This document shows, one piece after another, positions 1 through 64,000 of a stretch of 64,000 bases of DNA. The notes under the pieces were generated by a model. The model saw nothing but the letters and a program-made list of their open reading frames with translations, was not told the origin of the DNA and searched no databases. The position numbers and the translations under genes are program-made. The stretch is from Caldisericota bacterium. Its GTDB lineage: Bacteria; Caldisericota; JANLFM01. Numbering within the stretch: the stretch's first letter is position 1; the number at the start of each line of letters is the position of its first letter. The stretch is from the NCBI GenBank assembly GCA_024655865.1, contig JANLFM010000002.1, positions 108,981-172,980 of the forward strand, read 5' to 3'.

Positions 1-32
1 GTGAGCCAAATCCAGGAAGGAGTGACTTTAAA

Positions 33-1121
33 ATGAGGACTGTCCCGGCCAACGATCTCTTGGAGTTTGCAAAGGTCGTGCTCATCCGCCTTGGGGTTCC
101 GGAAGAGGACGCCCGAATCGTGTCTGATGTCCTGATCCAAGCTGATCTGAGAGGAATTGATTCCCACGGCATAGCCCGCCTCAGGCGCTATGTTAAGGGA
201 TTAAAGGAAGGATATATTAAACCTGAAGCGGAAATTAAAATAATAAGGGAAACTCCGGTCACAGCAACCCTCGATGGAGGTGCAGGGCTGGGCCAGCTCA
301 TCTCGGTTAAGGCCATGGAACTTGCCATTAAGAAGGCCAGGGAGAATTTCCTCGGTTTTGTAGCAGTGCGCAACACAAATCATTTTGGGATCGCGGGGTA
401 CTATTCTATGATGGCCTTGAAAGAGGGAATGATCGGTATCTCCACCACTAACTCAGAGGTGTGCATTGTTCCTACCTTTGGCGCAAGGGCAATGTTGGGA
501 ACGAACCCCATAAGCATTGCTGTTCCCGCCCTGAAGGAGCGTCCTTTCGTCCTGGATATGGCCACAAGCACTGTGCCCGTGGGGAAGATTGAGGTTTACG
601 ATCGCCTGGGAAAATCCCTTCCTGAGGGGTGGGCAGTAGATGAATACGGGGAAAACGCCCGGGACCCGGCCAGGGTGATCGAAAACGTTTATGGCCACAA
701 AGGGGGTGGGCTCCTCCCTCTGGGTGGCCTGGAAGAGGAATCCGGAGGACACAAAGGGTACGGTCTGGCGCTGGTCGTGGAGATCTTCAGCGCTTTGCTT
801 CCCGGAGCTCTGTATTCCGAGCTGGTTTACCCTGTTGATGAGGAAGGGCGTCCTCTTCCCCCGAACATCGGCCATTTTTTCGGAGCTATGCGCATAGATG
901 CTTTCCGCGATCCTGAAGAGTTCAGGAAAGATATGGACGATCTCCTGAGGCGCTTGAAAAATTCCCCAAAGAGAAGAGGGAAAGAACGCATTTACATTCA
1001 TGGCGAGAAAGAAATGGAAATGGTTCGTTTAAGGGAAAAGGAAGGCATCCCTCTCCTGGACAGAGTAGTCCGGGATCTCAAGGATATAGCCAGAGATCTG
1101 GGAATTGTGCCTCCTTTTTAG
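33..1121 (+). CDS. LDH2/malate dehydrogenase-family NAD(P)-dependent oxidoreductase
   Basis: This 362-residue protein belongs to the Ldh2/YlbC/YjmC family of 2-hydroxyacid dehydrogenases, which reduce 2-oxoacids such as oxaloacetate, 2-oxoglutarate or 2,3-diketogulonate with NAD(P)H in the cytosol. The family signatures are visible: DSHG near residue 45 followed by the Arg of IARLRRY, NTNHFG near residue 115, GTNPIS, and the FVLDMATS segment near 182. The length is normal for the family. A strong Shine-Dalgarno sequence (aaggagtg) sits 8 bases before the ATG. The preceding gene lies outside the window and the next gene is convergent. The exact substrate cannot be read from the sequence. Confidence 0.9.
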   Translation: MRTVPANDLLEFAKVVLIRLGVPEEDARIVSDVLIQADLRGIDSHGIARLRRYVKGLKEGYIKPEAEIKIIRETPVTATLDGGAGLGQLISVKAMELAIKKARENFLGFVAVRNTNHFGIAGYYSMMALKEGMIGISTTNSEVCIVPTFGARAMLGTNPISIAVPALKERPFVLDMATSTVPVGKIEVYDRLGKSLPEGWAVDEYGENARDPARVIENVYGHKGGGLLPLGGLEEESGGHKGYGLALVVEIFSALLPGALYSELVYPVDEEGRPLPPNIGHFFGAMRIDAFRDPEEFRKDMDDLLRRLKNSPKRRGKERIYIHGEKEMEMVRLREKEGIPLLDRVVRDLKDIARDLGIVPPF

Positions 1122-1240
1122 ATAATGACCCTTTGCGGTGATCTCCCGGGTTCTTTTCGATGAGAACTCCTTCAAGTAGCCTTCACGATGTGAACGATCA
1201 GGAGCACTTAAAAATCCCTCAAAGAAAAAGGTTCCCTTGC

Positions 1241-1723
1241 TTACAGCTTGTACCCGAACCTGCGCAGGAGCTCCTTCCTCTCCCTGATTTCCTCCTCTCC
1301 TTCGACCCCTTTTGTCTTAAACCCGTCAATTACGCCCAGAATCCCCCTCCCCTGTTCATTCTCTGCGAGAATTATGGTAACCGGGTTGGCTGTGGCGCAA
1401 AAGATGCGGCAGACCTCGGGAACCATTTTTATCGCATTGAGGACGTTAATGGGGTAGGCATCCCTGAGGAAAATAATAAAAGAATGTCCTGCGGCGATTT
1501 TCAGGGCGTTTTTCCTGGCAAGTTCAATTAAATCATGGTCGTTCCCGGTCCAGCGCACCAGGCATGGCCCTGATGATTCACAGAAAGCCAGACCAAACTT
1601 AATAAACGGGGATGCACTAATCAGGGCCTCGTGAAGGTCCTCAACGGTCTTAATAAAGTGGGACTGCCCCAGGATGAAGTTCAACCCTTCCGGATTTTCC
1701 ACCGTTACGGAGATTAATTCCAC
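1241..1723 (-). CDS. Adenosine-specific kinase-like protein (DUF355)
   Basis: The 160-residue protein closely follows the small family typified by the archaeal adenosine-specific kinase-like protein PAE2307. Near-invariant stretches include [66 protein letters not shown] and [11 protein letters not shown]. The last block is the Gly-rich nucleotide-binding region. No classical kinase P-loop is present, which is normal here. The family is widespread in thermophilic archaea and anaerobic bacteria. It is convergent with the dehydrogenase gene to its left, and its exact cellular role is poorly known. Confidence 0.88.
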
Positions 1724-1846
1724 AATATCTACCTCCTTTCCTCTTCCCTGTTTATTCTCCAGGAAGGCCTCGCTTGAGGCAAGAGGGAATGAAAAATATT
1801 GATTTCTCCTGATTTAATGCTCACAATAGAGGCGAGGAGGGTCAAA

Positions 1847-2182
1847 ATGAGCTACTGTGTAATCATAACCACGACTTCCACAGAGGAGGAAGCCTTAAAG
1901 ATAGCCGAGTCCCTCGTAGAAATGCGGCTCGTGGCTTGTGCCCAGGTATTAGGGCCAATAGCCAGTACTTATATCTGGCAGGATAAGAGGGAAATCTCCA
2001 GGGAGTGGCTCTGCCTCTTCAAGACCGAGGAGGAACTTTTCCCCATCATCGAGGAGAAAATCAAAAGGCTACATTCTTACACTGTCCCCGAAATTGTTTC
2101 CTTGCCCATAACCAAAGGGAGCAAAGATTATCTTGCCTGGATAGAAGAGGTCCTCTCCGAAGGGAAGGAAGGGAAATCTTAA
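1847..2182 (+). CDS. cutA: CutA1 divalent-cation tolerance protein
   Basis: The 112-residue product is a CutA1 protein, a small trimeric ferredoxin-fold protein linked to copper and divalent-cation tolerance. The family pattern runs through the whole length: VIITTTSTEEEALKIAESLV, RLVACAQVLGPI, STYIWQDK, EWLCLFKTEEELFP, YTVPEIVSLPI and YLAWIEEV. An upstream in-frame start at 1799 is possible, but the ATG at 1847 is preferred because it has a Shine-Dalgarno site (gaggaggg) and begins directly at the conserved domain. The next gene follows after 28 bp, so they are probably co-transcribed. Confidence 0.9.
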   Translation: MSYCVIITTTSTEEEALKIAESLVEMRLVACAQVLGPIASTYIWQDKREISREWLCLFKTEEELFPIIEEKIKRLHSYTVPEIVSLPITKGSKDYLAWIEEVLSEGKEGKS

Positions 2183-2210
2183 AAGAAAAGGCCGAAAACA
2201 GAGGGAGAAA

Positions 2211-2432
2211 ATGCTAAAGGTGCGCACGGTAACGGAAGCCAAGAAGAAATTCCTCGAGCTCCTGAAGGAGGCGGAGGAAAATCCCATCCTGATCACCAGA
2301 AAGGGGCAGCCCTCAGTGGTAGTGATGAACGCCGAGCTCTATGAGTCGATTATGGAAACGATCAGGTTTTACGCCTACCCGGAAATCGCTCGGGCATTAG
2401 AGGAATGGGGAAAATCCGAGCAGGAGAAATAG
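2211..2432 (+). CDS. Phd/YefM-family antitoxin-like protein (orphan)
   Basis: The 73-residue protein has the Phd/YefM antitoxin fold signature: VRTVTEAKKKFLELLKEAEE, then PILITRKGQPSVVVMNAELYESIMETI, which is the DNA-binding N-terminal half. In classical systems such a protein neutralises a downstream RelE, YoeB or Doc toxin and represses its own operon. No toxin-like ORF is visible next to it; the gene that overlaps its end by 28 bp resembles a nucleotidyltransferase instead. It may therefore be an orphan regulator. The final nine residues are Glu/Lys-rich. Confidence 0.8.
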   Translation: MLKVRTVTEAKKKFLELLKEAEENPILITRKGQPSVVVMNAELYESIMETIRFYAYPEIARALEEWGKSEQEK

Positions 2433-2989
2433 AGCTCTTTTTTACCCCTTCCGGGATAGAGGGAAGGAAAGGGACAGGGTGTTACCTTTTTCCCTACCAG
2501 AGGTACTCCCACCTCCCCTTCTTCACTCTGCTTATTCTGGCAGGAAGGGAAAAGGAAGAGGACAAAGTGCTGCAGATCCTGGAAAGTTATAATCTACCGA
2601 TTATCAGAGAGATCATCGCCGTAGTGAGCAGGGAAGTGGACTGGAAGAAGTTTCGGGAATGGCCACAGTTGAAATTGGTCTACTCAGCGAAACCTGATGA
2701 TGTGATCTTAACTTCCCTCAAAGATGGGCTCCGGGCTTTAAGTCCAAGGTCTCAAGCGGTGATCCTCTGCCTGGCGAATAGACCCCTGGTCAGGATAGAG
2801 AGCCTGGAAAAGCTCATCAGATCGTCCCTCGAAGAGAAGAAGAACATTTTCGTCCCACTGATCGGGGGAGAGCCCTCTCACCCGATCATCATTCCCAGGA
2901 ACACCGCGGTTCAAATGCTCAAAATCAGAAAGGAGATGGGCATCCCCTACTTCAGCAAGAGGTGGAGGAAAGAGGTACCCTGCGATTGA
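2405..2989 (+). CDS. Degenerate MobA/MocA-like nucleotidyltransferase-fold protein
   Basis: The 194-residue protein resembles the C-terminal two thirds of the MobA/MocA molybdopterin nucleotidyltransferases: a YLFPYQRYSHLPFFTLL segment like the LLPYxGxPLL region, a VILCLANRPLV segment where active enzymes have xxxGDQPxV, and a VPLIGGEPSHPIIIPR segment like the GxPGHP motif. The N-terminal Gly-rich LAAGxSxRMG nucleotide loop is absent and the metal-binding Asp of GDQP appears replaced (AN). Catalytic activity is therefore doubtful. The gene overlaps the antitoxin gene by 28 bp and is followed after one base by the protease gene, so translation is likely coupled. No clear alternative start is visible. 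Confidence 0.6.
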   Translation: MGKIRAGEIELFFTPSGIEGRKGTGCYLFPYQRYSHLPFFTLLILAGREKEEDKVLQILESYNLPIIREIIAVVSREVDWKKFREWPQLKLVYSAKPDDVILTSLKDGLRALSPRSQAVILCLANRPLVRIESLEKLIRSSLEEKKNIFVPLIGGEPSHPIIIPRNTAVQMLKIRKEMGIPYFSKRWRKEVPCD

Positions 2990-2990
2990 T

Positions 2991-4052
2991 ATGCCCATCC
3001 TGTTGCGAGGGCTTCTTGTTGCTCTCTCAACCCTATCTTTAGGGGGTCTTCTCTGGGTGGGGACGTTTTTTCTCCCCTACCCCGTTTACCTTGCCGCTTC
3101 CTACGCTCTCTTCGCCCTTCTTCTGCTTTTTTCCGCCCTTTTCAAAAGCAAAGAAAGAGGGTTCATAGAAAAGCTTTTCCTCTGGGAGGCCCTGCTCCTT
3201 TTCCTTTTAATCATGGCGATCCGCCTCCCATCCTACGCCTTGTCCGGGATCCTTTTAGAAAAATTGCCCGCAATCTTTATGGTCCTCCTTTGGGCTCTCT
3301 GGGTGAAGGGATGGAGGGTCTCTTCTCTGGGACTGACCTTTTGGAAATTCCCAGAGCAAGTCCTCGTAGGCCTGAGCTTCGCGCTGCTTTACTGGATTTT
3401 ATACCAGGCTACTTTCGCCCTGTACACCTGGGTCACCTCTGGTATTGCCACTTTCTATTTCTTTAATTATTCGCAGGATGTTCCCCGGGGAATTCCCCTC
3501 GATCCCGTCTCTTTTCTTATCGTCCTCTTCCTCTACTCAAATTTTGCCGAGGAACTCTTTTTTCGCGGTTTTCTCCTCAAGGAAGTTTACCGGGAAAAAA
3601 GGAAAGCACTCTTCTTTTTTCTCCTTCAGGCAGCGCTCTTCAGCCTGTATCACATCAACTACGCCCTCTTCCCTGGTGAAGGAAAAGGTCTGGACTGGGC
3701 CTACCTGGGATTTTATGTCGCCTGGACATTCTTATTCGGAATCGGTTTCGGCTTTGCGTACCTGATCTCCGGAAGCGTGATTTCCACGACTATCCTCCAT
3801 GTCCTGGGAAATGTCATGCAGAGCAACTGGATCCTGCTTTTTTACCCTTTATCACAAAAAGGTTCCCCCTACCCCCAGGAGACTGCTCTGGCATTCAGGG
3901 AATCAATAGTCAGGCCCGCTTTAATTTTGAATGCTTTCCTCTTCGCCCTCGTCCTGGGCATGATCTGGCTTTTGAGAAGGGGACGTGGAAGAATTGCTCC
4001 CGGAGTGAATGCTGCCCCTGGCCAGGGAAGCGAAGACCCCCACTATCGATAG
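2991..4052 (+). CDS. CPBP-family intramembrane metalloprotease
   Basis: The 353-residue polytopic membrane protein has a CPBP (CAAX protease/bacteriocin-processing, Abi) domain in its C-terminal half. Motif 1 is FAEELFFRGFLL, with E187, E188 and R192; motif 2 is FSLYHINY; motif 3 is TTILHVLGNVM near residue 270. The Glu and His residues bind the catalytic zinc in this family. About eight hydrophobic segments are seen. The start ATG is one base after the previous stop codon. The last 132 bp overlap tail-to-tail with the MFS gene on the other strand, where both proteins end in hydrophilic tails. Confidence 0.85.
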   Translation: MPILLRGLLVALSTLSLGGLLWVGTFFLPYPVYLAASYALFALLLLFSALFKSKERGFIEKLFLWEALLLFLLIMAIRLPSYALSGILLEKLPAIFMVLLWALWVKGWRVSSLGLTFWKFPEQVLVGLSFALLYWILYQATFALYTWVTSGIATFYFFNYSQDVPRGIPLDPVSFLIVLFLYSNFAEELFFRGFLLKEVYREKRKALFFFLLQAALFSLYHINYALFPGEGKGLDWAYLGFYVAWTFLFGIGFGFAYLISGSVISTTILHVLGNVMQSNWILLFYPLSQKGSPYPQETALAFRESIVRPALILNAFLFALVLGMIWLLRRGRGRIAPGVNAAPGQGSEDPHYR

Positions 4053-5366
4053 CCCGGCAAAGAAGGCAAAAGCGGTCTTGAAGCTGGACAAAAAAGCTCC
4101 CGGATTTTCTGAAACCTGAGCGCTGCCCAAAAAGAGGGAAAAGATAAAGGTCACGGTCATGAGGCTGAAGGATTGGCCCAAAAGCCTGCTTGTCCCCAGA
4201 ACAGATGATGCTATCCCGTAATTCTCCTTCCTTATGGAGTTCATGACAGCGTTAGTGTTGGGAGCCGCGAAAAGGCCGAAGCCCAATCCCATCAAAGAAA
4301 GGTTTAATATCACAAGCCACAGCGGAGTTTCTTTCCCCATAAAGGAGAATACCAGCAAGGAAAGCCCAGAAAGGCCCATTCCCAGGGAGGCGATCAAGCG
4401 AGGCTCCAGTCGGTCGGAAAGTCGGCCTGAAATGGGAGAAAAGAGTGCCTGGATCAGGGGCTGAGAAACCATGATTAAGCCCGAGATCTGGGGTGAAAAC
4501 CCCTTCACCACCTGCAGGTAAAGGGAAAGGAGGACGGCCGTGGAATTCGTAGCAGCGTAATTGATTAAAGCAGCAAGGTTGGAAAAAGCAAAGGCAATAT
4601 TCCGGGAAAGCAGTTTTACGTCAAGCAAGGGCCATCTCGTGCGGGATTCCCTTAAAAGGAATAGGAGAAGGAGAATAACACCACCACAGGCGAGGAGAAG
4701 ATATCTCCAATCCCGAGCGTTGGAGAGCCCCAGTACCAATAGAACAATGGAGATTCCATAGAGCAGGGATCCCCCTGCGTCGAACTTTTCCTCGACCAGA
4801 GGTCCGGGAATAGAGCCCTTGAGCCAGATGAGCTCGAGGATTAAAGAAACCGTTCCCACAAATGCCACAAAGAAAAAGATCGTCCTCCAGCCAAATTGAG
4901 TAAAAAATCCTCCCAGCACGGGCCCCAGGGAGAGCCCCAGGTAGATTGAAGCTGTGTTGATTCCCAGGGCTGCTCCCCGCTTTCCCGGAGGGAAAGCGGC
5001 AGAAAGCAGGGCGTTGTTGGAAGCGAAGATCATCGCCGCTCCTGCACCCTGGACCAGGCGCCCGGCCATCAGAAACCAGAAATTGCTGGCCAGGGCACAG
5101 AAGATAGCGGAAATGGAGTAAAGAGCGGTTCCCCAGACAAAAACGGGTTTCAGCCCCCTCATGTCTCCCCACCTGCCAAAGGGCAAGATAAAGGCTGCCG
5201 TGGAGAGGATAAAGCCGGTTACAATCCATGTAAGAAGGGTAGCCGGGATTTGAAACTCCTTCTCAATGGAGGGCAGGGCTAAACTTAAGGCAGAAGCCAT
5301 AAAGGCCGCAAGAAATGAGGTCAATACGCACAAAATGAGGATCGCTCGTTCAGATTGTCTATTCAT
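3921..5366 (-). CDS. MFS transporter, EmrB/QacA (DHA2)-like
   Basis: The 481-residue protein is a major facilitator of the drug:H+ antiporter type. It begins with a membrane helix containing ALSLALPSIEKEFQI, followed by LTWIVTGFILSTAAF and GRWGDMRGLKP, the loop 2-3 signature, then AGRLVQGAGAAMIF and the motif C-like LGLSLGPVLGGFF. This arrangement is typical of multidrug exporters in the inner membrane. The C-terminal 35 residues are hydrophilic and Ser/Gln/Glu-rich; this part is antiparallel to the end of the CPBP protease gene. It is followed upstream by a sugar-isomerase-like gene on the same strand at 14 bp spacing, so it is the distal gene of that operon. Confidence 0.88.
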   Translation of the reverse strand: MNRQSERAILILCVLTSFLAAFMASALSLALPSIEKEFQIPATLLTWIVTGFILSTAAFILPFGRWGDMRGLKPVFVWGTALYSISAIFCALASNFWFLMAGRLVQGAGAAMIFASNNALLSAAFPPGKRGAALGINTASIYLGLSLGPVLGGFFTQFGWRTIFFFVAFVGTVSLILELIWLKGSIPGPLVEEKFDAGGSLLYGISIVLLVLGLSNARDWRYLLLACGGVILLLLFLLRESRTRWPLLDVKLLSRNIAFAFSNLAALINYAATNSTAVLLSLYLQVVKGFSPQISGLIMVSQPLIQALFSPISGRLSDRLEPRLIASLGMGLSGLSLLVFSFMGKETPLWLVILNLSLMGLGFGLFAAPNTNAVMNSIRKENYGIASSVLGTSRLLGQSFSLMTVTFIFSLFLGSAQVSENPGAFLSSFKTAFAFFAGLSIVGVFASLARGSIHSGSNSSTSPSQKPDHAQDEGEEESIQN

Positions 5367-5380
5367 AGAAATTTAAAATA

Positions 5381-6589
5381 TCAAAAGTGGCTGAGGTTTT
5401 TCAACCCCAAAATAACCGATATCTCCTTCAGTTCCTCGGAAAGGTCACCAGGAGTAATGACCAGATGATTGGCCAGAGGAAGGTGTTTGATAAACTCAGC
5501 TTCCGGAAGCTTCAAGCTAATTTGCGTGCGGCAGAGGTTTTCCTTTCTTTGCCAGGGCAAAGTTTGAGCGGAGGAGAAAAAAATACCTTCCAGGGATGGG
5601 GCGATTTTACATAAGGTATAAGTGCCCTGAGTAATCACTCCTTCAAGAGCTACGCTTTTTCCGGATTCGAAATGAGGGGAAAGGGAGAAGTCACTCGTTA
5701 AGCCAGGAGCAACAGTACAATGGGCAAGCACGATCTGATCCCTGTCAATCCAGGCCAGGTTCGCCATGAACGAGGGCCTTCCGGAAAGGGCAGAAAGGAG
5801 GAGCAAGGTAAGGAGGGAGGGCAAATCTCCTTCACAGGCAGCTGGAACCCCGGAGTTGTTCAAGTTGGCCAGAGCAAGGCAACCAGTTTGCCCGGTCTGG
5901 CCAAGAAGGTCGAAGCAGGAGAGCGCGATCCCGGAGTAGTTTTCCTTTTTCGCCAATTTCTCGATCACGGCGCTCAACCTGAGCACTTTAGGAAGACATC
6001 CTTTCTCAACGCCCTTCCAGGGACGTGTCAAGTAAATCCCCATATCCTGAACGGGTTCGGATTCGTTCCAGGATTGAATCAACCATTCAAGGGCGACCCT
6101 TTCCACGGAAATATTCCATTTCTGGCGCAATTTCTCCTCATCCAGGTGGCTTCCCACAAGCCAGGAGGCAGGTTCTCCAATCAGGGCCAGGCGGGCCGAA
6201 AGGAATTTGCTCAGGGCTTCCCTTACCTTTACCTTTAAGGGGATCAACTTTTTCAACTCCTCGATCGTTACAATCTGCACTCTCTTTTTGCTCGCTTCGA
6301 GATAAGTGCGGAGCTCCAGGGCTGCAGGAAGAGAATTCATGGCCGGGTGGACTAAAAGGATGTATTCTCGAGCCTCGATTGCGGCCCCCATTTTTTCCGT
6401 GCCTCCCGTGATAAGGAAAAGAATTACAGGACTATCAAAAGAAAGCTTATCTTGAGGATCAACGAGCAGGGGGAAGAAATTTAAAAAATGAAGTTCCTCC
6501 CCAAGCTGAAATCGCACCCTGCTTATAATTTCCGCTATGGTCCGCTCGTTGCCTAAAGGAGACGCTAAAGGGATTAAGGGGAACTTCAT
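5381..6589 (-). CDS. L-fucose/arabinose isomerase-like protein
   Basis: The 402-residue protein resembles the FucI/AraA-type ketol isomerase superfamily. The most telling region is in the second half: a conserved Glu in AACEGDLPSLLTLLLL, a Gly-rich GRPSFMANLAWID, then IVLAHCTVAPGL, where the His-Cys pair corresponds to the metal-site HCG of this family, and FSLSPHFESGKSVALEGVI. It is shorter than FucI (about 590) and closer to the short uncharacterised isomerase-like group. The N-terminal part is poorly conserved. Its start overlaps the stop of the HD-GYP gene by 4 bp (ATGA), which shows translational coupling. The substrate is unknown. Confidence 0.7.
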   Translation of the reverse strand: MKFPLIPLASPLGNERTIAEIISRVRFQLGEELHFLNFFPLLVDPQDKLSFDSPVILFLITGGTEKMGAAIEAREYILLVHPAMNSLPAALELRTYLEASKKRVQIVTIEELKKLIPLKVKVREALSKFLSARLALIGEPASWLVGSHLDEEKLRQKWNISVERVALEWLIQSWNESEPVQDMGIYLTRPWKGVEKGCLPKVLRLSAVIEKLAKKENYSGIALSCFDLLGQTGQTGCLALANLNNSGVPAACEGDLPSLLTLLLLSALSGRPSFMANLAWIDRDQIVLAHCTVAPGLTSDFSLSPHFESGKSVALEGVITQGTYTLCKIAPSLEGIFFSSAQTLPWQRKENLCRTQISLKLPEAEFIKHLPLANHLVITPGDLSEELKEISVILGLKNLSHF

Positions 6590-8133
6590 TTTTCCTCCTC
6601 AAAAGCAAAAAGCGAGAGGAAGAGCTCCACTACCCTGGGGTCGAACTGGGTGCCGGCGTTCTTCTTCAACTCGTAGACCGCCACCTCTCGGGGTAAGCTA
6701 TCCCGATAAGGTCTTTTTTCTCTCATCGCGGAATAGGCATCCACAACCGTTAAAATCCTCACAGGCACGGGAATTTCGTAATCTTTGAGTCCATCAGGAT
6801 AACCCTTCCCGTCCCAGCGCTCGTGGTGCCAGCGAACAAATTTGGCGACATTTGCCAGGCCAGGGATGCTAGAGATAATGCGCTCTCCGATTATCGAGTG
6901 TTGCTTCATGATCTGCCATTCCTCGGGAGTAAGCCTGTCCGGCTTACGGAGCACGGAATCGGGAATACCAACTTTACCGATGTCGTGGAGCACGGCAGCG
7001 TATTGAAGGTCCTCCAGCTCCTCTGAGGAAAGTCCCATCAGGGAACCGATCTTCCGGGTGATCTCCTGCACGTCCTTGAGGTGGGTTCCTGTATAGCTGT
7101 CCTTAGCTTCCACCGCTAGAGAGAGGCTGGTAATCGTGCCGAGAAGGGTGTTCCTCAGCTCTTCTTGCTTTGCCAGTGCTTCTTCGCGGGAGAGAAAAGC
7201 TTGAAGGGCAATAGCTGCTAAATGTCCCGCTATGGTGAGGAAGGAGATGTCCTCCCTTGTTAGTTCCGTTTTTTTCTGGAAATTTAGGTCAAGGACTCCC
7301 AGAAGAATGCCCTGGTAGACTAAGGGGATTCCAAAGTACGTCTTTACAAGAGCTCTGGCGTTTTCGGGGAACTTAATAAATCTCGGGTCACTGTTCACAT
7401 CCGGAATATACAGGGGCATACGTTCCAGAGCAGCGTGGCCCGCTCCTCCCTCGCCAATGCGGAAGTCCTTCTGTAACCCAAACCAGTTAGGTGGCCCCTT
7501 TGCCGCCCTGATTTTGAGCACGTCTCCCTCCAGTACCCGGAGGGCCACAAAGGCCTCGGGATACAGGTAGGAGAGAATTTTAAGAATGGCGGAGAGCGCT
7601 TCCTCTAGGGACGGGGAGGAAATAATCTTTTCACTCAAGTTAAGCATTACATCGGGCAAACCGTTCCCGCTCTCCCCCGTTCTTGCGTTATGACAGAAGA
7701 GGAATTGGGAAAGAAGGGAGGACAGAGCTTTAAAGTTTCTCTTCTGGGCCGCAGTAAAATGGAGGTTGTTCCGAGAAAAGGCAATTATCACTCCCTGTGG
7801 CCTGTTCACGCGAATAGGAGCAGCATAGGCATAGCTCCGGGGAAGGCCTGGAACCGCAAGGGCTTCGCGACTGGAAAAGATTTTTGTGGAATTCAGGGCC
7901 GTTTGCACGAATTTTTCCTGAATAAGGAAATCCATAGCCTCGGATTCCAGATTACCCATTGAACTGATGCCGTATTCCCACTTGCCACCCCCTTTGAGTA
8001 ATATGACAACCGCTCTCGCATGAAGGAAGGGTTTGATAACGGCGCAGGCCCGGGAGAGGAATTTCTCGACATTTCCCTTTTCCAGAGCTCTTTTAAGAGA
8101 AGAAAAGATTTTAAGCTCGGGTTTTTCGCTCAC
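6586..8133 (-). CDS. GAF-domain HD-GYP phosphodiesterase/signalling protein
   Basis: The 515-residue soluble protein has a weak N-terminal sensor region, a GAF domain at about residues 165-310 (EEALSAILKILSYLYPEAFVAL, then GEGGAGHAALERMPLYIPDV, then GIPLVYQGILLGVLDL), a helical linker, and a C-terminal HD-GYP domain from about 335. The catalytic motifs are HDIGKVGIPD, HHERWDGKGYPDGLKDYEIP and DAYSAMREKRPYR. HD-GYP domains hydrolyse cyclic di-GMP using a di- or tri-metal site, and all ligand motifs appear intact. No transmembrane segment is seen, so it probably senses a cytosolic ligand. It is the first gene of an operon with the isomerase-like and MFS genes. Confidence 0.9.
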   Translation of the reverse strand: MSEKPELKIFSSLKRALEKGNVEKFLSRACAVIKPFLHARAVVILLKGGGKWEYGISSMGNLESEAMDFLIQEKFVQTALNSTKIFSSREALAVPGLPRSYAYAAPIRVNRPQGVIIAFSRNNLHFTAAQKRNFKALSSLLSQFLFCHNARTGESGNGLPDVMLNLSEKIISSPSLEEALSAILKILSYLYPEAFVALRVLEGDVLKIRAAKGPPNWFGLQKDFRIGEGGAGHAALERMPLYIPDVNSDPRFIKFPENARALVKTYFGIPLVYQGILLGVLDLNFQKKTELTREDISFLTIAGHLAAIALQAFLSREEALAKQEELRNTLLGTITSLSLAVEAKDSYTGTHLKDVQEITRKIGSLMGLSSEELEDLQYAAVLHDIGKVGIPDSVLRKPDRLTPEEWQIMKQHSIIGERIISSIPGLANVAKFVRWHHERWDGKGYPDGLKDYEIPVPVRILTVVDAYSAMREKRPYRDSLPREVAVYELKKNAGTQFDPRVVELFLSLFAFEEEK

Positions 8134-8340
8134 CTTGTCCTTATTTTATCGGAATTTCCAACTTTTTCTACAATTCTCTGTGGAAATTTGAATTATTCAA
8201 GGAAGGAATAGACGGGCGATTCTTGAGGCAATCTTTTCTCCAGAGCCCCTTTCTCTCACAGAAAATCGAGGAGCAAAAGGATTAGATCTTCATGGGTACC
8301 ATGTCGGGATAAACGTTCTGCTATCATTCTATAGGCGGAT

Positions 8341-10068
8341 ATGAGGAAACCACCGGGAGAGAAATTTTTATGGCCTAAAAGATTGAGGCCTGAAATCAGG
8401 CTTCATCCTTCTTTTATTGCTTTGTTCCTCCTTTTTTGGGTCGTGGCCCGAATCTATATCCCCATTATTTCCCCGAACTTCGAATCCAGAGAGGCCTGGC
8501 TACTTGCGTCTTTAATCACGCTTTTCTGTGCTATTTCTCTCGTTTTTCACCTTTATGCCCACAGAGGCATGGAGCGGCTTCTAAAGGTAAAGAATGGAAC
8601 CCGGGCAGCTTTAGGTTTTCTGGGTGATCTCGCTCAGGAAAGGTCTTGGAGCACTTCAGCAGGAAAAGAGTTTTTAATCTCGGCAAGCGGTCCCATCCTC
8701 CACGGCATGCTCGCTTTAGTTTCTTACTTTTTATGGAACGCTCAGTTCGGCCCGGCATGGAACGCCGCGACCTCCTTCTTGATTATTTTTAACCTCTTCC
8801 TTGGGGCTCTGAACATGGCACCCTTTTACCCTTTCGATGGGGGGAGAATTTTCCTGGCCCTTCTTCCCCCAGTTTCCGAGAGGAAAATGTCCCTTTTAGG
8901 AAGGGGGGCATCCCTCGCTTTATTCGCGTGGGGTTTATTCCTCTTTTTCCAGGGAATCCAGTACGGCCGGGAATCCGGATCATTCACAATGCTCCTTGCC
9001 CTCTTGATCTTCTGGGAATCCCAGGGAACTTTTAATCTTCCTCCCGGCTGGAAAAGGGTATCAAGGTTTAAGTTCTTGAACGTGGCCCTTTCCCTTATCC
9101 TTGTCCCCCTGATGCTTCTTTCTTTTCTCTCCTTCCTTCCCCTTGCTTCCGGGATCGAGGCCCCAGGAACAGCGCTCCAGGTAGAGGGAATGATTAAATT
9201 GCCCTCTGAGTTTATTCATCCTCCTCAGGGCCATTTTCTTTTGACTTCGGTTTTTTCCCAGACCCCAATAATTTTCGCGGAGTGGCTCTATGCAAATTTC
9301 GATCCCGGCGTGGAGATCGTCCCTCCGGAGCGCGTGATTCCCCCGGTGGTCACTGCCGAAGAATGGATGAGGATGAATTACATGAACCTTGAGGAAAGTA
9401 AGGCCAACGCCATCTATGTGGCTCTGACCCTTGCCGGTTACCACCCGACCCTTGAAGGACAAGGGGCAAGGGTCGTTTCTATAAATGAGGAGAGCCCGGC
9501 GAAAGGGGTGCTTCAGAGAGGGGACATCATCATCCAGGCAAACGGGATAAAAATTGAGCAGGCACAGGATTTAAAAGAAGTGATCAGTTCCTCAAACCCT
9601 CAGGAAAAAATTAAGCTCACGGTAAAAAGGAATAACGAAGTCCTCTTCCTGGAAACTTCCCTGATCAAGCCGGAAAAACCCGATGAGAAGCCTTATCTGG
9701 GTATTACCGTGGAAAGTGCAGAGATGGTGCTTGAAACTCCTATTCCGGTTAAGATTGCCCCTCAAAAAATAGTGGGCGGCCCCTCCGCGGGATTGATGTT
9801 CTCCCTTTCCCTTTATAACCTCCTCATTCCCGCTGATCTCACAGGGGGGAGGCTAATCGCCGGGACCGGAACCATTGACCGAGAAGGAAAGGTAGGTCCC
9901 GTCGGAGGAGTAGAAATGAAAGTGAGGGCAGCAGAAAGAGCAGGAGCGGAGTACTTCCTCTCACCTGAGGAAAATTACCAGGATGCTCTGAAGGCTGCAT
10001 CAAAAATTAAGGTAATCAAAGTAAAGACCATTCAGGAGGCCATCGTCTTCCTGAAATCCTCAAATTAG
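8341..10068 (+). CDS. Fusion of S2P-like (M50) membrane pseudoprotease with PDZ and Lon-type (S16) protease domain
   Basis: The 575-residue protein has three parts. Residues about 20-250 form a site-2-protease-like membrane domain with the second metal motif NMAPFYPFDGG (Asp166) intact, but the HExxH motif reads H70-L-Y-A-H74, so the catalytic Glu is missing. A further membrane helix (about 245-270) leads to an extracytoplasmic region. A PDZ domain follows at about 375-440 (RVVSINEESPAKGVLQRGDIII). Residues about 450-575 are a Lon/S16 domain with GGPSAGLMF (Ser482) and GGVEMK (Lys527), the usual Ser-Lys dyad spacing. The second half matches the YlbL/SdrC-type secreted PDZ-Lon proteins. I infer a membrane-anchored quality-control protease. 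The start has only a weak Shine-Dalgarno sequence. Confidence 0.85.
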   Translation: MRKPPGEKFLWPKRLRPEIRLHPSFIALFLLFWVVARIYIPIISPNFESREAWLLASLITLFCAISLVFHLYAHRGMERLLKVKNGTRAALGFLGDLAQERSWSTSAGKEFLISASGPILHGMLALVSYFLWNAQFGPAWNAATSFLIIFNLFLGALNMAPFYPFDGGRIFLALLPPVSERKMSLLGRGASLALFAWGLFLFFQGIQYGRESGSFTMLLALLIFWESQGTFNLPPGWKRVSRFKFLNVALSLILVPLMLLSFLSFLPLASGIEAPGTALQVEGMIKLPSEFIHPPQGHFLLTSVFSQTPIIFAEWLYANFDPGVEIVPPERVIPPVVTAEEWMRMNYMNLEESKANAIYVALTLAGYHPTLEGQGARVVSINEESPAKGVLQRGDIIIQANGIKIEQAQDLKEVISSSNPQEKIKLTVKRNNEVLFLETSLIKPEKPDEKPYLGITVESAEMVLETPIPVKIAPQKIVGGPSAGLMFSLSLYNLLIPADLTGGRLIAGTGTIDREGKVGPVGGVEMKVRAAERAGAEYFLSPEENYQDALKAASKIKVIKVKTIQEAIVFLKSSN

Positions 10069-10073
10069 GGTGG

Positions 10074-10940
10074 TCAGGAGGAGCTTTTCTTTTTCTCTGA
10101 GCGAGAATAGTCCACCGCGGCCCTGGCTAGTTTGACTGCGATACTCCCTCCAGGAACGATCATCCCTAAGGCATCCGCTCCCAGGTCGAAAAGCAGATCC
10201 TTCTTCAAGACGGCCTTAACTGCCTGTTTGAAGGTTCTACCACCGGTTCTCATTTCCCCAGTGAGGCCATCGAATTCCGCCACTCCCTGGCGCTCCTTGG
10301 GAATCCAGTGATATTCAAAAGCGTAAACCGGTCTGTAGTAAAGCTCGATCCTTGACAAGGTAATTTTCTCTTCATAAACTTTATCCGCCTGCAAGGGCTT
10401 CATCAGTTCCTGCAGCACCTGGCGTACTACGAAGGAAGCTCTGATTTCTGGCGGGATTACTACTCCCTGAAAGGGGTAATTTTCCAGATCCTCGATCTCC
10501 TCCAACCTGAACCTGAAAGCATAAGAATAATCACGCTTTTCTCCACTAATTCCATCAAAATAGGAAACCCCCTGATGCTCCTCCTTACATTGTTCAGTGC
10601 CGGGGACAATGATAACGCGACCCAGCTTCTTGTCCTCACAAGGCGTGAAGTTCAAATTAGCAATCGTGACGCTTTGAACCTCAGGACCGGAGATTTGTAC
10701 CGGAAATTTGCGCAGGCGGTCATAAGCATAGCTCGTCCTAAATTCTATAAGCCAGAATGGCTCGTATCTTTTCTCTTCGTAGGTAATCTTGATATCCTCT
10801 CCCTTGGGGCGGCTGAGCAAGCTAGAAAGACCAGATGAGAAAACCCCTGCTTTCTTGTCCCAGGCGCGTTCCCTGGCCTGTTCCATGCTGAGAATCTCGG
10901 GAATTAGAAAAACTTTCTCTTCAGAAATAGTGATCTCCAT
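10074..10940 (-). CDS. Hypothetical protein with two similar beta-rich repeats
   Basis: I do not recognise this 288-residue protein. It contains two related stretches, one with RYEPFWLIEFRTSYAYD leading to GVSYFDGISGEKRDY and one with YYRPVYAFEYHW leading to GVAEFDGLTGEMRTGG. These suggest a duplicated beta-hairpin unit in which an aromatic substrate-facing strand is followed by an FDGxxGE turn. The C-terminal region has a hydrophobic Gly-rich stretch (LGADALGMIVPGGSIAVKLA) and a Lys/Ser-rich tail. There is no signal peptide. It converges on the fusion protease gene with a 5-bp gap, so no shared operon is implied. Confidence 0.6.
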   Translation of the reverse strand: MEITISEEKVFLIPEILSMEQARERAWDKKAGVFSSGLSSLLSRPKGEDIKITYEEKRYEPFWLIEFRTSYAYDRLRKFPVQISGPEVQSVTIANLNFTPCEDKKLGRVIIVPGTEQCKEEHQGVSYFDGISGEKRDYSYAFRFRLEEIEDLENYPFQGVVIPPEIRASFVVRQVLQELMKPLQADKVYEEKITLSRIELYYRPVYAFEYHWIPKERQGVAEFDGLTGEMRTGGRTFKQAVKAVLKKDLLFDLGADALGMIVPGGSIAVKLARAAVDYSRSEKKKSSS

Positions 10941-11315
10941 GTTTCCCCTCGTTTTTTCTAGATTTTACTACTAAATGAGGTTCTGAACGCTTCCGTAACA
11001 AAAATCTTTGTGAAATCGGGGGCAAGTTTGGGCGGAATCTCCATCCGGCTCAAAAAGGTTTTAAGGCCCATTTTGCACCTTATATCCAGAAGCTCAACTG
11101 GAGAGCAGAAACTGGCTTTCTCAATAATGCAAGCTACGTCTCCGATCTTTCTTTAAATTTACAAAATTATAAAAGGAGAGAGGAAGGCACCAGCGCAAAA
11201 GAAAGGAATAAATGGGCAATGGAAGGATAGGCAGGGGAAATTTTTTCCAAAACTTAACAATAATTTGCTAAAATACCCCTTTTCTTAATATGATTTTTAA
11301 AAAAGGAGAACAGCC
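10941..11315. other. Intergenic region, 375 bp, no gene seen
   Basis: This is the divergent interval between the hypothetical gene and the membrane protein at 11316. It is AT-rich near the right end, where promoter elements for the rightward gene are expected, but I could not find a well spaced -35/-10 pair. No convincing ORF, tRNA or repeat was seen. A Shine-Dalgarno site (aaaaggag) precedes the ATG at 11316. Confidence 0.5.
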
Positions 11316-12122
11316 ATGTCTCTTAGATACAGAGAAAACATCTTATGGGGAGTTTTTTTCTTAGTCATCGGTTTTTTTCTTCTTTTAGATAGATTGGGTG
11401 TTTTTGGAACAGTAGAATTTCCGCTTTCATCCATTATTTTTCTGGCCTTCACCCTTGCCTTTCTCGGCCTTTATTTTTTCAAGGAGCGCTCCTGGCCAAT
11501 GCTTGTCCCCACTTTCGTGTTCTTAGGGCTAACCCTGCTCACTTTGAACGGATCCCGGGGATGGTTTCCGGGAGAGGTGGGTGCAGGGGCTCTGCTTATC
11601 TGCATCAGCATCCCCTTTCTGATCGCCTTTTTCCAGAAGACCTGGAACTGGGGGGTACTGATCCCGGGAGGAATCCTTTTCTTTGTGGGAGTTGCGGTAG
11701 CGCTCTCGGCCTATCTTCATTCTTCCTTCGTGCCCGCTATCATCCTCTGGGGGATAGGGATCTCTTTCTTCTTTGTTTTTCTGGCCAAAAATTCCAATTG
11801 GTGGGCGATAATTCCCGGAGGGATTTTGTCGACTGTGGGGTTTCTTCCTCCTTTAACCGCCTTTTGGGGAGTAACTTCTGCAGGATGGGTGGGCGGTTTA
11901 GTGTGCGCTGGTTTTGCGGCCACATTTGGTCTGGTTTACCTCGTAGACCCCAAATGGCAAACGCGCTGGGCCCTTTATCCCTTCGGCTTCCTGCTCTTTT
12001 TAGCCTTATGTTTCGTCTTCTTCGGAGAACTGGCCGCCAAATGGTGGCCCCTTCTTTTAATCGCCCTGGGCGTGTACCTTCTGGTTATCAATTTGCTGCG
12101 CTGGAGCAGGTCCAGAATTTAG
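11316..12122 (+). CDS. Polytopic membrane protein with repeated IPGGIL-type units
   Basis: The 268-residue protein is almost entirely hydrophobic, with about eight to nine transmembrane segments. Three related units stand out: RSWPMLVPTFVFLGL, WNWGVLIPGGILFFVGV and SNWWAIIPGGILSTVGF, each at the start of a membrane helix pair, so the protein has grown by internal duplication. Similar proteins occur as small envelope-stress-type membrane proteins (DUF5668/LiaF-like topology), but I cannot assign a function. It is followed after 87 bp by a secreted Cys-containing protein, probably on the same transcript. Confidence 0.7.
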   Translation: MSLRYRENILWGVFFLVIGFFLLLDRLGVFGTVEFPLSSIIFLAFTLAFLGLYFFKERSWPMLVPTFVFLGLTLLTLNGSRGWFPGEVGAGALLICISIPFLIAFFQKTWNWGVLIPGGILFFVGVAVALSAYLHSSFVPAIILWGIGISFFFVFLAKNSNWWAIIPGGILSTVGFLPPLTAFWGVTSAGWVGGLVCAGFAATFGLVYLVDPKWQTRWALYPFGFLLFLALCFVFFGELAAKWWPLLLIALGVYLLVINLLRWSRSRI

Positions 12123-12209
12123 CAACTAATTGTTGCACAAATAAAAGTGAACCTTTTGGGCTCCATTGGCGTATGTAGATATAAGAAATAAAAAGGAGGG
12201 AGTCCAGAA

Positions 12210-12896
12210 ATGGCATTCAGGAAAACGGTTTTCTTTTTAGCGCTTCCCGCCCTATTGGGAGCTATACTTCTTTTTTCACCGTTCCCAGGCTCTGCGCAAG
12301 ACCGGGGCCTTGAGGAGCGTTCAAGTTTGGCTCAGACAGAAGGGAGTTCTACCTTAGGGGACACTTCTCAAATTCAGCCTCTTGCCCAGGAAATGGATAC
12401 TCTTTCCCCAGATCAGGGAGAAATCACGCCCCTCCTGAGCACGAACCCCTGCCAGGGCTGTCAAAATCTGGGGGAATGTGGCAATCCGGCAAGCCAGACT
12501 GTCTCAGGAACAGTTTTCGAGCAATGCGAGCACGTTCGGGCAAGAGAAAGGGTGGCTACAGAGAACTGTGAACAAATCCAGATCAGGGAGAGGGTTACCC
12601 AGGAGAATCGGGCTCTTAAAGCCACAGATACCCCCAGCACTCCGAAAGGTGTGCACGCGGCGATTGATCTCCCTGAAGAAACTGTGGAAGCACTGAGGAG
12701 TCAAGGTCTGGGATACGGAGAAATAGTCATTATCCAGGAACTGGCGGAGCAGTCTGGAAAAACCGTGGACGAGATAGTTGCCCTTTTCCAGGAGGGCTAT
12801 GGATGGGGAGAGACAGCTTCGCTCTTGGGAGTTGACTTCCACGGTATCGGAGAAATTGTCTCTCAAGGACAGAAAAGCACCCAACGCGGAAAGTAA
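12210..12896 (+). CDS. Secreted hypothetical protein with CxxC motif and GWGE-type helical repeat
   Basis: The 228-residue protein has an N-terminal signal peptide (TVFFLALPALLGAILLF, with likely cleavage after GSAQ). A Cys-containing stretch NPCQGCQNLGECGN lies near residue 78, with two more Cys near 103 and 120. The C-terminal 70 residues contain units of the type GLGYGEIVIIQELAEQSGK and EGYGWGETASLLGVDFHG; the pattern 'Gly-Tyr/Trp-Gly-Glu-Ile ... LA..SGK' is frequent in secreted proteins of anaerobic Firmicutes-like bacteria. The function is unknown. A good Shine-Dalgarno site (aaaaggaggg) precedes the ATG. A rho-independent terminator follows. Confidence 0.72.
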   Translation: MAFRKTVFFLALPALLGAILLFSPFPGSAQDRGLEERSSLAQTEGSSTLGDTSQIQPLAQEMDTLSPDQGEITPLLSTNPCQGCQNLGECGNPASQTVSGTVFEQCEHVRARERVATENCEQIQIRERVTQENRALKATDTPSTPKGVHAAIDLPEETVEALRSQGLGYGEIVIIQELAEQSGKTVDEIVALFQEGYGWGETASLLGVDFHGIGEIVSQGQKSTQRGK

Positions 12897-12918
12897 CTAA
12901 TTTTTACGCTGAAAAAGA

Positions 12919-12962
12919 AAAAGCTCCGAATGGTATAAAAGCCCTCGGAGCTTTTCTTTTTC
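12919..12962 (+). terminator. Rho-independent terminator
   Basis: An 11-bp stem (AAAAGCTCCGA paired with TCGGAGCTTTT) with a 15-base loop is followed by ctttttc. It lies 23 bp after the stop of the secreted protein and ends the 11316-12896 unit before the CIRCE promoter. Confidence 0.8.
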
Positions 12963-13014
12963 CGGAAATGAATTCCCCTTTTTATTTGTTTTAAAAAAAG
13001 CTAAAATAGCTTCC

Positions 13015-13041
13015 TTAGCACTCTCTTGACAGGAGTGCTAA
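13015..13041 (+). promoter_or_regulatory. CIRCE operator (HrcA binding site) with overlapping promoter
   Basis: The sequence TTAGCACTC, nine bases, GAGTGCTAA is a perfect match to the CIRCE inverted repeat bound by the heat-shock repressor HrcA. A -35-like TTGACA (13026-13031) lies inside the spacer, and a weak AT-rich -10 (about 13049-13056, attaaat) follows at normal spacing, so HrcA bound here would block the promoter. CIRCE normally precedes groESL or dnaK operons; here the next gene, 39 bp downstream, is an ABC exporter ATPase. Confidence 0.92.
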
Positions 13042-13080
13042 GATTGAGAATTAAATGTTTGCTTCCGGGAGGTAGAAAAA

Positions 13081-14094
13081 ATGGATGTAATAATCGAAGC
13101 AGAAAAATTGACGAAGATCTACCCCGGCGGCGTGCTGGCTGTGGACCATATTGACCTCTCTGTAAAGGAAGGAGAGATTTTTGGTTTCCTGGGTCCGAAC
13201 GGCGCAGGGAAAAGCACTACCATAATGATGCTCGTAACCCTTCTTCATCCCACTGAAGGAAAGGCCCGCATTGCCGGGTGGGATATAGTACAACATCGTG
13301 GTCGAGTGCGCAGCGTTCTGGGCTATGTTTCCCAGGATATCGCCGTGGATGAGTATCTCACGGGCTGGGAAAACCTTCTGCTCCAGGGCAAACTCTATCA
13401 CCTTTCACCCCAGGAGATTAAAACCAGGGGAAAGGAAGTCCTGGAAATGGTGGACCTCTGGGAGAGAAAGGACGAACTGGTCCAGAATTATTCAGGAGGT
13501 ATGAGGAAGCGCCTGGACATTGCCTGTGGGTTGATTCACCGGCCGCGCATTCTTTTTCTGGATGAGCCCACCCTGGGATTGGACATCCAGACCCGTTCCA
13601 AGATCTGGGAGTACATTCGCCAGCTTCGCTCCGAGCACAAGATGACCATCTTCCTCACCACACATTACATGGACGAAGCCGATAAGCTCTGCGATCGAAT
13701 CGCCATTATCGACCACGGGAAGATCATGGCAATTGGAACCCCTTTGGAGTTAAAACGCTCCGTGGGAGGAGACCTCGTATCCATTAAGTTTCAAGAAAAC
13801 GGAAACGGTCAGAGGGAGGAAATTTTTACTGCTTTGAAGGAATTCCCCTTGGTTGAGAGCGTAAAGGAGAAGGACTCTCAACTTTTGATTGTTACTAAAG
13901 ACGGGAACACGGCAATCCCCCAGATATTGTCCAGGCTGCACGATATGGGGGCAGAAGTTCAAAGTATCTCCATGAAAAGACCGTCCCTGGACGACGTCTT
14001 TCTCTTTTACACCGGCCGACAGTTGAGGGATGAGGAAGCCTCCCCTCAGGATTTTTATCGGATGCGAATGGCCTTAAGGAGGGCAAAAAGATGA
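13081..14094 (+). CDS. ABC transporter ATP-binding protein, DrrA-type exporter
   Basis: The 337-residue protein is the ATPase of a two-gene ABC-2 exporter. It shows Walker A GPNGAGKST, Q-loop YVSQDIAVDE, signature YSGGMRKRLDIA, Walker B ILFLDEPTLGLD and H-loop TTHYMDEAD. The C-terminal extension of about 90 residues (ending MKRPSLDDVFLFYTG) is typical of the daunorubicin-resistance DrrA/CcmA-like group. The Shine-Dalgarno sequence gggaggt is 9 bases before the ATG. It overlaps the permease gene by 4 bp. Its promoter contains a perfect CIRCE element, so it should be induced by heat or protein-folding stress. The exported substrate is unknown. Confidence 0.93.
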   Translation: MDVIIEAEKLTKIYPGGVLAVDHIDLSVKEGEIFGFLGPNGAGKSTTIMMLVTLLHPTEGKARIAGWDIVQHRGRVRSVLGYVSQDIAVDEYLTGWENLLLQGKLYHLSPQEIKTRGKEVLEMVDLWERKDELVQNYSGGMRKRLDIACGLIHRPRILFLDEPTLGLDIQTRSKIWEYIRQLRSEHKMTIFLTTHYMDEADKLCDRIAIIDHGKIMAIGTPLELKRSVGGDLVSIKFQENGNGQREEIFTALKEFPLVESVKEKDSQLLIVTKDGNTAIPQILSRLHDMGAEVQSISMKRPSLDDVFLFYTGRQLRDEEASPQDFYRMRMALRRAKR

Positions 14095-14870
14095 AAAGGT
14101 TAACAAATATCCTATCTGATATCTGGTATGTTTGCTGGCGGGAAATGAAGCACTTCTGGGGCCAGAAGGTGCGCATTTTAATGAACATCATTCAACCTGT
14201 GATCTGGTTGGGATTGATGGGCAACATGTTCTCCAATATCACAGCCATTCCCGGCTTCCCTGCAAAGTCATACCTGCAGTTTATGACCCCGGGTGTGATT
14301 GCCATGACTTCCATCTTCGGTGCAGCTTTTGGGGGTATGTCCATCGTTTTTGACCGTCGTTTTGGTTATTTGAACAAGCTCCTCGCCTCCCCCATTTCCC
14401 GCGTCTCCATTCCTATGGGGAAAATGCTTTCCAGCGCCCTACAGGCGGGAATCCAGAGCATTATTATCGTGTTGATCGCTCTGGCTTTAGGAGTGAAGTT
14501 CGGCACTGGATTTACGGGCGTCCTAGTTATGGTGCTGGTTGCCATGCTCCTAACCCTGGCGATCTCAGGAATATCCCTTTCCCTCTCCGCAGTTTTAAAA
14601 ACTCAGGAATCCCTGATGGCCGTGGTGAACTTCCTCACCATGCCTCTGATCTTCACCTCAAACGCCATGTTCCCTACAAATATGATGCCCAAATGGTTGG
14701 CTTCAATTGCTTCCTACAATCCTGTCTCTTTCGCTGTGGAACCCATGCGCAATTTAATTTTGGGCTCCTGGAATTGGGGCGCCCTGGGAGTTGATATCGT
14801 AGCCTTAATCGGATTTGGGGTTTTGATGACCATAATCGCAACATTGCTTTTCCGGCGTAGTGTAGCTTAA
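14091..14870 (+). CDS. ABC-2 type permease, DrrB-like
   Basis: The 259-residue inner-membrane protein has about six hydrophobic segments and the ABC-2 pattern: an N-terminal amphipathic stretch WREMKHFWGQKVRILMN, the QPVIWLGLMGNMF helix, and FLTMPLIFTSNAMFP followed by WLASIASYNPVSFAVEPMR, which is diagnostic for the DrrB/NodJ family. It starts inside the ATPase stop codon (ATGA overlap), so the two are translationally coupled and form one exporter. The P-type ATPase gene follows 13 bp later. Confidence 0.9.
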   Translation: MKRLTNILSDIWYVCWREMKHFWGQKVRILMNIIQPVIWLGLMGNMFSNITAIPGFPAKSYLQFMTPGVIAMTSIFGAAFGGMSIVFDRRFGYLNKLLASPISRVSIPMGKMLSSALQAGIQSIIIVLIALALGVKFGTGFTGVLVMVLVAMLLTLAISGISLSLSAVLKTQESLMAVVNFLTMPLIFTSNAMFPTNMMPKWLASIASYNPVSFAVEPMRNLILGSWNWGALGVDIVALIGFGVLMTIIATLLFRRSVA

Positions 14871-14883
14871 AATTTGATTCACG

Positions 14884-17280
14884 ATGCAGTTCAGGTCCAC
14901 GGGAGAGTTTTCCTCTCTTTCCATAGAAGAAGCCTTTAAGGAGCTGGAGAGCTCTCCTCGGGGCTTGAGTGAGGAAGAAGCCAGGGCTCGGCTTTCACTC
15001 TGGGGTTACAACGAAATCCCGGAGAAAAGGATGAGTCCTGTTGTGTTTTTCCTTACCCGCTTCTGGGGACCCATGCCCTGGCTTTTGGAAATTGCCATTC
15101 TCTTCTCTTTCTTATTGGGGCGGACTCTGGAAGGCGTTTTGATCTCTTTTCTCCTCCTCTTGAACGCCATCATTGGGTTCTGGCACAGGTGGAACTCCAC
15201 AAAGACCGTGGAACTTTTAAAGAAGAACCTGCATGTGAGCGCTCGAATTTTGAGGGATGGTGAGATCAAAATTAGAGAGGCCAGGGAATTGGTCCCCGGG
15301 GATGTAGTTTATCTCAAGCAGGGAGATTTCATTCCCGCAGACCTGAAAGCGTTTCGGGGTGAAGCTACGGTGGACCAATCGGCGATCACCGGGGAATCTC
15401 TGCCAGTTTCTGTAAAAGAAGGCGGAATTTTGTATTCCGGATCAATACTCAAGCGGGGTGAGCTGAAAGCTCTGGTTTTGAACACCGGCATTCGTTCCTT
15501 TTACGGTACTTCTCTGGAACTCGTGAGGATCGCCCAACCCAAATCCCACCAGGAGGAACTAATTCTCAAAGTTATCAGGTACTCCCTTTTCTTCGCCATG
15601 TTCTGCGCCTTAGGAGCCTCGGTATTCGGTATTTTTGCCGGCTTGAGTCTGATTACAATTCTTGAGTTTGACCTGACCGTGCTCATGGGAGCGGTACCGG
15701 TTGCTATCCCGGTGATGCTTACTATCGTCCAGGCAGCTGGGGCTGTGGAGCTCTCGAGGAAGGGTGTTCTCGTTACCCGCTTAGACTCCGTGGAGGATGC
15801 CGCTTCCTGCGACATCCTCTGCCTGGACAAAACGGGGACGATCACGGAAAACAGGATCACCGTGGAGGGAGTGATTCCTCTTGAGGGGAACGAGGAGGAA
15901 GTCCTCCTCTGGGCAGGATTGGCTTCCGAGAAGGACTCCCAGGATCAGATTGACTCCGCAATTCTGAGTGAAATAGAAAAAAGAAAAATTGACCTTTCGA
16001 CTTATCGGAGGCTCTCATTTATCCCCTTCGATCCGGAAACGCGCAGGACGGAAGCCCTTGTGGCAAATGAGGGCGGCCAGGTGCGTGCTCTTAAAGGAGC
16101 CCCTCAGGTAATCGCAGAACTCTTTACTCTCGAAAAGAAGGATAGAGCGAACCTTGAGGGGATAGTTGAGGAATTTTCAAAAAAGGGCGCAAGGAGCATT
16201 GCTGTAGCTATAGAGCGAGAAGGACGGGCCAGGGTTTTGGGAGTGATCGGCCTTTATGACCCTCCACGCAAAGAGGCTTTCTCCACTATCAAGAAGTTAA
16301 AAAAATTGAACGTGAAACCGATCATGATCACCGGGGACAACATTCTGATTGCCCGGCAAATCGCAAAACTCGTGGGCATCGGACCTCGAGTGCGAAGCTT
16401 CGCTGAATTAAAAGAGCTCCCGGATCAGGAATTCGCTTCCGCACTTGAGCAACTGGACGGGATCGCCGAGGTCTTCCCCGAGGACAAATATCAGATTGTG
16501 AAACACCTTCAGGAGAAAGGTCATATTGTAGGAATGACCGGAGATGGAGTGAACGACTCTCCTGCCCTAAAGCAGGCGGAGTTGGGGATCGCCGTGGAAA
16601 ACGCCACGGACGCAGCTCGGGCCTCAGCCAGTGTGGTATTAACCAGACCCGGGATCGATGTAATTCTGGACTGCCTGATCCTCTCCCGGAAGACCTTCCA
16701 GAGGACCTTGACCTGGATTTTAAACAAGATCATAAAAGTGGTGGAGTTTTCCGCGCTGCTCACCTTAGGATTCCTCTGGCTTAGGACCAGCGTGCTTCCC
16801 CTTTTGTATATGGCACTTCTGATCCTGGCTAACGACTTTGCCACAATGTCTCTGGCCACTGATCGGGTAGAGTTCTCCAGTTCCCCCAATGTCTGGAATG
16901 TGAAAAATATTGCCCTGGCAGCTTTAATTCCCGGCTTGCTTTTCTTTGTGGAGGACGCACTGATCCTTATCTGGGGAAAGTCAATTTTCCCCTTGCCTCA
17001 ACTTCAAAGCCTGGTACTTCTTGCCCTGGTCTTCAACAGCCAGATGCGCATCATGCTTGTCAGAGAGAGAAGACACTTCTGGTCTTCCTTGCCCGGTAGA
17101 GCACTAACCCTGGCTTTTCTTTTCACCCTCGTTACTTTTTCAGCTTTAGCTGTTTTTGGGGTCGTGTTTTATCCCCTTTCCCTGGTGGTCGTCCTTGGCC
17201 TTTTCCTCTTCATTCTCGCTTGCGCCCTGATTATCGATTTCCCCAAGTTTTACCTTTTCCGCAAGCTCCTACAGACCTGA
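14884..17280 (+). CDS. P3A-type plasma-membrane proton ATPase
   Basis: The 798-residue P-type ATPase has an actuator-domain DQSAITGESLPV, the phosphorylation motif CLDKTGTITENRI (Asp315), a nucleotide-domain KGAPQVI, ITGDNILIA, and the hinge MTGDGVNDSPALKQAELGIAV. About ten membrane helices are seen. The short intracellular loops and sequence flavour (AVPVAIPVMLTIVQAAGAVELSRKGVLVTRL) match P3A proton pumps found in plants, fungi and some anaerobic prokaryotes rather than Ca2+ or heavy-metal pumps; no N-terminal CxxC domain is present. It is the third gene of the CIRCE-controlled unit. The Shine-Dalgarno sequence is weak, so it may depend on coupling to the permease gene. Confidence 0.9.
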   Translation: MQFRSTGEFSSLSIEEAFKELESSPRGLSEEEARARLSLWGYNEIPEKRMSPVVFFLTRFWGPMPWLLEIAILFSFLLGRTLEGVLISFLLLLNAIIGFWHRWNSTKTVELLKKNLHVSARILRDGEIKIREARELVPGDVVYLKQGDFIPADLKAFRGEATVDQSAITGESLPVSVKEGGILYSGSILKRGELKALVLNTGIRSFYGTSLELVRIAQPKSHQEELILKVIRYSLFFAMFCALGASVFGIFAGLSLITILEFDLTVLMGAVPVAIPVMLTIVQAAGAVELSRKGVLVTRLDSVEDAASCDILCLDKTGTITENRITVEGVIPLEGNEEEVLLWAGLASEKDSQDQIDSAILSEIEKRKIDLSTYRRLSFIPFDPETRRTEALVANEGGQVRALKGAPQVIAELFTLEKKDRANLEGIVEEFSKKGARSIAVAIEREGRARVLGVIGLYDPPRKEAFSTIKKLKKLNVKPIMITGDNILIARQIAKLVGIGPRVRSFAELKELPDQEFASALEQLDGIAEVFPEDKYQIVKHLQEKGHIVGMTGDGVNDSPALKQAELGIAVENATDAARASASVVLTRPGIDVILDCLILSRKTFQRTLTWILNKIIKVVEFSALLTLGFLWLRTSVLPLLYMALLILANDFATMSLATDRVEFSSSPNVWNVKNIALAALIPGLLFFVEDALILIWGKSIFPLPQLQSLVLLALVFNSQMRIMLVRERRHFWSSLPGRALTLAFLFTLVTFSALAVFGVVFYPLSLVVVLGLFLFILACALIIDFPKFYLFRKLLQT

Positions 17281-17283
17281 CCT

Positions 17284-17985
17284 TTAAGTTTTTTTCTTTT
17301 TCTTTTCCAGGGAGTACTTCTTCAGGTAAACCTCATGCATCAGCCAGGCCTCAACGGGACTAATGGGCACTGCTCCCCCCAGGAACTGGGATTCGATAAA
17401 AGCCTTGCAGGCCTTCTCTAAAATCTGACAAGCCACAAAAGCCTCTTCCAGATCCCTGCCCACACAAATGGCCCCGTGATTGGCAAGTAAAACTGCATTT
17501 CTTCCCCTTAAAGCCCTAACCGCTTTTTTTGCCAGGGATTTCGTCCCGGGAAGAGCATACTCAGCCACCCTGACCGAGGGGCCCAGGATCTGGGCCATAT
17601 CGTCCAGAATAGGCGGCACCTCTCGGCGCGATGCGGCCACCGTGCTGGCGTTCATAGAATGAGTATGGATGATGGCACCAACGTCCGGTCGATTTCTGTA
17701 AATCTCGGCATGAAGTTGTTTCTCGCTGGAGGGTTTCAGCTCCCCCTCGTAGTGCAAATCATTGAGACTCACTAAAACCATATCCTCAGGGGTAAGTTTC
17801 TCGTATTCCATGCCGCTTGGGGTAATCACCATGAAGTTCTTCCCCACCTTCACGCTAATGTTTCCCCAGGTTCCAGAGACGAGATTTTCCTTCAAAAGCC
17901 TTTTCCCGGCTTCACAAAGAAGGCTTCTGGCTCTTTTAACTTCCTCCGCATCTAGTATCATAGTGCTTCCCTTATCTGAGTTCAT
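17284..17985 (-). CDS. Class II aldolase (fuculose-/ribulose-phosphate aldolase family)
   Basis: The 233-residue protein is a class II aldolase/adducin-domain enzyme. It has the substrate-phosphate loop GTWGNISVKV and TPSGMEYEKL, the catalytic Glu in SSEKQLHAEIYR, the zinc ligands in IIHTHSMNAS, and the third His in LLANHGAICVG. Such enzymes cleave ketose-1- or -4-phosphates into dihydroxyacetone phosphate and an aldehyde, or epimerise pentulose 5-phosphates. It ends with a Lys-rich tail. It lies 5 bp behind the MFS gene in a kinase-transporter-aldolase operon, so it probably acts on the ketose phosphate made by the FGGY kinase. Confidence 0.9.
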   Translation of the reverse strand: MNSDKGSTMILDAEEVKRARSLLCEAGKRLLKENLVSGTWGNISVKVGKNFMVITPSGMEYEKLTPEDMVLVSLNDLHYEGELKPSSEKQLHAEIYRNRPDVGAIIHTHSMNASTVAASRREVPPILDDMAQILGPSVRVAEYALPGTKSLAKKAVRALRGRNAVLLANHGAICVGRDLEEAFVACQILEKACKAFIESQFLGGAVPISPVEAWLMHEVYLKKYSLEKKKKKT

Positions 17986-17990
17986 CCCTT

Positions 17991-19256
17991 TTATTCTCTT
18001 TTGTTATTCTTTTCGCTTTCATCATCTTTTGTCTTAACATTTCTTGCGGCCATAAGCGCGGATTCCTTAAGCCTCAAAGCCAAAAGAAAAGCCACGAACA
18101 TCAGCGCGATCAGAAGAAGAAGCGAATAAGTCATATCTCCAGAGGAGGAGCGCAAGGCGTCCATAACATAAATGAAGATGATTCCGGAAATCTGCCCCAT
18201 CATCATCAAAATCCCGTAAGATGTGCCCTCGGGCACCGGATAGGCCACTTCCGCCCCGTATTGAAAACCGACTGGACCCATACCCATGACGAAAAATCCC
18301 ATAATGGAAGCGGAAACCAAAAGCCATCCGTAACTTTTAAAAAAGGTCAGACCCAAAAAACCAGGAATGGCGGCCAAAATGGACCATACTAAAATAGGCA
18401 CGCGCTTCCTCACTTGATCGGAAATGAGAGGCAAAACCAGGGCCCCGAAGAGACCAGCCACCACGAGAAGCCCGCCGATGAGACCAGCCTGGACGGAAGA
18501 GATCCCACGAGGGTTAAGGATGTTCTCCACCCAGGTCATCACAGCGTTAAAAATGCCCATTACAATGAAGAAACAGGCCATCAAAATTACGAAGCTACCT
18601 TTGCGCCAGAGATCGCGCAGATCTTTTAAGTTCAATCGGTTCACAAGCTCTTCTCCGGGACCGGGAGGTGCGGGTGGGCGCTCCCGGGAAAAGACGAGAA
18701 AGATCACGGCACAAACGACGGCTGCGTATCCGTAAACGAGGAGCATCCTTTCCAGACCAAGGTTTTCAGTCAGCAAGGGGGTCAAAACCATGGCCACGAT
18801 CATCCCCACGTAGGTGGCCATAGTGGCGATCCCTGTTGCTGTAGCCCTTTCTTTCAGCGGAAACCACCTGGCGGCCACCTTGGTGATGGAGTTGACTAAA
18901 AAGGGCTGGGCTATGGCCACGCCAATCTGGAAAATGGTCACCGCGGTGAAGTTCGAGGCAAAAACCCCTCTGAGCATACCGAAGAGGGCGGAAATCAGGG
19001 CTCCCACACCCATGGCAGCACGGAAACCCCTGGAGTCCACAAGCCAGGAGGCAAAAGGAGCGACTACAATGTACACGATCATGTAAGCCATGGAAAGGAA
19101 GGCAATGCTTAGCGGGGAAACCTGATAAAAGTCCTTGGCGATGTCGGTGATTGGAGCAAATGTTAGCCAGAAAACGTTAATCGTGACCAGAATTGGGATC
19201 ATGGAAAGCAATATTACCCATCTATATGGGTAGATCCTGTACTCCGCTTTTTCCAA
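17991..19256 (-). CDS. MFS transporter (12 TM, FLVCR/nitrate-like branch)
   Basis: The 421-residue protein has twelve predicted helices. The first helix region YPYRWVILLSMIPILVTINV leads to FAPITDIAKDFYQVSP, and the motif A-like ASWLVDSRGFRAAMGVGAL lies between helices 2 and 3. The family resembles eukaryotic FLVCR-related and bacterial organic-anion carriers. Its position between a sugar kinase and an aldolase argues that it imports the sugar or polyol substrate of that pathway, but the sequence itself does not show the substrate. It starts 19 bp after the kinase stop and has a Lys/Asp-rich cytoplasmic C-terminus. Confidence 0.85.
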   Translation of the reverse strand: MEKAEYRIYPYRWVILLSMIPILVTINVFWLTFAPITDIAKDFYQVSPLSIAFLSMAYMIVYIVVAPFASWLVDSRGFRAAMGVGALISALFGMLRGVFASNFTAVTIFQIGVAIAQPFLVNSITKVAARWFPLKERATATGIATMATYVGMIVAMVLTPLLTENLGLERMLLVYGYAAVVCAVIFLVFSRERPPAPPGPGEELVNRLNLKDLRDLWRKGSFVILMACFFIVMGIFNAVMTWVENILNPRGISSVQAGLIGGLLVVAGLFGALVLPLISDQVRKRVPILVWSILAAIPGFLGLTFFKSYGWLLVSASIMGFFVMGMGPVGFQYGAEVAYPVPEGTSYGILMMMGQISGIIFIYVMDALRSSSGDMTYSLLLLIALMFVAFLLALRLKESALMAARNVKTKDDESEKNNKRE

Positions 19257-19275
19257 TTCAGTGTCCTCCTTATTT

Positions 19276-20805
19276 TTAAAAGCGATGAGAATTAATCTCC
19301 CTGTAAACCCTTTCCAGGGAAAAGTAAAGGGACTGATAAGAAGCGAAAAGCCGATCGTAAATTAAGAAATTTTCCGGGTGGGGGGAGTAGGAGCTTTTAA
19401 TTCTTAAAAGGTTCTTTACTTCAGAGAAGCTTTTGCACACCCCCAGGCCCACGGCCACGCACATGGCCGCTCCTATTGCTCCAGCAATCTCCGGATGCTC
19501 TGGAACCTCGATCCTTTTTTTAGTGACATCGGAAATGATTTGCATCCACTCGGGGTTCAGGGCTCCCCCACCGATCACTTTTAAAACAGGAGGGTCGAAT
19601 CCAAAATCCCGTTTATAGTTCTCCAGGATCCACCTCAGGTTATAGGCTACTCCCTCATAAGCCGCCTTCACCAAATGGCCTCTTTTGTGTTCGGGACCGA
19701 TGTTGAACATAGTAGAACGGGTTGTGGTAGTGCTCACCGGGCAACGTTCCCCATAAATCCAGGGGGTGAGGATCAGGCAATCGGAGCCAGCAGGGACCTT
19801 CTTTGCCTCCTCGTTTAAAAAGGCGTAAATATCGGGGATATCAGGGTCATGGAGCTCCTTGCTGTAGAATTCCTCAATGATCCACTTGAGCACCGAACCC
19901 GCGGATTCCGTGATTCCCACCAGGATATTCATCTCCGGGTCCGCGCTCTGGAGGCAAGCGGCGCCGTGCTTAAACTTCAGGTCGCGTCTCGTGGAAACAC
20001 CCACCCAGGCAGAAGTGCCCAAATAAATGTGAGCTTCTCCCTCCTCCACGGCGCTCGAGCCCACGGTAGCGCTCTGAGTGTCGTCACATCCCCCCACTAC
20101 TGGTGTGCCTTCCTTTAAACCCATGGCCTCTGCCGCTTCCTTAGTGAGTCCGCCCACTACGTCTATGGAGCGCACAAGTGGGGGAAGTTTTGCCGTATCT
20201 ATACCCGCGGCCTTGAAGAAAATCCGCAACCAATCCTTTTTCTTCAAATCAAAACCGTAAGAGCTGGCCCCCGACCACTCCGCCACCTTCTTTCCCGTAG
20301 ATTTGAACTTCAGGTAACCGTTTACGTCCAGAAAATACTCCGTTTTCTCGTATATCTGGTGTTCTTCCTCTTTGATCCAGAGGAGCTTGGGAATTACGTC
20401 CTTTCCCGTAAGCTTGATCCCTACGAAGCTTTTGAACACCTCCTCGCCCAGGAACTTCTTCATGATCTTCCGGGCTTGCTTTTCCGCTCTGCCGTCCACC
20501 CAGGTGATATTTAGCCGTAGCACGTTCCCCCCTTTGTCCACCGGGATGATTCCCATAGCCTGAGTAGTGTAAGCGATTCCTAAAACCTCTTCCGGGGAAA
20601 TTCCGGATTTCTCCATAATCTCTCTGGTGGTTTTTACAATTGCTTTCCAGTAGTCCTCAGGATCCTGTTCCGCCCAATTCGGATGAGGGTTATAAAGTGG
20701 ATAAAATTCCGTGGCATGTGAGATAATCGATCCTTCCACATCAAAAAGAGCGGCTTTGGTACTGCTCGTCCCTACGTCGTGAGCGATTATATACTTCGTC
20801 TTCAT
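19276..20805 (-). CDS. FGGY-family carbohydrate kinase (xylulokinase-like)
   Basis: The 509-residue protein is an FGGY sugar kinase. The N-terminal ATPase-like start IIAHDVGTSSTKAALFD, the substrate-region ITWVDGRAEKQA, the catalytic-base Asp in VVGGCDDTQSATVG, the LGTSAWVGVSTRR phosphate loop, and the C-terminal VIGGGALNPEWMQIISD are present. Family members phosphorylate ketoses or polyols such as xylulose, fuculose, ribulose or erythritol; the exact sugar is not readable. It is the first gene of the operon that continues with the MFS carrier and the class II aldolase. It is transcribed from an extended -10 promoter opposite tetR. Confidence 0.9.
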   Translation of the reverse strand: MKTKYIIAHDVGTSSTKAALFDVEGSIISHATEFYPLYNPHPNWAEQDPEDYWKAIVKTTREIMEKSGISPEEVLGIAYTTQAMGIIPVDKGGNVLRLNITWVDGRAEKQARKIMKKFLGEEVFKSFVGIKLTGKDVIPKLLWIKEEEHQIYEKTEYFLDVNGYLKFKSTGKKVAEWSGASSYGFDLKKKDWLRIFFKAAGIDTAKLPPLVRSIDVVGGLTKEAAEAMGLKEGTPVVGGCDDTQSATVGSSAVEEGEAHIYLGTSAWVGVSTRRDLKFKHGAACLQSADPEMNILVGITESAGSVLKWIIEEFYSKELHDPDIPDIYAFLNEEAKKVPAGSDCLILTPWIYGERCPVSTTTTRSTMFNIGPEHKRGHLVKAAYEGVAYNLRWILENYKRDFGFDPPVLKVIGGGALNPEWMQIISDVTKKRIEVPEHPEIAGAIGAAMCVAVGLGVCKSFSEVKNLLRIKSSYSPHPENFLIYDRLFASYQSLYFSLERVYREINSHRF

Positions 20806-20868
20806 TTTCCCTCCGTCGAGCTTCCGGTTTAAGGAATTTTCACCCCATAGGGGGTCTTACTTCTAATT

Positions 20869-20922
20869 ATTATATCAAATTCCATAATTGTATTTGACAT
20901 TAAAATTGAACTTGAGTATACT
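20869..20922. promoter_or_regulatory. Divergent promoters with candidate TetR operator
   Basis: Rightward (tetR): TTGACA at 20894-20899, 17-bp spacer, TATACT at 20917-20922. Leftward (kinase operon): extended -10 TGATATAAT read on the minus strand at 20869-20877. An imperfect inverted repeat AT(A/G)TCAAAT, eleven bases, ATTTGACAT covers 20872-20900 and overlaps the leftward -10 and the rightward -35. Its position fits an operator for the adjacent TetR protein; that assignment is inference. Confidence 0.7.
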
Positions 20923-20943
20923 TTTTGTGAAAATTTTTGGAAA

Positions 20944-21561
20944 ATGAGCAACAACCTTTCACGCAGAGAAAGAAAGAAAAACGCCACGCGCTCCAGCATC
21001 CTGAGAGCCGCCAGGCACCTCTTTGAGGAGAAGGGCCCGGAGAACACCTCTATCGAGGAGATTGCCGAAATGGCCGATGTCTCCAAAAGCACCTTTTTCA
21101 ATTACTTCCCAAACAAAGAGAGTCTATTCACTGCTATTGCCGAGGAGGAAGTGCAGGACATCCTCCTTTTAGAGGAGGAGCTGAGCTCGGAAAAGAGCGC
21201 CCTTAAAAAAATCAGGGCCATTACTAAGAGGATTCTCGAGGACGTTATCCCCTACCTTCATTTGACCGGTAAAATTGTCTTCACCTCAATAATTTCAACT
21301 GATGGGCGCCCCTCTCCCTTTTTGGAGATCAATTTCCTCCTTGAGCGAATTGTTAAAGAGGGACAGGAAAAGGGGGAAATTGCTGCAATCTTTTCCCCCA
21401 CGGATATCGCTACGGCCATCATGGGTTGCTGTTATGGCCTGATTTTCCGCTGGATCGAGTTAGGTTATAAAGCGGGATCAATATCCGAGCTGGAGAAGAT
21501 CCTGGATATGCTTTTTCTAAGTATAAAAGGGCCTCATGCCCAAGGTAGCCCTAAAAAATAA
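20944..21561 (+). CDS. TetR-family transcriptional regulator
   Basis: The 205-residue protein has a canonical N-terminal TetR helix-turn-helix at about residues 12-58 (ATRSSILRAARHLFEEKG, TSIEEIAEMADVSKSTFFNY, FPNKESLF) and a helical C-terminal ligand-binding half. It is divergently transcribed from the kinase-MFS-aldolase operon over a shared promoter region with a candidate operator, so it probably represses both directions until a pathway intermediate binds. The ATG has little Shine-Dalgarno match (tttttgga). A class III aminotransferase gene follows on the same strand. Confidence 0.92.
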   Translation: MSNNLSRRERKKNATRSSILRAARHLFEEKGPENTSIEEIAEMADVSKSTFFNYFPNKESLFTAIAEEEVQDILLLEEELSSEKSALKKIRAITKRILEDVIPYLHLTGKIVFTSIISTDGRPSPFLEINFLLERIVKEGQEKGEIAAIFSPTDIATAIMGCCYGLIFRWIELGYKAGSISELEKILDMLFLSIKGPHAQGSPKK

Positions 21562-21580
21562 AGAAAAGGGAGGGAAAAAC

Positions 21581-23038
21581 ATGGAAAAGGAAGGATACGC
21601 TATTTCCAGATGGGAAGAGCCCGATGAGGTTTACCGAAAGCTCAATGAACTGGTAAAACAGCCCGTAAGGCGCATAAAGCATGAGGTCATGAACGCCTAC
21701 CTGGAATATTTCAATTCCAGGTGCGCGGGCTCCAGAAAAATCGTCGAGGAAGCCAAAAATTACATTCCTGGAGGCGTGCAACACAATCTGGCTTTCAACT
21801 ACCCTTTCCCTCTCGTGATTGAGAAAGCGGAGGGCGCTTACCTCTGGGATATTGACGGAAATAAATACATAGATTTCCTGCAGGCTGGTGGGCCCACTAT
21901 TTTAGGAAGCAATTATGCGCCAGTTCGAGAGAAAGTGATTGAACTCCTCCAGACCTGTGGACCGGTTACGGGGCTCTTCCACGAGTATGAGCTTAAATTG
22001 GCCCAGCTGATCAACAAGTATATGCCCTCCGTGGAAATGTTCCGCATGTTAGGAAGCGGTACCGAGGCCGTGATGGCTGCGCTCAGGATTGCTCGCCTGG
22101 CAACGGGAAAAACCAAGGTGATCAAGATCGGTGGAGCCTATCACGGATGGAGCGACCAGATGGTCTACGGCCTCCATGTCCCCGGAACTGGAAGGTATGA
22201 GGCCCACGGCATTCCTAAGAGCTGTACCCGGCATACCCAGGAAGTCCCTCCCAACGATATCCACGCTTTAGAGCGAAAGCTCAAGATGAACCGCCTGAGG
22301 GGGGGGACAGCAGCTGTAATCGTGGAACCTCTGGGGCCGGAAAGCGGGACCAGGCCGGTGTACAAGGATTACAACAAACAGGTCAGGGAACTCTGCGATA
22401 AGTATGGTGCTTTGCTCATCTTCGACGAGGTAGTCACAGGATTCCGGGTTGGGTTAGGAGGGGCTCAAGGATACTTTGGGGTCAAACCCGATTTAACCAT
22501 CTTCGGAAAAATAGTTGCCGGAGGTTATCCCGGAGCAGGAGGAGTAGGCGGGAAAAGGGAACTGATCAAACTTCTTGCGGCGGGAATCGAAAGCGGCAAA
22601 AAGAGGGCTTACGTAGGAGGAACGCTGGCCGCCAATCCCCTGAGCTCGCTTGCCGGGTATTACACCATTCTGGAAATTGAGAGGACCAAAGCCTGCGAAA
22701 TTGCGGGAAGAGCCGGAGACAGGCTCACAAAGGGGTTAAGGAAGCTGATCGAGAAGTACAGGCTTCCTTACGTAGCCTATAACCATGGTTCCATCTGCCA
22801 TCTGGAGACATCGGGAGCAATGTTCGTGAAGATCGACCTGCTCCACCTGAAGAAGTCCCTGAAGGACATCCACGAGCGCAAGTTTATGATGGAGGAAATG
22901 GGGGCCGCCTATATGGCTGAGGGGATTATCACCCTCGCTGGGAGTAGAATGTACACCAGTCTCGCGGATACCGATGAGGTCATAGATGATGCCTTAAACA
23001 GGTTCGAACGAGTGTTCCAGAGCGTAGAAGGCGCCTAA
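21581..23038 (+). CDS. Glutamate-1-semialdehyde 2,1-aminomutase-like class III aminotransferase
   Basis: The 485-residue PLP enzyme belongs to aminotransferase class III and is closest in pattern to HemL-type aminomutases: IPGGVQHNLAFNYPFP, DIDGNKYIDFLQAGGP, MLGSGTEAVMAALRIAR, GGAYHGWSD, the PLP-Asp region LLIFDEVVTGFRVGLGGAQ, and the Schiff-base Lys in LTIFGKIVAGGYPGAG. It is about 50 residues longer than HemL because of an N-terminal helical extension. No other haem genes are nearby, so it may be a different aminomutase or aminotransferase. The ATG at 21581 is chosen over an upstream overlapping start because the Shine-Dalgarno sequence gggaggg lies 6 bases before it. Confidence 0.85.
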   Translation: MEKEGYAISRWEEPDEVYRKLNELVKQPVRRIKHEVMNAYLEYFNSRCAGSRKIVEEAKNYIPGGVQHNLAFNYPFPLVIEKAEGAYLWDIDGNKYIDFLQAGGPTILGSNYAPVREKVIELLQTCGPVTGLFHEYELKLAQLINKYMPSVEMFRMLGSGTEAVMAALRIARLATGKTKVIKIGGAYHGWSDQMVYGLHVPGTGRYEAHGIPKSCTRHTQEVPPNDIHALERKLKMNRLRGGTAAVIVEPLGPESGTRPVYKDYNKQVRELCDKYGALLIFDEVVTGFRVGLGGAQGYFGVKPDLTIFGKIVAGGYPGAGGVGGKRELIKLLAAGIESGKKRAYVGGTLAANPLSSLAGYYTILEIERTKACEIAGRAGDRLTKGLRKLIEKYRLPYVAYNHGSICHLETSGAMFVKIDLLHLKKSLKDIHERKFMMEEMGAAYMAEGIITLAGSRMYTSLADTDEVIDDALNRFERVFQSVEGA

Positions 23039-23098
23039 GCATTCCTGGAAGAGAAAACCAGCCTAAAAAGTCCATTCTCAGGAATATTCGGAAGGAAA

Positions 23099-24208
23099 AT
23101 GAAGTATAAATATGAGAGCGAAGAGAACGCTGTCTACCCTGAGAAAGGAGAAAAACTCTTGAGCGAGTTTCAATTAAACGAAGAGAAAGTCCTTGAGGCC
23201 CTGAAGGAAGTGATCGACCCCGAATTGAACGCTTCTATAGTGGAATTGGGGATGGTAAAAAACCTAAAAGTGGAGGAGGGAGTCGTTTCCCTGGATTTTA
23301 CTTTAACCACCCTATCTTGCCCTTTTAAGGAAAGCCTCGTGAACTTAACCAGAGAAAAAATCGCAGCTTTACCCGGCGTGAATGAGGTGAAGGTCAACCT
23401 GCGTCAGATGAGCGAGGAGGAAAAGAAAAAGCTCCTTCAAGACCGTCTCAATGTGGAAACGAGTTCCTTTAACCAGATTAAGCACGTGATCGCCATAATG
23501 AGCGGAAAGGGAGGAGTAGGAAAATCCCTGGTCACGTCGTTATTAGCCCTTTCCCTTTTCGTGAAAGGGAAAAAAGTGGGAATCCTTGATGCAGACATCA
23601 CTGGACCCTCTATCCCTCGTATTTTTGGCCTGAAAGGCTTTCCTGAGGCCTCAGAGTTGGGAATTACTCCTCTGATCACCGCAGAAGGAATCAAGGTCAT
23701 GTCTATGAACTTTTTTCTCGAGGAGGAGGGGCGCCCGGTAATCTGGAGAGGACCTCTGATCACTAAAGCTATCCAGCAGTTTTGGAGCGACGTCCTCTGG
23801 GGAAGTCTGGATTATCTCCTTGTGGATCTTCCCCCAGGAACGGCCGACGCTCCCTTAACTGTTCTCCAATCAATCCCTGTGGATGGCGTAATTTTGGTCA
23901 CAAGCCCTCAGGAACTGGCGAGCGTAATTGTGCACAAGGCTGCGGAGATGAGCAGGGCTCTGGGAACGCCCATCCTGGGAATTGTGGAAAACATGTCCTA
24001 TTTTGCCTGTCCGCACTGCGGAAAGGAATCAAACCTCTTTGGCCCGAGCCACACTCAGGAGCTGGCGCGTTCGCTGGGAGCCCCGATTCTTGCAAGGTTG
24101 CCAATTGACCCTCGCTGGGCGGAACTGGCAGATCAAGGGAAAATAGGGGAAATCCCCCTGGATCTTTTCCAGCCCGTTGTGCAATTCATCTTTGAAAAAT
24201 TCGCTTAA
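23099..24208 (+). CDS. mrp: Mrp/NBP35-family iron-sulfur carrier ATPase with MIP18 (DUF59) domain
   Basis: The 369-residue protein has an N-terminal MIP18/DUF59 domain (VLEALKEVIDPELNASIVELGMV, then TTLSCPFKE) at about residues 28-105 and a C-terminal deviant Walker ATPase: IMSGKGGVGKSLV, LDADITGPSIPRIFG, LLVDLPPGTADAPLTV. The Fe-S ligands are the CPHC pair in SYFACPHCGKESNLFG. Such proteins bind and deliver Fe-S clusters in the cytosol. The start is somewhat uncertain, since the first 25 residues are not conserved. It lies 60 bp after the aminotransferase gene. A hairpin directly at the stop codon may terminate transcription. Confidence 0.92.
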   Translation: MKYKYESEENAVYPEKGEKLLSEFQLNEEKVLEALKEVIDPELNASIVELGMVKNLKVEEGVVSLDFTLTTLSCPFKESLVNLTREKIAALPGVNEVKVNLRQMSEEEKKKLLQDRLNVETSSFNQIKHVIAIMSGKGGVGKSLVTSLLALSLFVKGKKVGILDADITGPSIPRIFGLKGFPEASELGITPLITAEGIKVMSMNFFLEEEGRPVIWRGPLITKAIQQFWSDVLWGSLDYLLVDLPPGTADAPLTVLQSIPVDGVILVTSPQELASVIVHKAAEMSRALGTPILGIVENMSYFACPHCGKESNLFGPSHTQELARSLGAPILARLPIDPRWAELADQGKIGEIPLDLFQPVVQFIFEKFA

Positions 24209-24238
24209 AGGGGGAAACCTCCAAGGAGAGCCCCTTTT
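24207..24238 (+). terminator. Probable terminator after mrp
   Basis: AAAGGGG pairs with CCCCTTT around a 17-base loop that contains a smaller CCTCC/GGAG pairing. It is followed by tct rather than a long T run, so the strength is uncertain. It overlaps the mrp stop codon. Confidence 0.5.
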
Positions 24239-24380
24239 CTATACAAAATTTGTGTTTTACCCGTATTTCCCGGTCTCCTAAAACAAGGGGAAGTTATATA
24301 ATTTTTAAAAGAGCGTCTGGGAACACTATTAAGTTCACCTCGAAATTCCAGGCTCATATTAAAAGAAGAGGAGATAAAAA

Positions 24381-24992
24381 ATGGTCAAATTTTTTACTTT
24401 CCTTTCCGTTTTGGCTTGCCTGGTTTTACTGATTTCGGGCTGCGGAGGAACTCCATCCACGGAAAAAACTCCAAGTCCGACTTTATCGAGTTCTGAGACC
24501 GTTAAACCCACCCCCACGAAAACGACGGAAATAATCACAGAAGGAGCAAAAAGGTTTGCCCTGGGCCAGTCCTTTGAGTATTCCAACGCTACCTTTACTT
24601 TTAAAAGCGCAGAGTTCATGGATAAGATTCCAGCTTACTTAGAGGAAAAGACTTATACGCCCAAGAACGGGAAGTATCTCGTGGTTTACTTCTCCTTTAA
24701 GGGAAACGAGCAGAATGAGGGAGGAGGAATAAATACGGACATCTTCCTCCTTCGGGACTCCCAGGGAAGAAATTATCAGATGTCCTCGGATCTTAGGAAT
24801 TACGAGGACAACGATTTGGCTATGGAAAAGAAGATGCAAGTTCCGGGCATGCTTTTGTGGAATCAGGAAAATGAAGAAGATTCCCTCCTGGTTTATGACG
24901 TTCCCACAGACGCCTCCGGGTTCACGATGAACATCATTTACGCGGAAGGAAAGCTCATAAAGACCTTCGCCATTATAGACCTGAGATTGTAA
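24381..24992 (+). CDS. Lipoprotein with DUF4352-like domain
   Basis: The 203-residue protein has a lipoprotein signal peptide with lipobox LISGC (Cys near residue 21), a Thr/Pro/Ser-rich linker typical of surface lipoproteins, then a beta-rich domain from about residue 60 (FALGQSFEYSNATFTFKSAEF, KYLVVYFSFKGNEQNEG, FLLRDSQGRNYQM, SLLVYDVPTDASGFTM). This order of strands is that of DUF4352/telokin-like domains, which bind unknown ligands or partners outside the cell. A second protein with the same type of C-terminal domain is at 52186. A Shine-Dalgarno sequence (agaggag) precedes the ATG. Confidence 0.82.
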   Translation: MVKFFTFLSVLACLVLLISGCGGTPSTEKTPSPTLSSSETVKPTPTKTTEIITEGAKRFALGQSFEYSNATFTFKSAEFMDKIPAYLEEKTYTPKNGKYLVVYFSFKGNEQNEGGGINTDIFLLRDSQGRNYQMSSDLRNYEDNDLAMEKKMQVPGMLLWNQENEEDSLLVYDVPTDASGFTMNIIYAEGKLIKTFAIIDLRL

Positions 24993-25024
24993 AACAAAAG
25001 AAGGGATCATTAAGGAGTTCAGGA

Positions 25025-25561
25025 ATAAATTTCCCTTACTTAGCTAAAACGCCTGGTTCGGAAAGAAAGATCCTGATCACTGGACCTCCCGGTTGCGGAA
25101 AGACCACGCTGATTAAAGAGCTCCACAGCCGCTTTCCTGACTTTTGTGGTTTCTGGACGGAAGAAATAAGAGAAAGAGGAGTCCGCACGGGCTTCCAGAT
25201 CGTCACTACCTGGGGCGAAAGATTTCCTCTTTCTTCGGTCTACTCCTCATCACCTTTCCGCGTGGGAAAATACGGGGTGGAGGTGGAAAACATTAATCTG
25301 GTGACTCAAAAGTTGTGGGGACTTCTTGGGGAGGGAAAACGGAGTTTCCTCATAGACGAAATTGGAAAAATGGAATATTTTTCCCGGGAGTTTCGAGAAT
25401 TGATCAGGGAATTGTTCCATAATCCGGAAACAAGGCTTATTGCCACTATTGCAGAGAAGGACTTTCACCCGGAAATCAAAGTTTTAAAGGAAAAAGGGGA
25501 ATTATATTATCTTACGCGCAAAAATTTTGACGAGGTACTTTCCAAGGTCCTGAGATTCTGA
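25025..25561 (+). CDS. THEP1-type nucleoside-triphosphatase (start codon uncertain)
   Basis: The reading frame codes for a THEP1-family NTPase: KILITGPPGCGKTTLIKEL (Walker A), FCGFWTEEIRERGVRTGFQIV, RVGKYGVEVENI, SFLIDEIGKMEYFS (Walker B) and RLIATIAEK. The family hydrolyses NTPs and is of unclear role. The frame is open from a stop at 24990, but no ATG, GTG or TTG occurs before the Walker A motif; the first GTG (25262) would delete it. A Shine-Dalgarno-like taaggag at 25011-25017 is followed by ATA at 25025, so an unusual ATA start is the best guess. Alternatively the start was lost by mutation. It follows the lipoprotein gene by 32 bp. Confidence 0.75.
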   Translation: MNFPYLAKTPGSERKILITGPPGCGKTTLIKELHSRFPDFCGFWTEEIRERGVRTGFQIVTTWGERFPLSSVYSSSPFRVGKYGVEVENINLVTQKLWGLLGEGKRSFLIDEIGKMEYFSREFRELIRELFHNPETRLIATIAEKDFHPEIKVLKEKGELYYLTRKNFDEVLSKVLRF

Positions 25562-25746
25562 TTTGCTTGAAAAGCCCAAAAGATATCTAAAATTGGCCTT
25601 CTCGAAATTACTCAAAAATGGCTCCAACCTGCACACGAGAATTAGAAAGCTACGGGAAATGATGTGGTATTTCTTGCTAAAAAATTTCCCGTCTACCATT
25701 CTGTATATTTTTGAGCATAATATTCAGCATAAATAAGCGAAGAGAG

Positions 25747-26859
25747 ATGTTCGAAGAAATCAAGGAGGGCAAGAATAAACAATCAGCAAGAAGGGCAGGC
25801 GTAGGAGTCTTTATCTCCTGGTTCGCCATTTTGCTCGTGGTATGGTTCCTCAACCCTAAACTCTTCCATCTTCTCTCTGTTATTTACTGCATAATAATAG
25901 CCTTCGGTATTTACACGGTGGCCTGGAACTCGAGGCAGCGTTTGGAGGCCAATCCCCTCCTGCTGTTGGGGGTTGCTTTCTTCTTTGTTGCCGTCTTTGA
26001 CCTGCTCCATATTTTTGCCTCCGAGGACTTAGCGCTTATGAATTTTTCGGGCGCAAATATCTCCTGGCAATTCTGGCTAGTAGCCAGGTATCTTCAGGCT
26101 GTCTCTCTTTTAATAATTCCTTTTTTCGGGACGCGCAGGTCCAGCCTACCGATCTTGTTTCCAGTTTACCTCCTGGTTTCCCTCGTTCTTTTCCTCGCTA
26201 TTTACTTATGGAAATTCTTCCCCCCTTCTGTTGTGGATAGCGGGGGTATAACTTTGTTTGCCGAATGGAGCGTCTATTCTCACATTGCTCTCATGGGCAT
26301 TTATCTTTTCTTCTTTTTAGTTTGGCACAAAAAGATATCTAAAGCCCTCTTTTTCTTACCACTCCTATTTGTCCTCTTCCTACTTATTTCGGAAACTTGC
26401 TTCCTGATCTTTCCTATGAATTCGGAGTATTTCTCCCTCTCAATTCATTCTTCACAATTAGTCGCCTACTGTTTCCTCTACCTGGCAATGGTCGTTTCCG
26501 CGATTCAATATCCTTTTGATACCCTTTATCACAATTTGAAAGAAAGCGAAGAAAAATACCGATCTTTAGTTGAAAATATGGCAGATGGAGTAATTCTTAT
26601 CGATGAAGGAGGAAAAGTGGTCTTTGCCAATCCTCAGGCGGAAAGGATATTTGATGTGCCCCAAGGAACTTTAGTGAATCGCTCAATTTATGATTTTTGC
26701 TCAGATTGGAGGAAGGAAAACCAGAATTACCCCCCCCCCCCCAGAAAAGAATGGAAACGGAAATTATTTGCAGCAACGGTACCAAAAAGATCCTCAGCAT
26801 GGCATCTACTCTCATCCCTGACCAGAAAGGAGTACGCCATCAAACCCTTCTTATTGTAG
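25747..26859 (+). CDS. MASE3-PAS sensor half of a histidine kinase (frame ends after poly-C tract)
   Basis: This is the N-terminal part of a membrane histidine kinase. Residues about 15-255 contain seven to eight hydrophobic helices with the MASE3 pattern (FFFVAVFDLLHIFASEDLALM, WQFWLVARYLQAVSLLIIPFF). A PAS domain follows (YRSLVENMADGVILIDEGGKVVFANPQAERIF). At 26730-26742 a run of 13 C puts translation into a frame that ends at 26859 with an unrelated 37-residue tail. The kinase half is in the next frame (see following entry). With 11 or 14 C the two halves would form one protein of about 605 residues. The ATG at 25747 is preferred over an upstream in-frame TTG at 25711. Confidence 0.85.
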   Translation: MFEEIKEGKNKQSARRAGVGVFISWFAILLVVWFLNPKLFHLLSVIYCIIIAFGIYTVAWNSRQRLEANPLLLLGVAFFFVAVFDLLHIFASEDLALMNFSGANISWQFWLVARYLQAVSLLIIPFFGTRRSSLPILFPVYLLVSLVLFLAIYLWKFFPPSVVDSGGITLFAEWSVYSHIALMGIYLFFFLVWHKKISKALFFLPLLFVLFLLISETCFLIFPMNSEYFSLSIHSSQLVAYCFLYLAMVVSAIQYPFDTLYHNLKESEEKYRSLVENMADGVILIDEGGKVVFANPQAERIFDVPQGTLVNRSIYDFCSDWRKENQNYPPPPRKEWKRKLFAATVPKRSSAWHLLSSLTRKEYAIKPFLL

Positions 26860-27563
26860 AAGATATCACTAAACGGAAAAGAGCCGAAGAATGGAAAGCC
26901 GACTTCACCCGGGCAGTGGCCCACGATATCGCGAACCCTCTTTCCGCAGTCAGGGCTGCTTTGGAGCTTTATTCATATCGAAAATTAGGAGATCCCACTG
27001 CTGAGGAATACCTGGAAACTGCCAAATTAAATATTGAGAGAATCGCAAACCTTATTTCCAATTTATCCTTTTCCGTAGATCTTGCTCTAAATAGAGAAAA
27101 AGAGAGAAGTCCAATAAAATTAGATGCTCTTCTTGCCCGGATTCATAAAGCTCTTGCACCCCTCTTCCAGAGAAAGGGTGTTGAGTTTAATTTAAAAATC
27201 GATAATGGAGAAATTCAGGTGCTAGCCAACGAAAATCTGGAAAGGGCTATTGGAAATATCCTGGATAATGCCTTAAAGTTCACACCCGAAGGAGGCAGAG
27301 TTGAGGTTTCCTTGAGAAAAGAAGGAGAGAAGGCCCTGATCACAATTAGCGATACCGGTACGGGGATTTCTCGCCATGATCTACCGCACATCTTCGAGCG
27401 CTTTTACAAGGGAGAGAGCGCTCACACCGGAACGGGATTGGGGCTCTACACAGTTAAGCTCACGATCGAGGAACACGGTGGAGAGATTTCCGTAGAAAGT
27501 GAGCCGGGGAAAGGAAGCAAATTCTCCATTTCCCTCCCGCTTCTTTTAAAGAGTTCAGGTTAA
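26697..27563 (+). CDS. Histidine kinase catalytic half (HisKA-HATPase), out of frame with sensor half
   Basis: This frame carries the end of the PAS domain (TKKILSMASTLI, TLLIVEDITKRKRAEEWK), the H-box FTRAVAHDIANPLSAVRAALE, the N-box LERAIGNILDNALKF, the G1 box ISDTGTGISRHDLPHIFERF and the G2 box TGTGLGLYTVKLTIEEHGG. The phospho-accepting His and the ATP lid are intact, so the kinase is functional if fused to the sensor half. An internal ATG at 26697 has no good Shine-Dalgarno site, so independent translation is doubtful. No response regulator gene is adjacent. The gene order suggests one phase-variable or recently broken gene. Confidence 0.85.
   Translation: MLRLEEGKPELPPPPQKRMETEIICSNGTKKILSMASTLIPDQKGVRHQTLLIVEDITKRKRAEEWKADFTRAVAHDIANPLSAVRAALELYSYRKLGDPTAEEYLETAKLNIERIANLISNLSFSVDLALNREKERSPIKLDALLARIHKALAPLFQRKGVEFNLKIDNGEIQVLANENLERAIGNILDNALKFTPEGGRVEVSLRKEGEKALITISDTGTGISRHDLPHIFERFYKGESAHTGTGLGLYTVKLTIEEHGGEISVESEPGKGSKFSISLPLLLKSSG
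26730..26742 (+). repeat. 13-C homopolymer tract inside the histidine kinase gene
   Basis: An uninterrupted run of 13 C lies between the PAS and HisKA parts. Homopolymers of this length slip readily during replication. The present length puts the two halves in different frames; 11 or 14 C restores one ORF. It codes for Pro residues in both frames. Confidence 0.95.
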
Positions 27564-27674
27564 ATCTGTCAACTTCCAGGATGGCTCCTTAAATAGTCTT
27601 TATTGAAATATGATCCTTGTGGCTGAAGGTTGCCAAACTATTATCTAACCAAATCCATTGGGTTCTCTGCTGTC

Positions 27675-27706
27675 TAAAACAAAAAGGGGCGGACGAACCG
27701 CCCCTT
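27675..27706 (-). terminator. Rho-independent terminator of the AOR-MoaD operon
   Basis: Read on the minus strand, AAGGGGCGG pairs with CCGCCCCTT around a 5-base loop and is followed by TTTTTGTTTT. It lies 26 bp after the MoaD-like gene stop. On the plus strand the T run is missing, so it mainly serves the minus-strand operon. Confidence 0.88.
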
Positions 27707-27731
27707 CTGAATTTTACAATTTACTTAAGCG

Positions 27732-27959
27732 TTATCCCCCAGAGTAGACGTGAGAGATCACCAGGCGGTCTCCCTCTTTGAGGGGGTGCTCCGGTGGGAC
27801 TCCCTGACCTCCCACAGTGATAATCATGGGGGAATTGCCGGGAATCCCCAGACTCTCAATGAGTTGAGACACAGTGGCTCCTGGTGAAATTTCCACGTCC
27901 TTTTCGCTGAAACCGACCTTCTGAATCAGGTGTCCTATGAGCTTGACGGTGACCTTCAT
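27732..27959 (-). CDS. MoaD/ThiS-family sulfur carrier protein
   Basis: The 75-residue ubiquitin-fold protein ends in the SGG C-terminus (VISHVYSGG) needed for adenylation and thiocarboxylation. The rest follows the MoaD pattern: VTVKLIGHL, ISPGATVSQLIESLGIP, and LKEGDRLVI. MoaD-type carriers donate sulfur in molybdopterin synthesis. The gene sits 7 bp behind the aldehyde ferredoxin oxidoreductase gene, a common pairing in which the carrier is thought to support the tungsto- or molybdopterin cofactor of that enzyme. It is the last gene before a strong terminator. Confidence 0.9.
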   Translation of the reverse strand: MKVTVKLIGHLIQKVGFSEKDVEISPGATVSQLIESLGIPGNSPMIITVGGQGVPPEHPLKEGDRLVISHVYSGG

Positions 27960-27966
27960 TTTGATC

Positions 27967-29802
27967 TCATTCCAGCCTGATGAATTTTTCCACCTTAAGA
28001 GCTTCTTCTTCCAAGCCTAAGTCTTTTGCTGTTTTCCTGGTGGGAATTCCCCTCTTATCCCAGCCGCGAATGTTGTAGTAATGATCCAGGAGCTGATTGT
28101 ACTTGTCCAGTTCCAGGACTTTTCCGGCAATAATCCCTTCCTTATCCGCATTGGAGGGGTCGAACCAGGCCATTGGGGGGTAATCCCTTGTCCTGTCCCA
28201 ATCGGGGAACTCCCGGGCCCAGAAGAACTTCATCAGGGCGTAAATCCTGTCTGAAATTTTCCAGAAATCCTCTAATGTCCAGTTCAGGCCGGTGATCCTG
28301 TTGAAGTAGACAGGGTAGTGCTCCAGACCCCATCCCAGTTCCACCCAGGGGAAGCGGCAGGCCGGAAGATACTCAAAAAGTCCTCCTCGGATTCTCTGGA
28401 GCTCAATCACCTTCTCCGCCTTTTCCCTGCCGTATGATTCACGGGTAGTATGCATGATCTCAAAGGTGATCACCCAGGATTCCTTGTGGTGAGCCCCGAT
28501 GGGACTTGTACCATAAGCTAAAGCCATTCCCGGAATGAATTTACAGTTGTAGGCGGAGATCTCCAGCCCTTTGACGTGCATGGCGTAGCTGGAAGAGCCT
28601 TTGCCAATCTTTTCCGCCATACGCATGGTGCCATCCGCCAGGAAATTCCCTACCCCTTCTCTTCTGGCAATGAGTTTTAAGAGGTCCTTAGCCTTTTCGG
28701 CATCACCGAAATGGAAGTCGCCGTCTATGGCTCCGTGATCAATAGCGTCAGCATAGAAAGCAAGAACTGCGCCGGCAGAGATAGCATCAAGGCCCAGATC
28801 ATCACAGAGGTAGTTCAGAGAGCCCACCTGGTCAAGCTCGAAAATTTCCAGATCCGCTCCGAGCATGCCGATGTTCTCGTAATCCATTTCCGCCTCGTGT
28901 CCCTCATGATCTCTGATGGTGATACCACAGCGCATGGTGCAGTTAGGGCATCCGTAAGTGGCAATTCTCGCGGCGTTCAGGCGTTCCCCATCGATCTTCC
29001 AGGCGTCGGGATGGAATGTCTTGCGCATATTGCGCACCGGAAGGGCGGCTACTTCGTTGCACCAGGCAAGGACTCCCGTAGTCCCCTGTTTGGACCAGCC
29101 AGTGCGTTTGTCCAGTTCGCCAACTTTTTTGAGGTCGCCCAGACCGACCTCCCTGATTCCCTCTGGGTCCGCCACCGGGATTTCCTTCGTCCCCTTGGCC
29201 ACAATGGCCTTGAGATTTTTGGAACCCATAACAGCGCCAATTCCCGGCCTACCGCCGGCTCTTCCTTCCATGCTGCGCACCATGGCGTAGAGCACTTTAT
29301 TCTCTCCCCCGGGCCCGATAGTGAGCAAACCCACACCTCGTCCGTACTTTTTGTAGAACCAGTCGTTAGTATCATAGGTCCCTTTGCCCCAGACTTCTAA
29401 AGCGGGCAGGAATTCCACCTTATCGTCTTCGATATAAAGATAGGTAGGCTTTTCCGCTGCACCTTCCACGATCAGAGCGTCATAACCGGCCTTTCTCAGC
29501 TGTTCGGTCATGCGGGAACCCAGGTTACCGTCCCCGTACCCTCCAGTGAGAGGCGATTTCGCCGCCACGACGGTCTTCCCGGTGTTGGGAGCGGGAATTC
29601 CAGCAAGGGGTCCCAAAGCCACGATCAGCTTGTTTTCTGGTCCCAGGGGATCAATTCCTGGCTTGAGCTCATCCCAGAGGATTTTGAGAGCGAACCCTCT
29701 TCCGCCTACCCATTTCGTTGCGAAGTCCTCGCCATAGGTCTCCTTCCGGAAAGTCTTATTGGAAAGGTTTACCCTGAGAATATTACCAGTCCATCCCTTC
29801 AT
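27967..29802 (-). CDS. aor: Aldehyde:ferredoxin oxidoreductase (AOR family, W/Mo bispterin)
   Basis: The 611-residue protein is an AOR-family enzyme that oxidises aldehydes to acids with ferredoxin as electron acceptor, or acids to aldehydes in reverse. It has the N-terminal WTGNILRVNLS, the pterin-binding WVGGRGFALKILWDEL and PLTGGYGDGNLGSRMTEQLR, and the Fe4S4 cysteines CPNCTMRCG near residue 290 with a fourth likely in LPACRFPW. The length is normal. Oxygen-sensitive enzymes of this type support an anaerobic lifestyle. It starts with a Shine-Dalgarno site (ggaggttcatt ATG) and forms an operon with the MoaD-like gene. Confidence 0.93.
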   Translation of the reverse strand: MKGWTGNILRVNLSNKTFRKETYGEDFATKWVGGRGFALKILWDELKPGIDPLGPENKLIVALGPLAGIPAPNTGKTVVAAKSPLTGGYGDGNLGSRMTEQLRKAGYDALIVEGAAEKPTYLYIEDDKVEFLPALEVWGKGTYDTNDWFYKKYGRGVGLLTIGPGGENKVLYAMVRSMEGRAGGRPGIGAVMGSKNLKAIVAKGTKEIPVADPEGIREVGLGDLKKVGELDKRTGWSKQGTTGVLAWCNEVAALPVRNMRKTFHPDAWKIDGERLNAARIATYGCPNCTMRCGITIRDHEGHEAEMDYENIGMLGADLEIFELDQVGSLNYLCDDLGLDAISAGAVLAFYADAIDHGAIDGDFHFGDAEKAKDLLKLIARREGVGNFLADGTMRMAEKIGKGSSSYAMHVKGLEISAYNCKFIPGMALAYGTSPIGAHHKESWVITFEIMHTTRESYGREKAEKVIELQRIRGGLFEYLPACRFPWVELGWGLEHYPVYFNRITGLNWTLEDFWKISDRIYALMKFFWAREFPDWDRTRDYPPMAWFDPSNADKEGIIAGKVLELDKYNQLLDHYYNIRGWDKRGIPTRKTAKDLGLEEEALKVEKFIRLE

Positions 29803-29836
29803 AATGAACCTCCAAAAAGATATTTAGGGCAAATCA

Positions 29837-29865
29837 ATCATCCAAAAAAATTGGCGCCCTGTCAA
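29837..29865 (-). promoter_or_regulatory. Probable promoter of the AOR-MoaD operon
   Basis: On the minus strand a perfect -35 TTGACA (29865-29860) is followed after 17 bases by GATGAT (29842-29837), a 4/6 match to the -10 consensus. The AOR start codon is about 35 bp downstream. Confidence 0.5.
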
Positions 29866-30160
29866 TATATCCTGGCAATTAAAATTTTTTATTTTACTTT
29901 TTTCTTTATCTTTGTGATCACACCTTCAATGACTTTAGAGCTATTTCTTTTTGTAATCGATTTTAAACACTTCACCAGGACTAATTAACCGAGGGGAGCT
30001 AATCTCTTCCTGCATCATCCAAAAATTTTCCCTTCATGCTTTTGGAAAGTTTGAGGCGTTGATCTTGATACCAGCCGGTCTTGGCTCTTTAGCTCATTAC
30101 GAGTAGAATCTTTCTAACCGGTGCTTGTTTTATGTTCAATTATCCTGGGGTAAAGCAAAA
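29866..30160. other. AT-rich divergent intergenic region, no gene seen
   Basis: Between the AOR promoter and the class V aminotransferase start I see no convincing ORF or RNA. The left half is very AT-rich with T tracts. I looked for a molybdenum/tungsten-cofactor riboswitch in front of AOR but saw no recognisable fold. Confidence 0.4.
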
Positions 30161-31357
30161 ATGAGAGGGCGTTCTTCCTTTTTAAAGTATTGGGATTTCG
30201 GAGAGGTGATTTTCCTCAATCACGGTTCTTTCGGCGCCTGCCCTAAGCCAGTGCGCGACCGCCAGAACGAACTAAGGGAATTGATGGAGAAAGAGCCCGT
30301 AGAGTTCCTGGCACGCAACATGCTACGTCTTCAAGAGGAAGCGCGCAAAGCTCTGGCCGATTTCATCGGCGCTCAAAGCGAGGATCTGGTTTTCGTCCCT
30401 AACGCCACGCACGGCGTGAATACTGTTTTGAGGTCTATCCCTTTCAAGGAAGGAGACGAGATCATCTGCACCAACCACATCTATTTTGCCTGCGCCAACG
30501 CTTTGAACTTCATCTCCTCCCTAAGCGGTGTACGGATAGTGAACGTTCTGATACCCTACCCTTCGCGCTCCAGAGAGGATTTAATCGATCCCATTCTTTC
30601 TTCAATCTCCCCCAGGACGCGCCTGGTTTTAATCGACCACATTACCTCGCCCACGGCCCTCATTTTTCCCATAGAAGAGATCGTGCGAGAACTCGAAGGA
30701 AAAGGTATCCCCGTTTTAGTGGACGGAGCTCACGGTCCAGGAATGGTGCCTTTGAACATGAACGCGCTCCAGGCCAGCTTTTATGCTGGAAACTGTCACA
30801 AGTGGCTTTGCACTCCTAAGGGATCAGCCTTTCTCTGGGTACGAAAAGACTGGCAGAAAAAGATCAGGCCCCTAGCTATCAGCCATTTAGGAGGGGATTA
30901 CGGTCCGAATGAAAACCCCTTCCAGGTGGAGTTCTCCTGGAGCGGAACCATGGATCTTACCCCTTACCTTACTATCCCCTACGCTCTTCGTTTCCTCGGC
31001 TCCCTTTATCCCGGGGGAATCGAGGAGTTGATGCGAAGAAACCATGAGCTAACACTCTATGGGAAGAAGGTCCTTGCTGAGGCCCTGAATCGTAATTTTC
31101 CTCTTCCAGAAGAATTCATTGGCTCCATGGTCTCCTTTCCTATCCCCCCAAGGGAGGCTCCCTGGCCGCTATCGAAAGGTTTCTGGGATCCGGATCAGGA
31201 GCGTTTGTTCAAGGAATTCAAAATCGAGGTTCCGGTGATTTACTGGCCTCAACCACCACGGCGCCTGATCCGCATATCTGCCCAGGCCTACAACGAGAAG
31301 TGGCATTACGAGCTTCTTAAAGAGGCCTTAAGAAAGATTTTCCCGACTTCGGGCTAA
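30161..31357 (+). CDS. Class V aminotransferase, isopenicillin-N-epimerase-like
   Basis: The 398-residue PLP protein matches the isopenicillin-N epimerase/cysteine desulfurase-like branch of class V aminotransferases: VIFLNHGSFGACPKPVRDRQ near the N-terminus, DLVFVPNATHGVNTVLRSI, VLIDHITSPTALIFPIEEIV, LVDGAHGPGMVPLNM, and the PLP Lys in NCHKWLCTPKGSAFLW. The C-terminal region includes YWPQPPRRLIRISAQAYN. The enzyme probably acts as a racemase, epimerase or lyase on an amino acid, but the substrate cannot be read. The ATG at 30161 is preferred over an upstream in-frame TTG at 30125 because the extra residues are not conserved in character. Confidence 0.85.
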   Translation: MRGRSSFLKYWDFGEVIFLNHGSFGACPKPVRDRQNELRELMEKEPVEFLARNMLRLQEEARKALADFIGAQSEDLVFVPNATHGVNTVLRSIPFKEGDEIICTNHIYFACANALNFISSLSGVRIVNVLIPYPSRSREDLIDPILSSISPRTRLVLIDHITSPTALIFPIEEIVRELEGKGIPVLVDGAHGPGMVPLNMNALQASFYAGNCHKWLCTPKGSAFLWVRKDWQKKIRPLAISHLGGDYGPNENPFQVEFSWSGTMDLTPYLTIPYALRFLGSLYPGGIEELMRRNHELTLYGKKVLAEALNRNFPLPEEFIGSMVSFPIPPREAPWPLSKGFWDPDQERLFKEFKIEVPVIYWPQPPRRLIRISAQAYNEKWHYELLKEALRKIFPTSG

Positions 31358-31361
31358 AGAA

Positions 31362-31604
31362 TTAATCCCTTCCCAGCTTCTCCACTACTTGAGGAATCTC
31401 CCTCGGGTCGGTAACGGTCAAATGGGGCTCTTCTTCCTCTCCCTCTGGCTCCTTGAAGGAAAGGCTGGTGAGTACAATGTCGTTATTGATCCGGTCCCTG
31501 ACCATTACCGCCTCATGTGGCAGACATCCTGCGGTATTAAGAATTCGCTGGAAAAAGGATGGATCCCGCTTGACAACGATCGTCCACCAAGAAGCCCTTA
31601 AACC
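31362..31604 (-). pseudogene. Remnant of a HAD-family hydrolase (C-terminal part only)
   Basis: An 80-codon open stretch without a start codon codes for a C-terminal HAD segment: KRDPSFFQRILNTAGCL, PHEAVMVRDRINNDIVL, and a tail ending REIPQVVEKLGRD. In intact HAD phosphatases the fourth motif reads VGDRxxxD; here the Gly is Arg. The N-terminal DxDxT motif and the cap are missing, and an in-frame stop lies just upstream at 31605. It looks like a decayed gene squeezed between the aminotransferase and the DNA glycosylase. Confidence 0.65.
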
Positions 31605-31648
31605 CTACTTTTCTAAAATTGAATTGCCACTTTCTAAATCTATCCCTC

Positions 31649-32461
31649 TCATCTCTGACAGGCGGGACAGATGTAGGAGGAAGTACTCCCCGTTTTTATT
31701 TTCTGGATCGTTGTGCCGCACACCGGACAGGGCTTTCCCTCCCGGTATCTCACGAGGAAATCCTTGAATTTCCCGGGTTGATTGAATAGATTCCTCTCGT
31801 AGGCCAGCCCTCCCAGGTCCGCGGATTGCTTCAGGTTTTCTTTGATCGCCCGAAAGAGCTTTTCCACCTCATCTTCTTTTAAGGAGGAGATTTTGCGGTT
31901 GGGGTGAAGCCCCGTCCGAAACAGGATGTCATGGATATATACGTTCCCGATCCCGGCGATGTTCCTCTGGTCCATCAGGAAGGACTTGATCCCTCCTTTC
32001 TTTCCTGAAAGGAGCTTCTGGAAATTTTCCAGGGTGTACTCCCGGTCATCCAGAGGTGAGATCCCCAGGGATGAGGTCATCCCATGCCCTGAGAGTTCCT
32101 CCTCCCTGACCGCGTGTGCGTACCCGAACCACCAGAAATTGATCGTAAGCAGGGAGCCATCATGAAAGTCCATTCTCAGCTTAAACTTCTCCGGGAGGTC
32201 CTTTTCCTCCGGGAAATAGAGAACCTCCCCTCCCATTCCTAAGTTAAGGAGAAATATGACCCCGGGATGGAGCTTCACGAAAATCCACTTTCCCCGAGGA
32301 GTGGCCTCCTGGATTTCCTTATTTACGACGAGTTTCTCGAACTCTTCCTGGGGAATGTTCAGGCACTTCGCTTGCTTCACCTTAAGCCCCGCTATCCTCT
32401 TCTCCTTCAGGGTCTCGTCCATCTCGTTGGCTAAGTTCCAGATTTCTGGCAATTCCGGCAT
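31649..32461 (-). CDS. Formamidopyrimidine-DNA glycosylase/endonuclease VIII-family (Fpg/Nei)
   Basis: The 270-residue protein begins MPELPEIW, giving the catalytic Pro (P2) and Glu (E3) of Fpg/Nei base-excision enzymes. The beta-hairpin Lys is in ATPRGKWIFV. The helix-two-turn-helix is KSFLMDQRNIAGIGNVYIHDILF, and a C-terminal zinc finger has CPVC and CPAC pairs separated by about 16 residues. It removes oxidised bases from DNA and cleaves the abasic site. The length is normal. I cannot tell from sequence whether it prefers purines (Fpg) or pyrimidines (Nei). Confidence 0.92.
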   Translation of the reverse strand: MPELPEIWNLANEMDETLKEKRIAGLKVKQAKCLNIPQEEFEKLVVNKEIQEATPRGKWIFVKLHPGVIFLLNLGMGGEVLYFPEEKDLPEKFKLRMDFHDGSLLTINFWWFGYAHAVREEELSGHGMTSSLGISPLDDREYTLENFQKLLSGKKGGIKSFLMDQRNIAGIGNVYIHDILFRTGLHPNRKISSLKEDEVEKLFRAIKENLKQSADLGGLAYERNLFNQPGKFKDFLVRYREGKPCPVCGTTIQKIKTGSTSSYICPACQR

Positions 32462-32614
32462 TTTACTTTCTCCTTTTTGGGATAGGAAAATTCAAATTGA
32501 TATTGGAGTCCAAGTCAACCGTCCAATTTTTTTCGGGTTTTCCTGAGGCTTGCCCCTCAACAATCTCTACCAATAGAGGATCTCTGGCCCCAATCTTGAT
32601 AGAATCAAGAAAGG

Positions 32615-33049
32615 ATGAGGAGAGTTTTCACTATCGGGACAAGCGAACGTTCCTTTGAGGAATTTCTCAGTCTCCTCAGGCTACACAAAATCCAGGCTGT
32701 AGCTGACGTGAGAAGGTTCCCCACTTCCAGATGGGAGCATTTTAAAAAGGAAGCTTTTCAGGGTCTCCTGGAAGCGGAGGGAATAGAATACTTCTATTTA
32801 GGAAAAGAGCTCGGGGGATTTCGCCAGGGCGGCTATCAGACATACATGGAGACCGAAGAATTTCAAAAAGGGCTGGAGCGGTTGGAAGAGATAGCTTCAG
32901 GCAATAATCTTGCGATTGTCTGCGCAGAACGCTTCCCCTGGCGCTGTCACCGCAGGTTTATCGCCTTTGCCCTTGAATCCCGCGGCTGGGAGGTGGTGCA
33001 CATAATTTCAGAAGACAGAGATTGGATTAAGAGGAGAAAAGAAGTCTAA
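32615..33049 (+). CDS. DUF488 family protein
   Basis: The 144-residue protein has the DUF488 pattern: VFTIGTSERSFEEFLSLL, AVADVRRFPTSRWEHF, EYFYLGKELGGFR, LAIVCAERFPWRCHRRFIA. The conserved Cys-Ala-Glu and Cys-His-Arg positions are suggested to form an active or nucleotide-binding site, but no activity is established for the family. A Shine-Dalgarno sequence (aaggatgagg) precedes the ATG. It is a single-gene unit ended by a strong bidirectional hairpin. Confidence 0.88.
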   Translation: MRRVFTIGTSERSFEEFLSLLRLHKIQAVADVRRFPTSRWEHFKKEAFQGLLEAEGIEYFYLGKELGGFRQGGYQTYMETEEFQKGLERLEEIASGNNLAIVCAERFPWRCHRRFIAFALESRGWEVVHIISEDRDWIKRRKEV

Positions 33050-33072
33050 GCTATTTGTGAAAACCCGAAAAA

Positions 33073-33100
33073 GAAAGAAGGCAGCTAGCTGCCTTCTTTC
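33073..33100. terminator. Bidirectional terminator hairpin
   Basis: A perfect 13-bp inverted repeat (GAAAGAAGGCAGC, TA, GCTGCCTTCTTTC) lies between the convergent DUF488 gene and the secreted protein gene. Its purine-rich left arm and pyrimidine-rich right arm give short U-rich ends in both directions. Confidence 0.8.
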
Positions 33101-33122
33101 TTAGAAATGGTTTATTTAAATC

Positions 33123-33608
33123 TTACGGCCCATACCCGCATGGGGTAGCGTGAGTAAGCCATACATGTTCCCCGCCGGGATAGGTTCCTTGATCCATGAT
33201 CACCTCAAACTGGCCCCAAACTGGATAGCCTCCCTCGCGCCAATAGGGAGAGTTTTCCAGTTCCGGGCCCACCCAGATGATCTTGTAGTGCCACACTTCT
33301 CCCGATCCTCCGGGGACTCTGCCGTTCCATTCGTTATCTTCCCAAGCTTCTGGTGTCCAAGGAGCGCCATGGAATCTGGCATCGTCCCAGGCTTTGGACC
33401 ACTTCATCACGAGATGATCGTTGGCATAGGTAGTATCACCCCATACTGCCCCATCGAGCACCCTGTCTACGCCATCGGCAGGACCCACGAAAATCCTGGC
33501 ATTGTAGTTATAACCATACTCGTCGAATCCCCCGCCCTTCTGGGCAAAGATAGAAGTGGGGATAAAAGCCAGGGCCAGGGCCAGCAAAAACACTAAAACG
33601 CGCTTCAT
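33123..33608 (-). CDS. Secreted hypothetical protein, Trp/Gly-rich
   Basis: The 161-residue product has a clear signal peptide (VLVFLLALALAFIPTSIFAQ, cleavage likely after the Ala before QKGG). The mature part of about 138 residues is rich in Trp, Gly, Tyr and Asp, with segments such as NARIFVGPADGVDRVLDG, DHLVMKWSKAWDDARF, and WHYKIIWVGPE. It looks like a compact extracellular beta protein; I recognise no family. The ATG at 33608 is chosen because the Shine-Dalgarno sequence ggggagg lies 7 bases upstream, rather than an in-frame TTG two codons earlier. Confidence 0.75.
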   Translation of the reverse strand: MKRVLVFLLALALAFIPTSIFAQKGGGFDEYGYNYNARIFVGPADGVDRVLDGAVWGDTTYANDHLVMKWSKAWDDARFHGAPWTPEAWEDNEWNGRVPGGSGEVWHYKIIWVGPELENSPYWREGGYPVWGQFEVIMDQGTYPGGEHVWLTHATPCGYGP

Positions 33609-33748
33609 AATCAAACCTCCCCAAAAAGTTTCTTCCTCCGCTCCGCAGAAGCGTTTTTACCTGCTCTCACCTCCACATCTACCAAGCATCAGTCCGATCA
33701 AATTTTAAAATATTTTCTTATGAATTTTTCAAATTTGCGAAAGAAAAA

Positions 33749-34069
33749 TTAAGGCTCTTCGATTTCTGGTATCCACAGGTGTCTTTCCAAGTCCACCCTG
33801 CCATCGGGAAGAAAGGTCACGCCCTCCCTTAAAAGGCACTCTCTCTGAACACCTTCCCCGAAAATGTGAGGAGGGGCAAGCTGGCCTTTGGAATTCACCA
33901 CTCTGTGGTAGGGAAGCTCTAGTCCTGAAGGGCCTGACCACAAAGCCCAGACCACGACCCGTGCCCCTCTGGGGTTCCCTAATGCCCGGGCGATTACCCC
34001 GTAGGTAGTCACTTTTCCCTCTGGAATTCTGGCCACGATTTCTAAGACCTGGCGCGCAAAATTTCCCAT
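33749..34069 (-). CDS. Alkyltransferase-like protein (ATL; MGMT fold with Cys replaced by Tyr)
   Basis: The 106-residue protein is the DNA-binding domain of O6-methylguanine-DNA methyltransferases: ARIPEGKVTTYGVIARALG, NPRGARVVVWAL, LPYHRVVNSKGQL. The active-site PCHRV reads PYHRV, with Tyr54 in place of the methyl-accepting Cys. Proteins of this kind (ATL) cannot repair alkyl guanine themselves but bind the lesion and hand it to nucleotide excision repair; the usual replacement is Trp, so Tyr is less common. The length matches known ATLs. It stands alone between secreted-protein genes. Confidence 0.88.
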   Translation of the reverse strand: MGNFARQVLEIVARIPEGKVTTYGVIARALGNPRGARVVVWALWSGPSGLELPYHRVVNSKGQLAPPHIFGEGVQRECLLREGVTFLPDGRVDLERHLWIPEIEEP

Positions 34070-34212
34070 TTTTCCCTCAATTAAAAAATCTTTGTATAAG
34101 AGTTTCTATATAAACCCCGGGGAAGACCCAGGGTCAACAAACCACAATTTTCACGCCCCATTACCATTAGAAAAAAGGGGCAGGCCCCCAATTATCTTTT
34201 TAAGGTTCAGCT

Positions 34213-35127
34213 CTAAAACACTCCCACAAAAAGCGAGAACTCCTTCTCCGGAGGGCCGCTTTCTCCCGCTTTGACATAGATTAGCTTCAAGGGAGTCTGG
34301 CCAGGGGAGACAGGAACGAACTTAAAGTTGAAAACCCCTGGAGCGCCCAACAATTCGGATTCCGCTTTGAAGGTGGGCTCACCTTCGATCTTGAGAATAG
34401 CACCATCGCAGGATTGAATCTCCCAGCTATAACCAGCAGAGGGATTTCCGGGAAGGGAAATTTCCAGCTCGTTTAAGGGCATAATTACATAAACTGCGCT
34501 CCCGGAATCCTCTTCCGAAAAACTGATCTTTCCTTCAGGTTCCAGGATTTTCACTTTCAGGGTAAACTCTTTGAGGGGAGGAACGCTCTCCCATGGCCTG
34601 AGGTAGATAAAGTCAAGGGTAGCCTCTCCGGCTTTACTCTGAGTGAGGAAGTTGAAGGTGAATTTCCCTCCCGCACCCACGACATTGGTCGGGGATTGAG
34701 TGGTGTAAATTGGCTCTCCCAAAAGTTTCAGGAGGTTCTGATCGAAATCCTTAACTTCCCAGGAGTACCCCGTGGTGGGATTTCCCTCAAGCACTACCGA
34801 GAAGAGCTGGGAATCTTTAGAAACAAAGAGTGTCTTTCCTGAGAACTCCTCGTTCAACGCCAGAGGATCGGCGATGCGCACCTCGTACTTGCTCTGATCC
34901 CAGGTGACGTTCTTTCCTAAGGCCTCAGAGATAAAGCGAATGGGAACGAAGGTTCGGCCATCGAAAATAAAGGGTTCCACATCGGAGGAAATCTGGTTTC
35001 CGTTCACCAGGATGGAAATGTCCCTGTAGGCTACCTCGATTTGCTTGTTTCCCGTGCTGGCTTCGACTAAGGCCGTGCCTGCAATCACCGTTACCAAGAG
35101 AATAATTACGGCTGTCCTCTTAATCAT
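34213..35127 (-). CDS. Secreted protein with copper-amine-oxidase-N-like domain and two chagasin-like (I42) domains
   Basis: The 304-residue protein has a signal peptide (VIILLVTVIAGTALVEA), a copper-amine-oxidase N-terminal-like domain at about residues 30-95 (ISILVNGNQISSDVEPFI, GRTFVPIRFISEALG, VTWDQSKYEVRI), then two chagasin-type domains. Each chagasin unit shows NP(T/S)(T/A)GYSWE and a later YLRPWESVPPLKEF or YVKAGESGPPEKEF loop, the three-loop wedge that blocks papain-like cysteine proteases. The doublet suggests a surface protease inhibitor. The RPWE-type loop is degenerate in the second unit (KAGE). Confidence 0.87.
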   Translation of the reverse strand: MIKRTAVIILLVTVIAGTALVEASTGNKQIEVAYRDISILVNGNQISSDVEPFIFDGRTFVPIRFISEALGKNVTWDQSKYEVRIADPLALNEEFSGKTLFVSKDSQLFSVVLEGNPTTGYSWEVKDFDQNLLKLLGEPIYTTQSPTNVVGAGGKFTFNFLTQSKAGEATLDFIYLRPWESVPPLKEFTLKVKILEPEGKISFSEEDSGSAVYVIMPLNELEISLPGNPSAGYSWEIQSCDGAILKIEGEPTFKAESELLGAPGVFNFKFVPVSPGQTPLKLIYVKAGESGPPEKEFSLFVGVF

Positions 35128-35205
35128 TTTTTCACCTCTTTCATCAAGTTAACTATTTGACGATTTAAGGATCTGGTAGTTCCAGCTCGTTGTTCTGAAG
35201 AGCTT

Positions 35206-35698
35206 TCAAAGTGATCCTTTTACTCGAAGGAGTTCCGCCGCCTTTCTTGTCGCAAATTTCACTCGCTCCACACACTGGTAATCGTGAACGATAGCGAAAT
35301 ACTCTTTCAAGCCCTCCGGGGTCTTCAGATCTAAGCCCGTAAGCTCGCGACAATTCATGTGACCAAACCTCTCCTGAAAGGCTCGAAGGTAATCGCTCAT
35401 AAGATTCCAGACCTGCTCCGGGCTCTCTTCCTTTTTGTCCCTGCCAGACTTAATTCCCATAATCAGAGCCAGCCGGAGGCAGACCCGCAAAGAAGGCCGT
35501 TCAGACTGACTCCTGCCCCAATCGCCATGGCAATTCTGGGAATCAGGTCGGAGCGAACTTAAAAGTATTCCGAAAGGGCAAGGAGCACGCTTCGGTGCAA
35601 TTATAAGGTCTTCCCTCGGGGAAATTAGCCGGTCTCTGACAAAAATACTGGACCACCTTTTCCTCCAGCTCCTTTAACGAAACGGAAGATTCTCCCAC
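35206..35698 (-). pseudogene. C_GCAxxG_C_C-family redox protein, broken by frameshifts
   Basis: Three pieces in three minus-strand frames add up to one protein of the C_GCAxxG_C_C family. Piece 1 starts at a GTG (35698) behind an AGGAGGT site and runs ELEEKVVQYFCQRPANFPEG to YNCTEAC. Piece 2 continues LLALSEYF, an in-frame stop, then LIPRIAMAIGAGVSLNG and LLCGS. Piece 3 is ALIMGIKSGRDKKEESPEQV to MNCRELTGLDL and YQCVERVKFATRKAAELL. At least two frameshifts and one stop separate them, so the gene is dead. The family is thought to be redox-active and often linked to selenium or electron transfer. Confidence 0.75.
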
Positions 35699-35797
35699 CG
35701 CTTTTACACCTCCTGTTTTTGTTCTTAGTCTAAGGCTTTTGCGGAAATTGTCATACAAACCCTCGACAGCAGGGGGCAAATGGGGGACAATTAATCA

Positions 35798-36856
35798 ATG
35801 GATACAAATCAAATCATTAAAGATTTACTCTCAAGTTCTTCGCCCTCTATTCGTTACCGGTTACGCAAGGAAGTCTTAGGGTTCGATCCCTCATGCGAGG
35901 AGATGCAGGAGCTTCAAAAGGAAATCCTTCAGGAACCTCTTGTAGCCAGAACCCTTCGGCTGTTTCAGCCAGAAGGCTTTTCTGGCTCTCATTACCATTC
36001 TAACGGTCTGAAACCGGGGGAGGAAGCTTTAGAAGTTTCTTTGCGGATTCTTTTCGAGAAAGGAGTTGAACCCGACCATTCTGACTTGGAAAAGGCTCTG
36101 AGGGACCTCGAGGAAGGACCACCATTCTACGACAGGGAAATCCACCGCATCGGTGGATTTTTGGATAAAAGTGGCCTGGGGGGTTCCTCCTTGATCCGCG
36201 CCTACCTCCTCGCTCGAGGGGGAAAAGAGGAGTCTCCCATTGTCCAGGAAGAAATCCGGAACGCGGTGGAGGTCTTCCGTTGGGTAAGAGGGGTACACAG
36301 CATAAAAGAGGTGGCAGAAGAATACAGGGACAGGTTGGTCTTCCGTCCCAAAGCCCTCTGGCCCGGGATCTACCATTTTCGCCTTCTGGCTTACAGTTCA
36401 AGCTGGCGCAGCGAAGAAAACTGCGCCCTTGTGGCCGAAGCTGTGGAGAACTTGATCCAGCTTTCCCCGCTTCCTTTCATCTATTTAAAAGTGGGATCCC
36501 AGTTCGTCGCTCCTGCCACAGTCTTCGCTCTGGATCTCGTCTGCGATTTAAGCAAGCTCGACGAGCCGGGTTGGGCGCACTGGTTTGAGCGAAGCGAACT
36601 TCTTTCCCGAATGGGCGTTTTCGGCATCGTCCCTCAACTTGAAGAACAAAAAGAGGAACTTCTAAAGATAATCTTTACCGGGTACGAGGTCTTTCAGCAT
36701 TTTCAGTCTCACCGCTCGTGGACAATCTGGTCGGCTTACAGCGGGCTCGCACTGGAGCCGGACTGGCGCTCAAAAGAGGCTAGGACAAGGGACGCCCTTT
36801 TTAGAAGTCTTCTCGTGCTTCATTTTTCCGGATCGTTTTTAAGCGCAGAGGTTTAA
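35798..36856 (+). CDS. Hypothetical alpha-helical protein, terpene-cyclase-like toroid
   Basis: The 352-residue protein is mostly helical. Its N-terminus (QIIKDLLSSSSPSIRYRLRKEVLGFD) has the same layout as that of the protein at 56523 (LITWLLEGSPWVQYRTRLDLL), and both show regularly spaced helices and Gly-containing turns like the alpha/alpha-toroid of prenyltransferase/terpene-cyclase-like proteins. The characteristic QW motifs or catalytic Asp motifs of cyclases are not seen. I cannot assign a function. The upstream bases lack a strong Shine-Dalgarno sequence (gggggacaatta). Confidence 0.6.
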   Translation: MDTNQIIKDLLSSSSPSIRYRLRKEVLGFDPSCEEMQELQKEILQEPLVARTLRLFQPEGFSGSHYHSNGLKPGEEALEVSLRILFEKGVEPDHSDLEKALRDLEEGPPFYDREIHRIGGFLDKSGLGGSSLIRAYLLARGGKEESPIVQEEIRNAVEVFRWVRGVHSIKEVAEEYRDRLVFRPKALWPGIYHFRLLAYSSSWRSEENCALVAEAVENLIQLSPLPFIYLKVGSQFVAPATVFALDLVCDLSKLDEPGWAHWFERSELLSRMGVFGIVPQLEEQKEELLKIIFTGYEVFQHFQSHRSWTIWSAYSGLALEPDWRSKEARTRDALFRSLLVLHFSGSFLSAEV

Positions 36857-37096
36857 ATACCTCTTTGTTAAAGCCTACTCTCCAAAAGTGAGGCTTAGCA
36901 AGCTCTCTACCTTTAAGGAACTGGTTCCCGAAGGCCAGGTTATAGAAGGCTGAGTTCCCGGATTTTTCCTGAAGAAGATTATATAAGTTTCCCATTTAGG
37001 CAGGGCGCGGGCTGATCAGTCTTTGCCAAAGGGAAATCCACGGTCTTCCTTTAATTGCCCCATTTTTTTAAAATTGCAAAAACTGGAGGCGATAAG

Positions 37097-37798
37097 ATGA
37101 GGAAAATTATCATTGAGGATCAAGTTTTCCAAATGTTCCCCAATTTCAAAAGGGGGTTGGTAATCGTGTGGAATATGCAAAATCACAGCTCCCACTCTGA
37201 GATCGAGGAAATGCTGGAAAATCAGAGAGCTCTTCGACAGGACTGTCCTTTAGACCATGACTTCATCATGGCCTGGGATGAAATGCACAGGAAATTCGGT
37301 TCCAATCCCAACAAGTTTCCTCCCTCCATAAAGTCCCTGATTAAAAGAGCACAGAGAGGCGACAGGATACCCTTCATCAATTCCGCGGTAGCGCTCTTCA
37401 ATTACATCTCGCTGAAACACTTACTTCCCTGCGGAGGAGACGACGTAGATACAATAAAGGGCAACCTCCGATTGGGCATCGCCCAGGGAGATGAAGTATT
37501 TATTCCTCTGGGGGGATCAGAAAGCGAGCATCCGGTCCCGGGAGAGATCATCTACTATGACGATCAGACCAAAAACGTGATGTGCCGCAAATGGAACTGG
37601 CGCAACGGGGACTTCTCCAAAATTCTGGAAAACACCAGGAAGGTCGTAATCAACGTGGATGGAGCAGAGAGGATTCCTGAAAGCAAGGTCATTGAAGCGA
37701 GGGACGAGCTTGCCAGGCTGCTTCAGGAAAAATGCTCGGCGGTTGTCTCCACGGACCTTTTAAGCGGGGAAAAACGAGAATTAAAGGTTGATCTATAA
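37097..37798 (+). CDS. B3/B4-domain protein (PheRS beta-like tRNA-editing fold)
   Basis: The 233-residue protein is a stand-alone B3/B4 domain, the fold that in phenylalanyl-tRNA synthetase beta removes misacylated tyrosine. Recognisable stretches are NFKRGLVIVWNM, WDEMHRKFGSNPNKFPPSIKSLIKR, IPFINSAVALFNYISLKHLLPCGGDDVD, and PGEIIYYDDQTKNVMCRKWNWRNGD. Such proteins are proposed trans-editing or sugar/amino-acid-binding factors. The ATG at 37097 is chosen because a Shine-Dalgarno site (tggaggcgat) lies just before it; an upstream start at 37055 has none. It is adjacent to, and may belong with, the racemase cluster that follows. Confidence 0.82.
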   Translation: MRKIIIEDQVFQMFPNFKRGLVIVWNMQNHSSHSEIEEMLENQRALRQDCPLDHDFIMAWDEMHRKFGSNPNKFPPSIKSLIKRAQRGDRIPFINSAVALFNYISLKHLLPCGGDDVDTIKGNLRLGIAQGDEVFIPLGGSESEHPVPGEIIYYDDQTKNVMCRKWNWRNGDFSKILENTRKVVINVDGAERIPESKVIEARDELARLLQEKCSAVVSTDLLSGEKRELKVDL

Positions 37799-37859
37799 GA
37801 ACGTGTTGGGCAATGTTTTGCCCGAGAATTGACCTATCCTAACAAAGGGTCGGCTACGA

Positions 37860-38582
37860 TTATCGATTTGTGATCCTTGTTTTCTCAGGTGGCTTAAAAT
37901 AAGTAAGACGGCTTTGCTTTAAGCCCATGGCAATGCAGGTTTCCAGCATCTTCAATGCGGCAAAAGCAGGATCAATAACGGGAACATCGAAACCTTCTTT
38001 AAGAAGTCTCTTTTGAACAGAAGATGCAATGCCCACCATTCCGGTGCAACCGAGAATAAAGACGTGGGGATCATCCTCCCGTATCGCCCTTAAGCATTGC
38101 TCTAAGATAGCCTCTTCTGACCTCCGTTTATCATTCAGCTCCAGCACGGGGATGTTCACCGGGCGAATACTTACCACTTTTTCCGAGAGACCGTTCTCAG
38201 AGACCTGATTGCGCAAAATAGGGACAAGCCCTTGAAGCACTGTTATTATCGTCATTCTCTGTCCCAGTGCTGCCCCTAAAAACATGGAAGGCTGAAAAGC
38301 CCCGAAAACCGGAATATCCACAAGCTCCCTGGCTGCTCTCACCCCTGGATCTCCGAAGCAGTCAATAAATATTCCCTGGAAGCCATCACCTTCTGCCTTT
38401 TGCACTTTTTCCAAGATGTAAGGGACAGCAATTGAAACATCGTATTCGCTTTCTATAGAGGCTGGCCCAAAGGCAATCTTTTCCACGCTTAATTCTGTTC
38501 CCGGGTTTACAAAGGGCTGGAGATCTTGAAGGACTTCAACTTCTGAGAGATCAATTATTGGTTCAATCACCTTTATTTTCAT
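37860..38582 (-). CDS. Asp/Glu/hydantoin racemase-family protein (paralogue A)
   Basis: The 240-residue protein belongs to the two-cysteine racemase superfamily (hydantoin racemase, Asp/Glu racemase, maleate isomerase). The first Cys is in GIFIDCFGDPGVRAARE and the second in FILGCTGMVG, both in the expected motifs. It begins MKIKVIEPI with a Shine-Dalgarno sequence (aaggcggt) before the ATG at 38582; the extra upstream residues in the longer frame are not needed. It is divergent from the M29/NicX-like gene over a 110-bp promoter region. It keeps the GCTGM form typical of hydantoin racemases, as does paralogue B at 45408. Confidence 0.88.
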   Translation of the reverse strand: MKIKVIEPIIDLSEVEVLQDLQPFVNPGTELSVEKIAFGPASIESEYDVSIAVPYILEKVQKAEGDGFQGIFIDCFGDPGVRAARELVDIPVFGAFQPSMFLGAALGQRMTIITVLQGLVPILRNQVSENGLSEKVVSIRPVNIPVLELNDKRRSEEAILEQCLRAIREDDPHVFILGCTGMVGIASSVQKRLLKEGFDVPVIDPAFAALKMLETCIAMGLKQSRLTYFKPPEKTRITNR

Positions 38583-38610
38583 CTTTACCGCCTTTTTAAA
38601 CAAATTTTGC

Positions 38611-38639
38611 TTGACTTGTCGGAGGAAACAAAAAATAAT
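38611..38639 (+). promoter_or_regulatory. Promoter of the rightward catabolic operon
   Basis: TTGACT (38611-38616), 17-bp spacer, AATAAT (38634-38639): each is a 5/6 match to the sigma-A consensus. The first gene of the operon starts at 38693. The -35 lies 28 bp from the divergent racemase start. Confidence 0.65.
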
Positions 38640-38692
38640 CTAAAAACATATTTTAACATTCTTGGACAAGGAGGGAATAAAAAGGAAAATTC

Positions 38693-39736
38693 ATGGATCA
38701 GTTTTTTTATGAATTTGAGCTCGGGAAAGCAGCAGACATTCTTTGCCGGGAGTTATTTAAATTGAAAGATGGTGAATGCCTGGCAATCACAGCCGATACC
38801 GAAAGCGACATGAGGATAGTAAACGCCACCGCCAGAGCAGCGTTTTCTTGCGGGGCCAAACCCTTAGTTCTGATCAATGCAGCACCTCTCGGGGTTAGCA
38901 AAGACGCAGACAAAGACCTACCATTGGAGGCGCTTACTGCCGTACTTACATCGGTGGATGCTTGGGTTGAGTATAACAATAAGTGGCTTTTGTACTCCAC
39001 ACCTTATGAGATCGCTTTCCGAGAAAATAAAAAATTACGCCACCTTGCACTGGCAGGGATGAATGTAGACATGATGGTGCGTTGCATCGGCAGGGTCAAC
39101 TATCCTGTCTTGCGCCAGTTCCAGGAGAAAATCGCAGAATTAACCGGAAAAGCAAGCCATGTTCGCATAACTACCCCCGCCGGAACGGATGTAGAATTTG
39201 AAAACTATCCGGATCAGAAAATTGTCTTGGAATTAGGTTACGCAGATACTCCAGGTTCTCATATGATGTCAGGGCAAATTGGCTGGATGCCTAAATTAGA
39301 GACTGTTAGCGGGACGATAGTATTTGATGGTTCGGTAAATCCACCATTGGGCCTTCTTAGGGAACCCATCTCCTTAACCATTAAAAATGGGGAGATCGTG
39401 AAGGTAGAAGGGGGATGGGAAGCAAAAGAATACGAGCACTGGCTCAAGTCTTTCAATCACCCCCAAATGCTAAAGTTAGCGCATGTCGATTATGGTTTTA
39501 ACCCTGGAGCCAGATTAAGTGGCAATTGTGTCGAGGACGAAAGAGTTTGGGGGGCAACCGAGTGGGGCATTGGGTACATCGGACAATTTTTTATTCCGGA
39601 AGGAGTGTATGCTCCCTCACATTCCGATGGCATTTGTTTGAACAGCTCAGTATGGTTGGATGAAAAACAAATTATGAGACAAGGCGAGCTGTTGGAACCC
39701 GAGCTCGAAAAGCTGGCGAAAAAACTTGGGAAATAA
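38693..39736 (+). CDS. M29 aminopeptidase/NicX (2,5-dihydroxypyridine dioxygenase)-fold metalloenzyme, copy 1
   Basis: The 347-residue protein belongs to the family that includes aminopeptidase T-like M29 enzymes and the nicotinate-pathway dioxygenase NicX. Metal ligands are readable by analogy with NicX (two His and one Asp): LAHVDYGFNPGARLSG supplies the first His and APSHSDGICLNSSVW the HSD pair. It also has VRITTPAGTDVEFENY and PGARLSGNCVEDERVWG. The protein is a near twin of the product at 50751, sharing stretches such as NNKWLLYSTPYE and GSVNPPLGLL. A hydrolase acting on small amides is more likely than an O2-using dioxygenase in an anaerobe. It opens the rightward operon. Confidence 0.82.
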   Translation: MDQFFYEFELGKAADILCRELFKLKDGECLAITADTESDMRIVNATARAAFSCGAKPLVLINAAPLGVSKDADKDLPLEALTAVLTSVDAWVEYNNKWLLYSTPYEIAFRENKKLRHLALAGMNVDMMVRCIGRVNYPVLRQFQEKIAELTGKASHVRITTPAGTDVEFENYPDQKIVLELGYADTPGSHMMSGQIGWMPKLETVSGTIVFDGSVNPPLGLLREPISLTIKNGEIVKVEGGWEAKEYEHWLKSFNHPQMLKLAHVDYGFNPGARLSGNCVEDERVWGATEWGIGYIGQFFIPEGVYAPSHSDGICLNSSVWLDEKQIMRQGELLEPELEKLAKKLGK

Positions 39737-39820
39737 GGCATTTGATCCTGGCGGAAAGTGTTACGTTTAAACTTCTATCTATGTTACTATTTGTGAAACC
39801 TAATAAGGGGAAAGGAGGCT

Positions 39821-41434
39821 ATGATGAAGCAAATTAAGCAAGTAATGGTATTAATTGCGGGGCTTTTAGCTCTGGCGGTTTCCGTAACAGCCTGTGGTCC
39901 TGGCGCTTCTCCTACTCCCACCGGCACAGGCTCGCCCACTCCTTCTACTACTTCAATGCCTCAGGTTGCTGTGGTAGCGCTGCTTTCTATTCCGGTAACG
40001 GACTGGGACCCGGCAGTGGAGTTTTCAAACGGAGTAATGATCTTGCACAATGTTTATGAAACCCTTCTGCGCTACGAACCATTGGAGGATACTTTTACTC
40101 CTGTTTTGGCCACAGATTACACTCATAGCGATGATGGTCTGACCTGGACTTTTCACATCAGGCAGGGCGTTAAATTCCATGATGGAACCGAACTTAATTC
40201 CGAAGCAGTTAAATTTTCTATTGAGAGGACAATCAAGATCGGCAAAGGAGCTGCATTTATTTGGGATCCTGTCGATAAGATTGAGACGCCTGATAAATTA
40301 ACCGTTGTCTTCAAATTGAAGTACCCAGCTCCCATGGACTTGATCGTTTCTTCCGCCTATGCGGCTTTTATTGTTTCTCCCGCCGCTGCCCAGAGTAATC
40401 CCGATGACTGGTTCACCCAGGGTCACGAAGCCGGAACTGGTCCCTATAAGTTGGAAAGCCAAAAAATGGGTGAAGAGGTTATTTTGACCAAATTTGACGA
40501 TTACTGGAAGGGCTGGCAAGGTAAACATTTCGACAAAATTTACTACAAAAAGGTACCTGAGAACGCCTCCAGGCGCCAAATGCTGGAAAAGGGAGATGCT
40601 GATTGGACAATGGAACTAACCAGTGAGGACATCGAGGCTTTGAAAGCGAATCCCAATATCGCTATCGAGGTGAACTCGTCTTTTGAAAACCTGCTGGGAT
40701 TCTTCAATACAGAGAAGGAACCGTTAAACAACAAACTCGTTCGTCAGGCTCTCTCTTATGCTTTCCCTTATGAAGATGTGGTGAAATATGCCATGGGAGG
40801 GTATGCTGAACAAGCCAAAGGGCCGGTACCTAAGGGGCTTTGGGGACACGGAGACGATCTTTTCCAATACAACTACGATCTTGAGAAAGCCAAAGACCTC
40901 CTGGCCCAGGCAGGATATCCTGATGGAGGGTTAAAACTTCTTGCCACATATAACTCCGGGGATGAAACCGAGAAGAAAGTCTGCGAATTGTATAAATCTG
41001 AGCTGGCCAAACTCAATATCGAATTAGAAATCAGAGGCATGCCCTGGGAGACTCAATGGGAGCTGGCAAAAGCTACTAATCCAGATGACCGACAGGATAT
41101 CTTCTTTATGTACTGGTGGCCTGACGTAACAACCCCTTACACTTACCTGTTCAACCTTTACCATAGCCAGCCGGAAATAGTCTTTAATTTCAATTACATC
41201 AACGATCCGGAGCTGGATAAACTTATGGACGATGCTAACCTTCAGGCAGGTATTGATCGCGCCAAGGCTGCCCAGATGTTCGTTGAAGCGCAAAAGAAGA
41301 TTGTCGACGAGGCTTACGGCCTCTTTGTTTACGACAAGAATTACGTGCGCACTTTTAACAAGAGTCTGAAGGGATATAAGGATAACCCTTCTTATCCTCA
41401 CGTGATTTTCTTCTACGATTGTTATCGCGAGTAG
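39821..41434 (+). CDS. ABC transporter substrate-binding lipoprotein, Dpp/Opp (family 5)
   Basis: The 537-residue protein is a family 5 extracellular solute-binding protein. A lipoprotein signal peptide with lipobox VTAC is followed by a Pro/Thr/Ser-rich linker. The SBP_bac_5 signature is clear: YEPLEDTFTPVLATDYTHSD, GLTWTFHIRQGVKFHDGTEL, GTGPYKLESQKMGEEV and KLVRQALSYAFPYEDVV. Two ATG codons stand together behind aaaggagg; the second (39824) has the better spacing. Relatives import peptides, nickel, glutathione or other small amides. It is followed by a 17-bp perfect hairpin and then the permease genes. Confidence 0.92.
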   Translation: MMKQIKQVMVLIAGLLALAVSVTACGPGASPTPTGTGSPTPSTTSMPQVAVVALLSIPVTDWDPAVEFSNGVMILHNVYETLLRYEPLEDTFTPVLATDYTHSDDGLTWTFHIRQGVKFHDGTELNSEAVKFSIERTIKIGKGAAFIWDPVDKIETPDKLTVVFKLKYPAPMDLIVSSAYAAFIVSPAAAQSNPDDWFTQGHEAGTGPYKLESQKMGEEVILTKFDDYWKGWQGKHFDKIYYKKVPENASRRQMLEKGDADWTMELTSEDIEALKANPNIAIEVNSSFENLLGFFNTEKEPLNNKLVRQALSYAFPYEDVVKYAMGGYAEQAKGPVPKGLWGHGDDLFQYNYDLEKAKDLLAQAGYPDGGLKLLATYNSGDETEKKVCELYKSELAKLNIELEIRGMPWETQWELAKATNPDDRQDIFFMYWWPDVTTPYTYLFNLYHSQPEIVFNFNYINDPELDKLMDDANLQAGIDRAKAAQMFVEAQKKIVDEAYGLFVYDKNYVRTFNKSLKGYKDNPSYPHVIFFYDCYRE

Positions 41435-41445
41435 TTGAGTAAAGA

Positions 41446-41481
41446 CACCCTGGCGGAAGGCAGTTGCCTTCCGCCAGGGTG
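41446..41481 (+). promoter_or_regulatory. Perfect 17-bp stem-loop between binding-protein and permease genes
   Basis: CACCCTGGCGGAAGGCA is followed by a 2-base loop and its exact complement. There is no T run, so it is not a standard terminator. Hairpins at this place in ABC-importer operons commonly protect the binding-protein mRNA from 3' decay and lower read-through into the permease genes; that role here is inference. Confidence 0.8.
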
Positions 41482-41496
41482 GAAAGAAAACCCAAA

Positions 41497-42507
41497 ATGC
41501 TTAAGTTCATTCTCAAGAGACTGGCCTTAGGGGTATTAGTAATTTTAGGGGTTGTGATCGTCACTTTCATCATGACTCGTGTTGTGCCCTCTAACCCGGC
41601 AGCCCAATGGGTAGGGCCTAGAGCTACTCCCGAACAAATTCAGGCAGCGAAAAGGGAGCTAGGATTAGACCAACCTCTGTATATCCAATTGGGCATTTAC
41701 ATCAAAAATCTTTTCACAGGAAACCTTGGCAAATCACTGAAAACCCACCAGCCAGTTATTGAGGAGCTAAAAAACTATTTACCCGCAACAATTGAGCTGG
41801 TATTGCTTTCCACTGTTATTGCAGCGCTTATAGGACTCCCGTTAGGAGTCATTTCAGCGAAGAAGAAAGATCGCTGGTTAGACCATTTTTCCCGATTTTT
41901 CTCTGTGGGTGCGGTTTCCCTTCCTACATTCTGGGTGGGGTTATTTCTCCAGCTTATTTTTTACAGATGGCTAGGGGTGCTCCCCCTGGGAGGAGAATTG
42001 AGCACAAATATTAAGCTTTTTTATCAGGTTCCCCATGTTACGGGTTTTCTTCTTTTAGATAGCTTGATCACGGGAAACATGGTCATATTCAAAGATGCTC
42101 TACTTCATTTTATTTTGCCCGGGATTACGGTAGCTCTTTATCCAATAGGGCTTGTAGCGAGGATGACCCGCTCTGCTTTGCTGGAGATTCTAGGGGAAGA
42201 TTACATCAGGGCTGCGCGTTCCTATGGGCTTCCCGAGAGCACGGTGCTTTGGTCATACGCCTTGAAAAACTCTTTAGGCCCAACTATAACGGTTTTAACT
42301 CTCTCTATTGGGTACACCCTGACAAATACCTTTCTTATAGAGGCTATCTTCAGCTGGCCAGGGATTGGGTCATATATTGCTACCTCGATTCTCAGCTTAG
42401 ACTATCCCGCCATTATGGGAGTGACCATTTTTGCAGCTCTTGCTTACGTAGTTTTGAACTTAATTGCAGACATAATCATTGCTCTTGATCCTCGGGTCCG
42501 TCTATAA
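41497..42507 (+). CDS. ABC transporter permease, DppB/OppB type
   Basis: The 336-residue inner-membrane protein has six hydrophobic helices and the DppB pattern: MLKFILKRLALGVLVILGV start, VVPSNPAAQWVGPRATPEQI, RELGLDQPLYIQ, and the EAA-loop DYIRAARSYGLPESTVLWSYALKN that docks the ATPases. The ATG at 41497 follows the hairpin and a Shine-Dalgarno-like ggtggaaag; an upstream in-frame TTG (41464) would lie inside the hairpin and is rejected. It pairs with the next gene to form the heterodimeric channel. Confidence 0.92.
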   Translation: MLKFILKRLALGVLVILGVVIVTFIMTRVVPSNPAAQWVGPRATPEQIQAAKRELGLDQPLYIQLGIYIKNLFTGNLGKSLKTHQPVIEELKNYLPATIELVLLSTVIAALIGLPLGVISAKKKDRWLDHFSRFFSVGAVSLPTFWVGLFLQLIFYRWLGVLPLGGELSTNIKLFYQVPHVTGFLLLDSLITGNMVIFKDALLHFILPGITVALYPIGLVARMTRSALLEILGEDYIRAARSYGLPESTVLWSYALKNSLGPTITVLTLSIGYTLTNTFLIEAIFSWPGIGSYIATSILSLDYPAIMGVTIFAALAYVVLNLIADIIIALDPRVRL

Positions 42508-42523
42508 GGGAGTGAAAAAAATA

Positions 42524-43423
42524 ATGCGAAAACTATTACCAGTCGAAACTTTTGAGGCCATAAAACCACGATTAAAAGAGTTCAAATTAACCTTTTACCT
42601 GTTAAACCGAAATAGACTAACAATGATTGCTGTTATCACAGTTTTCTTGTTAGTACTCATTGCTATATTAGCGCCTCTTATCGTCCCATATAAGGAACAC
42701 GTCATTTCTGGAACAAATCCTCAGGAAAAGCTCCTCCCGCCCTCGCAAGAGCATTTATTTGGAACAGATGAGCTTGGAAGAGACATTTTCTCAAGGGTTA
42801 TCTACGGAACAAGAATCTCTTTAGAAACTGCTCTAGCTGCCGTTGGCTTAGCTCTATTGATCGGCGTACCCCTGGGGGCAATCGCTGGCGCCACTGGTGG
42901 AGTAGTTGATGAAGTCATCATGAGGATTACAGATATCTTCTTAAGTTTTCCTCCATTGTTATTAGCAATTCTCATCGCCGCTTTTTTAGGGCCCAGTCTG
43001 ACCAATGCTATGTTAGCTATTGCTGTCGCCTGGTGGCCCTGGTATACACGACTAATTAGAGGACAGGCAGTTTCCATGAGAGAAAGGCAGTTTGTTAGGG
43101 CAGCGAGAGCCATTGGTACTCCCCATTTCAAGATAGTTTTCGGTCATATAGTCCCGAATACAATTGCGCCGGTGATAGTCCAGGCTTCAATGGACTTGGG
43201 AGGCGTTATCCTCACCGCAGCCTCATTAAGTTTCTTGGGTCTCGGTGCGCAGCCACCAACCCCTGAATGGGGTCTGATGGTGAGCACGAGTCGCAATTAC
43301 TTTCTTAATGCTTGGTGGTATAGCATCTTCCCCGGATTAGCCATCTTCATCACTGTCCTGGTTTTCAATTTAGTAGGAGATGGATTACGCGAGGTCTTAG
43401 ACCCTAGGACGAGAAAATACTGA
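42524..43423 (+). CDS. ABC transporter permease, DppC/OppC type
   Basis: The 300-residue protein is the second channel subunit. The N-terminal cytoplasmic part leads to NRNRLTMIAVITVFLLVLIAI, then LLPPSQEHLFGTDELGRDIFSRVIYG, the DppC signature, and the EAA-loop RQFVRAARAIGTPHFKIVFGHIVPN. It ends VGDGLREVLDPRTRKY, as is usual for the family. The ATG at 42524 is preferred to an earlier start overlapping the DppB gene, because gggagtg sits before it. It is 16 bp downstream of the first permease. Confidence 0.92.
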   Translation: MRKLLPVETFEAIKPRLKEFKLTFYLLNRNRLTMIAVITVFLLVLIAILAPLIVPYKEHVISGTNPQEKLLPPSQEHLFGTDELGRDIFSRVIYGTRISLETALAAVGLALLIGVPLGAIAGATGGVVDEVIMRITDIFLSFPPLLLAILIAAFLGPSLTNAMLAIAVAWWPWYTRLIRGQAVSMRERQFVRAARAIGTPHFKIVFGHIVPNTIAPVIVQASMDLGGVILTAASLSFLGLGAQPPTPEWGLMVSTSRNYFLNAWWYSIFPGLAIFITVLVFNLVGDGLREVLDPRTRKY

Positions 43424-43435
43424 GATAGGCGTGAA

Positions 43436-44392
43436 ATGACAGAGCTTCTCAAAATAGAAAACTTAAAAGTCAACTTCCGTACTTTTGAAGGGGTTACAAA
43501 CGTTCTTAACCTGGAGTCCCTATCAGTTGCAAAGGGGGAATCATTCGGTTTAGTCGGAGAAAGTGGCGCCGGAAAGACGACTCTGGCCTATACAATTCTT
43601 AAACTTCTGCCAATCCCTCCGGCCTTTGTGGAATCAGGAGTAATTAACTTTGAAGGAGAAAACCTGCTTAAAAAGAGCGAAGGGGAGATGCAAAAAATCA
43701 GGGGCAAAAAGGTCTCCATGATCTTCCAGGATCCCATGTCCACTCTTAACCCCGTCTTTACCACCGGGCAACAAATCACGAGGGTTCTTCAACATAATCA
43801 AGGTTTGCATAAGGCGCAGGCCAAGAAAAGGGCTGTTGAACTCATGAATCTGGTGAAACTACCTGACCCGGAAAATATTCTGTCCAAATATCCCCATGAA
43901 CTCAGCGGTGGCCAGAGACAAAGAATCATCATCGCTTTGGCTTTCTCCTGCGGAGCTCAATTTCTGATTGCCGATGAGCCAACAAGAAACCTGGATGTTA
44001 CTATTCAGGCGGGCGTACTGCAACTAATCGCCGAGCTAATCAGGGAAACAAATGTAACTGTTCTTTTCATCGGCAACAACCTGGAACTGGTCTCTTTGAT
44101 ATGCGATCGAGTAGGTATATTGCATAGGGGACAATTAGTAGAGCTTGGGTCGATAAAGGAAGTTGCAAAACATCCTGCCCATCCCTATACTCTGACCCTG
44201 CTTAGAGCCATCCCTAAAGAGAAGAGAGAAAAAATCGATCTTACTCAAATTGCGCTTAAAGCTGAGGAAAGGTTAGCCGAGAAGGGTTGTCGCTACGCTG
44301 GAAGATGTCTAAAGAAAGAGAAAATCTGTCTGGAAGAGGAGCCAGCGCTTAAACACATTGGTGGAACTCATTACATAGCATGTCACCTGTAA
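43436..44392 (+). CDS. ABC transporter ATP-binding protein, DppD/OppD type
   Basis: The 318-residue ATPase shows Walker A GESGAGKTT, Q-loop MIFQDPMSTLNPVF, signature HELSGGQRQRIIIA, and a Walker B LIADEPTRNLDVTIQ. The Asn in the usual TxxLD D-loop region (PTRNLD rather than PTTALD) and IGNNLELVSLICD in place of the SHDL H-loop are unusual: the H-loop His appears replaced by Asn. The C-terminal Cys-rich tail (GCRYAGRCLKKEKICLEEEP) is the Fe-S-binding oligopeptide-transport C-terminal domain. The partner ATPase follows after 13 bp and keeps its His, so the dimer probably has one normal and one impaired site. Confidence 0.9.
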   Translation: MTELLKIENLKVNFRTFEGVTNVLNLESLSVAKGESFGLVGESGAGKTTLAYTILKLLPIPPAFVESGVINFEGENLLKKSEGEMQKIRGKKVSMIFQDPMSTLNPVFTTGQQITRVLQHNQGLHKAQAKKRAVELMNLVKLPDPENILSKYPHELSGGQRQRIIIALAFSCGAQFLIADEPTRNLDVTIQAGVLQLIAELIRETNVTVLFIGNNLELVSLICDRVGILHRGQLVELGSIKEVAKHPAHPYTLTLLRAIPKEKREKIDLTQIALKAEERLAEKGCRYAGRCLKKEKICLEEEPALKHIGGTHYIACHL

Positions 44393-44405
44393 AAGGAATG
44401 GAAAA

Positions 44406-45371
44406 ATGAACGAGACGATTCTTTCCGTTAAAGACCTGGTCAAGTATTTCCCGGTAAGGGGTGGCGTTTTCACCAAGGCACAGTGGGTTAAAGCAGTGGA
44501 CGGAGTGAATTTTGAACTGGAAAAAGGCAGAGTCCTGGGACTGGTAGGCGAATCAGGATGTGGCAAAACTACCCTGGTCAATGTGCTATTAAAATTAGAG
44601 GAACCTACCTCGGGAAAAGTCTTTTTTGAAGGCACTGACCTTTTCAACACCCATGGTCAGCAACTAAGAAGATTAAGAAAGAATATTCAAATCGTTTTCC
44701 AGGACCCCTTTTGGTCTCTAAATCCCCGTTGGTTGATCCGCAATATAATTGGAGAGCCAATACAAGTTCACCTTAAGCCACCTTTGAGCCAGTTGGTAAA
44801 AATGGTAGAGGATCTGCTGGAGCTGGTAGGGCTTCCCAGGGAAGCTGTATATCAATATCCTCATGAGTTCTCAGGTGGGCAAAGGCAACGGATCGCCATC
44901 GCTAGAGCTCTGGCCTTAAGGCCCAAGCTTGTGGTTCTGGACGAACCAACTTCTTCTATCGATGCCCTCTCACAAGCTCAGATCCTTTCTCTTCTTATGG
45001 ACCTGAAAAATAAGATGGATTTAACTTACATCCTGGTTTCTCATGACCTTAGAGTCGTACACTATATGGCGGACGAGATCGCAGTAATGTACTTAGGGAA
45101 ATTTGTGGAATACGGTGATGCCGAAGCCATATTTCAAAAGCCAGCGCATCCTTATACCCAGGCCCTTTTCAAATCAGCGCCGAGTATAAGCGTTGAGAGT
45201 GTGAACGATCTTTTCATCCTTCCCGGAAATGTCCCAAGCGCCATTAATCCGCCATCGGGTTGCAGATTTCACACCAGGTGCCCTCAGGTCATGGAGATCT
45301 GCAGCCAGAAGGAGCCGCCACTTGTAAAGATAGACCGAGACAGGCTTGCAGCTTGTCATCTTCTTAATTAA
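44406..45371 (+). CDS. ABC transporter ATP-binding protein, DppF/OppF type
   Basis: The 321-residue ATPase has Walker A GESGCGKTT, the Q-loop region IVFQDPFWSLNPRW, signature HEFSGGQRQRIAIARAL, Walker B LVVLDEPTSSIDALSQ, and the H-loop LVSHDLRVVHYMAD. The C-terminal oligopeptide-transport domain (PSGCRFHTRCPQVMEICSQKEP) carries conserved cysteines. It completes a five-gene Dpp-type importer (binding protein, two permeases, two ATPases). The next gene, a racemase, starts 36 bp later with the Shine-Dalgarno sequence aaaggagag. Confidence 0.93.
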   Translation: MNETILSVKDLVKYFPVRGGVFTKAQWVKAVDGVNFELEKGRVLGLVGESGCGKTTLVNVLLKLEEPTSGKVFFEGTDLFNTHGQQLRRLRKNIQIVFQDPFWSLNPRWLIRNIIGEPIQVHLKPPLSQLVKMVEDLLELVGLPREAVYQYPHEFSGGQRQRIAIARALALRPKLVVLDEPTSSIDALSQAQILSLLMDLKNKMDLTYILVSHDLRVVHYMADEIAVMYLGKFVEYGDAEAIFQKPAHPYTQALFKSAPSISVESVNDLFILPGNVPSAINPPSGCRFHTRCPQVMEICSQKEPPLVKIDRDRLAACHLLN

Positions 45372-45407
45372 AGAACCCTAATCAGTACTCAAAGGAGAGA
45401 CCTGAAA

Positions 45408-46142
45408 ATGAAAAAAATATTAGTAATTGACCCTATAGTAAAGCTTGAATTTCAGAAAATGGTCAAAGAGTACCTGGCGGCTTTTGAGAAACCGGATCTG
45501 GAGATTGAGATTGCCACGGTGGAGAAAGGACCGAGCTCCATTGAAACCTTTTTCGACGAATCATTTGCCCTTCCTGAAATTCTGCGCATTGTGGACGAAA
45601 ATAAAGATAGAGTGGATGCTATTGTGGTGAATTGTTTTGCTGATCCGGCTGTTCATGCTGCCCGTGATCTGGTAAAGATTCCTGTTGTCGGGCCAGCCGA
45701 AGCTTCGGTCTCTATAGCCCTGCTTCTTGGCCAAAAGTTTGGCATCATATCCACTTTAAGAAACTCCGGCCCCTGGAGCGAGATGCAGGTAAGAACAATG
45801 GGGTGTCCTGATCGCTTAGCTGGAGCCGCGGGGATAGACATCCCTGTCTTAGAGTTGAATTCCGATCCTGTGAAAACTGCAGATCGTCTGGCTCAGGCCG
45901 CTTTGCATTTGATCAGGGATAAAGGGGCGGAAGTAATAGTTTTAGGCTGTACCGGCATGGCGAAGGTTTCCCAGATTTTACGACAGAAATTAGAGGTTCC
46001 TGTCGTGGAGCCTCTTTCCGCAGCTATTTCCATGGCTGAAGTTTTAATTCGCCTCAATTTGTCTCACTCCAAAACGGGCCTCTACCTCGCCCCCAACCCG
46101 TCAAGCATTAAGGGGTATTACTGGAATGGAAAAGAAAAATGA
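45408..46142 (+). CDS. Asp/Glu/hydantoin racemase-family protein (paralogue B)
   Basis: The 244-residue protein has the paired cysteines of the racemase superfamily, in AIVVNCFADPAVHAARD and IVLGCTGMAKV. The order MKKILVIDPIVK and the FFDESFALPEILRIV segment match hydantoin/Asp-Glu racemases rather than MurI. It lies directly behind the importer ATPase and overlaps the next gene by 4 bp (ATGA). Its place in the transporter operon suggests that it racemises or isomerises the imported compound or its first breakdown product. The C-terminal 30 residues extend past the usual core. Confidence 0.88.
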   Translation: MKKILVIDPIVKLEFQKMVKEYLAAFEKPDLEIEIATVEKGPSSIETFFDESFALPEILRIVDENKDRVDAIVVNCFADPAVHAARDLVKIPVVGPAEASVSIALLLGQKFGIISTLRNSGPWSEMQVRTMGCPDRLAGAAGIDIPVLELNSDPVKTADRLAQAALHLIRDKGAEVIVLGCTGMAKVSQILRQKLEVPVVEPLSAAISMAEVLIRLNLSHSKTGLYLAPNPSSIKGYYWNGKEK

Positions 46143-46990
46143 TCCTTCAGTTTACGCTTACAGTCCCTGAGGCTAAAAAGTTAATCGCTCTGGGGGCTTT
46201 GGAGTTACCCGAAATAAAGGCGGCCTTTAAGGAGGGAAAAATCTTCCTGAAGGGAGGAAGCACTGTTTCTGCCCTGGCGGAGGAGCTCGTGGGGATCAAA
46301 TTGGGAATCTGTGGCAGGATTACTCCGCTGGGGACAAAAGGGTCGCGCACATGGCCCGTGGATGCTCCCCATAGCATTTTAATTGAGCGGGGAGTCCCGC
46401 GCTCTTGCGACGACAGGGAAGAGGAAGAAATCCTTGGGATGAGGAAAGGGGACGTTTTTGTCATTGGAGCAAATGCCATTGATGGATATGGAAATGCTGC
46501 CATGATGGCAGGAAGTGCATTGGGAGGCCAGCCGGGTAAAATCTTGGGAGGCTTGATGGGCGAAGGGATAAACGTTCTCATTCTTGCAGGTTTGGAAAAA
46601 CTGATTCCGGGAAGTATTATGGAAGCCACTAAAGCATGTGGCAGGAGAAAAATCGACCTTTCTTTCGGTATGGCTGTAGGGTTAATTCCTATTGTGGGAA
46701 AATTAATCACGGAGCAAATAGCCACGGAACTTTTAGCCAATGTAAAGTGTCAGATAATCGGGAAAGGAGGAATCTCAGGAGCTGAAGGCGCAACAACGAT
46801 GGTAGCAGAAGGAAACCCCGATCAAATTGAGAAACTCTTTCAGATAATCAGAAAGGTCAAAGGAACCAAAACAAGCGGTTCCCCTTTGAGCCTTGAAGAA
46901 TGCAGGCCTCATGGGCCCGGATGCTCTGATGACCTGGCCTGCATATATCTAAAACCCCTTAAAACGCAGAGAAAGGAGAGCAAGCAGTGA
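46139..46990 (+). CDS. Unrecognised conserved-looking protein in the racemase/DUF917 operon
   Basis: I do not recognise this 283-residue protein. It has no signal peptide. It contains Gly-rich loops (CGRITPLGTKGSRTWP, GANAIDGYGNAAMMAGSALGG, PGKILGGLMGEGINVLILAG, IIGKGGISGAEGATTMVAEG) suggestive of a nucleotide- or substrate-binding alpha/beta fold. The C-terminus carries three Cys in ECRPHGPGCSDDLACIYL, which could bind metal. It overlaps both neighbours by 4 bp, the racemase before it and the DUF917 gene after it, so the three are tightly coupled and probably work in one pathway. Confidence 0.8.
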   Translation: MILQFTLTVPEAKKLIALGALELPEIKAAFKEGKIFLKGGSTVSALAEELVGIKLGICGRITPLGTKGSRTWPVDAPHSILIERGVPRSCDDREEEEILGMRKGDVFVIGANAIDGYGNAAMMAGSALGGQPGKILGGLMGEGINVLILAGLEKLIPGSIMEATKACGRRKIDLSFGMAVGLIPIVGKLITEQIATELLANVKCQIIGKGGISGAEGATTMVAEGNPDQIEKLFQIIRKVKGTKTSGSPLSLEECRPHGPGCSDDLACIYLKPLKTQRKESKQ

Positions 46991-48093
46991 AAAAATTAAA
47001 CCGTGAGGATCTCCACGATTTGCTCTACGGGTGCGCGATCCTGGGGACAGGAGGCGGTGGAGCTCTTGATAAGGGAATCAACAGAGTGGAAGAAGCCTTA
47101 AGTTTAGGAAAGGAGTTCAAACTGGTTTCTTTAGATGAAGTTCCAGATGATGTCACAATCGCCTGTCCTTATTACTGCGGAGCAATCTCCCCAATTTCTC
47201 CAGAGGAAGAGAAAAAGTACGCTTCCCTGCCCAGAGTTAAGGAAGAGCCAGTACTCAGAGCGTTCCGTGCCTTAGAGGACTACATGGGGCACGACTTTTA
47301 CGGAACGATTTCTACAGAGCTGGGCGGCTCTAATACAGCAATGGCACTTTATGTGGCAGCGATGGCAGGAAAATACATCGTGGATGCTGACCCTGCAGGG
47401 AGATCTGTTCCCGAACTCCAGCACACTACTTTCTTCATCCACGGAGTTCCCATAACCCCTATGGCAGTGGCAAACGAGTTTGGAGACGTAGCAATTTTTA
47501 CGCAAGTGGTAGACGACTTCAGGGCCGAAGCCCTTGTGCGCGCCCTGGCCATTGTCAGCATGAATATGGTGGCAGTCGCGGATCATCCCTTAAAAGGGAG
47601 CCAATTAAGGAAAGTTGTAATTCCGGGAGCTTTGAGTTATGCCTTAAAAATTGGAAAAGCTTATAGGGAAGCAATCAAGGATAACAAAAACAGGGGAGAA
47701 GCGATAGCCTCAGCGGGTAAAGGAGAAGTCCTCTTCCAGGGTGTCGTGGAAAGAGTAACCTGGGAGACAAAAGAAGGATTCACCATTGGTGACACCTATC
47801 TAAAAAACGAAAATTCGCACGAGAAATACCATATCTGGTTTAAAAACGAAAACATTGTGGCCTGGAGGGAAAACAGGGTTGAAGTTTCAGTCCCCGACCT
47901 GATTTGCGTAATTGTTGAGGAATCCGAAAAACCAGTAACTAACCCCTACCTGAAACCGGGGATGAAAGTGTCAGTGGTAGCCCTTCCAGCTCCTGATGAA
48001 TGGCTAAGTCCTAAAGGTTTAGAAGTCTTCGGTCCCAGAAGTTTTGGTTTCGATTTCGATTATGTGCCCTTTAAAGAAAGGGGCAGAAAATAG
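46987..48093 (+). CDS. DUF917 family protein (hydantoinase-like/S-methylthiohydantoin desulfurase family)
   Basis: The 368-residue protein is a DUF917 member: LHDLLYGCAILGTGGGGALDKG at the N-terminus, ISTELGGSNTAMALYVAAM, YIVDADPAGRSVPELQHTTF, and the C-terminal beta-rich region PYLKPGMKVSVVALPAPDEW. The family was named for S-methyl-thiohydantoin desulfurase activity in one member and often sits beside hydantoinase genes. It starts with GTG after aaaggagagc and overlaps the upstream unknown gene by 4 bp. It is the last gene of the rightward operon and is followed by a strong terminator. A role in hydantoin-type ring chemistry is inference from family and context. Confidence 0.87.
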   Translation: MKKLNREDLHDLLYGCAILGTGGGGALDKGINRVEEALSLGKEFKLVSLDEVPDDVTIACPYYCGAISPISPEEEKKYASLPRVKEEPVLRAFRALEDYMGHDFYGTISTELGGSNTAMALYVAAMAGKYIVDADPAGRSVPELQHTTFFIHGVPITPMAVANEFGDVAIFTQVVDDFRAEALVRALAIVSMNMVAVADHPLKGSQLRKVVIPGALSYALKIGKAYREAIKDNKNRGEAIASAGKGEVLFQGVVERVTWETKEGFTIGDTYLKNENSHEKYHIWFKNENIVAWRENRVEVSVPDLICVIVEESEKPVTNPYLKPGMKVSVVALPAPDEWLSPKGLEVFGPRSFGFDFDYVPFKERGRK

Positions 48094-48105
48094 AACAATA
48101 GGATG

Positions 48106-48141
48106 AAATGAGGGGGCGCACTGCGCCCCCTCATTTGTTTT
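48106..48141. terminator. Terminator between the two convergent catabolic operons
   Basis: AAATGAGGGGGCGC pairs perfectly over 14 bp with GCGCCCCCTCATTT around a 3-base loop and is followed by gtttt. It ends the rightward operon, and in the other direction reads out from the end of racemase D at 48140. Confidence 0.85.
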
Positions 48142-48886
48142 AAGGAGGGTAAATCCCCCACTTTAGCATTTCCTCCATTGGGGGACTTTCGTAGGCGCAT
48201 GCTTTGCTCGTTTTCCAGGAAAATTGTTTTCTCAAGTCAATAAAGAACTCAGCGTATTTCAAAGCAGCCAGAGAAACATCTATCACTGGAATCTTTAAAT
48301 TTTCCTGTAATTCATTGTAGAAGCCGTATTGCATGGTGCATCCCAGAATAAGGACTTCAGCACGATCCTTAGTTTTTGCCTCTTCCGCGGCTTTCATAAG
48401 GAGCTTCATTGTTCTTTCGGGATCTTTATGAAAATCGTTAACTCCTAATCCTAAAGCTTTAATGGAGGCTAATTTTTCCTTAAGCCCGTACCTGTGTAAA
48501 TTCTCAAGTACTCTGGGAACCCATTTATCCCTGCCAACTATGATTGAGAAGGAATTCCCAAGAGTACTGGCGATGTGCATTGAGGCTTCCCCAGGTGCAA
48601 CAACCACCAGGTCTTTTGTAATCTCTCGCGCCTCGTATAACCCGGGATCGTAAAAGCACCCTATTACTACCCCATCAAAACCGTCTTTCTCGGCCTTAAC
48701 CGAAAGGCTCAAAATATCCCGCAGCACAAGAGTTTCGTAAAAACGGTACTCCAGGTGCTCTGGGCCCGATTCGATGCTTGCAATAACGAGTTCAGTTTCA
48801 CTGGCTTTTCCCAGCTCCAGATAGGATTTGAAATTCGGTTCTATAGGTCCAGGAACCGGATCTATAAATAATATTTTTCTTTTCAT
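48140..48886 (-). CDS. Asp/Glu/hydantoin racemase-family protein (paralogue D)
   Basis: The 248-residue protein keeps both superfamily cysteines, in GVVIGCFYDPGLYEARE and LILGCTMQYGF. The second motif differs from the usual GCTGM, since the Gly after Thr is lost, so its specificity probably differs from paralogues A and B. It starts inside the end of paralogue C (4-bp overlap, ATGA) and is the last gene of the leftward operon. The N-terminus KILFIDPVPGPIEPNFKSYL is typical of the family. Confidence 0.86.
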   Translation of the reverse strand: MKRKILFIDPVPGPIEPNFKSYLELGKASETELVIASIESGPEHLEYRFYETLVLRDILSLSVKAEKDGFDGVVIGCFYDPGLYEAREITKDLVVVAPGEASMHIASTLGNSFSIIVGRDKWVPRVLENLHRYGLKEKLASIKALGLGVNDFHKDPERTMKLLMKAAEEAKTKDRAEVLILGCTMQYGFYNELQENLKIPVIDVSLAALKYAEFFIDLRKQFSWKTSKACAYESPPMEEMLKWGIYPP

Positions 48887-49623
48887 AAAGTGATCCTCTT
48901 CCGCTCTGGAGAGGGAAATGCCCTTTTACTTTGAGCCAGTCCTATATTGATCAACGTTTCGCATAGCTTGAGAGCAGCTCGTGCCGGGACAACAACGGGA
49001 ATTCCTAAAATTTGGGATACCTCTTCATCCACTCCCAGTATTGACCCGCATCCTAAAACTATCACGTCTGCGCCTCTTTTAATCATTTCCTGGCCCAGCT
49101 CTATTAACCTCTCTTTGACTTTCTCCTTTTGGACTTCCAGATCTAAGACTGCAACCCCTAAAGAAAGCAAACCAACGCATTTTTCCGCCAAACCGTAAAC
49201 TTTTAAGTTATCCATTTCCGGAGAGACATTGGGTGGAGCTTCAGGACCTGCACTGAGAATGCAAAATTTTCTTCCCAATAAAGATGCCATATAAAAACTT
49301 GCTTCGCCCAAACCTACTACTGGGATTTTCACCGCTTCCTTTGCTGCCTGGAGGCCTGGATCAGCGGTACAGTAAATAATTATCCCGTGGCAGCCATCCT
49401 TTTCAGCTTTTATGGCTTCCTCCAGTGTGAAGGGAACTGCCCAGGCTTCGTCATAAGCGGTCTCTATGGATTCAATTCCCTTTTTTAAGCTTACGATCTC
49501 CAAAACCGTATTTTGTTCCCGGTATTTTTCGAGCTCTTCCTGAATAACTTGATTCCACATTTCCGTGGTCACTGGAACAATCACTCGGATTCTCTTACTG
49601 GAGCTGCAATTTGTGCGGGTCAT
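48883..49623 (-). CDS. Asp/Glu/hydantoin racemase-family protein (paralogue C)
   Basis: The 246-residue protein has first-Cys motif GIIIYCTADPGLQAAKE and second-Cys motif IVLGCGSILGV. The second reads GCGS instead of GCTG, the strongest departure among the four copies here. It begins RIRVIVPVTTEMWNQVI after a short hydrophilic lead. A good Shine-Dalgarno site (ggaggggc) precedes the ATG. It follows the M20 gene by 4 bp and overlaps paralogue D, so the two racemases are translated together and might form a heteromer or act in sequence. Confidence 0.86.
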   Translation of the reverse strand: MTRTNCSSSKRIRVIVPVTTEMWNQVIQEELEKYREQNTVLEIVSLKKGIESIETAYDEAWAVPFTLEEAIKAEKDGCHGIIIYCTADPGLQAAKEAVKIPVVGLGEASFYMASLLGRKFCILSAGPEAPPNVSPEMDNLKVYGLAEKCVGLLSLGVAVLDLEVQKEKVKERLIELGQEMIKRGADVIVLGCGSILGVDEEVSQILGIPVVVPARAALKLCETLINIGLAQSKRAFPSPERKRITL

Positions 49624-49627
49624 ATTA

Positions 49628-50731
49628 TTAGCCCCTCCTTCCGGATGAAGAACAACACTCTTTAAAAATAGCGTGGAGAATCAGGACCGCCTTTTTCATC
49701 TCCTCCACAGGGATATATTCCTCCTTGGAGTGCTCAGCTTGAACTCCAACTCCCAGGACGACTGTCTCTATCCCCTTTTCGTTGTAGATGGAGGCATCGG
49801 TCCCTCCAACTATGGGGAAAACTTTTGGGGTCAAATTTACTGACTCTATGGCTTTTTTTGCTATGCGTACAACTTCCGCGTCCGAAGGAATCATGGAGGC
49901 TTTCGTCTCCAGATCAAGTTTAATGTTCACTTTAGCTCCGGAGATTTTTCCCACAGCTTCGAAGGTTTCCTTGATCTTCTGGCTCTCTTTGAGACACTTT
50001 TCGTGGTTTAGGCTGCGGCATTCCGCCATGATGGTTACCTTTTCCGGTACTCCATTGCGAATTTCCCCTCCCCTGATCACTCCGATGTTGGAAGTGGTCT
50101 CAGGATCAATCCTCCCGTCCCGGAGCATGGCTATGGCATAACTGGCCACTTTTATGGCAGAAATTCCTTTCTCCGGCTCCATTCCTGCATGTGCTGCTTT
50201 CCCGGTGATCTCAATATCGATGTTCATGTAAGAAGGGCCGCCAATAACAACTTCGTCGAGATTAGAGGAATCGAGAAGAAAGCCTTTCCTTGCTTGAAGC
50301 TGGGTGACATCCACGTGCCTTGCTCCCACTAACCCGATTTCCTCTTCCCTGGTAACTACAATTTCTAAAGGAGGATGAACCTCTGCTGTTAAAATCGCTT
50401 CCAGTAATTCGGCAATTCCCGCCTTGTCATCGCCCCCTAAAATGGTGTCCCCCTGGGAGCGAATTATGCCGTTTTCCAAGATTGGTTGGATTCCCTTGCC
50501 TGGTTTTACAGTATCCGCATGAGCACCAAACAGAATCGTGGGGCAATCCGAGCAGCTCTTTCCAGGTATTTTCGCTATTAAATTTCCATAACTGTCTATT
50601 GTGCAAGTAGCCTTGAGCTCGGTTTGGAAGCGACCCTTAAGGTAATTAATGAATTCTGCTTCCTCACCAGATTCGCTGGGAATCTGCACCATCTTGAAAA
50701 AACTCTGAATCAACCTTTGCTCATCAATCAC
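49628..50731 (-). CDS. M20-family metallopeptidase/deacylase (PepT-like)
   Basis: The 367-residue protein is an M20 zinc hydrolase. It has the first metal motif TILFGAHADTVKPG, the bridging Asp in ILGGDDKAGIAELLEAI, the catalytic Glu pair VVTREEEIGLVGA, a dimerisation lid (GKAAHAGMEPEKGISAIK) and a C-terminal VLGVGVQAEHSKEEYIP. The pattern is that of tripeptidase T and related aminoacyl hydrolases. A GTG at 50731 is preferred because ggaggg lies 7 bases before it; the longer frame would overlap the M29/NicX gene. In this cluster it could release amino acids from peptide-like or N-carbamoyl compounds. Confidence 0.87.
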   Translation of the reverse strand: MIDEQRLIQSFFKMVQIPSESGEEAEFINYLKGRFQTELKATCTIDSYGNLIAKIPGKSCSDCPTILFGAHADTVKPGKGIQPILENGIIRSQGDTILGGDDKAGIAELLEAILTAEVHPPLEIVVTREEEIGLVGARHVDVTQLQARKGFLLDSSNLDEVVIGGPSYMNIDIEITGKAAHAGMEPEKGISAIKVASYAIAMLRDGRIDPETTSNIGVIRGGEIRNGVPEKVTIMAECRSLNHEKCLKESQKIKETFEAVGKISGAKVNIKLDLETKASMIPSDAEVVRIAKKAIESVNLTPKVFPIVGGTDASIYNEKGIETVVLGVGVQAEHSKEEYIPVEEMKKAVLILHAIFKECCSSSGRRG

Positions 50732-50750
50732 CTCAGACCCTCCTTCAATT

Positions 50751-51794
50751 CTATTTTCCCAGCTTTGCTGCAAGCTTCTTTAATTCAGTGCCCATAACCT
50801 GGCCTTTATCTAAAATCTGAACACCATCTAACCACACGGAACTATTCAGACAGACACCGTCAGAGTGAGAAGGAGCAGGAACCGCACCACCGGGAATAAG
50901 CAGTTCTCCAATATGTCCGATTCCCCACTCAGTGCATCCCCAAACTCTCTCGTCCTCAATCACATTTCCCGAAAGCCTTGCTCCAGGGTTAAAACCATAG
51001 CAAACATGGGAGAGCCTGAGCATTTGAGGATGGTTGAAACTGCGCAACCAGGCCTCGTATTCCGCAGCCTCTCTTCCCCCCTCAAATCTTACAATGGTGC
51101 CATTTTTTATGTGTAATTTGATGGGTTCTTTAAGCAATCCTAAGGGCGGGTTTACGGATCCATCAAAAACAATAACCCCATTCACACTATTAAGGTCAGG
51201 GGACCAGCCTATCTGCCCTCCTAACATATGGGAACCAGGGGTATCTGAGTAACCCACGTCCATATCTACCTTGCGCCCAGGAGCATTGTAGAACTCCACA
51301 TCCGTTCCCGCCGGAGTAGTGATGCGCATATGCCTGGCTTGCTGCGTCATTTGAGTTATTCCGGCAAGAAAAGCTTGTAATGCGGGATAATCAATCCTGC
51401 CGATGCATCTGATCATAAGATCCACGTTCATCCCCACCAAGCAAAGATGCCTTAGTTTATTATTCGCCGCCATCGCATCTTCATAAGGCGTGGAATATAA
51501 AAGCCATTTATTATTGAACTCTACCCAGGCATCAACAGTCTTCAAGAGAGCAGTTAAAGCCTCTCCTGGAAGCATGGGGTCAGCCTCTTGAGCCACTCCT
51601 AAGGGGGATGCGAGCCAAAGTACCATTGGCTTAGCCCCTTCAGCAAAAGCCGCTCTGGCGGTGGCATTAACAACCCTTTCGTCGCTTTCGGTATCCGCCG
51701 TAATCAGGAAGGTTTCTCCCGGTTTTAGCTTGAAAAGTTCGTGCGCCAGAATGTAACTTGCCTTGCCTAACTCAAACTCGTACAAAAAAGACAT
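50751..51794 (-). CDS. M29 aminopeptidase/NicX-fold metalloenzyme, copy 2
   Basis: The 347-residue protein is a near twin of the product at 38693, with the same length and the same metal motifs: LSHVCYGFNPGARLSG and APSHSDGVCLNSSVW. Shared blocks include YEFELGKA, TADTESD, ATARAAF and RITTPAGTDVEF. The ATG at 51794 is chosen because a perfect AAGGAGG lies 7 bases upstream; a longer frame to 51866 has no such site. It opens the leftward operon with the M20 enzyme and racemases C and D. One difference is AHVDYG in copy 1 against SHVCYG here. Confidence 0.84.
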   Translation of the reverse strand: MSFLYEFELGKASYILAHELFKLKPGETFLITADTESDERVVNATARAAFAEGAKPMVLWLASPLGVAQEADPMLPGEALTALLKTVDAWVEFNNKWLLYSTPYEDAMAANNKLRHLCLVGMNVDLMIRCIGRIDYPALQAFLAGITQMTQQARHMRITTPAGTDVEFYNAPGRKVDMDVGYSDTPGSHMLGGQIGWSPDLNSVNGVIVFDGSVNPPLGLLKEPIKLHIKNGTIVRFEGGREAAEYEAWLRSFNHPQMLRLSHVCYGFNPGARLSGNVIEDERVWGCTEWGIGHIGELLIPGGAVPAPSHSDGVCLNSSVWLDGVQILDKGQVMGTELKKLAAKLGK

Positions 51795-52185
51795 ATTCGA
51801 CCTCCTTAGGAAAAGTAATATTCCTAATTTTATAGAAAGCCTCTTTTCCGTCAATTGACACATCATACGCTTTTTGCAAAAAGGAGGCAGTTATAGGACT
51901 TTTTCATAAACTTAATTGCTAAGACCCAATTCCTTGTAGAGCAGTCGCTTTAGCCGTTCCTTGCCAGATATAGAGCTTGACAAAGGCTCGAATGGTCTTT
52001 CCGTCAAATCTTTTCCTTTGATTAGTTCCGCTTTCATCGTAAGCCCAGTCTTGAGCTTATCACAGAGGTATTCCTGAAACCGGCACAATTGAATAATCCT
52101 CGTTCTCGGACGCAGGGGACACATTGCGCAAAATCTTTTACAATTAGCTTATCAACTGCCTTTTGTAAAGGCCAGGGAGGATCAT
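51795..52185. other. Intergenic interval with a weak small ORF
   Basis: This stretch between copy 2 of the M29/NicX-like gene and the secreted protein at 52186 holds a minus-strand frame (51912-52124, 70 codons; inner ATG at 52037) coding for a charged sequence ending KERLKRLLYKELGLSN. It has no Shine-Dalgarno site and no recognised family, so it may be a gene remnant. Nothing else is apparent. Confidence 0.35.
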
Positions 52186-52884
52186 TTGAAAAATATTATT
52201 TTGGGGGCCCTTTTCTGCCTCTTGTTGCTCTCTATTGGCACCATGGTCTCTGCCTCTACAGAGCGAACTATTGAGCTAACCATCGACAGCAACACTATGC
52301 TTGTGGACGGAAGCGCTGTAACCATGGATGTTGCCCCTTTCATTAAGGATGGTCGCACTTTCGTTCCTTTGCGCTTTGTCTCCGAGCAGTTGGGAGCCAC
52401 AGTCACCTGGACCTCAAGGCCCGATGGCACTACGGACAAGGTAATCGTAAAAATGCTGGTGAGCGAACCTCCTTCTCCAACTTCCTCCTCTCCCGCTCCC
52501 ACACCCGAAAACATCGTGGGCAAGGTTACTTCTGAGGGAGCCGCTCTCACTGTGGTCAAGGTCACCAAACTCTCCAAAATCGGCATCTGGGTGCCAGAAA
52601 AAGCAAGCGATGTTTTCCTCAACGCGGAGGTCATCCTGGAGAATATCTCTCGGGAGAAGATTCAAGGAAATTCCCTTTATTTCAGCCTCAAGGATAAAAA
52701 CGGGGTATCTTATGGCCATTCCATCGCCGCCCTTGATCCCAGGTTTCCTCTCGGTGACATCGGCCCCGGACAGAGTGCTCAGGGAAACGTGGCTTTCATA
52801 GTGCCCGAGACGGCAAGTGGATTCGTTTTAAGCTTTCAGGATTACCTCATGGACAATCCCTTGACTATCGAATTGGGGCTTTAG
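52186..52884 (+). CDS. Secreted protein with copper-amine-oxidase-N-like and DUF4352-like domains
   Basis: The 232-residue protein starts with TTG behind a strong Shine-Dalgarno site (agggaggatcat). A signal peptide (IILGALFCLLLLSIGTMVSA) is followed by a copper-amine-oxidase N-like domain at about residues 28-90 (MLVDGSAVTMDVAPFIKDGR, TFVPLRFVSEQLGATVTW), a Pro/Ser/Thr linker, and a DUF4352-like beta domain from about 115 (DVFLNAEVILENISREKI, LYFSLKDKNGVSYGH, FIVPETASGFVLSF). Both domains occur in surface proteins of anaerobic Gram-positive-type bacteria. The lipoprotein at 24381 has a related C-terminal domain. Confidence 0.85.
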   Translation: MKNIILGALFCLLLLSIGTMVSASTERTIELTIDSNTMLVDGSAVTMDVAPFIKDGRTFVPLRFVSEQLGATVTWTSRPDGTTDKVIVKMLVSEPPSPTSSSPAPTPENIVGKVTSEGAALTVVKVTKLSKIGIWVPEKASDVFLNAEVILENISREKIQGNSLYFSLKDKNGVSYGHSIAALDPRFPLGDIGPGQSAQGNVAFIVPETASGFVLSFQDYLMDNPLTIELGL

Positions 52885-52915
52885 GGCTTAGAGACAGATC
52901 TGGTTCAACTTTGCC

Positions 52916-53800
52916 TCAATTTCCCTTATAAGACCACTCCCAAAACCAGTAGGCTAAGCCCTTGAACTCACCCCAGCCTGCGAAGGCGGCTTCCACGTCC
53001 CTGGGTTTGACCGGTTTCCCGGAATGCCATTCGTGAGAAACCAACTTCAGGGCCCAGGAGTCCACGGGGATGAAATCGTATCTACCAAGGAGCATAAGCA
53101 GGTTGCCTGCGGCATAACTCCCCACGCCCTTGATCCTCATCAGCTCCTTGCGCAGCTCAGGAGTGGGCAGGCTAGAGCTTTTCAAACCTTCCAGATCCAG
53201 GTCTCCACTTGCCACCTTCAAGGCCAGTTCCCAGACGTATGGAGCACGGTATCCCATCCCGGTTGAGCTCCGGAGTACCTCGGGACCAACTTCCACCAGG
53301 CGCTCAGGAGTAGGGAAAGCGAGGCGATGAGAATCGTCAGGGAGCGGCTCGCCATATTGTTCCACGAGCAATCGGTTCATGCGCACGGTGGAACGCCAAA
53401 CCGTGTTCGTGGTGAGAATGGTTTTCACTATGTCCTCAAAAAGAGTGGCTGAGCGGAGGATGCGACCGTATGCTTTTTCCTCTACCTGGGCCAGCTTCGG
53501 CTCCTTCCTGGCGCGTGCGTAGAAAGGCCGGAGGTCGAGATCCAGAGCGAACATCCAGCGGAGCGAGGATTTCAGTTCTTCCTTCTCTTCGTTTCCTATC
53601 TGGGCTTGAACTTCCGCGGATATTCCTCCATCTGTACCCCTCACAAAAAGGTGAAGAAGCTTTCCAGATTTCAGGCGGAGAACGTATTCCAGCTCACCGC
53701 GCTCTTTATCGTACTTAAAGGGGGCAAGCTGCACCCAGCCGTGAGAGCGAACTGTGGACTCGAAAGAAAATGGCGGCTTCGCTTTAAGAGTAATTTTCAT
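52916..53800 (-). CDS. HhH-GPD DNA glycosylase (AlkA/OGG1-like)
   Basis: The 294-residue protein has an N-terminal TBP-like domain and a C-terminal HhH-GPD domain. The helix-hairpin-helix is ELMRIKGVGSYAAGNLLMLLG, followed by the catalytic Asp in DFIPVDSWALKL. TLFEDIVKTILTTNTVWRST and GMGYRAPYVWELA are also family features. No Lys is found at the OGG1 position before the hairpin (LMRIKG reads differently from the QxKxGxG type), so a monofunctional AlkA-like base excision activity on alkylated or oxidised bases is favoured. The C-terminus lacks the Fe-S cluster cysteines of Nth/MutY. Confidence 0.85.
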   Translation of the reverse strand: MKITLKAKPPFSFESTVRSHGWVQLAPFKYDKERGELEYVLRLKSGKLLHLFVRGTDGGISAEVQAQIGNEEKEELKSSLRWMFALDLDLRPFYARARKEPKLAQVEEKAYGRILRSATLFEDIVKTILTTNTVWRSTVRMNRLLVEQYGEPLPDDSHRLAFPTPERLVEVGPEVLRSSTGMGYRAPYVWELALKVASGDLDLEGLKSSSLPTPELRKELMRIKGVGSYAAGNLLMLLGRYDFIPVDSWALKLVSHEWHSGKPVKPRDVEAAFAGWGEFKGLAYWFWEWSYKGN

Positions 53801-54210
53801 GGTTCACCTATTATCCCTTTCTGGTTTTAGGAAAATCCTATTATTAGATTCTGGGGAAAGGCGAACAGTTCTTCTTCGGGAAAATCAAATCCCTTAATGG
53901 CTTTCCTTCCGTGCGGATCAACTCTTCAGGAAAAATTACACCGAATCCTGGACTTTTACTTTCCCCCTGGATAAGGCGAATCTCGCATTAATCTGAGACC
54001 TGTTGAGTCTCAAACTCTGCTAAAGACAATCCTGGGGGAGGGATGGCCCTGCAAGAAGGCTGCCTGATTCTTCTCTATAAGGTAGCGCAGCGCTTCCCAA
54101 TTTAAAACGGGATCTCAAGCAGCAGCTAATCGCCCAGGCTACATCATCGGAAGTGTATCGATCTCACTTTTAGGTCAGGTTTTTAAAGTCAGGAAGGGGG
54201 AATATTATCC
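53801..54210. other. 410-bp intergenic interval, possible gene relic
   Basis: No intact gene is seen. On the minus strand, two short coding-like pieces in different frames lie at about 54030-54150 (DDVAWAISCCLRSRF and WEALRYLIEKNQAAFLQGH). They could be remains of one small gene, but I recognise no family. Confidence 0.3.
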
Positions 54211-55503
54211 TCACTGCTTTATCCCTTTCAGGCTTCTCCGGCTTAATTGCAGCTTCATTGTAAGCACTTGGTCAGAGGAGAAAATTCGGGCTGCGAGGAA
54301 GACCAGAATAGCGAAAATCACGAACATGTAAATGATGCCGTAAAAGACAGGGAGGTAATTCCCCAGGAGGATGTTCTGGGACGCCAGGAAAGGATGGGAA
54401 AAGGGGATGATCCATAGGAGAACCTTCACTGGCCAGGAAAGTGAATTGAAGTCCGAGAAAAGCGAGATAAAGTAAGGAATTAAGGCCAGGAAAATAATGG
54501 GCATTAAAAGCCCTTGAGCGGATTTCAGGTCCTTAGCTAATACCCCTAATATAATGGCCATAGCCAACCCGCAAAGGATAGCTAAAAAGAGGGAAACCCC
54601 CAGAACCAGGTATCCCTGAGGAGTAAAAGCCAGCCCTAATTTCTGCACAACTGTGTCTATCTGCCCCGAGGTGGGAACATTTCCCATAAAACCGCTCATA
54701 TAGAACCGGAACCCCACCATGTAAATCCCCGCGGTGACCAGTCCCACAATACCCGAGGAGAGCATCTTCGCGACGACGATGTAGTTTCTGTTGATGGGCA
54801 CAGTCAAAAGGGTTTCTAGGGTCTTGTTTTCTTTCTCCATAGCTACCGCAGAGATCACCATCTGAGAGGAATAAACGATGATCAGCATCAAGATAATGGG
54901 CAGAAAAGTGGATTGGGAAAGGATGAAGCTGGAAACTTCTGCTGGTGAACCCTCCGCGATCCTGTCTTTGACGATCACATAATCCTTATTTTTTACGGGG
55001 TTTTTCAGCTCTTCAGGGTTCACTCCGGGAAGTCTTTCCTTGATATAGGTATCGGAAATGTAGTTGTTCACGGTCGCAATTACGGCTTTCACCATGCCCG
55101 AGGCACTGGTAGCCGACATGGAGAACCCGCGAATGAAGTAATAGGTATCGATGGACATGGAGTTCAGTTCCAGAACTGACTTTCCAAATCCCCTGGGAAT
55201 AACCAGAAGGAGGCTGGCACCGCTTTCCCTTGCCTGTTCAATAGCGCTCTGCCTGTCCTCTGTGGTGAGCGCGATAACTTTAAAATTTGCGGAGGAAAGA
55301 CCATTCATGATTCCCCGGGAGAGCTCAGAGGAATCGAGATCCAACACGGCGATCTCCTGAGGAGCTGCAGCCTTTGCCATCTCACCCTGAGCCAGGGTTC
55401 CCATCAGGTAAAAAAGGAAGAACGTGAAAATCAGAGAGATGATTAACTGGGCGTTAATCAGTTCCTTGGTCTCTTTTTTTAGCAAATTCCAGAATTTCCT
55501 CAA
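54211..55503 (-). CDS. ABC-2 type permease, NatB-like exporter
   Basis: The 430-residue protein has the layout of NatB/ABC-2 permeases with a large extracytoplasmic domain after the first helix: N-terminal FWNLLKKETKELINAQLIIS with a membrane segment, then about 150 soluble residues (IAVLDLDSSELSRGIMNGLS), then five to six helices near the C-terminus (FLPIILMLIIVYSSQMVIS, AMEKENKTLETLLTVPINR). The KENKTLETLLTVP stretch is diagnostic of the family. It starts inside the ATPase gene (4-bp overlap). The substrate is unknown; NatAB exports sodium, others export peptides or lipids. Confidence 0.88.
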   Translation of the reverse strand: MRKFWNLLKKETKELINAQLIISLIFTFFLFYLMGTLAQGEMAKAAAPQEIAVLDLDSSELSRGIMNGLSSANFKVIALTTEDRQSAIEQARESGASLLLVIPRGFGKSVLELNSMSIDTYYFIRGFSMSATSASGMVKAVIATVNNYISDTYIKERLPGVNPEELKNPVKNKDYVIVKDRIAEGSPAEVSSFILSQSTFLPIILMLIIVYSSQMVISAVAMEKENKTLETLLTVPINRNYIVVAKMLSSGIVGLVTAGIYMVGFRFYMSGFMGNVPTSGQIDTVVQKLGLAFTPQGYLVLGVSLFLAILCGLAMAIILGVLAKDLKSAQGLLMPIIFLALIPYFISLFSDFNSLSWPVKVLLWIIPFSHPFLASQNILLGNYLPVFYGIIYMFVIFAILVFLAARIFSSDQVLTMKLQLSRRSLKGIKQ

Positions 55504-56222
55504 ATCACTGCCCTCCTGAAGACTTCTTCCAGGTTATTCGCTCCGTATTTTTCTTTGAGCTCCTTAGGAGTCCCGGAATCCAGAATCACCCCATTGTCGA
55601 TCAGGGCCACTCTGTCCGATAGGAACTCGATCTCCAGCATATTGTGGGAGGAAAGGAGAACGGTGGTCCCCTGCTTCACGTATTCCCTGATGGTTTGCCT
55701 GATTTCCAGGGAGTTAATGACGTCCAGCCCGGAGGTAGGCTCATCCAGGATAGCCAAGTGCGGTTGGCCCATTAAGGCTCGCGCTAAAAGAAGCTTCCTC
55801 ACCATCCCTTTGCTGTAGGTGCCGATTTTGTCATACAGGCGCTCGCCCAAATCGGCGATCTGGGCACCTCTCTTCACAAATTCTTTTGTTTCCTCCGGCT
55901 CAGTGGCATAGAAGTTGGCCATAAAACGCAAGTACTCAACTCCCCGCTGATTGCGGTATGCCCCGGCTTCCTCCGGGAGGTAGCTGATTTTTTCCCTGAT
56001 TTTTTCGGGTTCCTTTCGGAGATCATGGCCCAGAACCTCCACTTTGCCCTCAGTGGGCGAAAGCAGGGTGGCGATGATCCTCAGGGCCGTGGATTTCCCT
56101 GCCCCATTCGGGCCAATGAGGGCGAAGATCTCCCCTTTCTGGATCTGGAAGCTTATACCCTTCAGGGCCTGCAGGTTTCCGTAATTCTTCTTCAATCCCT
56201 CTACTTTTAAAACAGCGTCCAT
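55500..56222 (-). CDS. ABC transporter ATP-binding protein, NatA-like
   Basis: The 240-residue ATPase has Walker A GPNGAGKST, Q-loop YLPEEAGAYRNQRG, signature YSKGMVRKLLLARAL (Lys in place of the usual second Gly, as in many NatA proteins), Walker B AILDEPTSGLDVINS and the H-loop LLSSHNMLEIEFLSD, where the Asp after the His is replaced by Asn. It is the first gene of a two-gene ABC-2 exporter operon. The ATG at 56222 is chosen over an upstream GTG (56234) because aaaggtgg sits before it. Confidence 0.9.
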   Translation of the reverse strand: MDAVLKVEGLKKNYGNLQALKGISFQIQKGEIFALIGPNGAGKSTALRIIATLLSPTEGKVEVLGHDLRKEPEKIREKISYLPEEAGAYRNQRGVEYLRFMANFYATEPEETKEFVKRGAQIADLGERLYDKIGTYSKGMVRKLLLARALMGQPHLAILDEPTSGLDVINSLEIRQTIREYVKQGTTVLLSSHNMLEIEFLSDRVALIDNGVILDSGTPKELKEKYGANNLEEVFRRAVI

Positions 56223-56522
56223 TTCACTTTCCACCTTTTATGTGCTCGGCAAATTTTATTCACACTATAATAGATTGCCAAATACCCCTTATTGGTTTGA
56301 ATTTGGAAAATATATCTCAAATAATACTGGAATCGGTTGAGGAAGAGTAGTTTCCACACCCAAAATTAAGGGAATTTAATTCCCCTTAGACCAGATGAGG
56401 AGCTTGAAGTCCAATTTTGGCGGAAGTTGCGTGCCCATTCCTGGAAGAGGGTTCGGCAGCCCAGAAATTGCTGGCTTGGCCTCAATCGCAGGTTCTTGTA
56501 GAATAGACTCCGGCATATCATC

Positions 56523-57506
56523 ATGAGCGCTGATAGGTTGATCACCTGGCTCCTTGAAGGTTCGCCCTGGGTTCAATACAGGACGAGGCTTGATTTGTTG
56601 CACCAAAAAGAAAGCGATCCTGAAGTGCTCAAAGCTCGTCAAGAAATGATTAAACACCGGCAAGTACAGGGACTATTGGCAGAATTGGCTCAATGGCCCG
56701 GTTCTATCTTGTCGAGCCACAAGAGCGCCGGGCATCCGCTTCATAAACTGATCTTCGTTGCTGATCTGGGGCTCAAAGCAACTGACCCCGAGATAAAGCA
56801 GATTATTGAGCGAATTTGTGAGCATCAAGCGCCAGAGGGCTCATTTCAAGTGCTTATGAATATCCCTCCCCGATATGGCGGTACGGGAAAAGATCAATGG
56901 GCCTGGGCGTTATGCGATGCACCTCTTATCCTCTACGCCTTAGTAAAATTCGGTTTAGGGGAGGACGAGCGCATTCAGAAAGCAAGTGCACATCTTGTAA
57001 GCCTGATTAAGGAAAATGGATGGCCTTGCGCCGTTTCAGAGGAGCTGGGGAAGTTTCGGGGACCGGGGCGTAAGGAGGATCCCTGCCCATATGCTAACCT
57101 TATTATGCTCAAAGCCCTGTCACAGATACCGGGCTTAAACGATAGCAGTGCCAGTTACACTGGTGTGGAGACCTTGCTTGCCCTCTGGGAAGGACGCGAG
57201 AAGCGCCACCCCTACATGTTCTTCATGGGGACTGATTTTTGCAAGCTCAAGGCGCCCTTTGTCTGGTACGACATCCTGCACGTGGCAGATGTCCTGACCC
57301 AGTTTCCCTGGTTGCGCGCAGACGCTCGTTTAAAAGCCATGATCGGGATAATCAAAAGGAAAGCAGACGAAGAGGGCCGCTTCATCCCTGAATCCATCTG
57401 GGAGGCCTGGAAAGAATGGGATTTTGGACAAAAGCGTGTCCCATCACGCTGGCTGACGCTTGCGGCTCAAAGGGTACTGAAGCGAATGCAGGTTCAAAGT
57501 GAATGA
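56523..57506 (+). CDS. Hypothetical helical-repeat (toroid-like) protein
   Basis: The 327-residue protein is built of regularly spaced helices with Gly/Trp turns, e.g. QWAWALCDAPLILYALVKFGL, HLVSLIKENGWPCAVSEE, and ANLIMLKALSQIPGL, resembling the alpha/alpha-toroid of prenyltransferase/squalene-cyclase-like domains. The N-terminus ITWLLEGSPWVQYRTRLDLL resembles the protein at 35798, so the two may be distant paralogues. Conserved Cys and His residues (DAPLIL, EDPCPYANLI) could bind metal, but no catalytic motif is recognised. The bases before the ATG show no strong Shine-Dalgarno site. Confidence 0.65.
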   Translation: MSADRLITWLLEGSPWVQYRTRLDLLHQKESDPEVLKARQEMIKHRQVQGLLAELAQWPGSILSSHKSAGHPLHKLIFVADLGLKATDPEIKQIIERICEHQAPEGSFQVLMNIPPRYGGTGKDQWAWALCDAPLILYALVKFGLGEDERIQKASAHLVSLIKENGWPCAVSEELGKFRGPGRKEDPCPYANLIMLKALSQIPGLNDSSASYTGVETLLALWEGREKRHPYMFFMGTDFCKLKAPFVWYDILHVADVLTQFPWLRADARLKAMIGIIKRKADEEGRFIPESIWEAWKEWDFGQKRVPSRWLTLAAQRVLKRMQVQSE

Positions 57507-57643
57507 TGGTCATCTTTTCCTGAGGTTTTCACTTTTGGAATAACAAAATCATTCCCGCGCCTGATGATCATATGATGAGGAACCTGCAGTCAATTTGTGC
57601 ACTCTTAATCGCCTGGCTTGATGCCCAAATCCTGCTCCAGGTC

Positions 57644-58184
57644 CTAAATTCCTTCCATAACCTCTCCGAAGTCCACTTCCAGGCCGTCTTTTAACTTTCT
57701 GTAATAAATAATTTTTACCGCGATACGCTCCGATAGTGCAGTTTTAACCCTCGTAAGTATAAGGCTTTATGGACACAGGAAAATCTCCAATATAGCCGTC
57801 GATTCCTTTTGATTCTTCTTCAGGGACGGCTAAACGGAAGCTTGTTCCTTTTATCTCAGCCCCTTTCTTCAGGATGGCTTCCTGGAATCTCAAGCCGATA
57901 AAAGTCTTGACAACCACCAGATCTCGAACCCATTGCTCCACTAACCCTTTGTCAATACTGTTCAAGGTGTCTTTAAAATTTTGAAGCATCTCCATAATTT
58001 TCTCCGTGGCAACCCTGATGGCATCAGGTTTTTGCTCCAAGTACCATTGCTCCCACTCTTCTAACGTTCTCCCGGTGAACTCCTGGATAAGCTCGCTCAT
58101 CTGCCCCACGATTTTGGGTCTGGTTCCCTGAGCATATTGATTGACCAGGTTAATAATGGGGGCCGTATACTTGGGAAATTCCAC
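57644..58184 (-). pseudogene. MjaI-like type II restriction endonuclease, frameshifted
   Basis: The first 146 codons (to the stop at 57744) match the MjaI endonuclease family: NQYAQGTRPKIVGQMSELIQ, LEEWEQWYLEQKPDAI, and a putative active-site stretch KGIDGYIGDFPVSIKP with Asp and Lys. After KPYTYE the frame meets GGGTTAA and stops, but the +1 frame continues KTALSERIAVKIIYYRKLKD and GLEVDFGEVMEGI to a stop at 57644, giving a C-terminus of the expected kind. Removing one G from the GGG run would restore about 178 residues. The gene follows its methyltransferase by 42 bp. It is either a real inactivation or a sequencing error. Confidence 0.75.
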
Positions 58185-58226
58185 GGGCTCAATTTCAAGG
58201 TATTTCCTCCAGGCTGATTTTTATTT

Positions 58227-59534
58227 TCATAAAATTTGACCTTCTTTAGCGGACCTTTTCAGGTCAAGAAATTTAGCTTTATACCTATACTCCAGGGTGG
58301 CATCCACGTCCACCAACCCGCTTTTTATCAGATGAGCATTTATGAATGTTTTATTCCACAAATAGAGGTAGCACAATAAATTCTCATCTTTGTCATACTT
58401 GAGGTTGTCAAAACGTAAAAATACCTTTTGGCCTTTGAGCCTCTCACAAAGAAATCGCATTGCCTTGCCGTTTTCCTCGATTTTCGCCTTTACGCCTATT
58501 AATCTTATCTTCAACCCGTTATCCAGAATTAAAACTTCGGGCGATAGCACCTCCTTAACCCTGTAATATCTTTCCCTCTGATGGTCAGATTGATCGATCT
58601 TTGAGCCAAATCTTAATTTTTTGGGGTCAATTTTTCTTTCAAACTTGACCGGGTCTTGAAAAATGTAAGGGAGCTTTTTAATTTCTTCCCGATAATCAAT
58701 TTCCCTTTCCTCTTGCTTCAGAATTTCAAAAGTTGCATCCTCGAAAATCGCTCCCTGGGTTAGCCCTATCTTGCCTTGAATTACGGGCAAAAACTCTTCG
58801 TTTATCTCATATCCGATAGAGTTCCTGCCCAGATTCCTTGAAGCTAAGGAAGTGGTTCCGCTCCCTAAAAAGGGGTCGAGCACAGTATCTCCAACAAAAC
58901 TGAACATCTTGATAAGTCGCCTGGGAAGCTCTTCAGGAAACATGGCAAGATGCTTGTCCTGTTTCTCTCCTGGAAAATTCCAGTGACCGGAGAAGTATTG
59001 ATTCCACTCTTCCTGGCTTAATCTGGATTTTTCCTTAATTTTCTTGCTCACCCTGGGAGGGTCCCCGTATTTTCTGAAGATAAGGATAAATTCATAATCC
59101 AGCTTGATAATACCGTTTCTGGGGTAAGGAAAAGAACCCATTACCGTTGCCCCGCCAGTTGTATTACAGGTGGTTACCTTTTGCCAGATGATTGCTCCCA
59201 TGTAATCGAAACCTGCGCTCTCGCAGAACTTGATGATCTCTGTCCTGATAGGAATCACTTTGTATCTTCCGTAGTAAACTGAGCGAGCGAACTGGTCCCC
59301 AATATTGATGCACAGGCGGCACCCTTTATGCAGAATTCTATGGCATTCATTCCAGACCAAATTGAGGTTGTTAATGTAGTCCTCATACGAATCGTTGAAG
59401 CCTATCTGCTTTCCATTTCCGTAATCCTTAAGCTGCCAGTAAGGAGGAGACGTAATGATCAGGTGCACGGACTCGTCAGGAACTTCTTTCATGCATCTTG
59501 AATCGCCTATAATAATCTTATGCCAGGTCTTCAT
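58227..59534 (-). CDS. DNA methyltransferase (beta class, N4C/N6A) with C-terminal SNase-like domain
   Basis: The 435-residue protein starts with a beta-class DNA methyltransferase: motif IV TSPPYWQLKDYG (Ser29-Tyr32) and, near residue 217, the SAM-binding motif DPFLGSGTTSLASRNLGR. With its MjaI-like partner it probably protects a short palindrome; MjaI itself recognises CTAG, so the same site is a guess. After a linker, residues about 315-435 resemble staphylococcal-nuclease-like domains (LILDNGLKIRLIGVKAKIEE, ENLLCYLYLWNKTFINAHLI, KSGLVDVDATLEYRYKAKF). The catalytic Asp/Glu/Arg positions of SNase appear degenerate (VKA for VDT-P-E; EN for GR), so it may only bind nucleic acid. Confidence 0.85.
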   Translation of the reverse strand: MKTWHKIIIGDSRCMKEVPDESVHLIITSPPYWQLKDYGNGKQIGFNDSYEDYINNLNLVWNECHRILHKGCRLCINIGDQFARSVYYGRYKVIPIRTEIIKFCESAGFDYMGAIIWQKVTTCNTTGGATVMGSFPYPRNGIIKLDYEFILIFRKYGDPPRVSKKIKEKSRLSQEEWNQYFSGHWNFPGEKQDKHLAMFPEELPRRLIKMFSFVGDTVLDPFLGSGTTSLASRNLGRNSIGYEINEEFLPVIQGKIGLTQGAIFEDATFEILKQEEREIDYREEIKKLPYIFQDPVKFERKIDPKKLRFGSKIDQSDHQRERYYRVKEVLSPEVLILDNGLKIRLIGVKAKIEENGKAMRFLCERLKGQKVFLRFDNLKYDKDENLLCYLYLWNKTFINAHLIKSGLVDVDATLEYRYKAKFLDLKRSAKEGQIL

Positions 59535-59724
59535 CTCAGCTTTATTTTATCAGATAAATTAGCTGGTAGGTTTTTACTCTTCGAGGCTGGAAACGGGATA
59601 ATTAAAGGAGCACTCTCGCCTTTTTATCTTCTCCCTGAATTATCGCTTTGAAGATGGGTAAAAATGCATTCCTTCCAAGGTGAAAAATGAAGCTAAATGG
59701 CGACTGCGCACGAGGAAAACGCCA

Positions 59725-59779
59725 TGGCGGAGAGACCGGGATTCGAACCCGGGAGCCGGGTTTACCCCGGCCACTCGCT
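59725..59779 (-). repeat. Left attachment site: displaced 3' part of tRNA-Ser
   Basis: Read on the minus strand it contains the CCA end, the acceptor 3' strand (TCTCTCCG), a T arm (CCGGG, TTCGAAT, CCCGG), a long variable arm (CCGGG, GTAAA, CCCGG) and the anticodon-stem 3' strand. A GCT anticodon lies just to the right at 59781-59783, but the 5' stem and D arm do not follow tRNA pairing, so this copy is a fragment. It is identical to 63946-64000. Confidence 0.9.
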
Positions 59780-59821
59780 TAGCAGGCGGACGGCTGTAAG
59801 TGAAAAGGAGGCTGGCTTTTA

Positions 59822-60718
59822 ATGCGACCTGCAGGCACCAAAAAAGAGGGCCATTTTCAAACAGCAGTTGGCTCTTTAATTTCCCTGTATTTAAAACAGT
59901 GCGACCTCAGGGGCCTTTCCCCGCGCACAGTTAATATTTACCAGGAGAGCTTGAAGAAATTACTCCATTTTCTCAAAGGCCAGAGATTAGAGGAAGCGGA
60001 CTTTTATGCCTTTATTTCTTTTTTAAAGGAATCGGGGAACGGTCCGGTAACCATCAGCATTTACCTGAGAAGCTTAAAGACCTTTTACCGCTGGGCCTAT
60101 AACCAGGGCTTTATCAAATCCAATCCCTTAGCCGGTTTCCCTGCAGTTAAAATTCCCCAAAAACTCCTTCCTACTTTGACCCCCTCAGCACTTCAGGAAC
60201 TTTTTGACATCACCAGGAAAATCCAGAGAAACTCCCGGAGAAACCAGGCTCTTTTACTCCTCCTCATTGATACTGCTTTGAGACCAGGAGAACTCCTGAG
60301 TCTCACCTTAGAGGATTTTCAAGGAGATTATATCAAGGTGCGCGGTAAGACCGGGGAAAGGCTCCTTCCTGTCTCTCAAGTTGCCAAGAGAGCCATTCAG
60401 GCCTACCTGAAGAAGAGGAGAGCCTCACCTTTAGAGGATGCACTCTTCACTACCTCAGATGGAAGGCCTTTGACTTACTGCGCTCTGCGCTCCATCTTAA
60501 GAACTCTAAAAGAAAAGAGTCAGGTAAGCAGGCTCTACCCCTACCTTTTCCGCCACACCTCAGCCACCTCCTACCTCCAGAATGGCGCTGATTTGGAGAC
60601 CGTGAGGCGCCTTTTGGGGCATGCCACTTATGCCGTTACTCAGAGGTATTTGAGCTTGACTCAAGGGGATTTAGCACGGGCACAGAGGAAAGCCAGCCCG
60701 GTGAATAAGCTCAGGTAG
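59822..60718 (+). CDS. Tyrosine recombinase (integrase, XerC/D-like)
   Basis: The 298-residue protein has an N-terminal SAM-like core-binding domain (LSPRTVNIYQESLKKLLHFL, VTISIYLRSLKTFYRWA) and a C-terminal catalytic domain. Catalytic residues are Arg in TALRPGELLSL, Lys in VRGKTGERLLP, Arg in YLFRHTSATSYL, His in LLGHATYAVTQ and the nucleophile Tyr in QRYLSLT. The first His of the HxxR box is Tyr (YLFR), an uncommon but known substitution. An AAAGGAGG site precedes the ATG. The gene lies 42 bp from the left att repeat, as usual for elements that integrate into tRNA genes. Confidence 0.94.
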   Translation: MRPAGTKKEGHFQTAVGSLISLYLKQCDLRGLSPRTVNIYQESLKKLLHFLKGQRLEEADFYAFISFLKESGNGPVTISIYLRSLKTFYRWAYNQGFIKSNPLAGFPAVKIPQKLLPTLTPSALQELFDITRKIQRNSRRNQALLLLLIDTALRPGELLSLTLEDFQGDYIKVRGKTGERLLPVSQVAKRAIQAYLKKRRASPLEDALFTTSDGRPLTYCALRSILRTLKEKSQVSRLYPYLFRHTSATSYLQNGADLETVRRLLGHATYAVTQRYLSLTQGDLARAQRKASPVNKLR

Positions 60719-60737
60719 AAAGGAGGGAAAGGAAAAG

Positions 60738-60929
60738 ATGAAGGAAAGCTGGGTGTTCAGTTGCGACTTAGGATTTCATCAAGATGATTGCGATGCTTAC
60801 GTAAAAGATGAGCAATTAGACCCTTTTACAGCCTGTTTCGCTGGTTGCGCATCTTGCGTGCATCGCATCGCGTACAACGTGGCGGAAGGCAGAAGATTAC
60901 TACCGCCCGCTAAAGAGGAGGAGGCCTGA
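60738..60929 (+). CDS. Small Cys-rich protein of the integrated element
   Basis: The 63-residue protein carries Cys9, His14, Cys18, Cys33, Cys37, Cys40 and His42, a spacing that could form one or two zinc or metal sites (SCDLGFHQDDCDAY and TACFAGCASCVHR). It is otherwise unrecognised. A very strong Shine-Dalgarno site (aaaggaggg) lies before the ATG, 19 bp after the integrase stop, so the two are co-transcribed. A small metal-binding DNA-binding or excision-helper role is possible but not shown. Confidence 0.7.
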   Translation: MKESWVFSCDLGFHQDDCDAYVKDEQLDPFTACFAGCASCVHRIAYNVAEGRRLLPPAKEEEA

Positions 60930-60948
60930 GAAAGGGACTTCAAGAGGA

Positions 60949-60974
60949 AAGGGAGGACCTCTCAGCCCTCCCTT
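60949..60974 (+). terminator. Possible terminator after the integrase operon
   Basis: AAGGGAGG pairs with CCTCCCTT around a 10-base loop, followed by cttatgttt. The T run is short, so termination is uncertain. Confidence 0.5.
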
Positions 60975-61088
60975 CTTATGTTTGCGCAAGCTCAGAAAAA
61001 AATATTAGGGATGCTCATTACATTTTTGGGACTCTAATATGGACATTGGAACTTTTAATTTTGGGATTATTACTTGAACTTCTTCGGC

Positions 61089-61118
61089 TTGACAAGATAA
61101 TTAAAGTTGTGATAAACT
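61089..61118 (+). promoter_or_regulatory. Promoter in the element, upstream of the HTH gene
   Basis: A perfect -35 TTGACA (61089-61094) is followed after 18 bp by TAAACT (61113-61118), a 4/6 match to the -10. Transcription from here would cross a leader of about 270 bases before the HTH gene. Confidence 0.6.
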
Positions 61119-61284
61119 ACGACTACACTTGAGAAGTGTGTTTAAGCAGAAGCTTTTTTAAACTATAGCACTGGAGGCTAAAGCCTAAAGAACCAGAAAA
61201 ATTAAATAAGCCCAGGTGGAGCACCCAGCGGGCAGTTTTCCCAAAGAAAGGAGGGAATTCTGTCCGTTTTTTGTTTCCAGAAAG

Positions 61285-61324
61285 CGGGCCTTGTAGCCCG
61301 TCTCAGGGTGGAGCGCATCCTGAG
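61285..61324 (+). promoter_or_regulatory. Two small tandem hairpins in the 5' leader of the HTH gene
   Basis: CGGGC, six bases, GCCCG (61285-61300) and CTCAGG, eleven bases, CCTGAG (61302-61324) lie side by side in the leader. An isolated AAAGGAGGG site lies just upstream at 61246-61254 without an obvious ATG. They may form a structured leader RNA; no known riboswitch is recognised. The remainder of 60975-61394 shows no gene. Confidence 0.4.
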
Positions 61325-61394
61325 TATTTGAAAACTGAATATAGAAAGCCGACTGTGTTATTTTTCAAAAAAATAAAGAAAGGAAGTGAAGAAT

Positions 61395-61592
61395 TTGAAA
61401 AGCCGACTCACAGAAATTTTGGAGGAGAAGAGCCTAACACGCTTGGATCTCCAATACCTTGCCAGGTGCGGACCTAATTTGATTCGGGGCATCGAAAAGT
61501 TTGGCTGGAAGCCCCGTCCTGCAGTGGCGGAAAAAATCGCCCGCGTTTTGAATGTAAAAGTTTCCGATATTTGGCCCGAGGGAGGTGAATAA
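61395..61592 (+). CDS. Small HTH regulator (Cro/C1-like, YozG/XRE type)
   Basis: The 65-residue protein is a compact XRE-type helix-turn-helix: SRLTEILEEKSLTRLDLQYL, NLIRGIEKFGWKPRPAVAEK, and IARVLNVKVSDIWPEGGE, which matches the usual ending of such proteins (VSDLFP-like). A TTG at 61395 is taken as start because aaggaagtga, nearly the full anti-Shine-Dalgarno complement, ends 5 bases before it; an upstream GTG at 61386 falls inside that site. It probably controls maintenance or excision of the element. A 14-bp inverted repeat follows at once. Confidence 0.75.
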   Translation: MKSRLTEILEEKSLTRLDLQYLARCGPNLIRGIEKFGWKPRPAVAEKIARVLNVKVSDIWPEGGE

Positions 61593-61593
61593 C

Positions 61594-61627
61594 GAAGATA
61601 GCCGCCTCTGACCAGGCGGCTATCTTC
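61594..61627. promoter_or_regulatory. Perfect 14-bp inverted repeat after the HTH gene
   Basis: GAAGATAGCCGCCT, six bases, AGGCGGCTATCTTC forms a strong hairpin two bases after the HTH stop. Without a T run it may be a processing hairpin, a weak terminator or an operator for the HTH protein. Confidence 0.65.
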
Positions 61628-61740
61628 AAACAAATTATGTTGGACACCAAAAAAATTTTAAAACCCTCTCAATCAAATTGCAATACATTCTCCCAAAAAT
61701 TTTTTGCTCCGATGGAAAACCAAGGGGAGGAATGATTTAA

Positions 61741-63060
61741 ATGAGACGTATCTCTAATATTTACTCAGATGCCTATCTTACCTCCCTCCCCGCGCAAGAA
61801 AGACTATGTTACCGGGCCTTATTTGACGTAGCAGAGGTTGGCTGTCTTCTATATGACCCGGTGGTTCTGAGGAACAAACTCTTCCCTACTTCTAAGGATA
61901 AAGTCAGTCCCTTAAGAATGAAGGAAATGCTCAAAAAGTTTGCCAAAGACGGCAAGATTGTCCTTTATAAGGTGAACAACAAGCTTTGCGCTTTTATCAC
62001 GGATTTCTTTGACTGGGAGAGGGATAACAATTGGCCGGAGCCCCAGGTTCCTATTCCTTCCTGGATCAGGTGGGAGCGCTATTCTGAAAAATCTTACCTG
62101 GGCAGAGTCGTAGTGGATAAAAAAGAACTTGAACACGCTCTCACAAGAACAATCTCCTCACAGAATAAAGAAGAGTTGACCCCCGCCTGCCCTCCAGTTG
62201 ACCTCCAGTTGAGTGCTGGTTCACCTCCACTTGACCCCCAACTGACCTCCACTTGCCCTCCATCTGAGGGGAAAGCGACCCCCGATGAACCCGCATTAAA
62301 TCAAGATTCTTCTTCGCCTTTCTCGCAAAAAATAGCGTATGGTAATGGAATTGGAAATGGAAATGGTAACGGAAAGGGAAGCGAAAACCAAAATTCTCCC
62401 ACTCCCCCTCTCATAGAATCTTTTTCCTTTAAGGAAAAAGGACTTCCCTCTAAAGAGGAAAAAAGCTTAAAAGAGACAAGCTCCTTTCCAGAACCTATCA
62501 GGATTTGGGAAGAAACTTTTAGCCTATCTCTTCCACAGAACCGCTGGCAGGATATAACAGAGACCGTGGGAGAGGACCTGGATCGCTGGGAGGAAGCCTG
62601 CCATTCCTGGTTCCTCCACGGCTACAAACCCTTGAACATCGCCGGCCTGCTTGATTATTATCAAAGGCATGAGTTTGTAGATGGCTCTGTTATCCCTAAG
62701 ATGGGCAAAACCGCCGCTGCTCTACTTTCCTGGGCAGAGAAGTATGAGAAGGAAGAGGCGGAAGCGCGGGAGGCTGAGTTAAACCCCATAAGTGAAAATG
62801 AAAGCTTTTCTGAAGAGCTAATACCCAATCAGGAAGCCCCTCCAGAAAAAGCTCCAGACATTCCCGCCTTCCTGGATGAGGAGCGCAAGAGCCTATTGAG
62901 GGATATTAAAATTTTAGCCGGTAAGCTAAAAATTGACCTGAAAGCGCACCTTAAAGGCGGTCCGAGCTTAGAGGAGATGAGCAATGACCAGCTGCACACC
63001 CTGAAAAATGACCTTTGGGAAAAGGACTTCCATCAGACCTATGAGGAAGCGAAAACATGA
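61741..63060 (+). CDS. Replication initiator/replisome organiser-like protein
   Basis: The 439-residue protein has an N-terminal winged-helix-like region (IYSDAYLTSLPAQERLCYRA, LFDVAEVGCLLYDP, RMKEMLKKFAKDGKIVLYKV, FITDFFDWERDNNW), the layout of phage replisome organisers and DnaD-like initiators. A variable middle contains Pro/Leu-rich imperfect repeats (PPVDLQLS, PPLDPQLT) and an Asn-Gly run from a simple DNA repeat. The C-terminal part (RWQDITETVGEDLDRWEEAC, GYKPLNIAGLLDYYQRHE) is helical and could bind helicase loader. The Shine-Dalgarno sequence aggggaggaa precedes the ATG. It suggests that the element can replicate after excision. Confidence 0.7.
   Translation: MRRISNIYSDAYLTSLPAQERLCYRALFDVAEVGCLLYDPVVLRNKLFPTSKDKVSPLRMKEMLKKFAKDGKIVLYKVNNKLCAFITDFFDWERDNNWPEPQVPIPSWIRWERYSEKSYLGRVVVDKKELEHALTRTISSQNKEELTPACPPVDLQLSAGSPPLDPQLTSTCPPSEGKATPDEPALNQDSSSPFSQKIAYGNGIGNGNGNGKGSENQNSPTPPLIESFSFKEKGLPSKEEKSLKETSSFPEPIRIWEETFSLSLPQNRWQDITETVGEDLDRWEEACHSWFLHGYKPLNIAGLLDYYQRHEFVDGSVIPKMGKTAAALLSWAEKYEKEEAEAREAELNPISENESFSEELIPNQEAPPEKAPDIPAFLDEERKSLLRDIKILAGKLKIDLKAHLKGGPSLEEMSNDQLHTLKNDLWEKDFHQTYEEAKT
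62335..62385 (+). repeat. GGAAAT-type simple repeat coding for Asn-Gly run
   Basis: Imperfect repeats of ggnaatgg-type units code for about six Asn-Gly pairs inside the replication-like protein. Units of six bases keep the frame, so length changes would only alter the linker. Confidence 0.8.
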
Positions 63061-63090
63061 CGGAAAAGGCCTGAAAGAAAGAGCGATAGC

Positions 63091-63264
63091 GGGGCGCCTT
63101 GGTGTCACGGGAAGAAAAGGCGCCCCGGACGCAATTGCGCCCTGACAGACCCCAGGGCCAGGGGCAATTATCTGAACGCGCATAAGCTCGGACCGTGGTG
63201 GCAAGAAAGCGCACACGCCCGCGTTATTTTTTAAAATGAAATTTTTATGACAAATTTTATGACA
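63091..63264. repeat. Inverted repeat and iteron-like direct repeats downstream of the replication gene
   Basis: GGGGCGCCTT (63091-63100) and AAGGCGCCCC (63117-63126) form a perfect 10-bp inverted repeat. At 63240-63264 two tandem copies of AATTTT(T)ATGACA follow an AT-rich run. Such features next to a replication-initiator-like gene could be an origin or integrase arm sites; a further ATGACA lies near 63844. Confidence 0.5.
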
Positions 63265-63319
63265 AGCCCACGCAAGGGGCCTGTCAATCCCGGAGTCCAA
63301 CCCTGAGGAGGTGGTGAAG

Positions 63320-63526
63320 ATGCCTTACAAGGACCCGGAGGAAGAGCGATTAGAGGAGCCAGAGATGGAGAAAGCTTTGGGAGGAAAAGTGGCAAAGGAT
63401 ATTCAAGAGGCCTTAGAGATTTTGGAGGAACTTTCTGAGGTCCTGGACCGCCAGGAAGAATTGCTCAAGCTCCTCAAAGAAAAAAGGCAGGTTCTTGAGA
63501 TTATTATCCGGGAACCCACCTCTTGA
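63320..63526 (+). CDS. Small acidic coiled-coil protein
   Basis: The 68-residue protein is strongly charged and predicted to form one long helix or coiled coil (KVAKDIQEALEILEELSEVL, then DRQEELLKLLKEKRQVLEII) with Leu/Ile heptads. It has no recognised family. The ATG at 63320 is preferred over GTG codons just before it because the Shine-Dalgarno sequence gaggaggtgg lies 6 bases upstream. Its place in the element next to the origin-like repeats would suit a replication, packaging or maintenance accessory, but that is inference. Confidence 0.65.
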   Translation: MPYKDPEEERLEEPEMEKALGGKVAKDIQEALEILEELSEVLDRQEELLKLLKEKRQVLEIIIREPTS

Positions 63527-63787
63527 CCCCTCAAAAATGCCCTCAAATTTGCCCGTAGAGGTGGGGTGGGATAGTAGGAACGTAAAACACTACCCCCTAC
63601 ATTCAACAGGGCAAAAAGGGCCACTTTTTAAATTTGATTCCACCAGCTAAGTCCTGAAGCGGAAGAGAAGGCTTTTTATCAAAATCCCCGAAAATGGCTC
63701 TATGCCTTTCAAATTTGACAATAGTGAGTATAGCCAAGAAGTTTATGGGATGGTAAAATGAAACTACGAAAAGCCAACCTTCCGGAA

Positions 63788-63823
63788 AGGGGAGGGGTCC
63801 GCATCCTCTCCCCTAATTTTTTT
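63788..63823 (+). terminator. Rho-independent terminator near the element's right end
   Basis: AGGGGAGGGG pairs over 10 bp (one G-T pair) with CCTCTCCCCT around a short loop and is followed by AA and seven T. It closes the plus-strand transcription of the element. The rest of 63527-63945 holds no convincing gene; a -35-like TTGACA at 63715 lacks a good -10. Confidence 0.85.
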
Positions 63824-63945
63824 ATATTTCCCCTTCCCAAAAATGACAAAATGTTTTATCTTATGGGTGGCTCCTTTAAGGAGACTATTTGAACAGCGCC
63901 TAGCTTCTGGAAGAGGAACAAGAAATAAAAAATCTCTTCTCCAGC

Positions 63946-64000
63946 TGGCGGAGAGACCGGGATTCGAACCCGGGAGCCGGGTTTACCCCGGCCACTCGCT
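63946..64000 (-). tRNA. tRNA-Ser (3' part; cut by window edge) at the right attachment site
   Basis: On the minus strand the visible 55 bases give the encoded CCA end, acceptor 3' strand, T arm with TTCGAAT loop, a long variable arm and the start of the anticodon stem. The long variable arm marks a class II tRNA. Together with the GCT anticodon in the left copy (59781-59783) this indicates tRNA-Ser(GCT). The 5' half lies outside the window, and this copy is expected to be the intact gene. Confidence 0.8.

Follow-up and report, generated by a model that had tools for sequence, protein, structure and literature searches.

The window analysed here, a stretch of 64,000 nucleotides from an uncultured Caldisericota bacterium (contig JANLFM010000002.1), carries an island of 14 genes in approximately 14 kb (37860-51794). 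Its gene set is not random and includes a five-gene Dpp-type importer, four PF01177 paralogues of the racemase family, two M29/NicX-type proteins, an M20 peptidase, a DUF917 protein and an unfamilied protein (UNK). Uptake and breakdown of small ring-shaped peptides is probable, because the nearest relatives of these genes adjoin cyclodipeptide oxidase (CDO) genes elsewhere. We hold it at about an even chance that the island imports, epimerises and hydrolyses cyclic dipeptides or related rings, as a CDO-less variant of CDO-type operons. Islands of this type would offer a concrete, testable role for the CDO operons without a cyclodipeptide synthase (CDPS): the uptake and breakdown of cyclic dipeptides.

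Gene content and organisation of the island

Each of the 14 genes proposed in the first-pass annotation corresponds to an intact ORF at its claimed place, and Pfam confirmed the four PF01177 proteins, the SBP_bac_5 domain, both S-Me-THD (DUF917) domains and the M20 peptidase. The genes form two convergent operons, from M29a to DUF917 on the forward strand and from M29b to rac3 on the reverse strand, which are parted by a GC-rich inverted repeat at 48094-48139 (GAGGGGGCGCACTGCGCCCCCTC followed by ATTTGTT, read by eye), probably a bidirectional terminator. The rac1 gene (37860-38603, reverse strand; PF01177, 132 bits) is divergent from M29a (38693-39736). Downstream of M29a are found the solute-binding protein (SBP, 39821-41434; SBP_bac_5, 323 bits), permeases B (41464-42507) and C (42479-43423) and ATPases D (43436-44392) and F (44406-45371) of the Dpp-type ABC importer, followed by rac2 (45408-46142; PF01177, 155 bits), UNK (46139-46990) and DUF917 (46987-48093). 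The reverse-strand operon contains M29b (50751-51794), the M20 peptidase (49628-50773, with the true start probably near 50731), rac4 (48883-49623) and rac3 (48140-48886), the last two assigned to PF01177 by Pfam. The four-base overlaps previously taken to show that the genes work together are real, by their coordinates, for rac2/UNK, UNK/DUF917 and rac3/rac4, although they indicate coupling within each operon only. M29a and M29b, which had been called near-identical, share just 69.5% identity.

The SBP is 59-61% identical to the SBPs of CDO operons of Clostridia, and identities to the counterparts in these operons are 75-76% for permease B, 76-82% for permease C, 60-62% for ATPase D and 67-70% for ATPase F. 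In the permease B tree, the window copy groups with the Clostridia CDO-operon permeases with a support of 0.996, and across the importer trees the window copies cluster with their Clostridia CDO-operon counterparts with supports of 0.99-1.0.

Co-conservation and linkage to cyclodipeptide oxidases

Four Clostridia genomes show a single operon, CdoA-CdoB-PucR-SBP-B-C-D-F-M29-DUF917, headed by a CDO (AlbA/AlbB) pair; identity to the window counterparts is 55-82% (75-82% in the permeases). Its importer, M29 and DUF917 genes are orthologous to those of the window; however, no PucR regulator was seen beside the window island. Another Clostridia genome (L172/L176) has racemase-DUF917-DUF1177-UNK-AroM-M29-OPT-M29b in one operon. 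Sister islands in the phylum are arranged as M29-M20-CdoA-CdoB-importer-racemase. The core of M29b, M20 and racemase with an importer recurs at locus C63 of the same genome and in a further three to four genomes of the phylum, while M29, M20 and the importer recur at another locus of the same genome (C20). C63 and C20 also hold the two CdoA/CdoB pairs found elsewhere in this genome. Among 54 phylum genomes, the 6 with CdoB are also the 6 with the M29b type (p 4e-8), genomes within the phylum family, like those within the Clostridia order, not being independent. CdoB was found in 0 of 185 Synergistota, control genomes being likewise without a match, and the class of the Syntrophomonas genome shows one M29b match, without an island. 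A loose or chance neighbourhood of unrelated catabolic genes might account for the two convergent operons and for the parts found separately in other genomes, but the same families co-occur repeatedly, within this genome and its phylum as well as in Clostridia and one archaeal contig, and these counts make it extremely improbable. The genome comparison proposed with the first-pass annotation thus favours co-conservation.

In the sister islands, the best match of the nitroreductase is AlbA (8uc3, 1.6e-24) and that of the DUF6092 protein is AlbB (9exv, 1.9e-5). The flavin-linking Cys is kept in 12 of 12 sister CdoA sequences, in most of which AlbA S54 is replaced by G, S54 being kept in L148 and L153. 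CdoB residues E33, Y37 and R41 are kept in the correctly framed sister sequences (L153 was read separately), and P34 is replaced in L089, L090, L092 and L096. A 299-aa nitroreductase (L160), considered as a fused CDO, was dropped, having no DUF6092 motif. An NCS1-type permease flanks the C63 CDO island and, in genome G001 (L093), an NCS1 permease adjoins M29-DUF917-racemase. No credible CDO was detected in the window by tblastn with 12 CdoA and 11 CdoB queries, one of the latter misframed (L153); the best hit had an E-value of 0.008 over 38 residues. The lack of a CDO in the island and window counts against cyclic dipeptides as substrates.

PF01177, DUF917, AroM, dipeptide ABC, OPT and peptidase families were described as enriched around CDOs, with function unassigned (Andreas & Giessen 2024, PMC11055893), and 88% of CDO operons were found to have no CDPS and some to occur in anaerobes, again with no role assigned (PMC11055893). 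The enriched partners PF01177, PF06032, dipeptide ABC importer and peptidase are all present in the window island, which has hydantoin-racemase-family, DUF917, importer and peptidase genes in common with the non-CDPS CDO clusters; unlike them, it is devoid of CdoA/CdoB and has a fourfold set of racemases, a pair of M29-type proteins and UNK. The earlier statement that no described pathway has this gene content holds in that none is assigned, and no pathway for diketopiperazine isomerisation and ring opening was found in the literature searched. The content is nevertheless not wholly undescribed, because the families are already known as CDO-enriched (PMC11055893) and the importer and DUF917 have counterparts in the Clostridia CDO operon.

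Racemases, hydrolases and candidate substrates

Rac1 to rac4 are ancient paralogues with 34-36% mutual identity, and alignment shows the Cys79/Cys184 dyad in all four. Best PDB matches of rac1, rac2 and rac3 are KpAllR and allantoin-hydantoin racemases (3qvj, 5lfd), with which both Cys are common; however, Asn12 is missing in the four window proteins, which have I, I, V and V (rac1 to rac4) at KpAllR position 12. Asn or Asp is reported to occupy this position in 100% of hydantoin/allantoin racemases (PMC12661438). As an internal control in the same alignment, the racemase of a separate amidohydrolase locus (C15) carries N, and the racemase of the G001 NCS1 locus carries D. The PF01177 fold, the Cys dyad and a hydrophobic residue in place of Asn12 are shared with NozR, which isomerises diketopiperazines between D and L forms (PMC10156859), and with OpaE (PMC12661438), although sequence identity to OpaE is low. 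All residues of the NozR-like diketopiperazine isomerase fingerprint (Cys dyad, Ile/Val9, Thr/Ser114, Val/Ile115) are present in rac1 (I12, T118, V119). Rac2 (I12, F17, S118, T119) and rac4 (V12, W17, S118, A119) match it in part and fit no single fingerprint, and the rac3 pocket (V131/G132) matches OpaE (V-G) instead. Rac1 therefore appears to resemble NozR and rac3 OpaE, the fingerprint positions having been published from a limited set and being no proof of substrate. Rac1 is 43% identical to the racemase adjoining DUF917 and CdoA/B in L153, rac3 homologues (49-54% identity) close the CDO islands of the phylum, and rac4 is 56% identical to the racemase after M29 in the C63 island.

Both CDO and NozR-type racemases have known biosynthetic roles (PMC11055893, PMC10156859), which would suit a cluster that makes or tailors a modified cyclic dipeptide, like the albonoursin or nocardioazine clusters. 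This is very unlikely: unlike the biosynthetic NozR and OpaE, the window racemases are encoded beside a binding-protein-dependent importer and peptidases, which suit uptake, no CDPS or NRPS gene was noted on inspection of the gene content of the islands compared, and three islands in one 1.8-Mb genome are unlike a secondary-metabolite cluster.

M29a and M29b reached no Pfam or NCBIfam model. The sole PDB match of M29a is the 2,5-dihydroxypyridine dioxygenase NicX (7cn3, 2.2e-17), the nearest solved relative of both. In the alignment they are without the canonical five-ligand M29 aminopeptidase set, which we take to be E250, E316, H345, H378 and D380 (AmpT numbering), showing an H/E swap at two of its positions (the first E is H, and an H is E); among the aligned relatives, only L024 and the second M29 of L126 have the canonical pattern. 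Pairwise and profile alignments show that the positions of NicX H265, H318 and D320, presumably its Fe ligands, are kept in M29a and M29b, which have two extra acidic positions (EDER, TEWG) absent from NicX. Furthermore, NicX needs O2, whereas the host of the island appears to be anaerobic. No other nicotinate-pathway genes were noted in the ORF inventory of the island, and assignment of the set to that pathway is unsupported. M29b is 57-59% identical to the M29 of Clostridia CDO operons and 65-71% to that of the phylum CDO islands.

The M20 protein passes the Peptidase T-like model TIGR01883 (310.9 bits, cut-off 274.25) and reaches 54 of 520 bits with the carbamoylase model ErtE, so that the M20 family stands and the protein is PepT-like, not a carbamoylase; it is 56-59% identical to the M20 of CDO islands. 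Together with the Dpp-type importer and the M29 superfamily, it might suggest that linear dipeptides, either D/L or beta-linked (isoaspartyl-type), are scavenged, with racemases fixing stereochemistry and M29, M20 and DUF917 as peptidases. We consider this quite unlikely, since racemases of the family require an acidic alpha-H, normally one that belongs to a ring or to a free amino acid, M29a and M29b do not have the canonical ligands, and the CDO linkage of orthologous operons points to cyclic substrates.

DUF917 has both S-Me-THD Pfam domains (PF06032 and PF20906) above cut-off (152 and 195 bits), in common with S-methyl thiohydantoin and thiohydantoin desulfurases (NF058532, NF058529), but scores 91 and 88 bits with these NCBIfam equivalogs, far under their cut-offs (440/450). 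It is 55-56% identical to the DUF917 of Clostridia CDO operons. Its characterised relatives, judged from NCBIfam names, use S-methyl-thiohydantoin rings, which counts against cyclic dipeptides, as does the permease flanking the C63 island, carriers of hydantoin and allantoin being among the NCS1 family. The main rival is accordingly hydantoin or N-carbamoyl amino acid catabolism, in which imported 5-substituted hydantoins would be racemised, opened by DUF917 and decarbamoylated by M20. Besides both NCS1 loci, the presence of the PF01177 and S-Me-THD families fits it, and hydantoin/allantoin modification was favoured for such families in PMC11055893. It remains doubtful given the residues at racemase position 12, the distance of M20 from the carbamoylase model, the Dpp-type importer, and the ORFs and Pfam matches of the island, which include neither a dihydropyrimidinase-type gene nor HyuA/HyuB. 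The hydantoin emphasis of the first-pass annotation is weakened, because the racemases have no Asn/Asp12, M20 is PepT-like and DUF917 scores low as a desulfurase.

Proposed route and the UNK protein

From gene content, family membership, co-conservation and conserved catalytic residues, all read at sequence level, we infer the substrate, the reaction order and the direction, catabolism being the most likely. The Dpp-type importer would take in cyclic dipeptides (diketopiperazines) or close peptide rings, the four two-cysteine racemases would interconvert D and L ring centres as NozR does, M29a, M29b and DUF917 would open or trim ring amides, and the PepT-like M20 would release amino acids from the dipeptides so formed. 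In the sister islands, an AlbA/AlbB-type oxidase may first introduce an alpha,beta double bond; for the window island this step would be absent or provided from C63 or C20. The racemases, the unusual M29/NicX type, DUF917 and UNK are thus candidate enzymes for diketopiperazine isomerisation or ring opening; to our knowledge, none of the island's enzymes has been proven to open this ring. The co-conservation agrees with the earlier reading, in which the linked genes take up a small peptide-like compound, open its ring or amide and isomerise its stereocentres. Only tentatively do we propose an undescribed cyclic-dipeptide catabolism in which inverting racemases would act together with DUF917, a hydrolase of the H/E-swapped M29/NicX type and a new enzyme with an ISOCOT fold, and which in this island would proceed without an oxidase step and without oxygen.

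UNK has no Pfam or NCBIfam match, and searches against PDB sequences, with single sequence and profile, gave nothing usable. Its predicted structure (pLDDT 86.7) suggests an eIF2B/sugar-phosphate-isomerase-like (ISOCOT) fold in residues 7-209, with a best Z of 9.8 to eIF2B (154 residues, 4.5 A), top rows all from one superfamily and a best Foldseek E-value of 3.6e-3. Identity to the eIF2B, ribose-1,5-bisphosphate isomerase and MtnA proteins is 10-20%, without a sequence-level match, and their GADAI-type motif reads GANAID in UNK (by eye). A role for UNK in the route is conjectural.

For the neighbourhood search anchored on UNK and DUF917, also suggested earlier, UNK was rejected as a sole anchor. 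UNK relatives of 45-54% identity are operon partners of island-type genes in L172 and L024, the only ones so linked, while the wide UNK family (42 loci) is mostly unlinked to the set; UNK is absent from the plasmid records searched. DUF917 alone is a weak anchor, because its plasmid copies usually adjoin other ABC importers; those of Rhizobium and Aureimonas are found with a racemase and HyuA. M29 adjoins M20 once in the plasmid records, in Variovorax.

Organization of the island

The window belongs to a 1.82-Mb assembly of 63 contigs (96% complete). All genes that the first-pass annotation listed for the island (37860-51794) were recovered as intact ORFs at the coordinates it gave, and they form a real and non-random set. 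M29a (start 38693) opens the plus-strand operon, followed by the five importer genes, which encode the solute-binding protein (SBP), permeases B and C and ATPases D and F (39821-45371), and by rac2, UNK (46139-46990) and the DUF917 gene, mutually joined by 4-base overlaps. M29b, M20, rac4 and rac3 lie on the minus strand, with a 4-base overlap between rac4 and rac3, and both operons converge at a GC-rich inverted repeat (48094-48139). The rac1 gene stands alone, divergent from M29a. M29a and M29b, previously called near-identical, share 69.5% identity, and the description of the racemases was also corrected, rac1-rac4 sharing only 34-36% among themselves.

Pfam assigned the island proteins to PF01177 (four), SBP_bac_5, the N and C domains of S-Me-THD, and M20. 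With NCBIfam models, M20 scored 311 bits against the PepT-like model, above its cut-off of 274, but was far from the carbamoylase ErtE, and DUF917 scored far below both thiohydantoin-desulfurase models. The profile of the M29a/b clade gave 111 bits with NicX, the one solved relative of M29a, and 33 bits with PepS. Aligned with canonical M29 references (the L024 protein and the second M29 of locus L126), the clade shows His for the Glu of AEL and Glu for the His of GTAH/GTIH, at two canonical M29 ligand positions, and retains the EDE-type Glu, H310 and D312 (M29a numbering). With this swap, the clade does not qualify as a canonical M29 peptidase, and it is not clearly a dioxygenase either.

A B3/4-domain protein (PF03483, 37055-37798) adjoins the island, outside the set conserved at other loci. 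The window also encodes a protein that looks secreted (34213-35127), in which a copper-amine-oxidase N-terminal domain is combined with two peptidase-inhibitor domains of the chagasin type (I42), and an aldehyde ferredoxin oxidoreductase (27967-29802), which fits the host as an anaerobic amino acid fermenter; in L091 and L161, enzymes related to the latter neighbour DUF917/M29 loci.

Relatives linked to cyclodipeptide oxidase

Contig C63 of the same genome carries genes for M29 (66%), a racemase (56% to rac4), SBP, M20 (59%), a nitroreductase, a small protein, B, C, D, F and a racemase (53% to rac3); on C20, only the end of M29 is present, together with genes for the nitroreductase, the small protein, the importer and M20. 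Nearly the same order is found in G050, G051 and G026 of the phylum, and partially in G053. Since their best PDB matches are AlbA (1.6e-24) and AlbB (1.9e-5), and the small protein matches Pfam DUF6092, the nitroreductase and small protein are predicted to be the cyclodipeptide oxidase (CDO) subunits CdoA and CdoB. They retain the flavin Cys and the CdoB interface residues E/Y/R, and AlbA S54 is replaced by Gly in most CdoA. CdoB was found in 6 of the 54 phylum genomes compared, exactly those with the M29b type (hypergeometric p 4e-8, on non-independent genomes, four being from one family). Outside the window's genome, best-match identities of the M29b type in the phylum are 50-72%; in G025, additional to the six, the M29 relative reaches no more than 25%. 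Four phylum genomes have DUF917, all of them within the six.

In the C20 island, the SBP reads as two separate ORFs (L096 12785-14477), so this copy may be decaying or mis-assembled. An NCS1-type permease flanks CDO islands (L014 4450-5964, PF02133; similar-looking proteins at L089 1076-2683 and L092 14636-16162), which hints at a purine/hydantoin-like co-substrate or at regulation; beside it in L089 are HTH and M78/IrrE-like proteins, and small genes resembling these occur in L014 and L092.

Four Clostridia genomes share one operon, CdoA-CdoB-PucR regulator-SBP-B-C-D-F-M29-DUF917, whose products are 59-61% (SBP), 75-76% (B), 76-82% (C), 60-62% (D), 67-70% (F), 57-59% (M29) and 55-56% (DUF917) identical to those of the window. 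Trees of the importer proteins place the window copy with these (support 0.99-1.0), apart from those of C63 and C20. Among 391 sampled Clostridia, CdoB occurs in five, the M29b type in eight and both in four, all of one small order (p 1.8e-7, counting seven M29b-type genomes at at least 38% identity).

According to Andreas & Giessen 2024 (PMC11055893), CDOs are also found in anaerobes and 88% of CDO operons are without a cyclodipeptide synthase; these are enriched in PF01177, DUF917, AroM, dipeptide/oligopeptide ABC, OPT, EamA and peptidase genes, with hydantoin/allantoin modification, purine metabolism or new secondary metabolites as proposed roles. As the same families are involved, the island gene set is not wholly new: the earlier view that no described pathway has this content holds for the still unassigned function, not for the families, and the island is a variation on a partly described gene set lacking an assigned function.

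Racemase residues and proposed substrate

The island is best read as cyclic-dipeptide catabolism. The importer would take up a small peptide-like compound, as its family supports well, and the CDO linkage of orthologues, together with NozR, a PF01177 protein that isomerises cyclo-Trp-Trp (PMC10156859), argues for a ring; linear D/L or iso-dipeptides are accordingly an improbable substrate, even with a PepT-like M20 in the set. Hydantoins, a role proposed for such operons, seem rather unlikely. All allantoin-hydantoin racemases of PMC12661438 have Asn/Asp at position 12 (KpAllR numbering), and rac1-rac4 have I, I, V and V there; Asp is the residue in a G001 racemase encoded next to an NCS1 permease. 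The diagnostic positions derive from OpaE, which epimerises an NRPS-derived ring compound (PMC12661438): rac1 shows a NozR-like T-V pair, rac3 an OpaE-like V-G pair, and rac2 (S-T) and rac4 (S-A) are intermediate. These residues move the balance from hydantoin towards larger or more hydrophobic rings, short of proof. Cyclic dipeptides, dehydro forms included, are given roughly even chances. On such a substrate, the racemases, with their Cys dyads, would act as epimerases, M29a/b and DUF917 may open the ring or amide, and M20, judging by its family, might perform the final dipeptide cleavage. The oxidase is absent from the window island.

A separate racemase locus of the same genome, L016 (G000:C15:4000-22653), encodes an amidohydrolase, a RidA-like protein, two PALP enzymes, an ABC importer and a TPP/ferredoxin oxidoreductase. 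Its racemase carries the hydantoin-type Asn12, and this locus is a more likely candidate than the window island for a true hydantoin or related pathway.

The UNK protein

Family-model searches matched UNK to no sequence family. The best structural matches listed for its AlphaFold2 model (pLDDT 86.7) are throughout eIF2B, ribose-1,5-bisphosphate isomerase, MtnA and RpiA (Z up to 9.8, residues 7-209); Foldseek E-values reach 3.6e-3 at best, which is no more than suggestive. The wide family spans Bathyarchaeota, Methanoperedens, Deltaproteobacteria and Firmicutes and is mostly unlinked to the island set, so the window's subfamily looks recruited to it. In a further Clostridia genome, G385 (L172/L176), the order is racemase-DUF917-DUF1177-UNK (45%)-AroM-M29-OPT transporter-M29b (57%); a PucR gene stands divergent, and there is no CDO. 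The UNK of G385 groups with that of the window (support 1.0). The archaeal contig L024 shows UNK-AroM-M29, with UNK 54% identical to the window's and in two overlapping frames (148-899), a frameshift, assembly error or pseudogene. In Bathyarchaeota L031, L033 and L035, a family member lies in a quite different context, directly upstream of a TruB/Cbf5 pseudouridine synthase gene.
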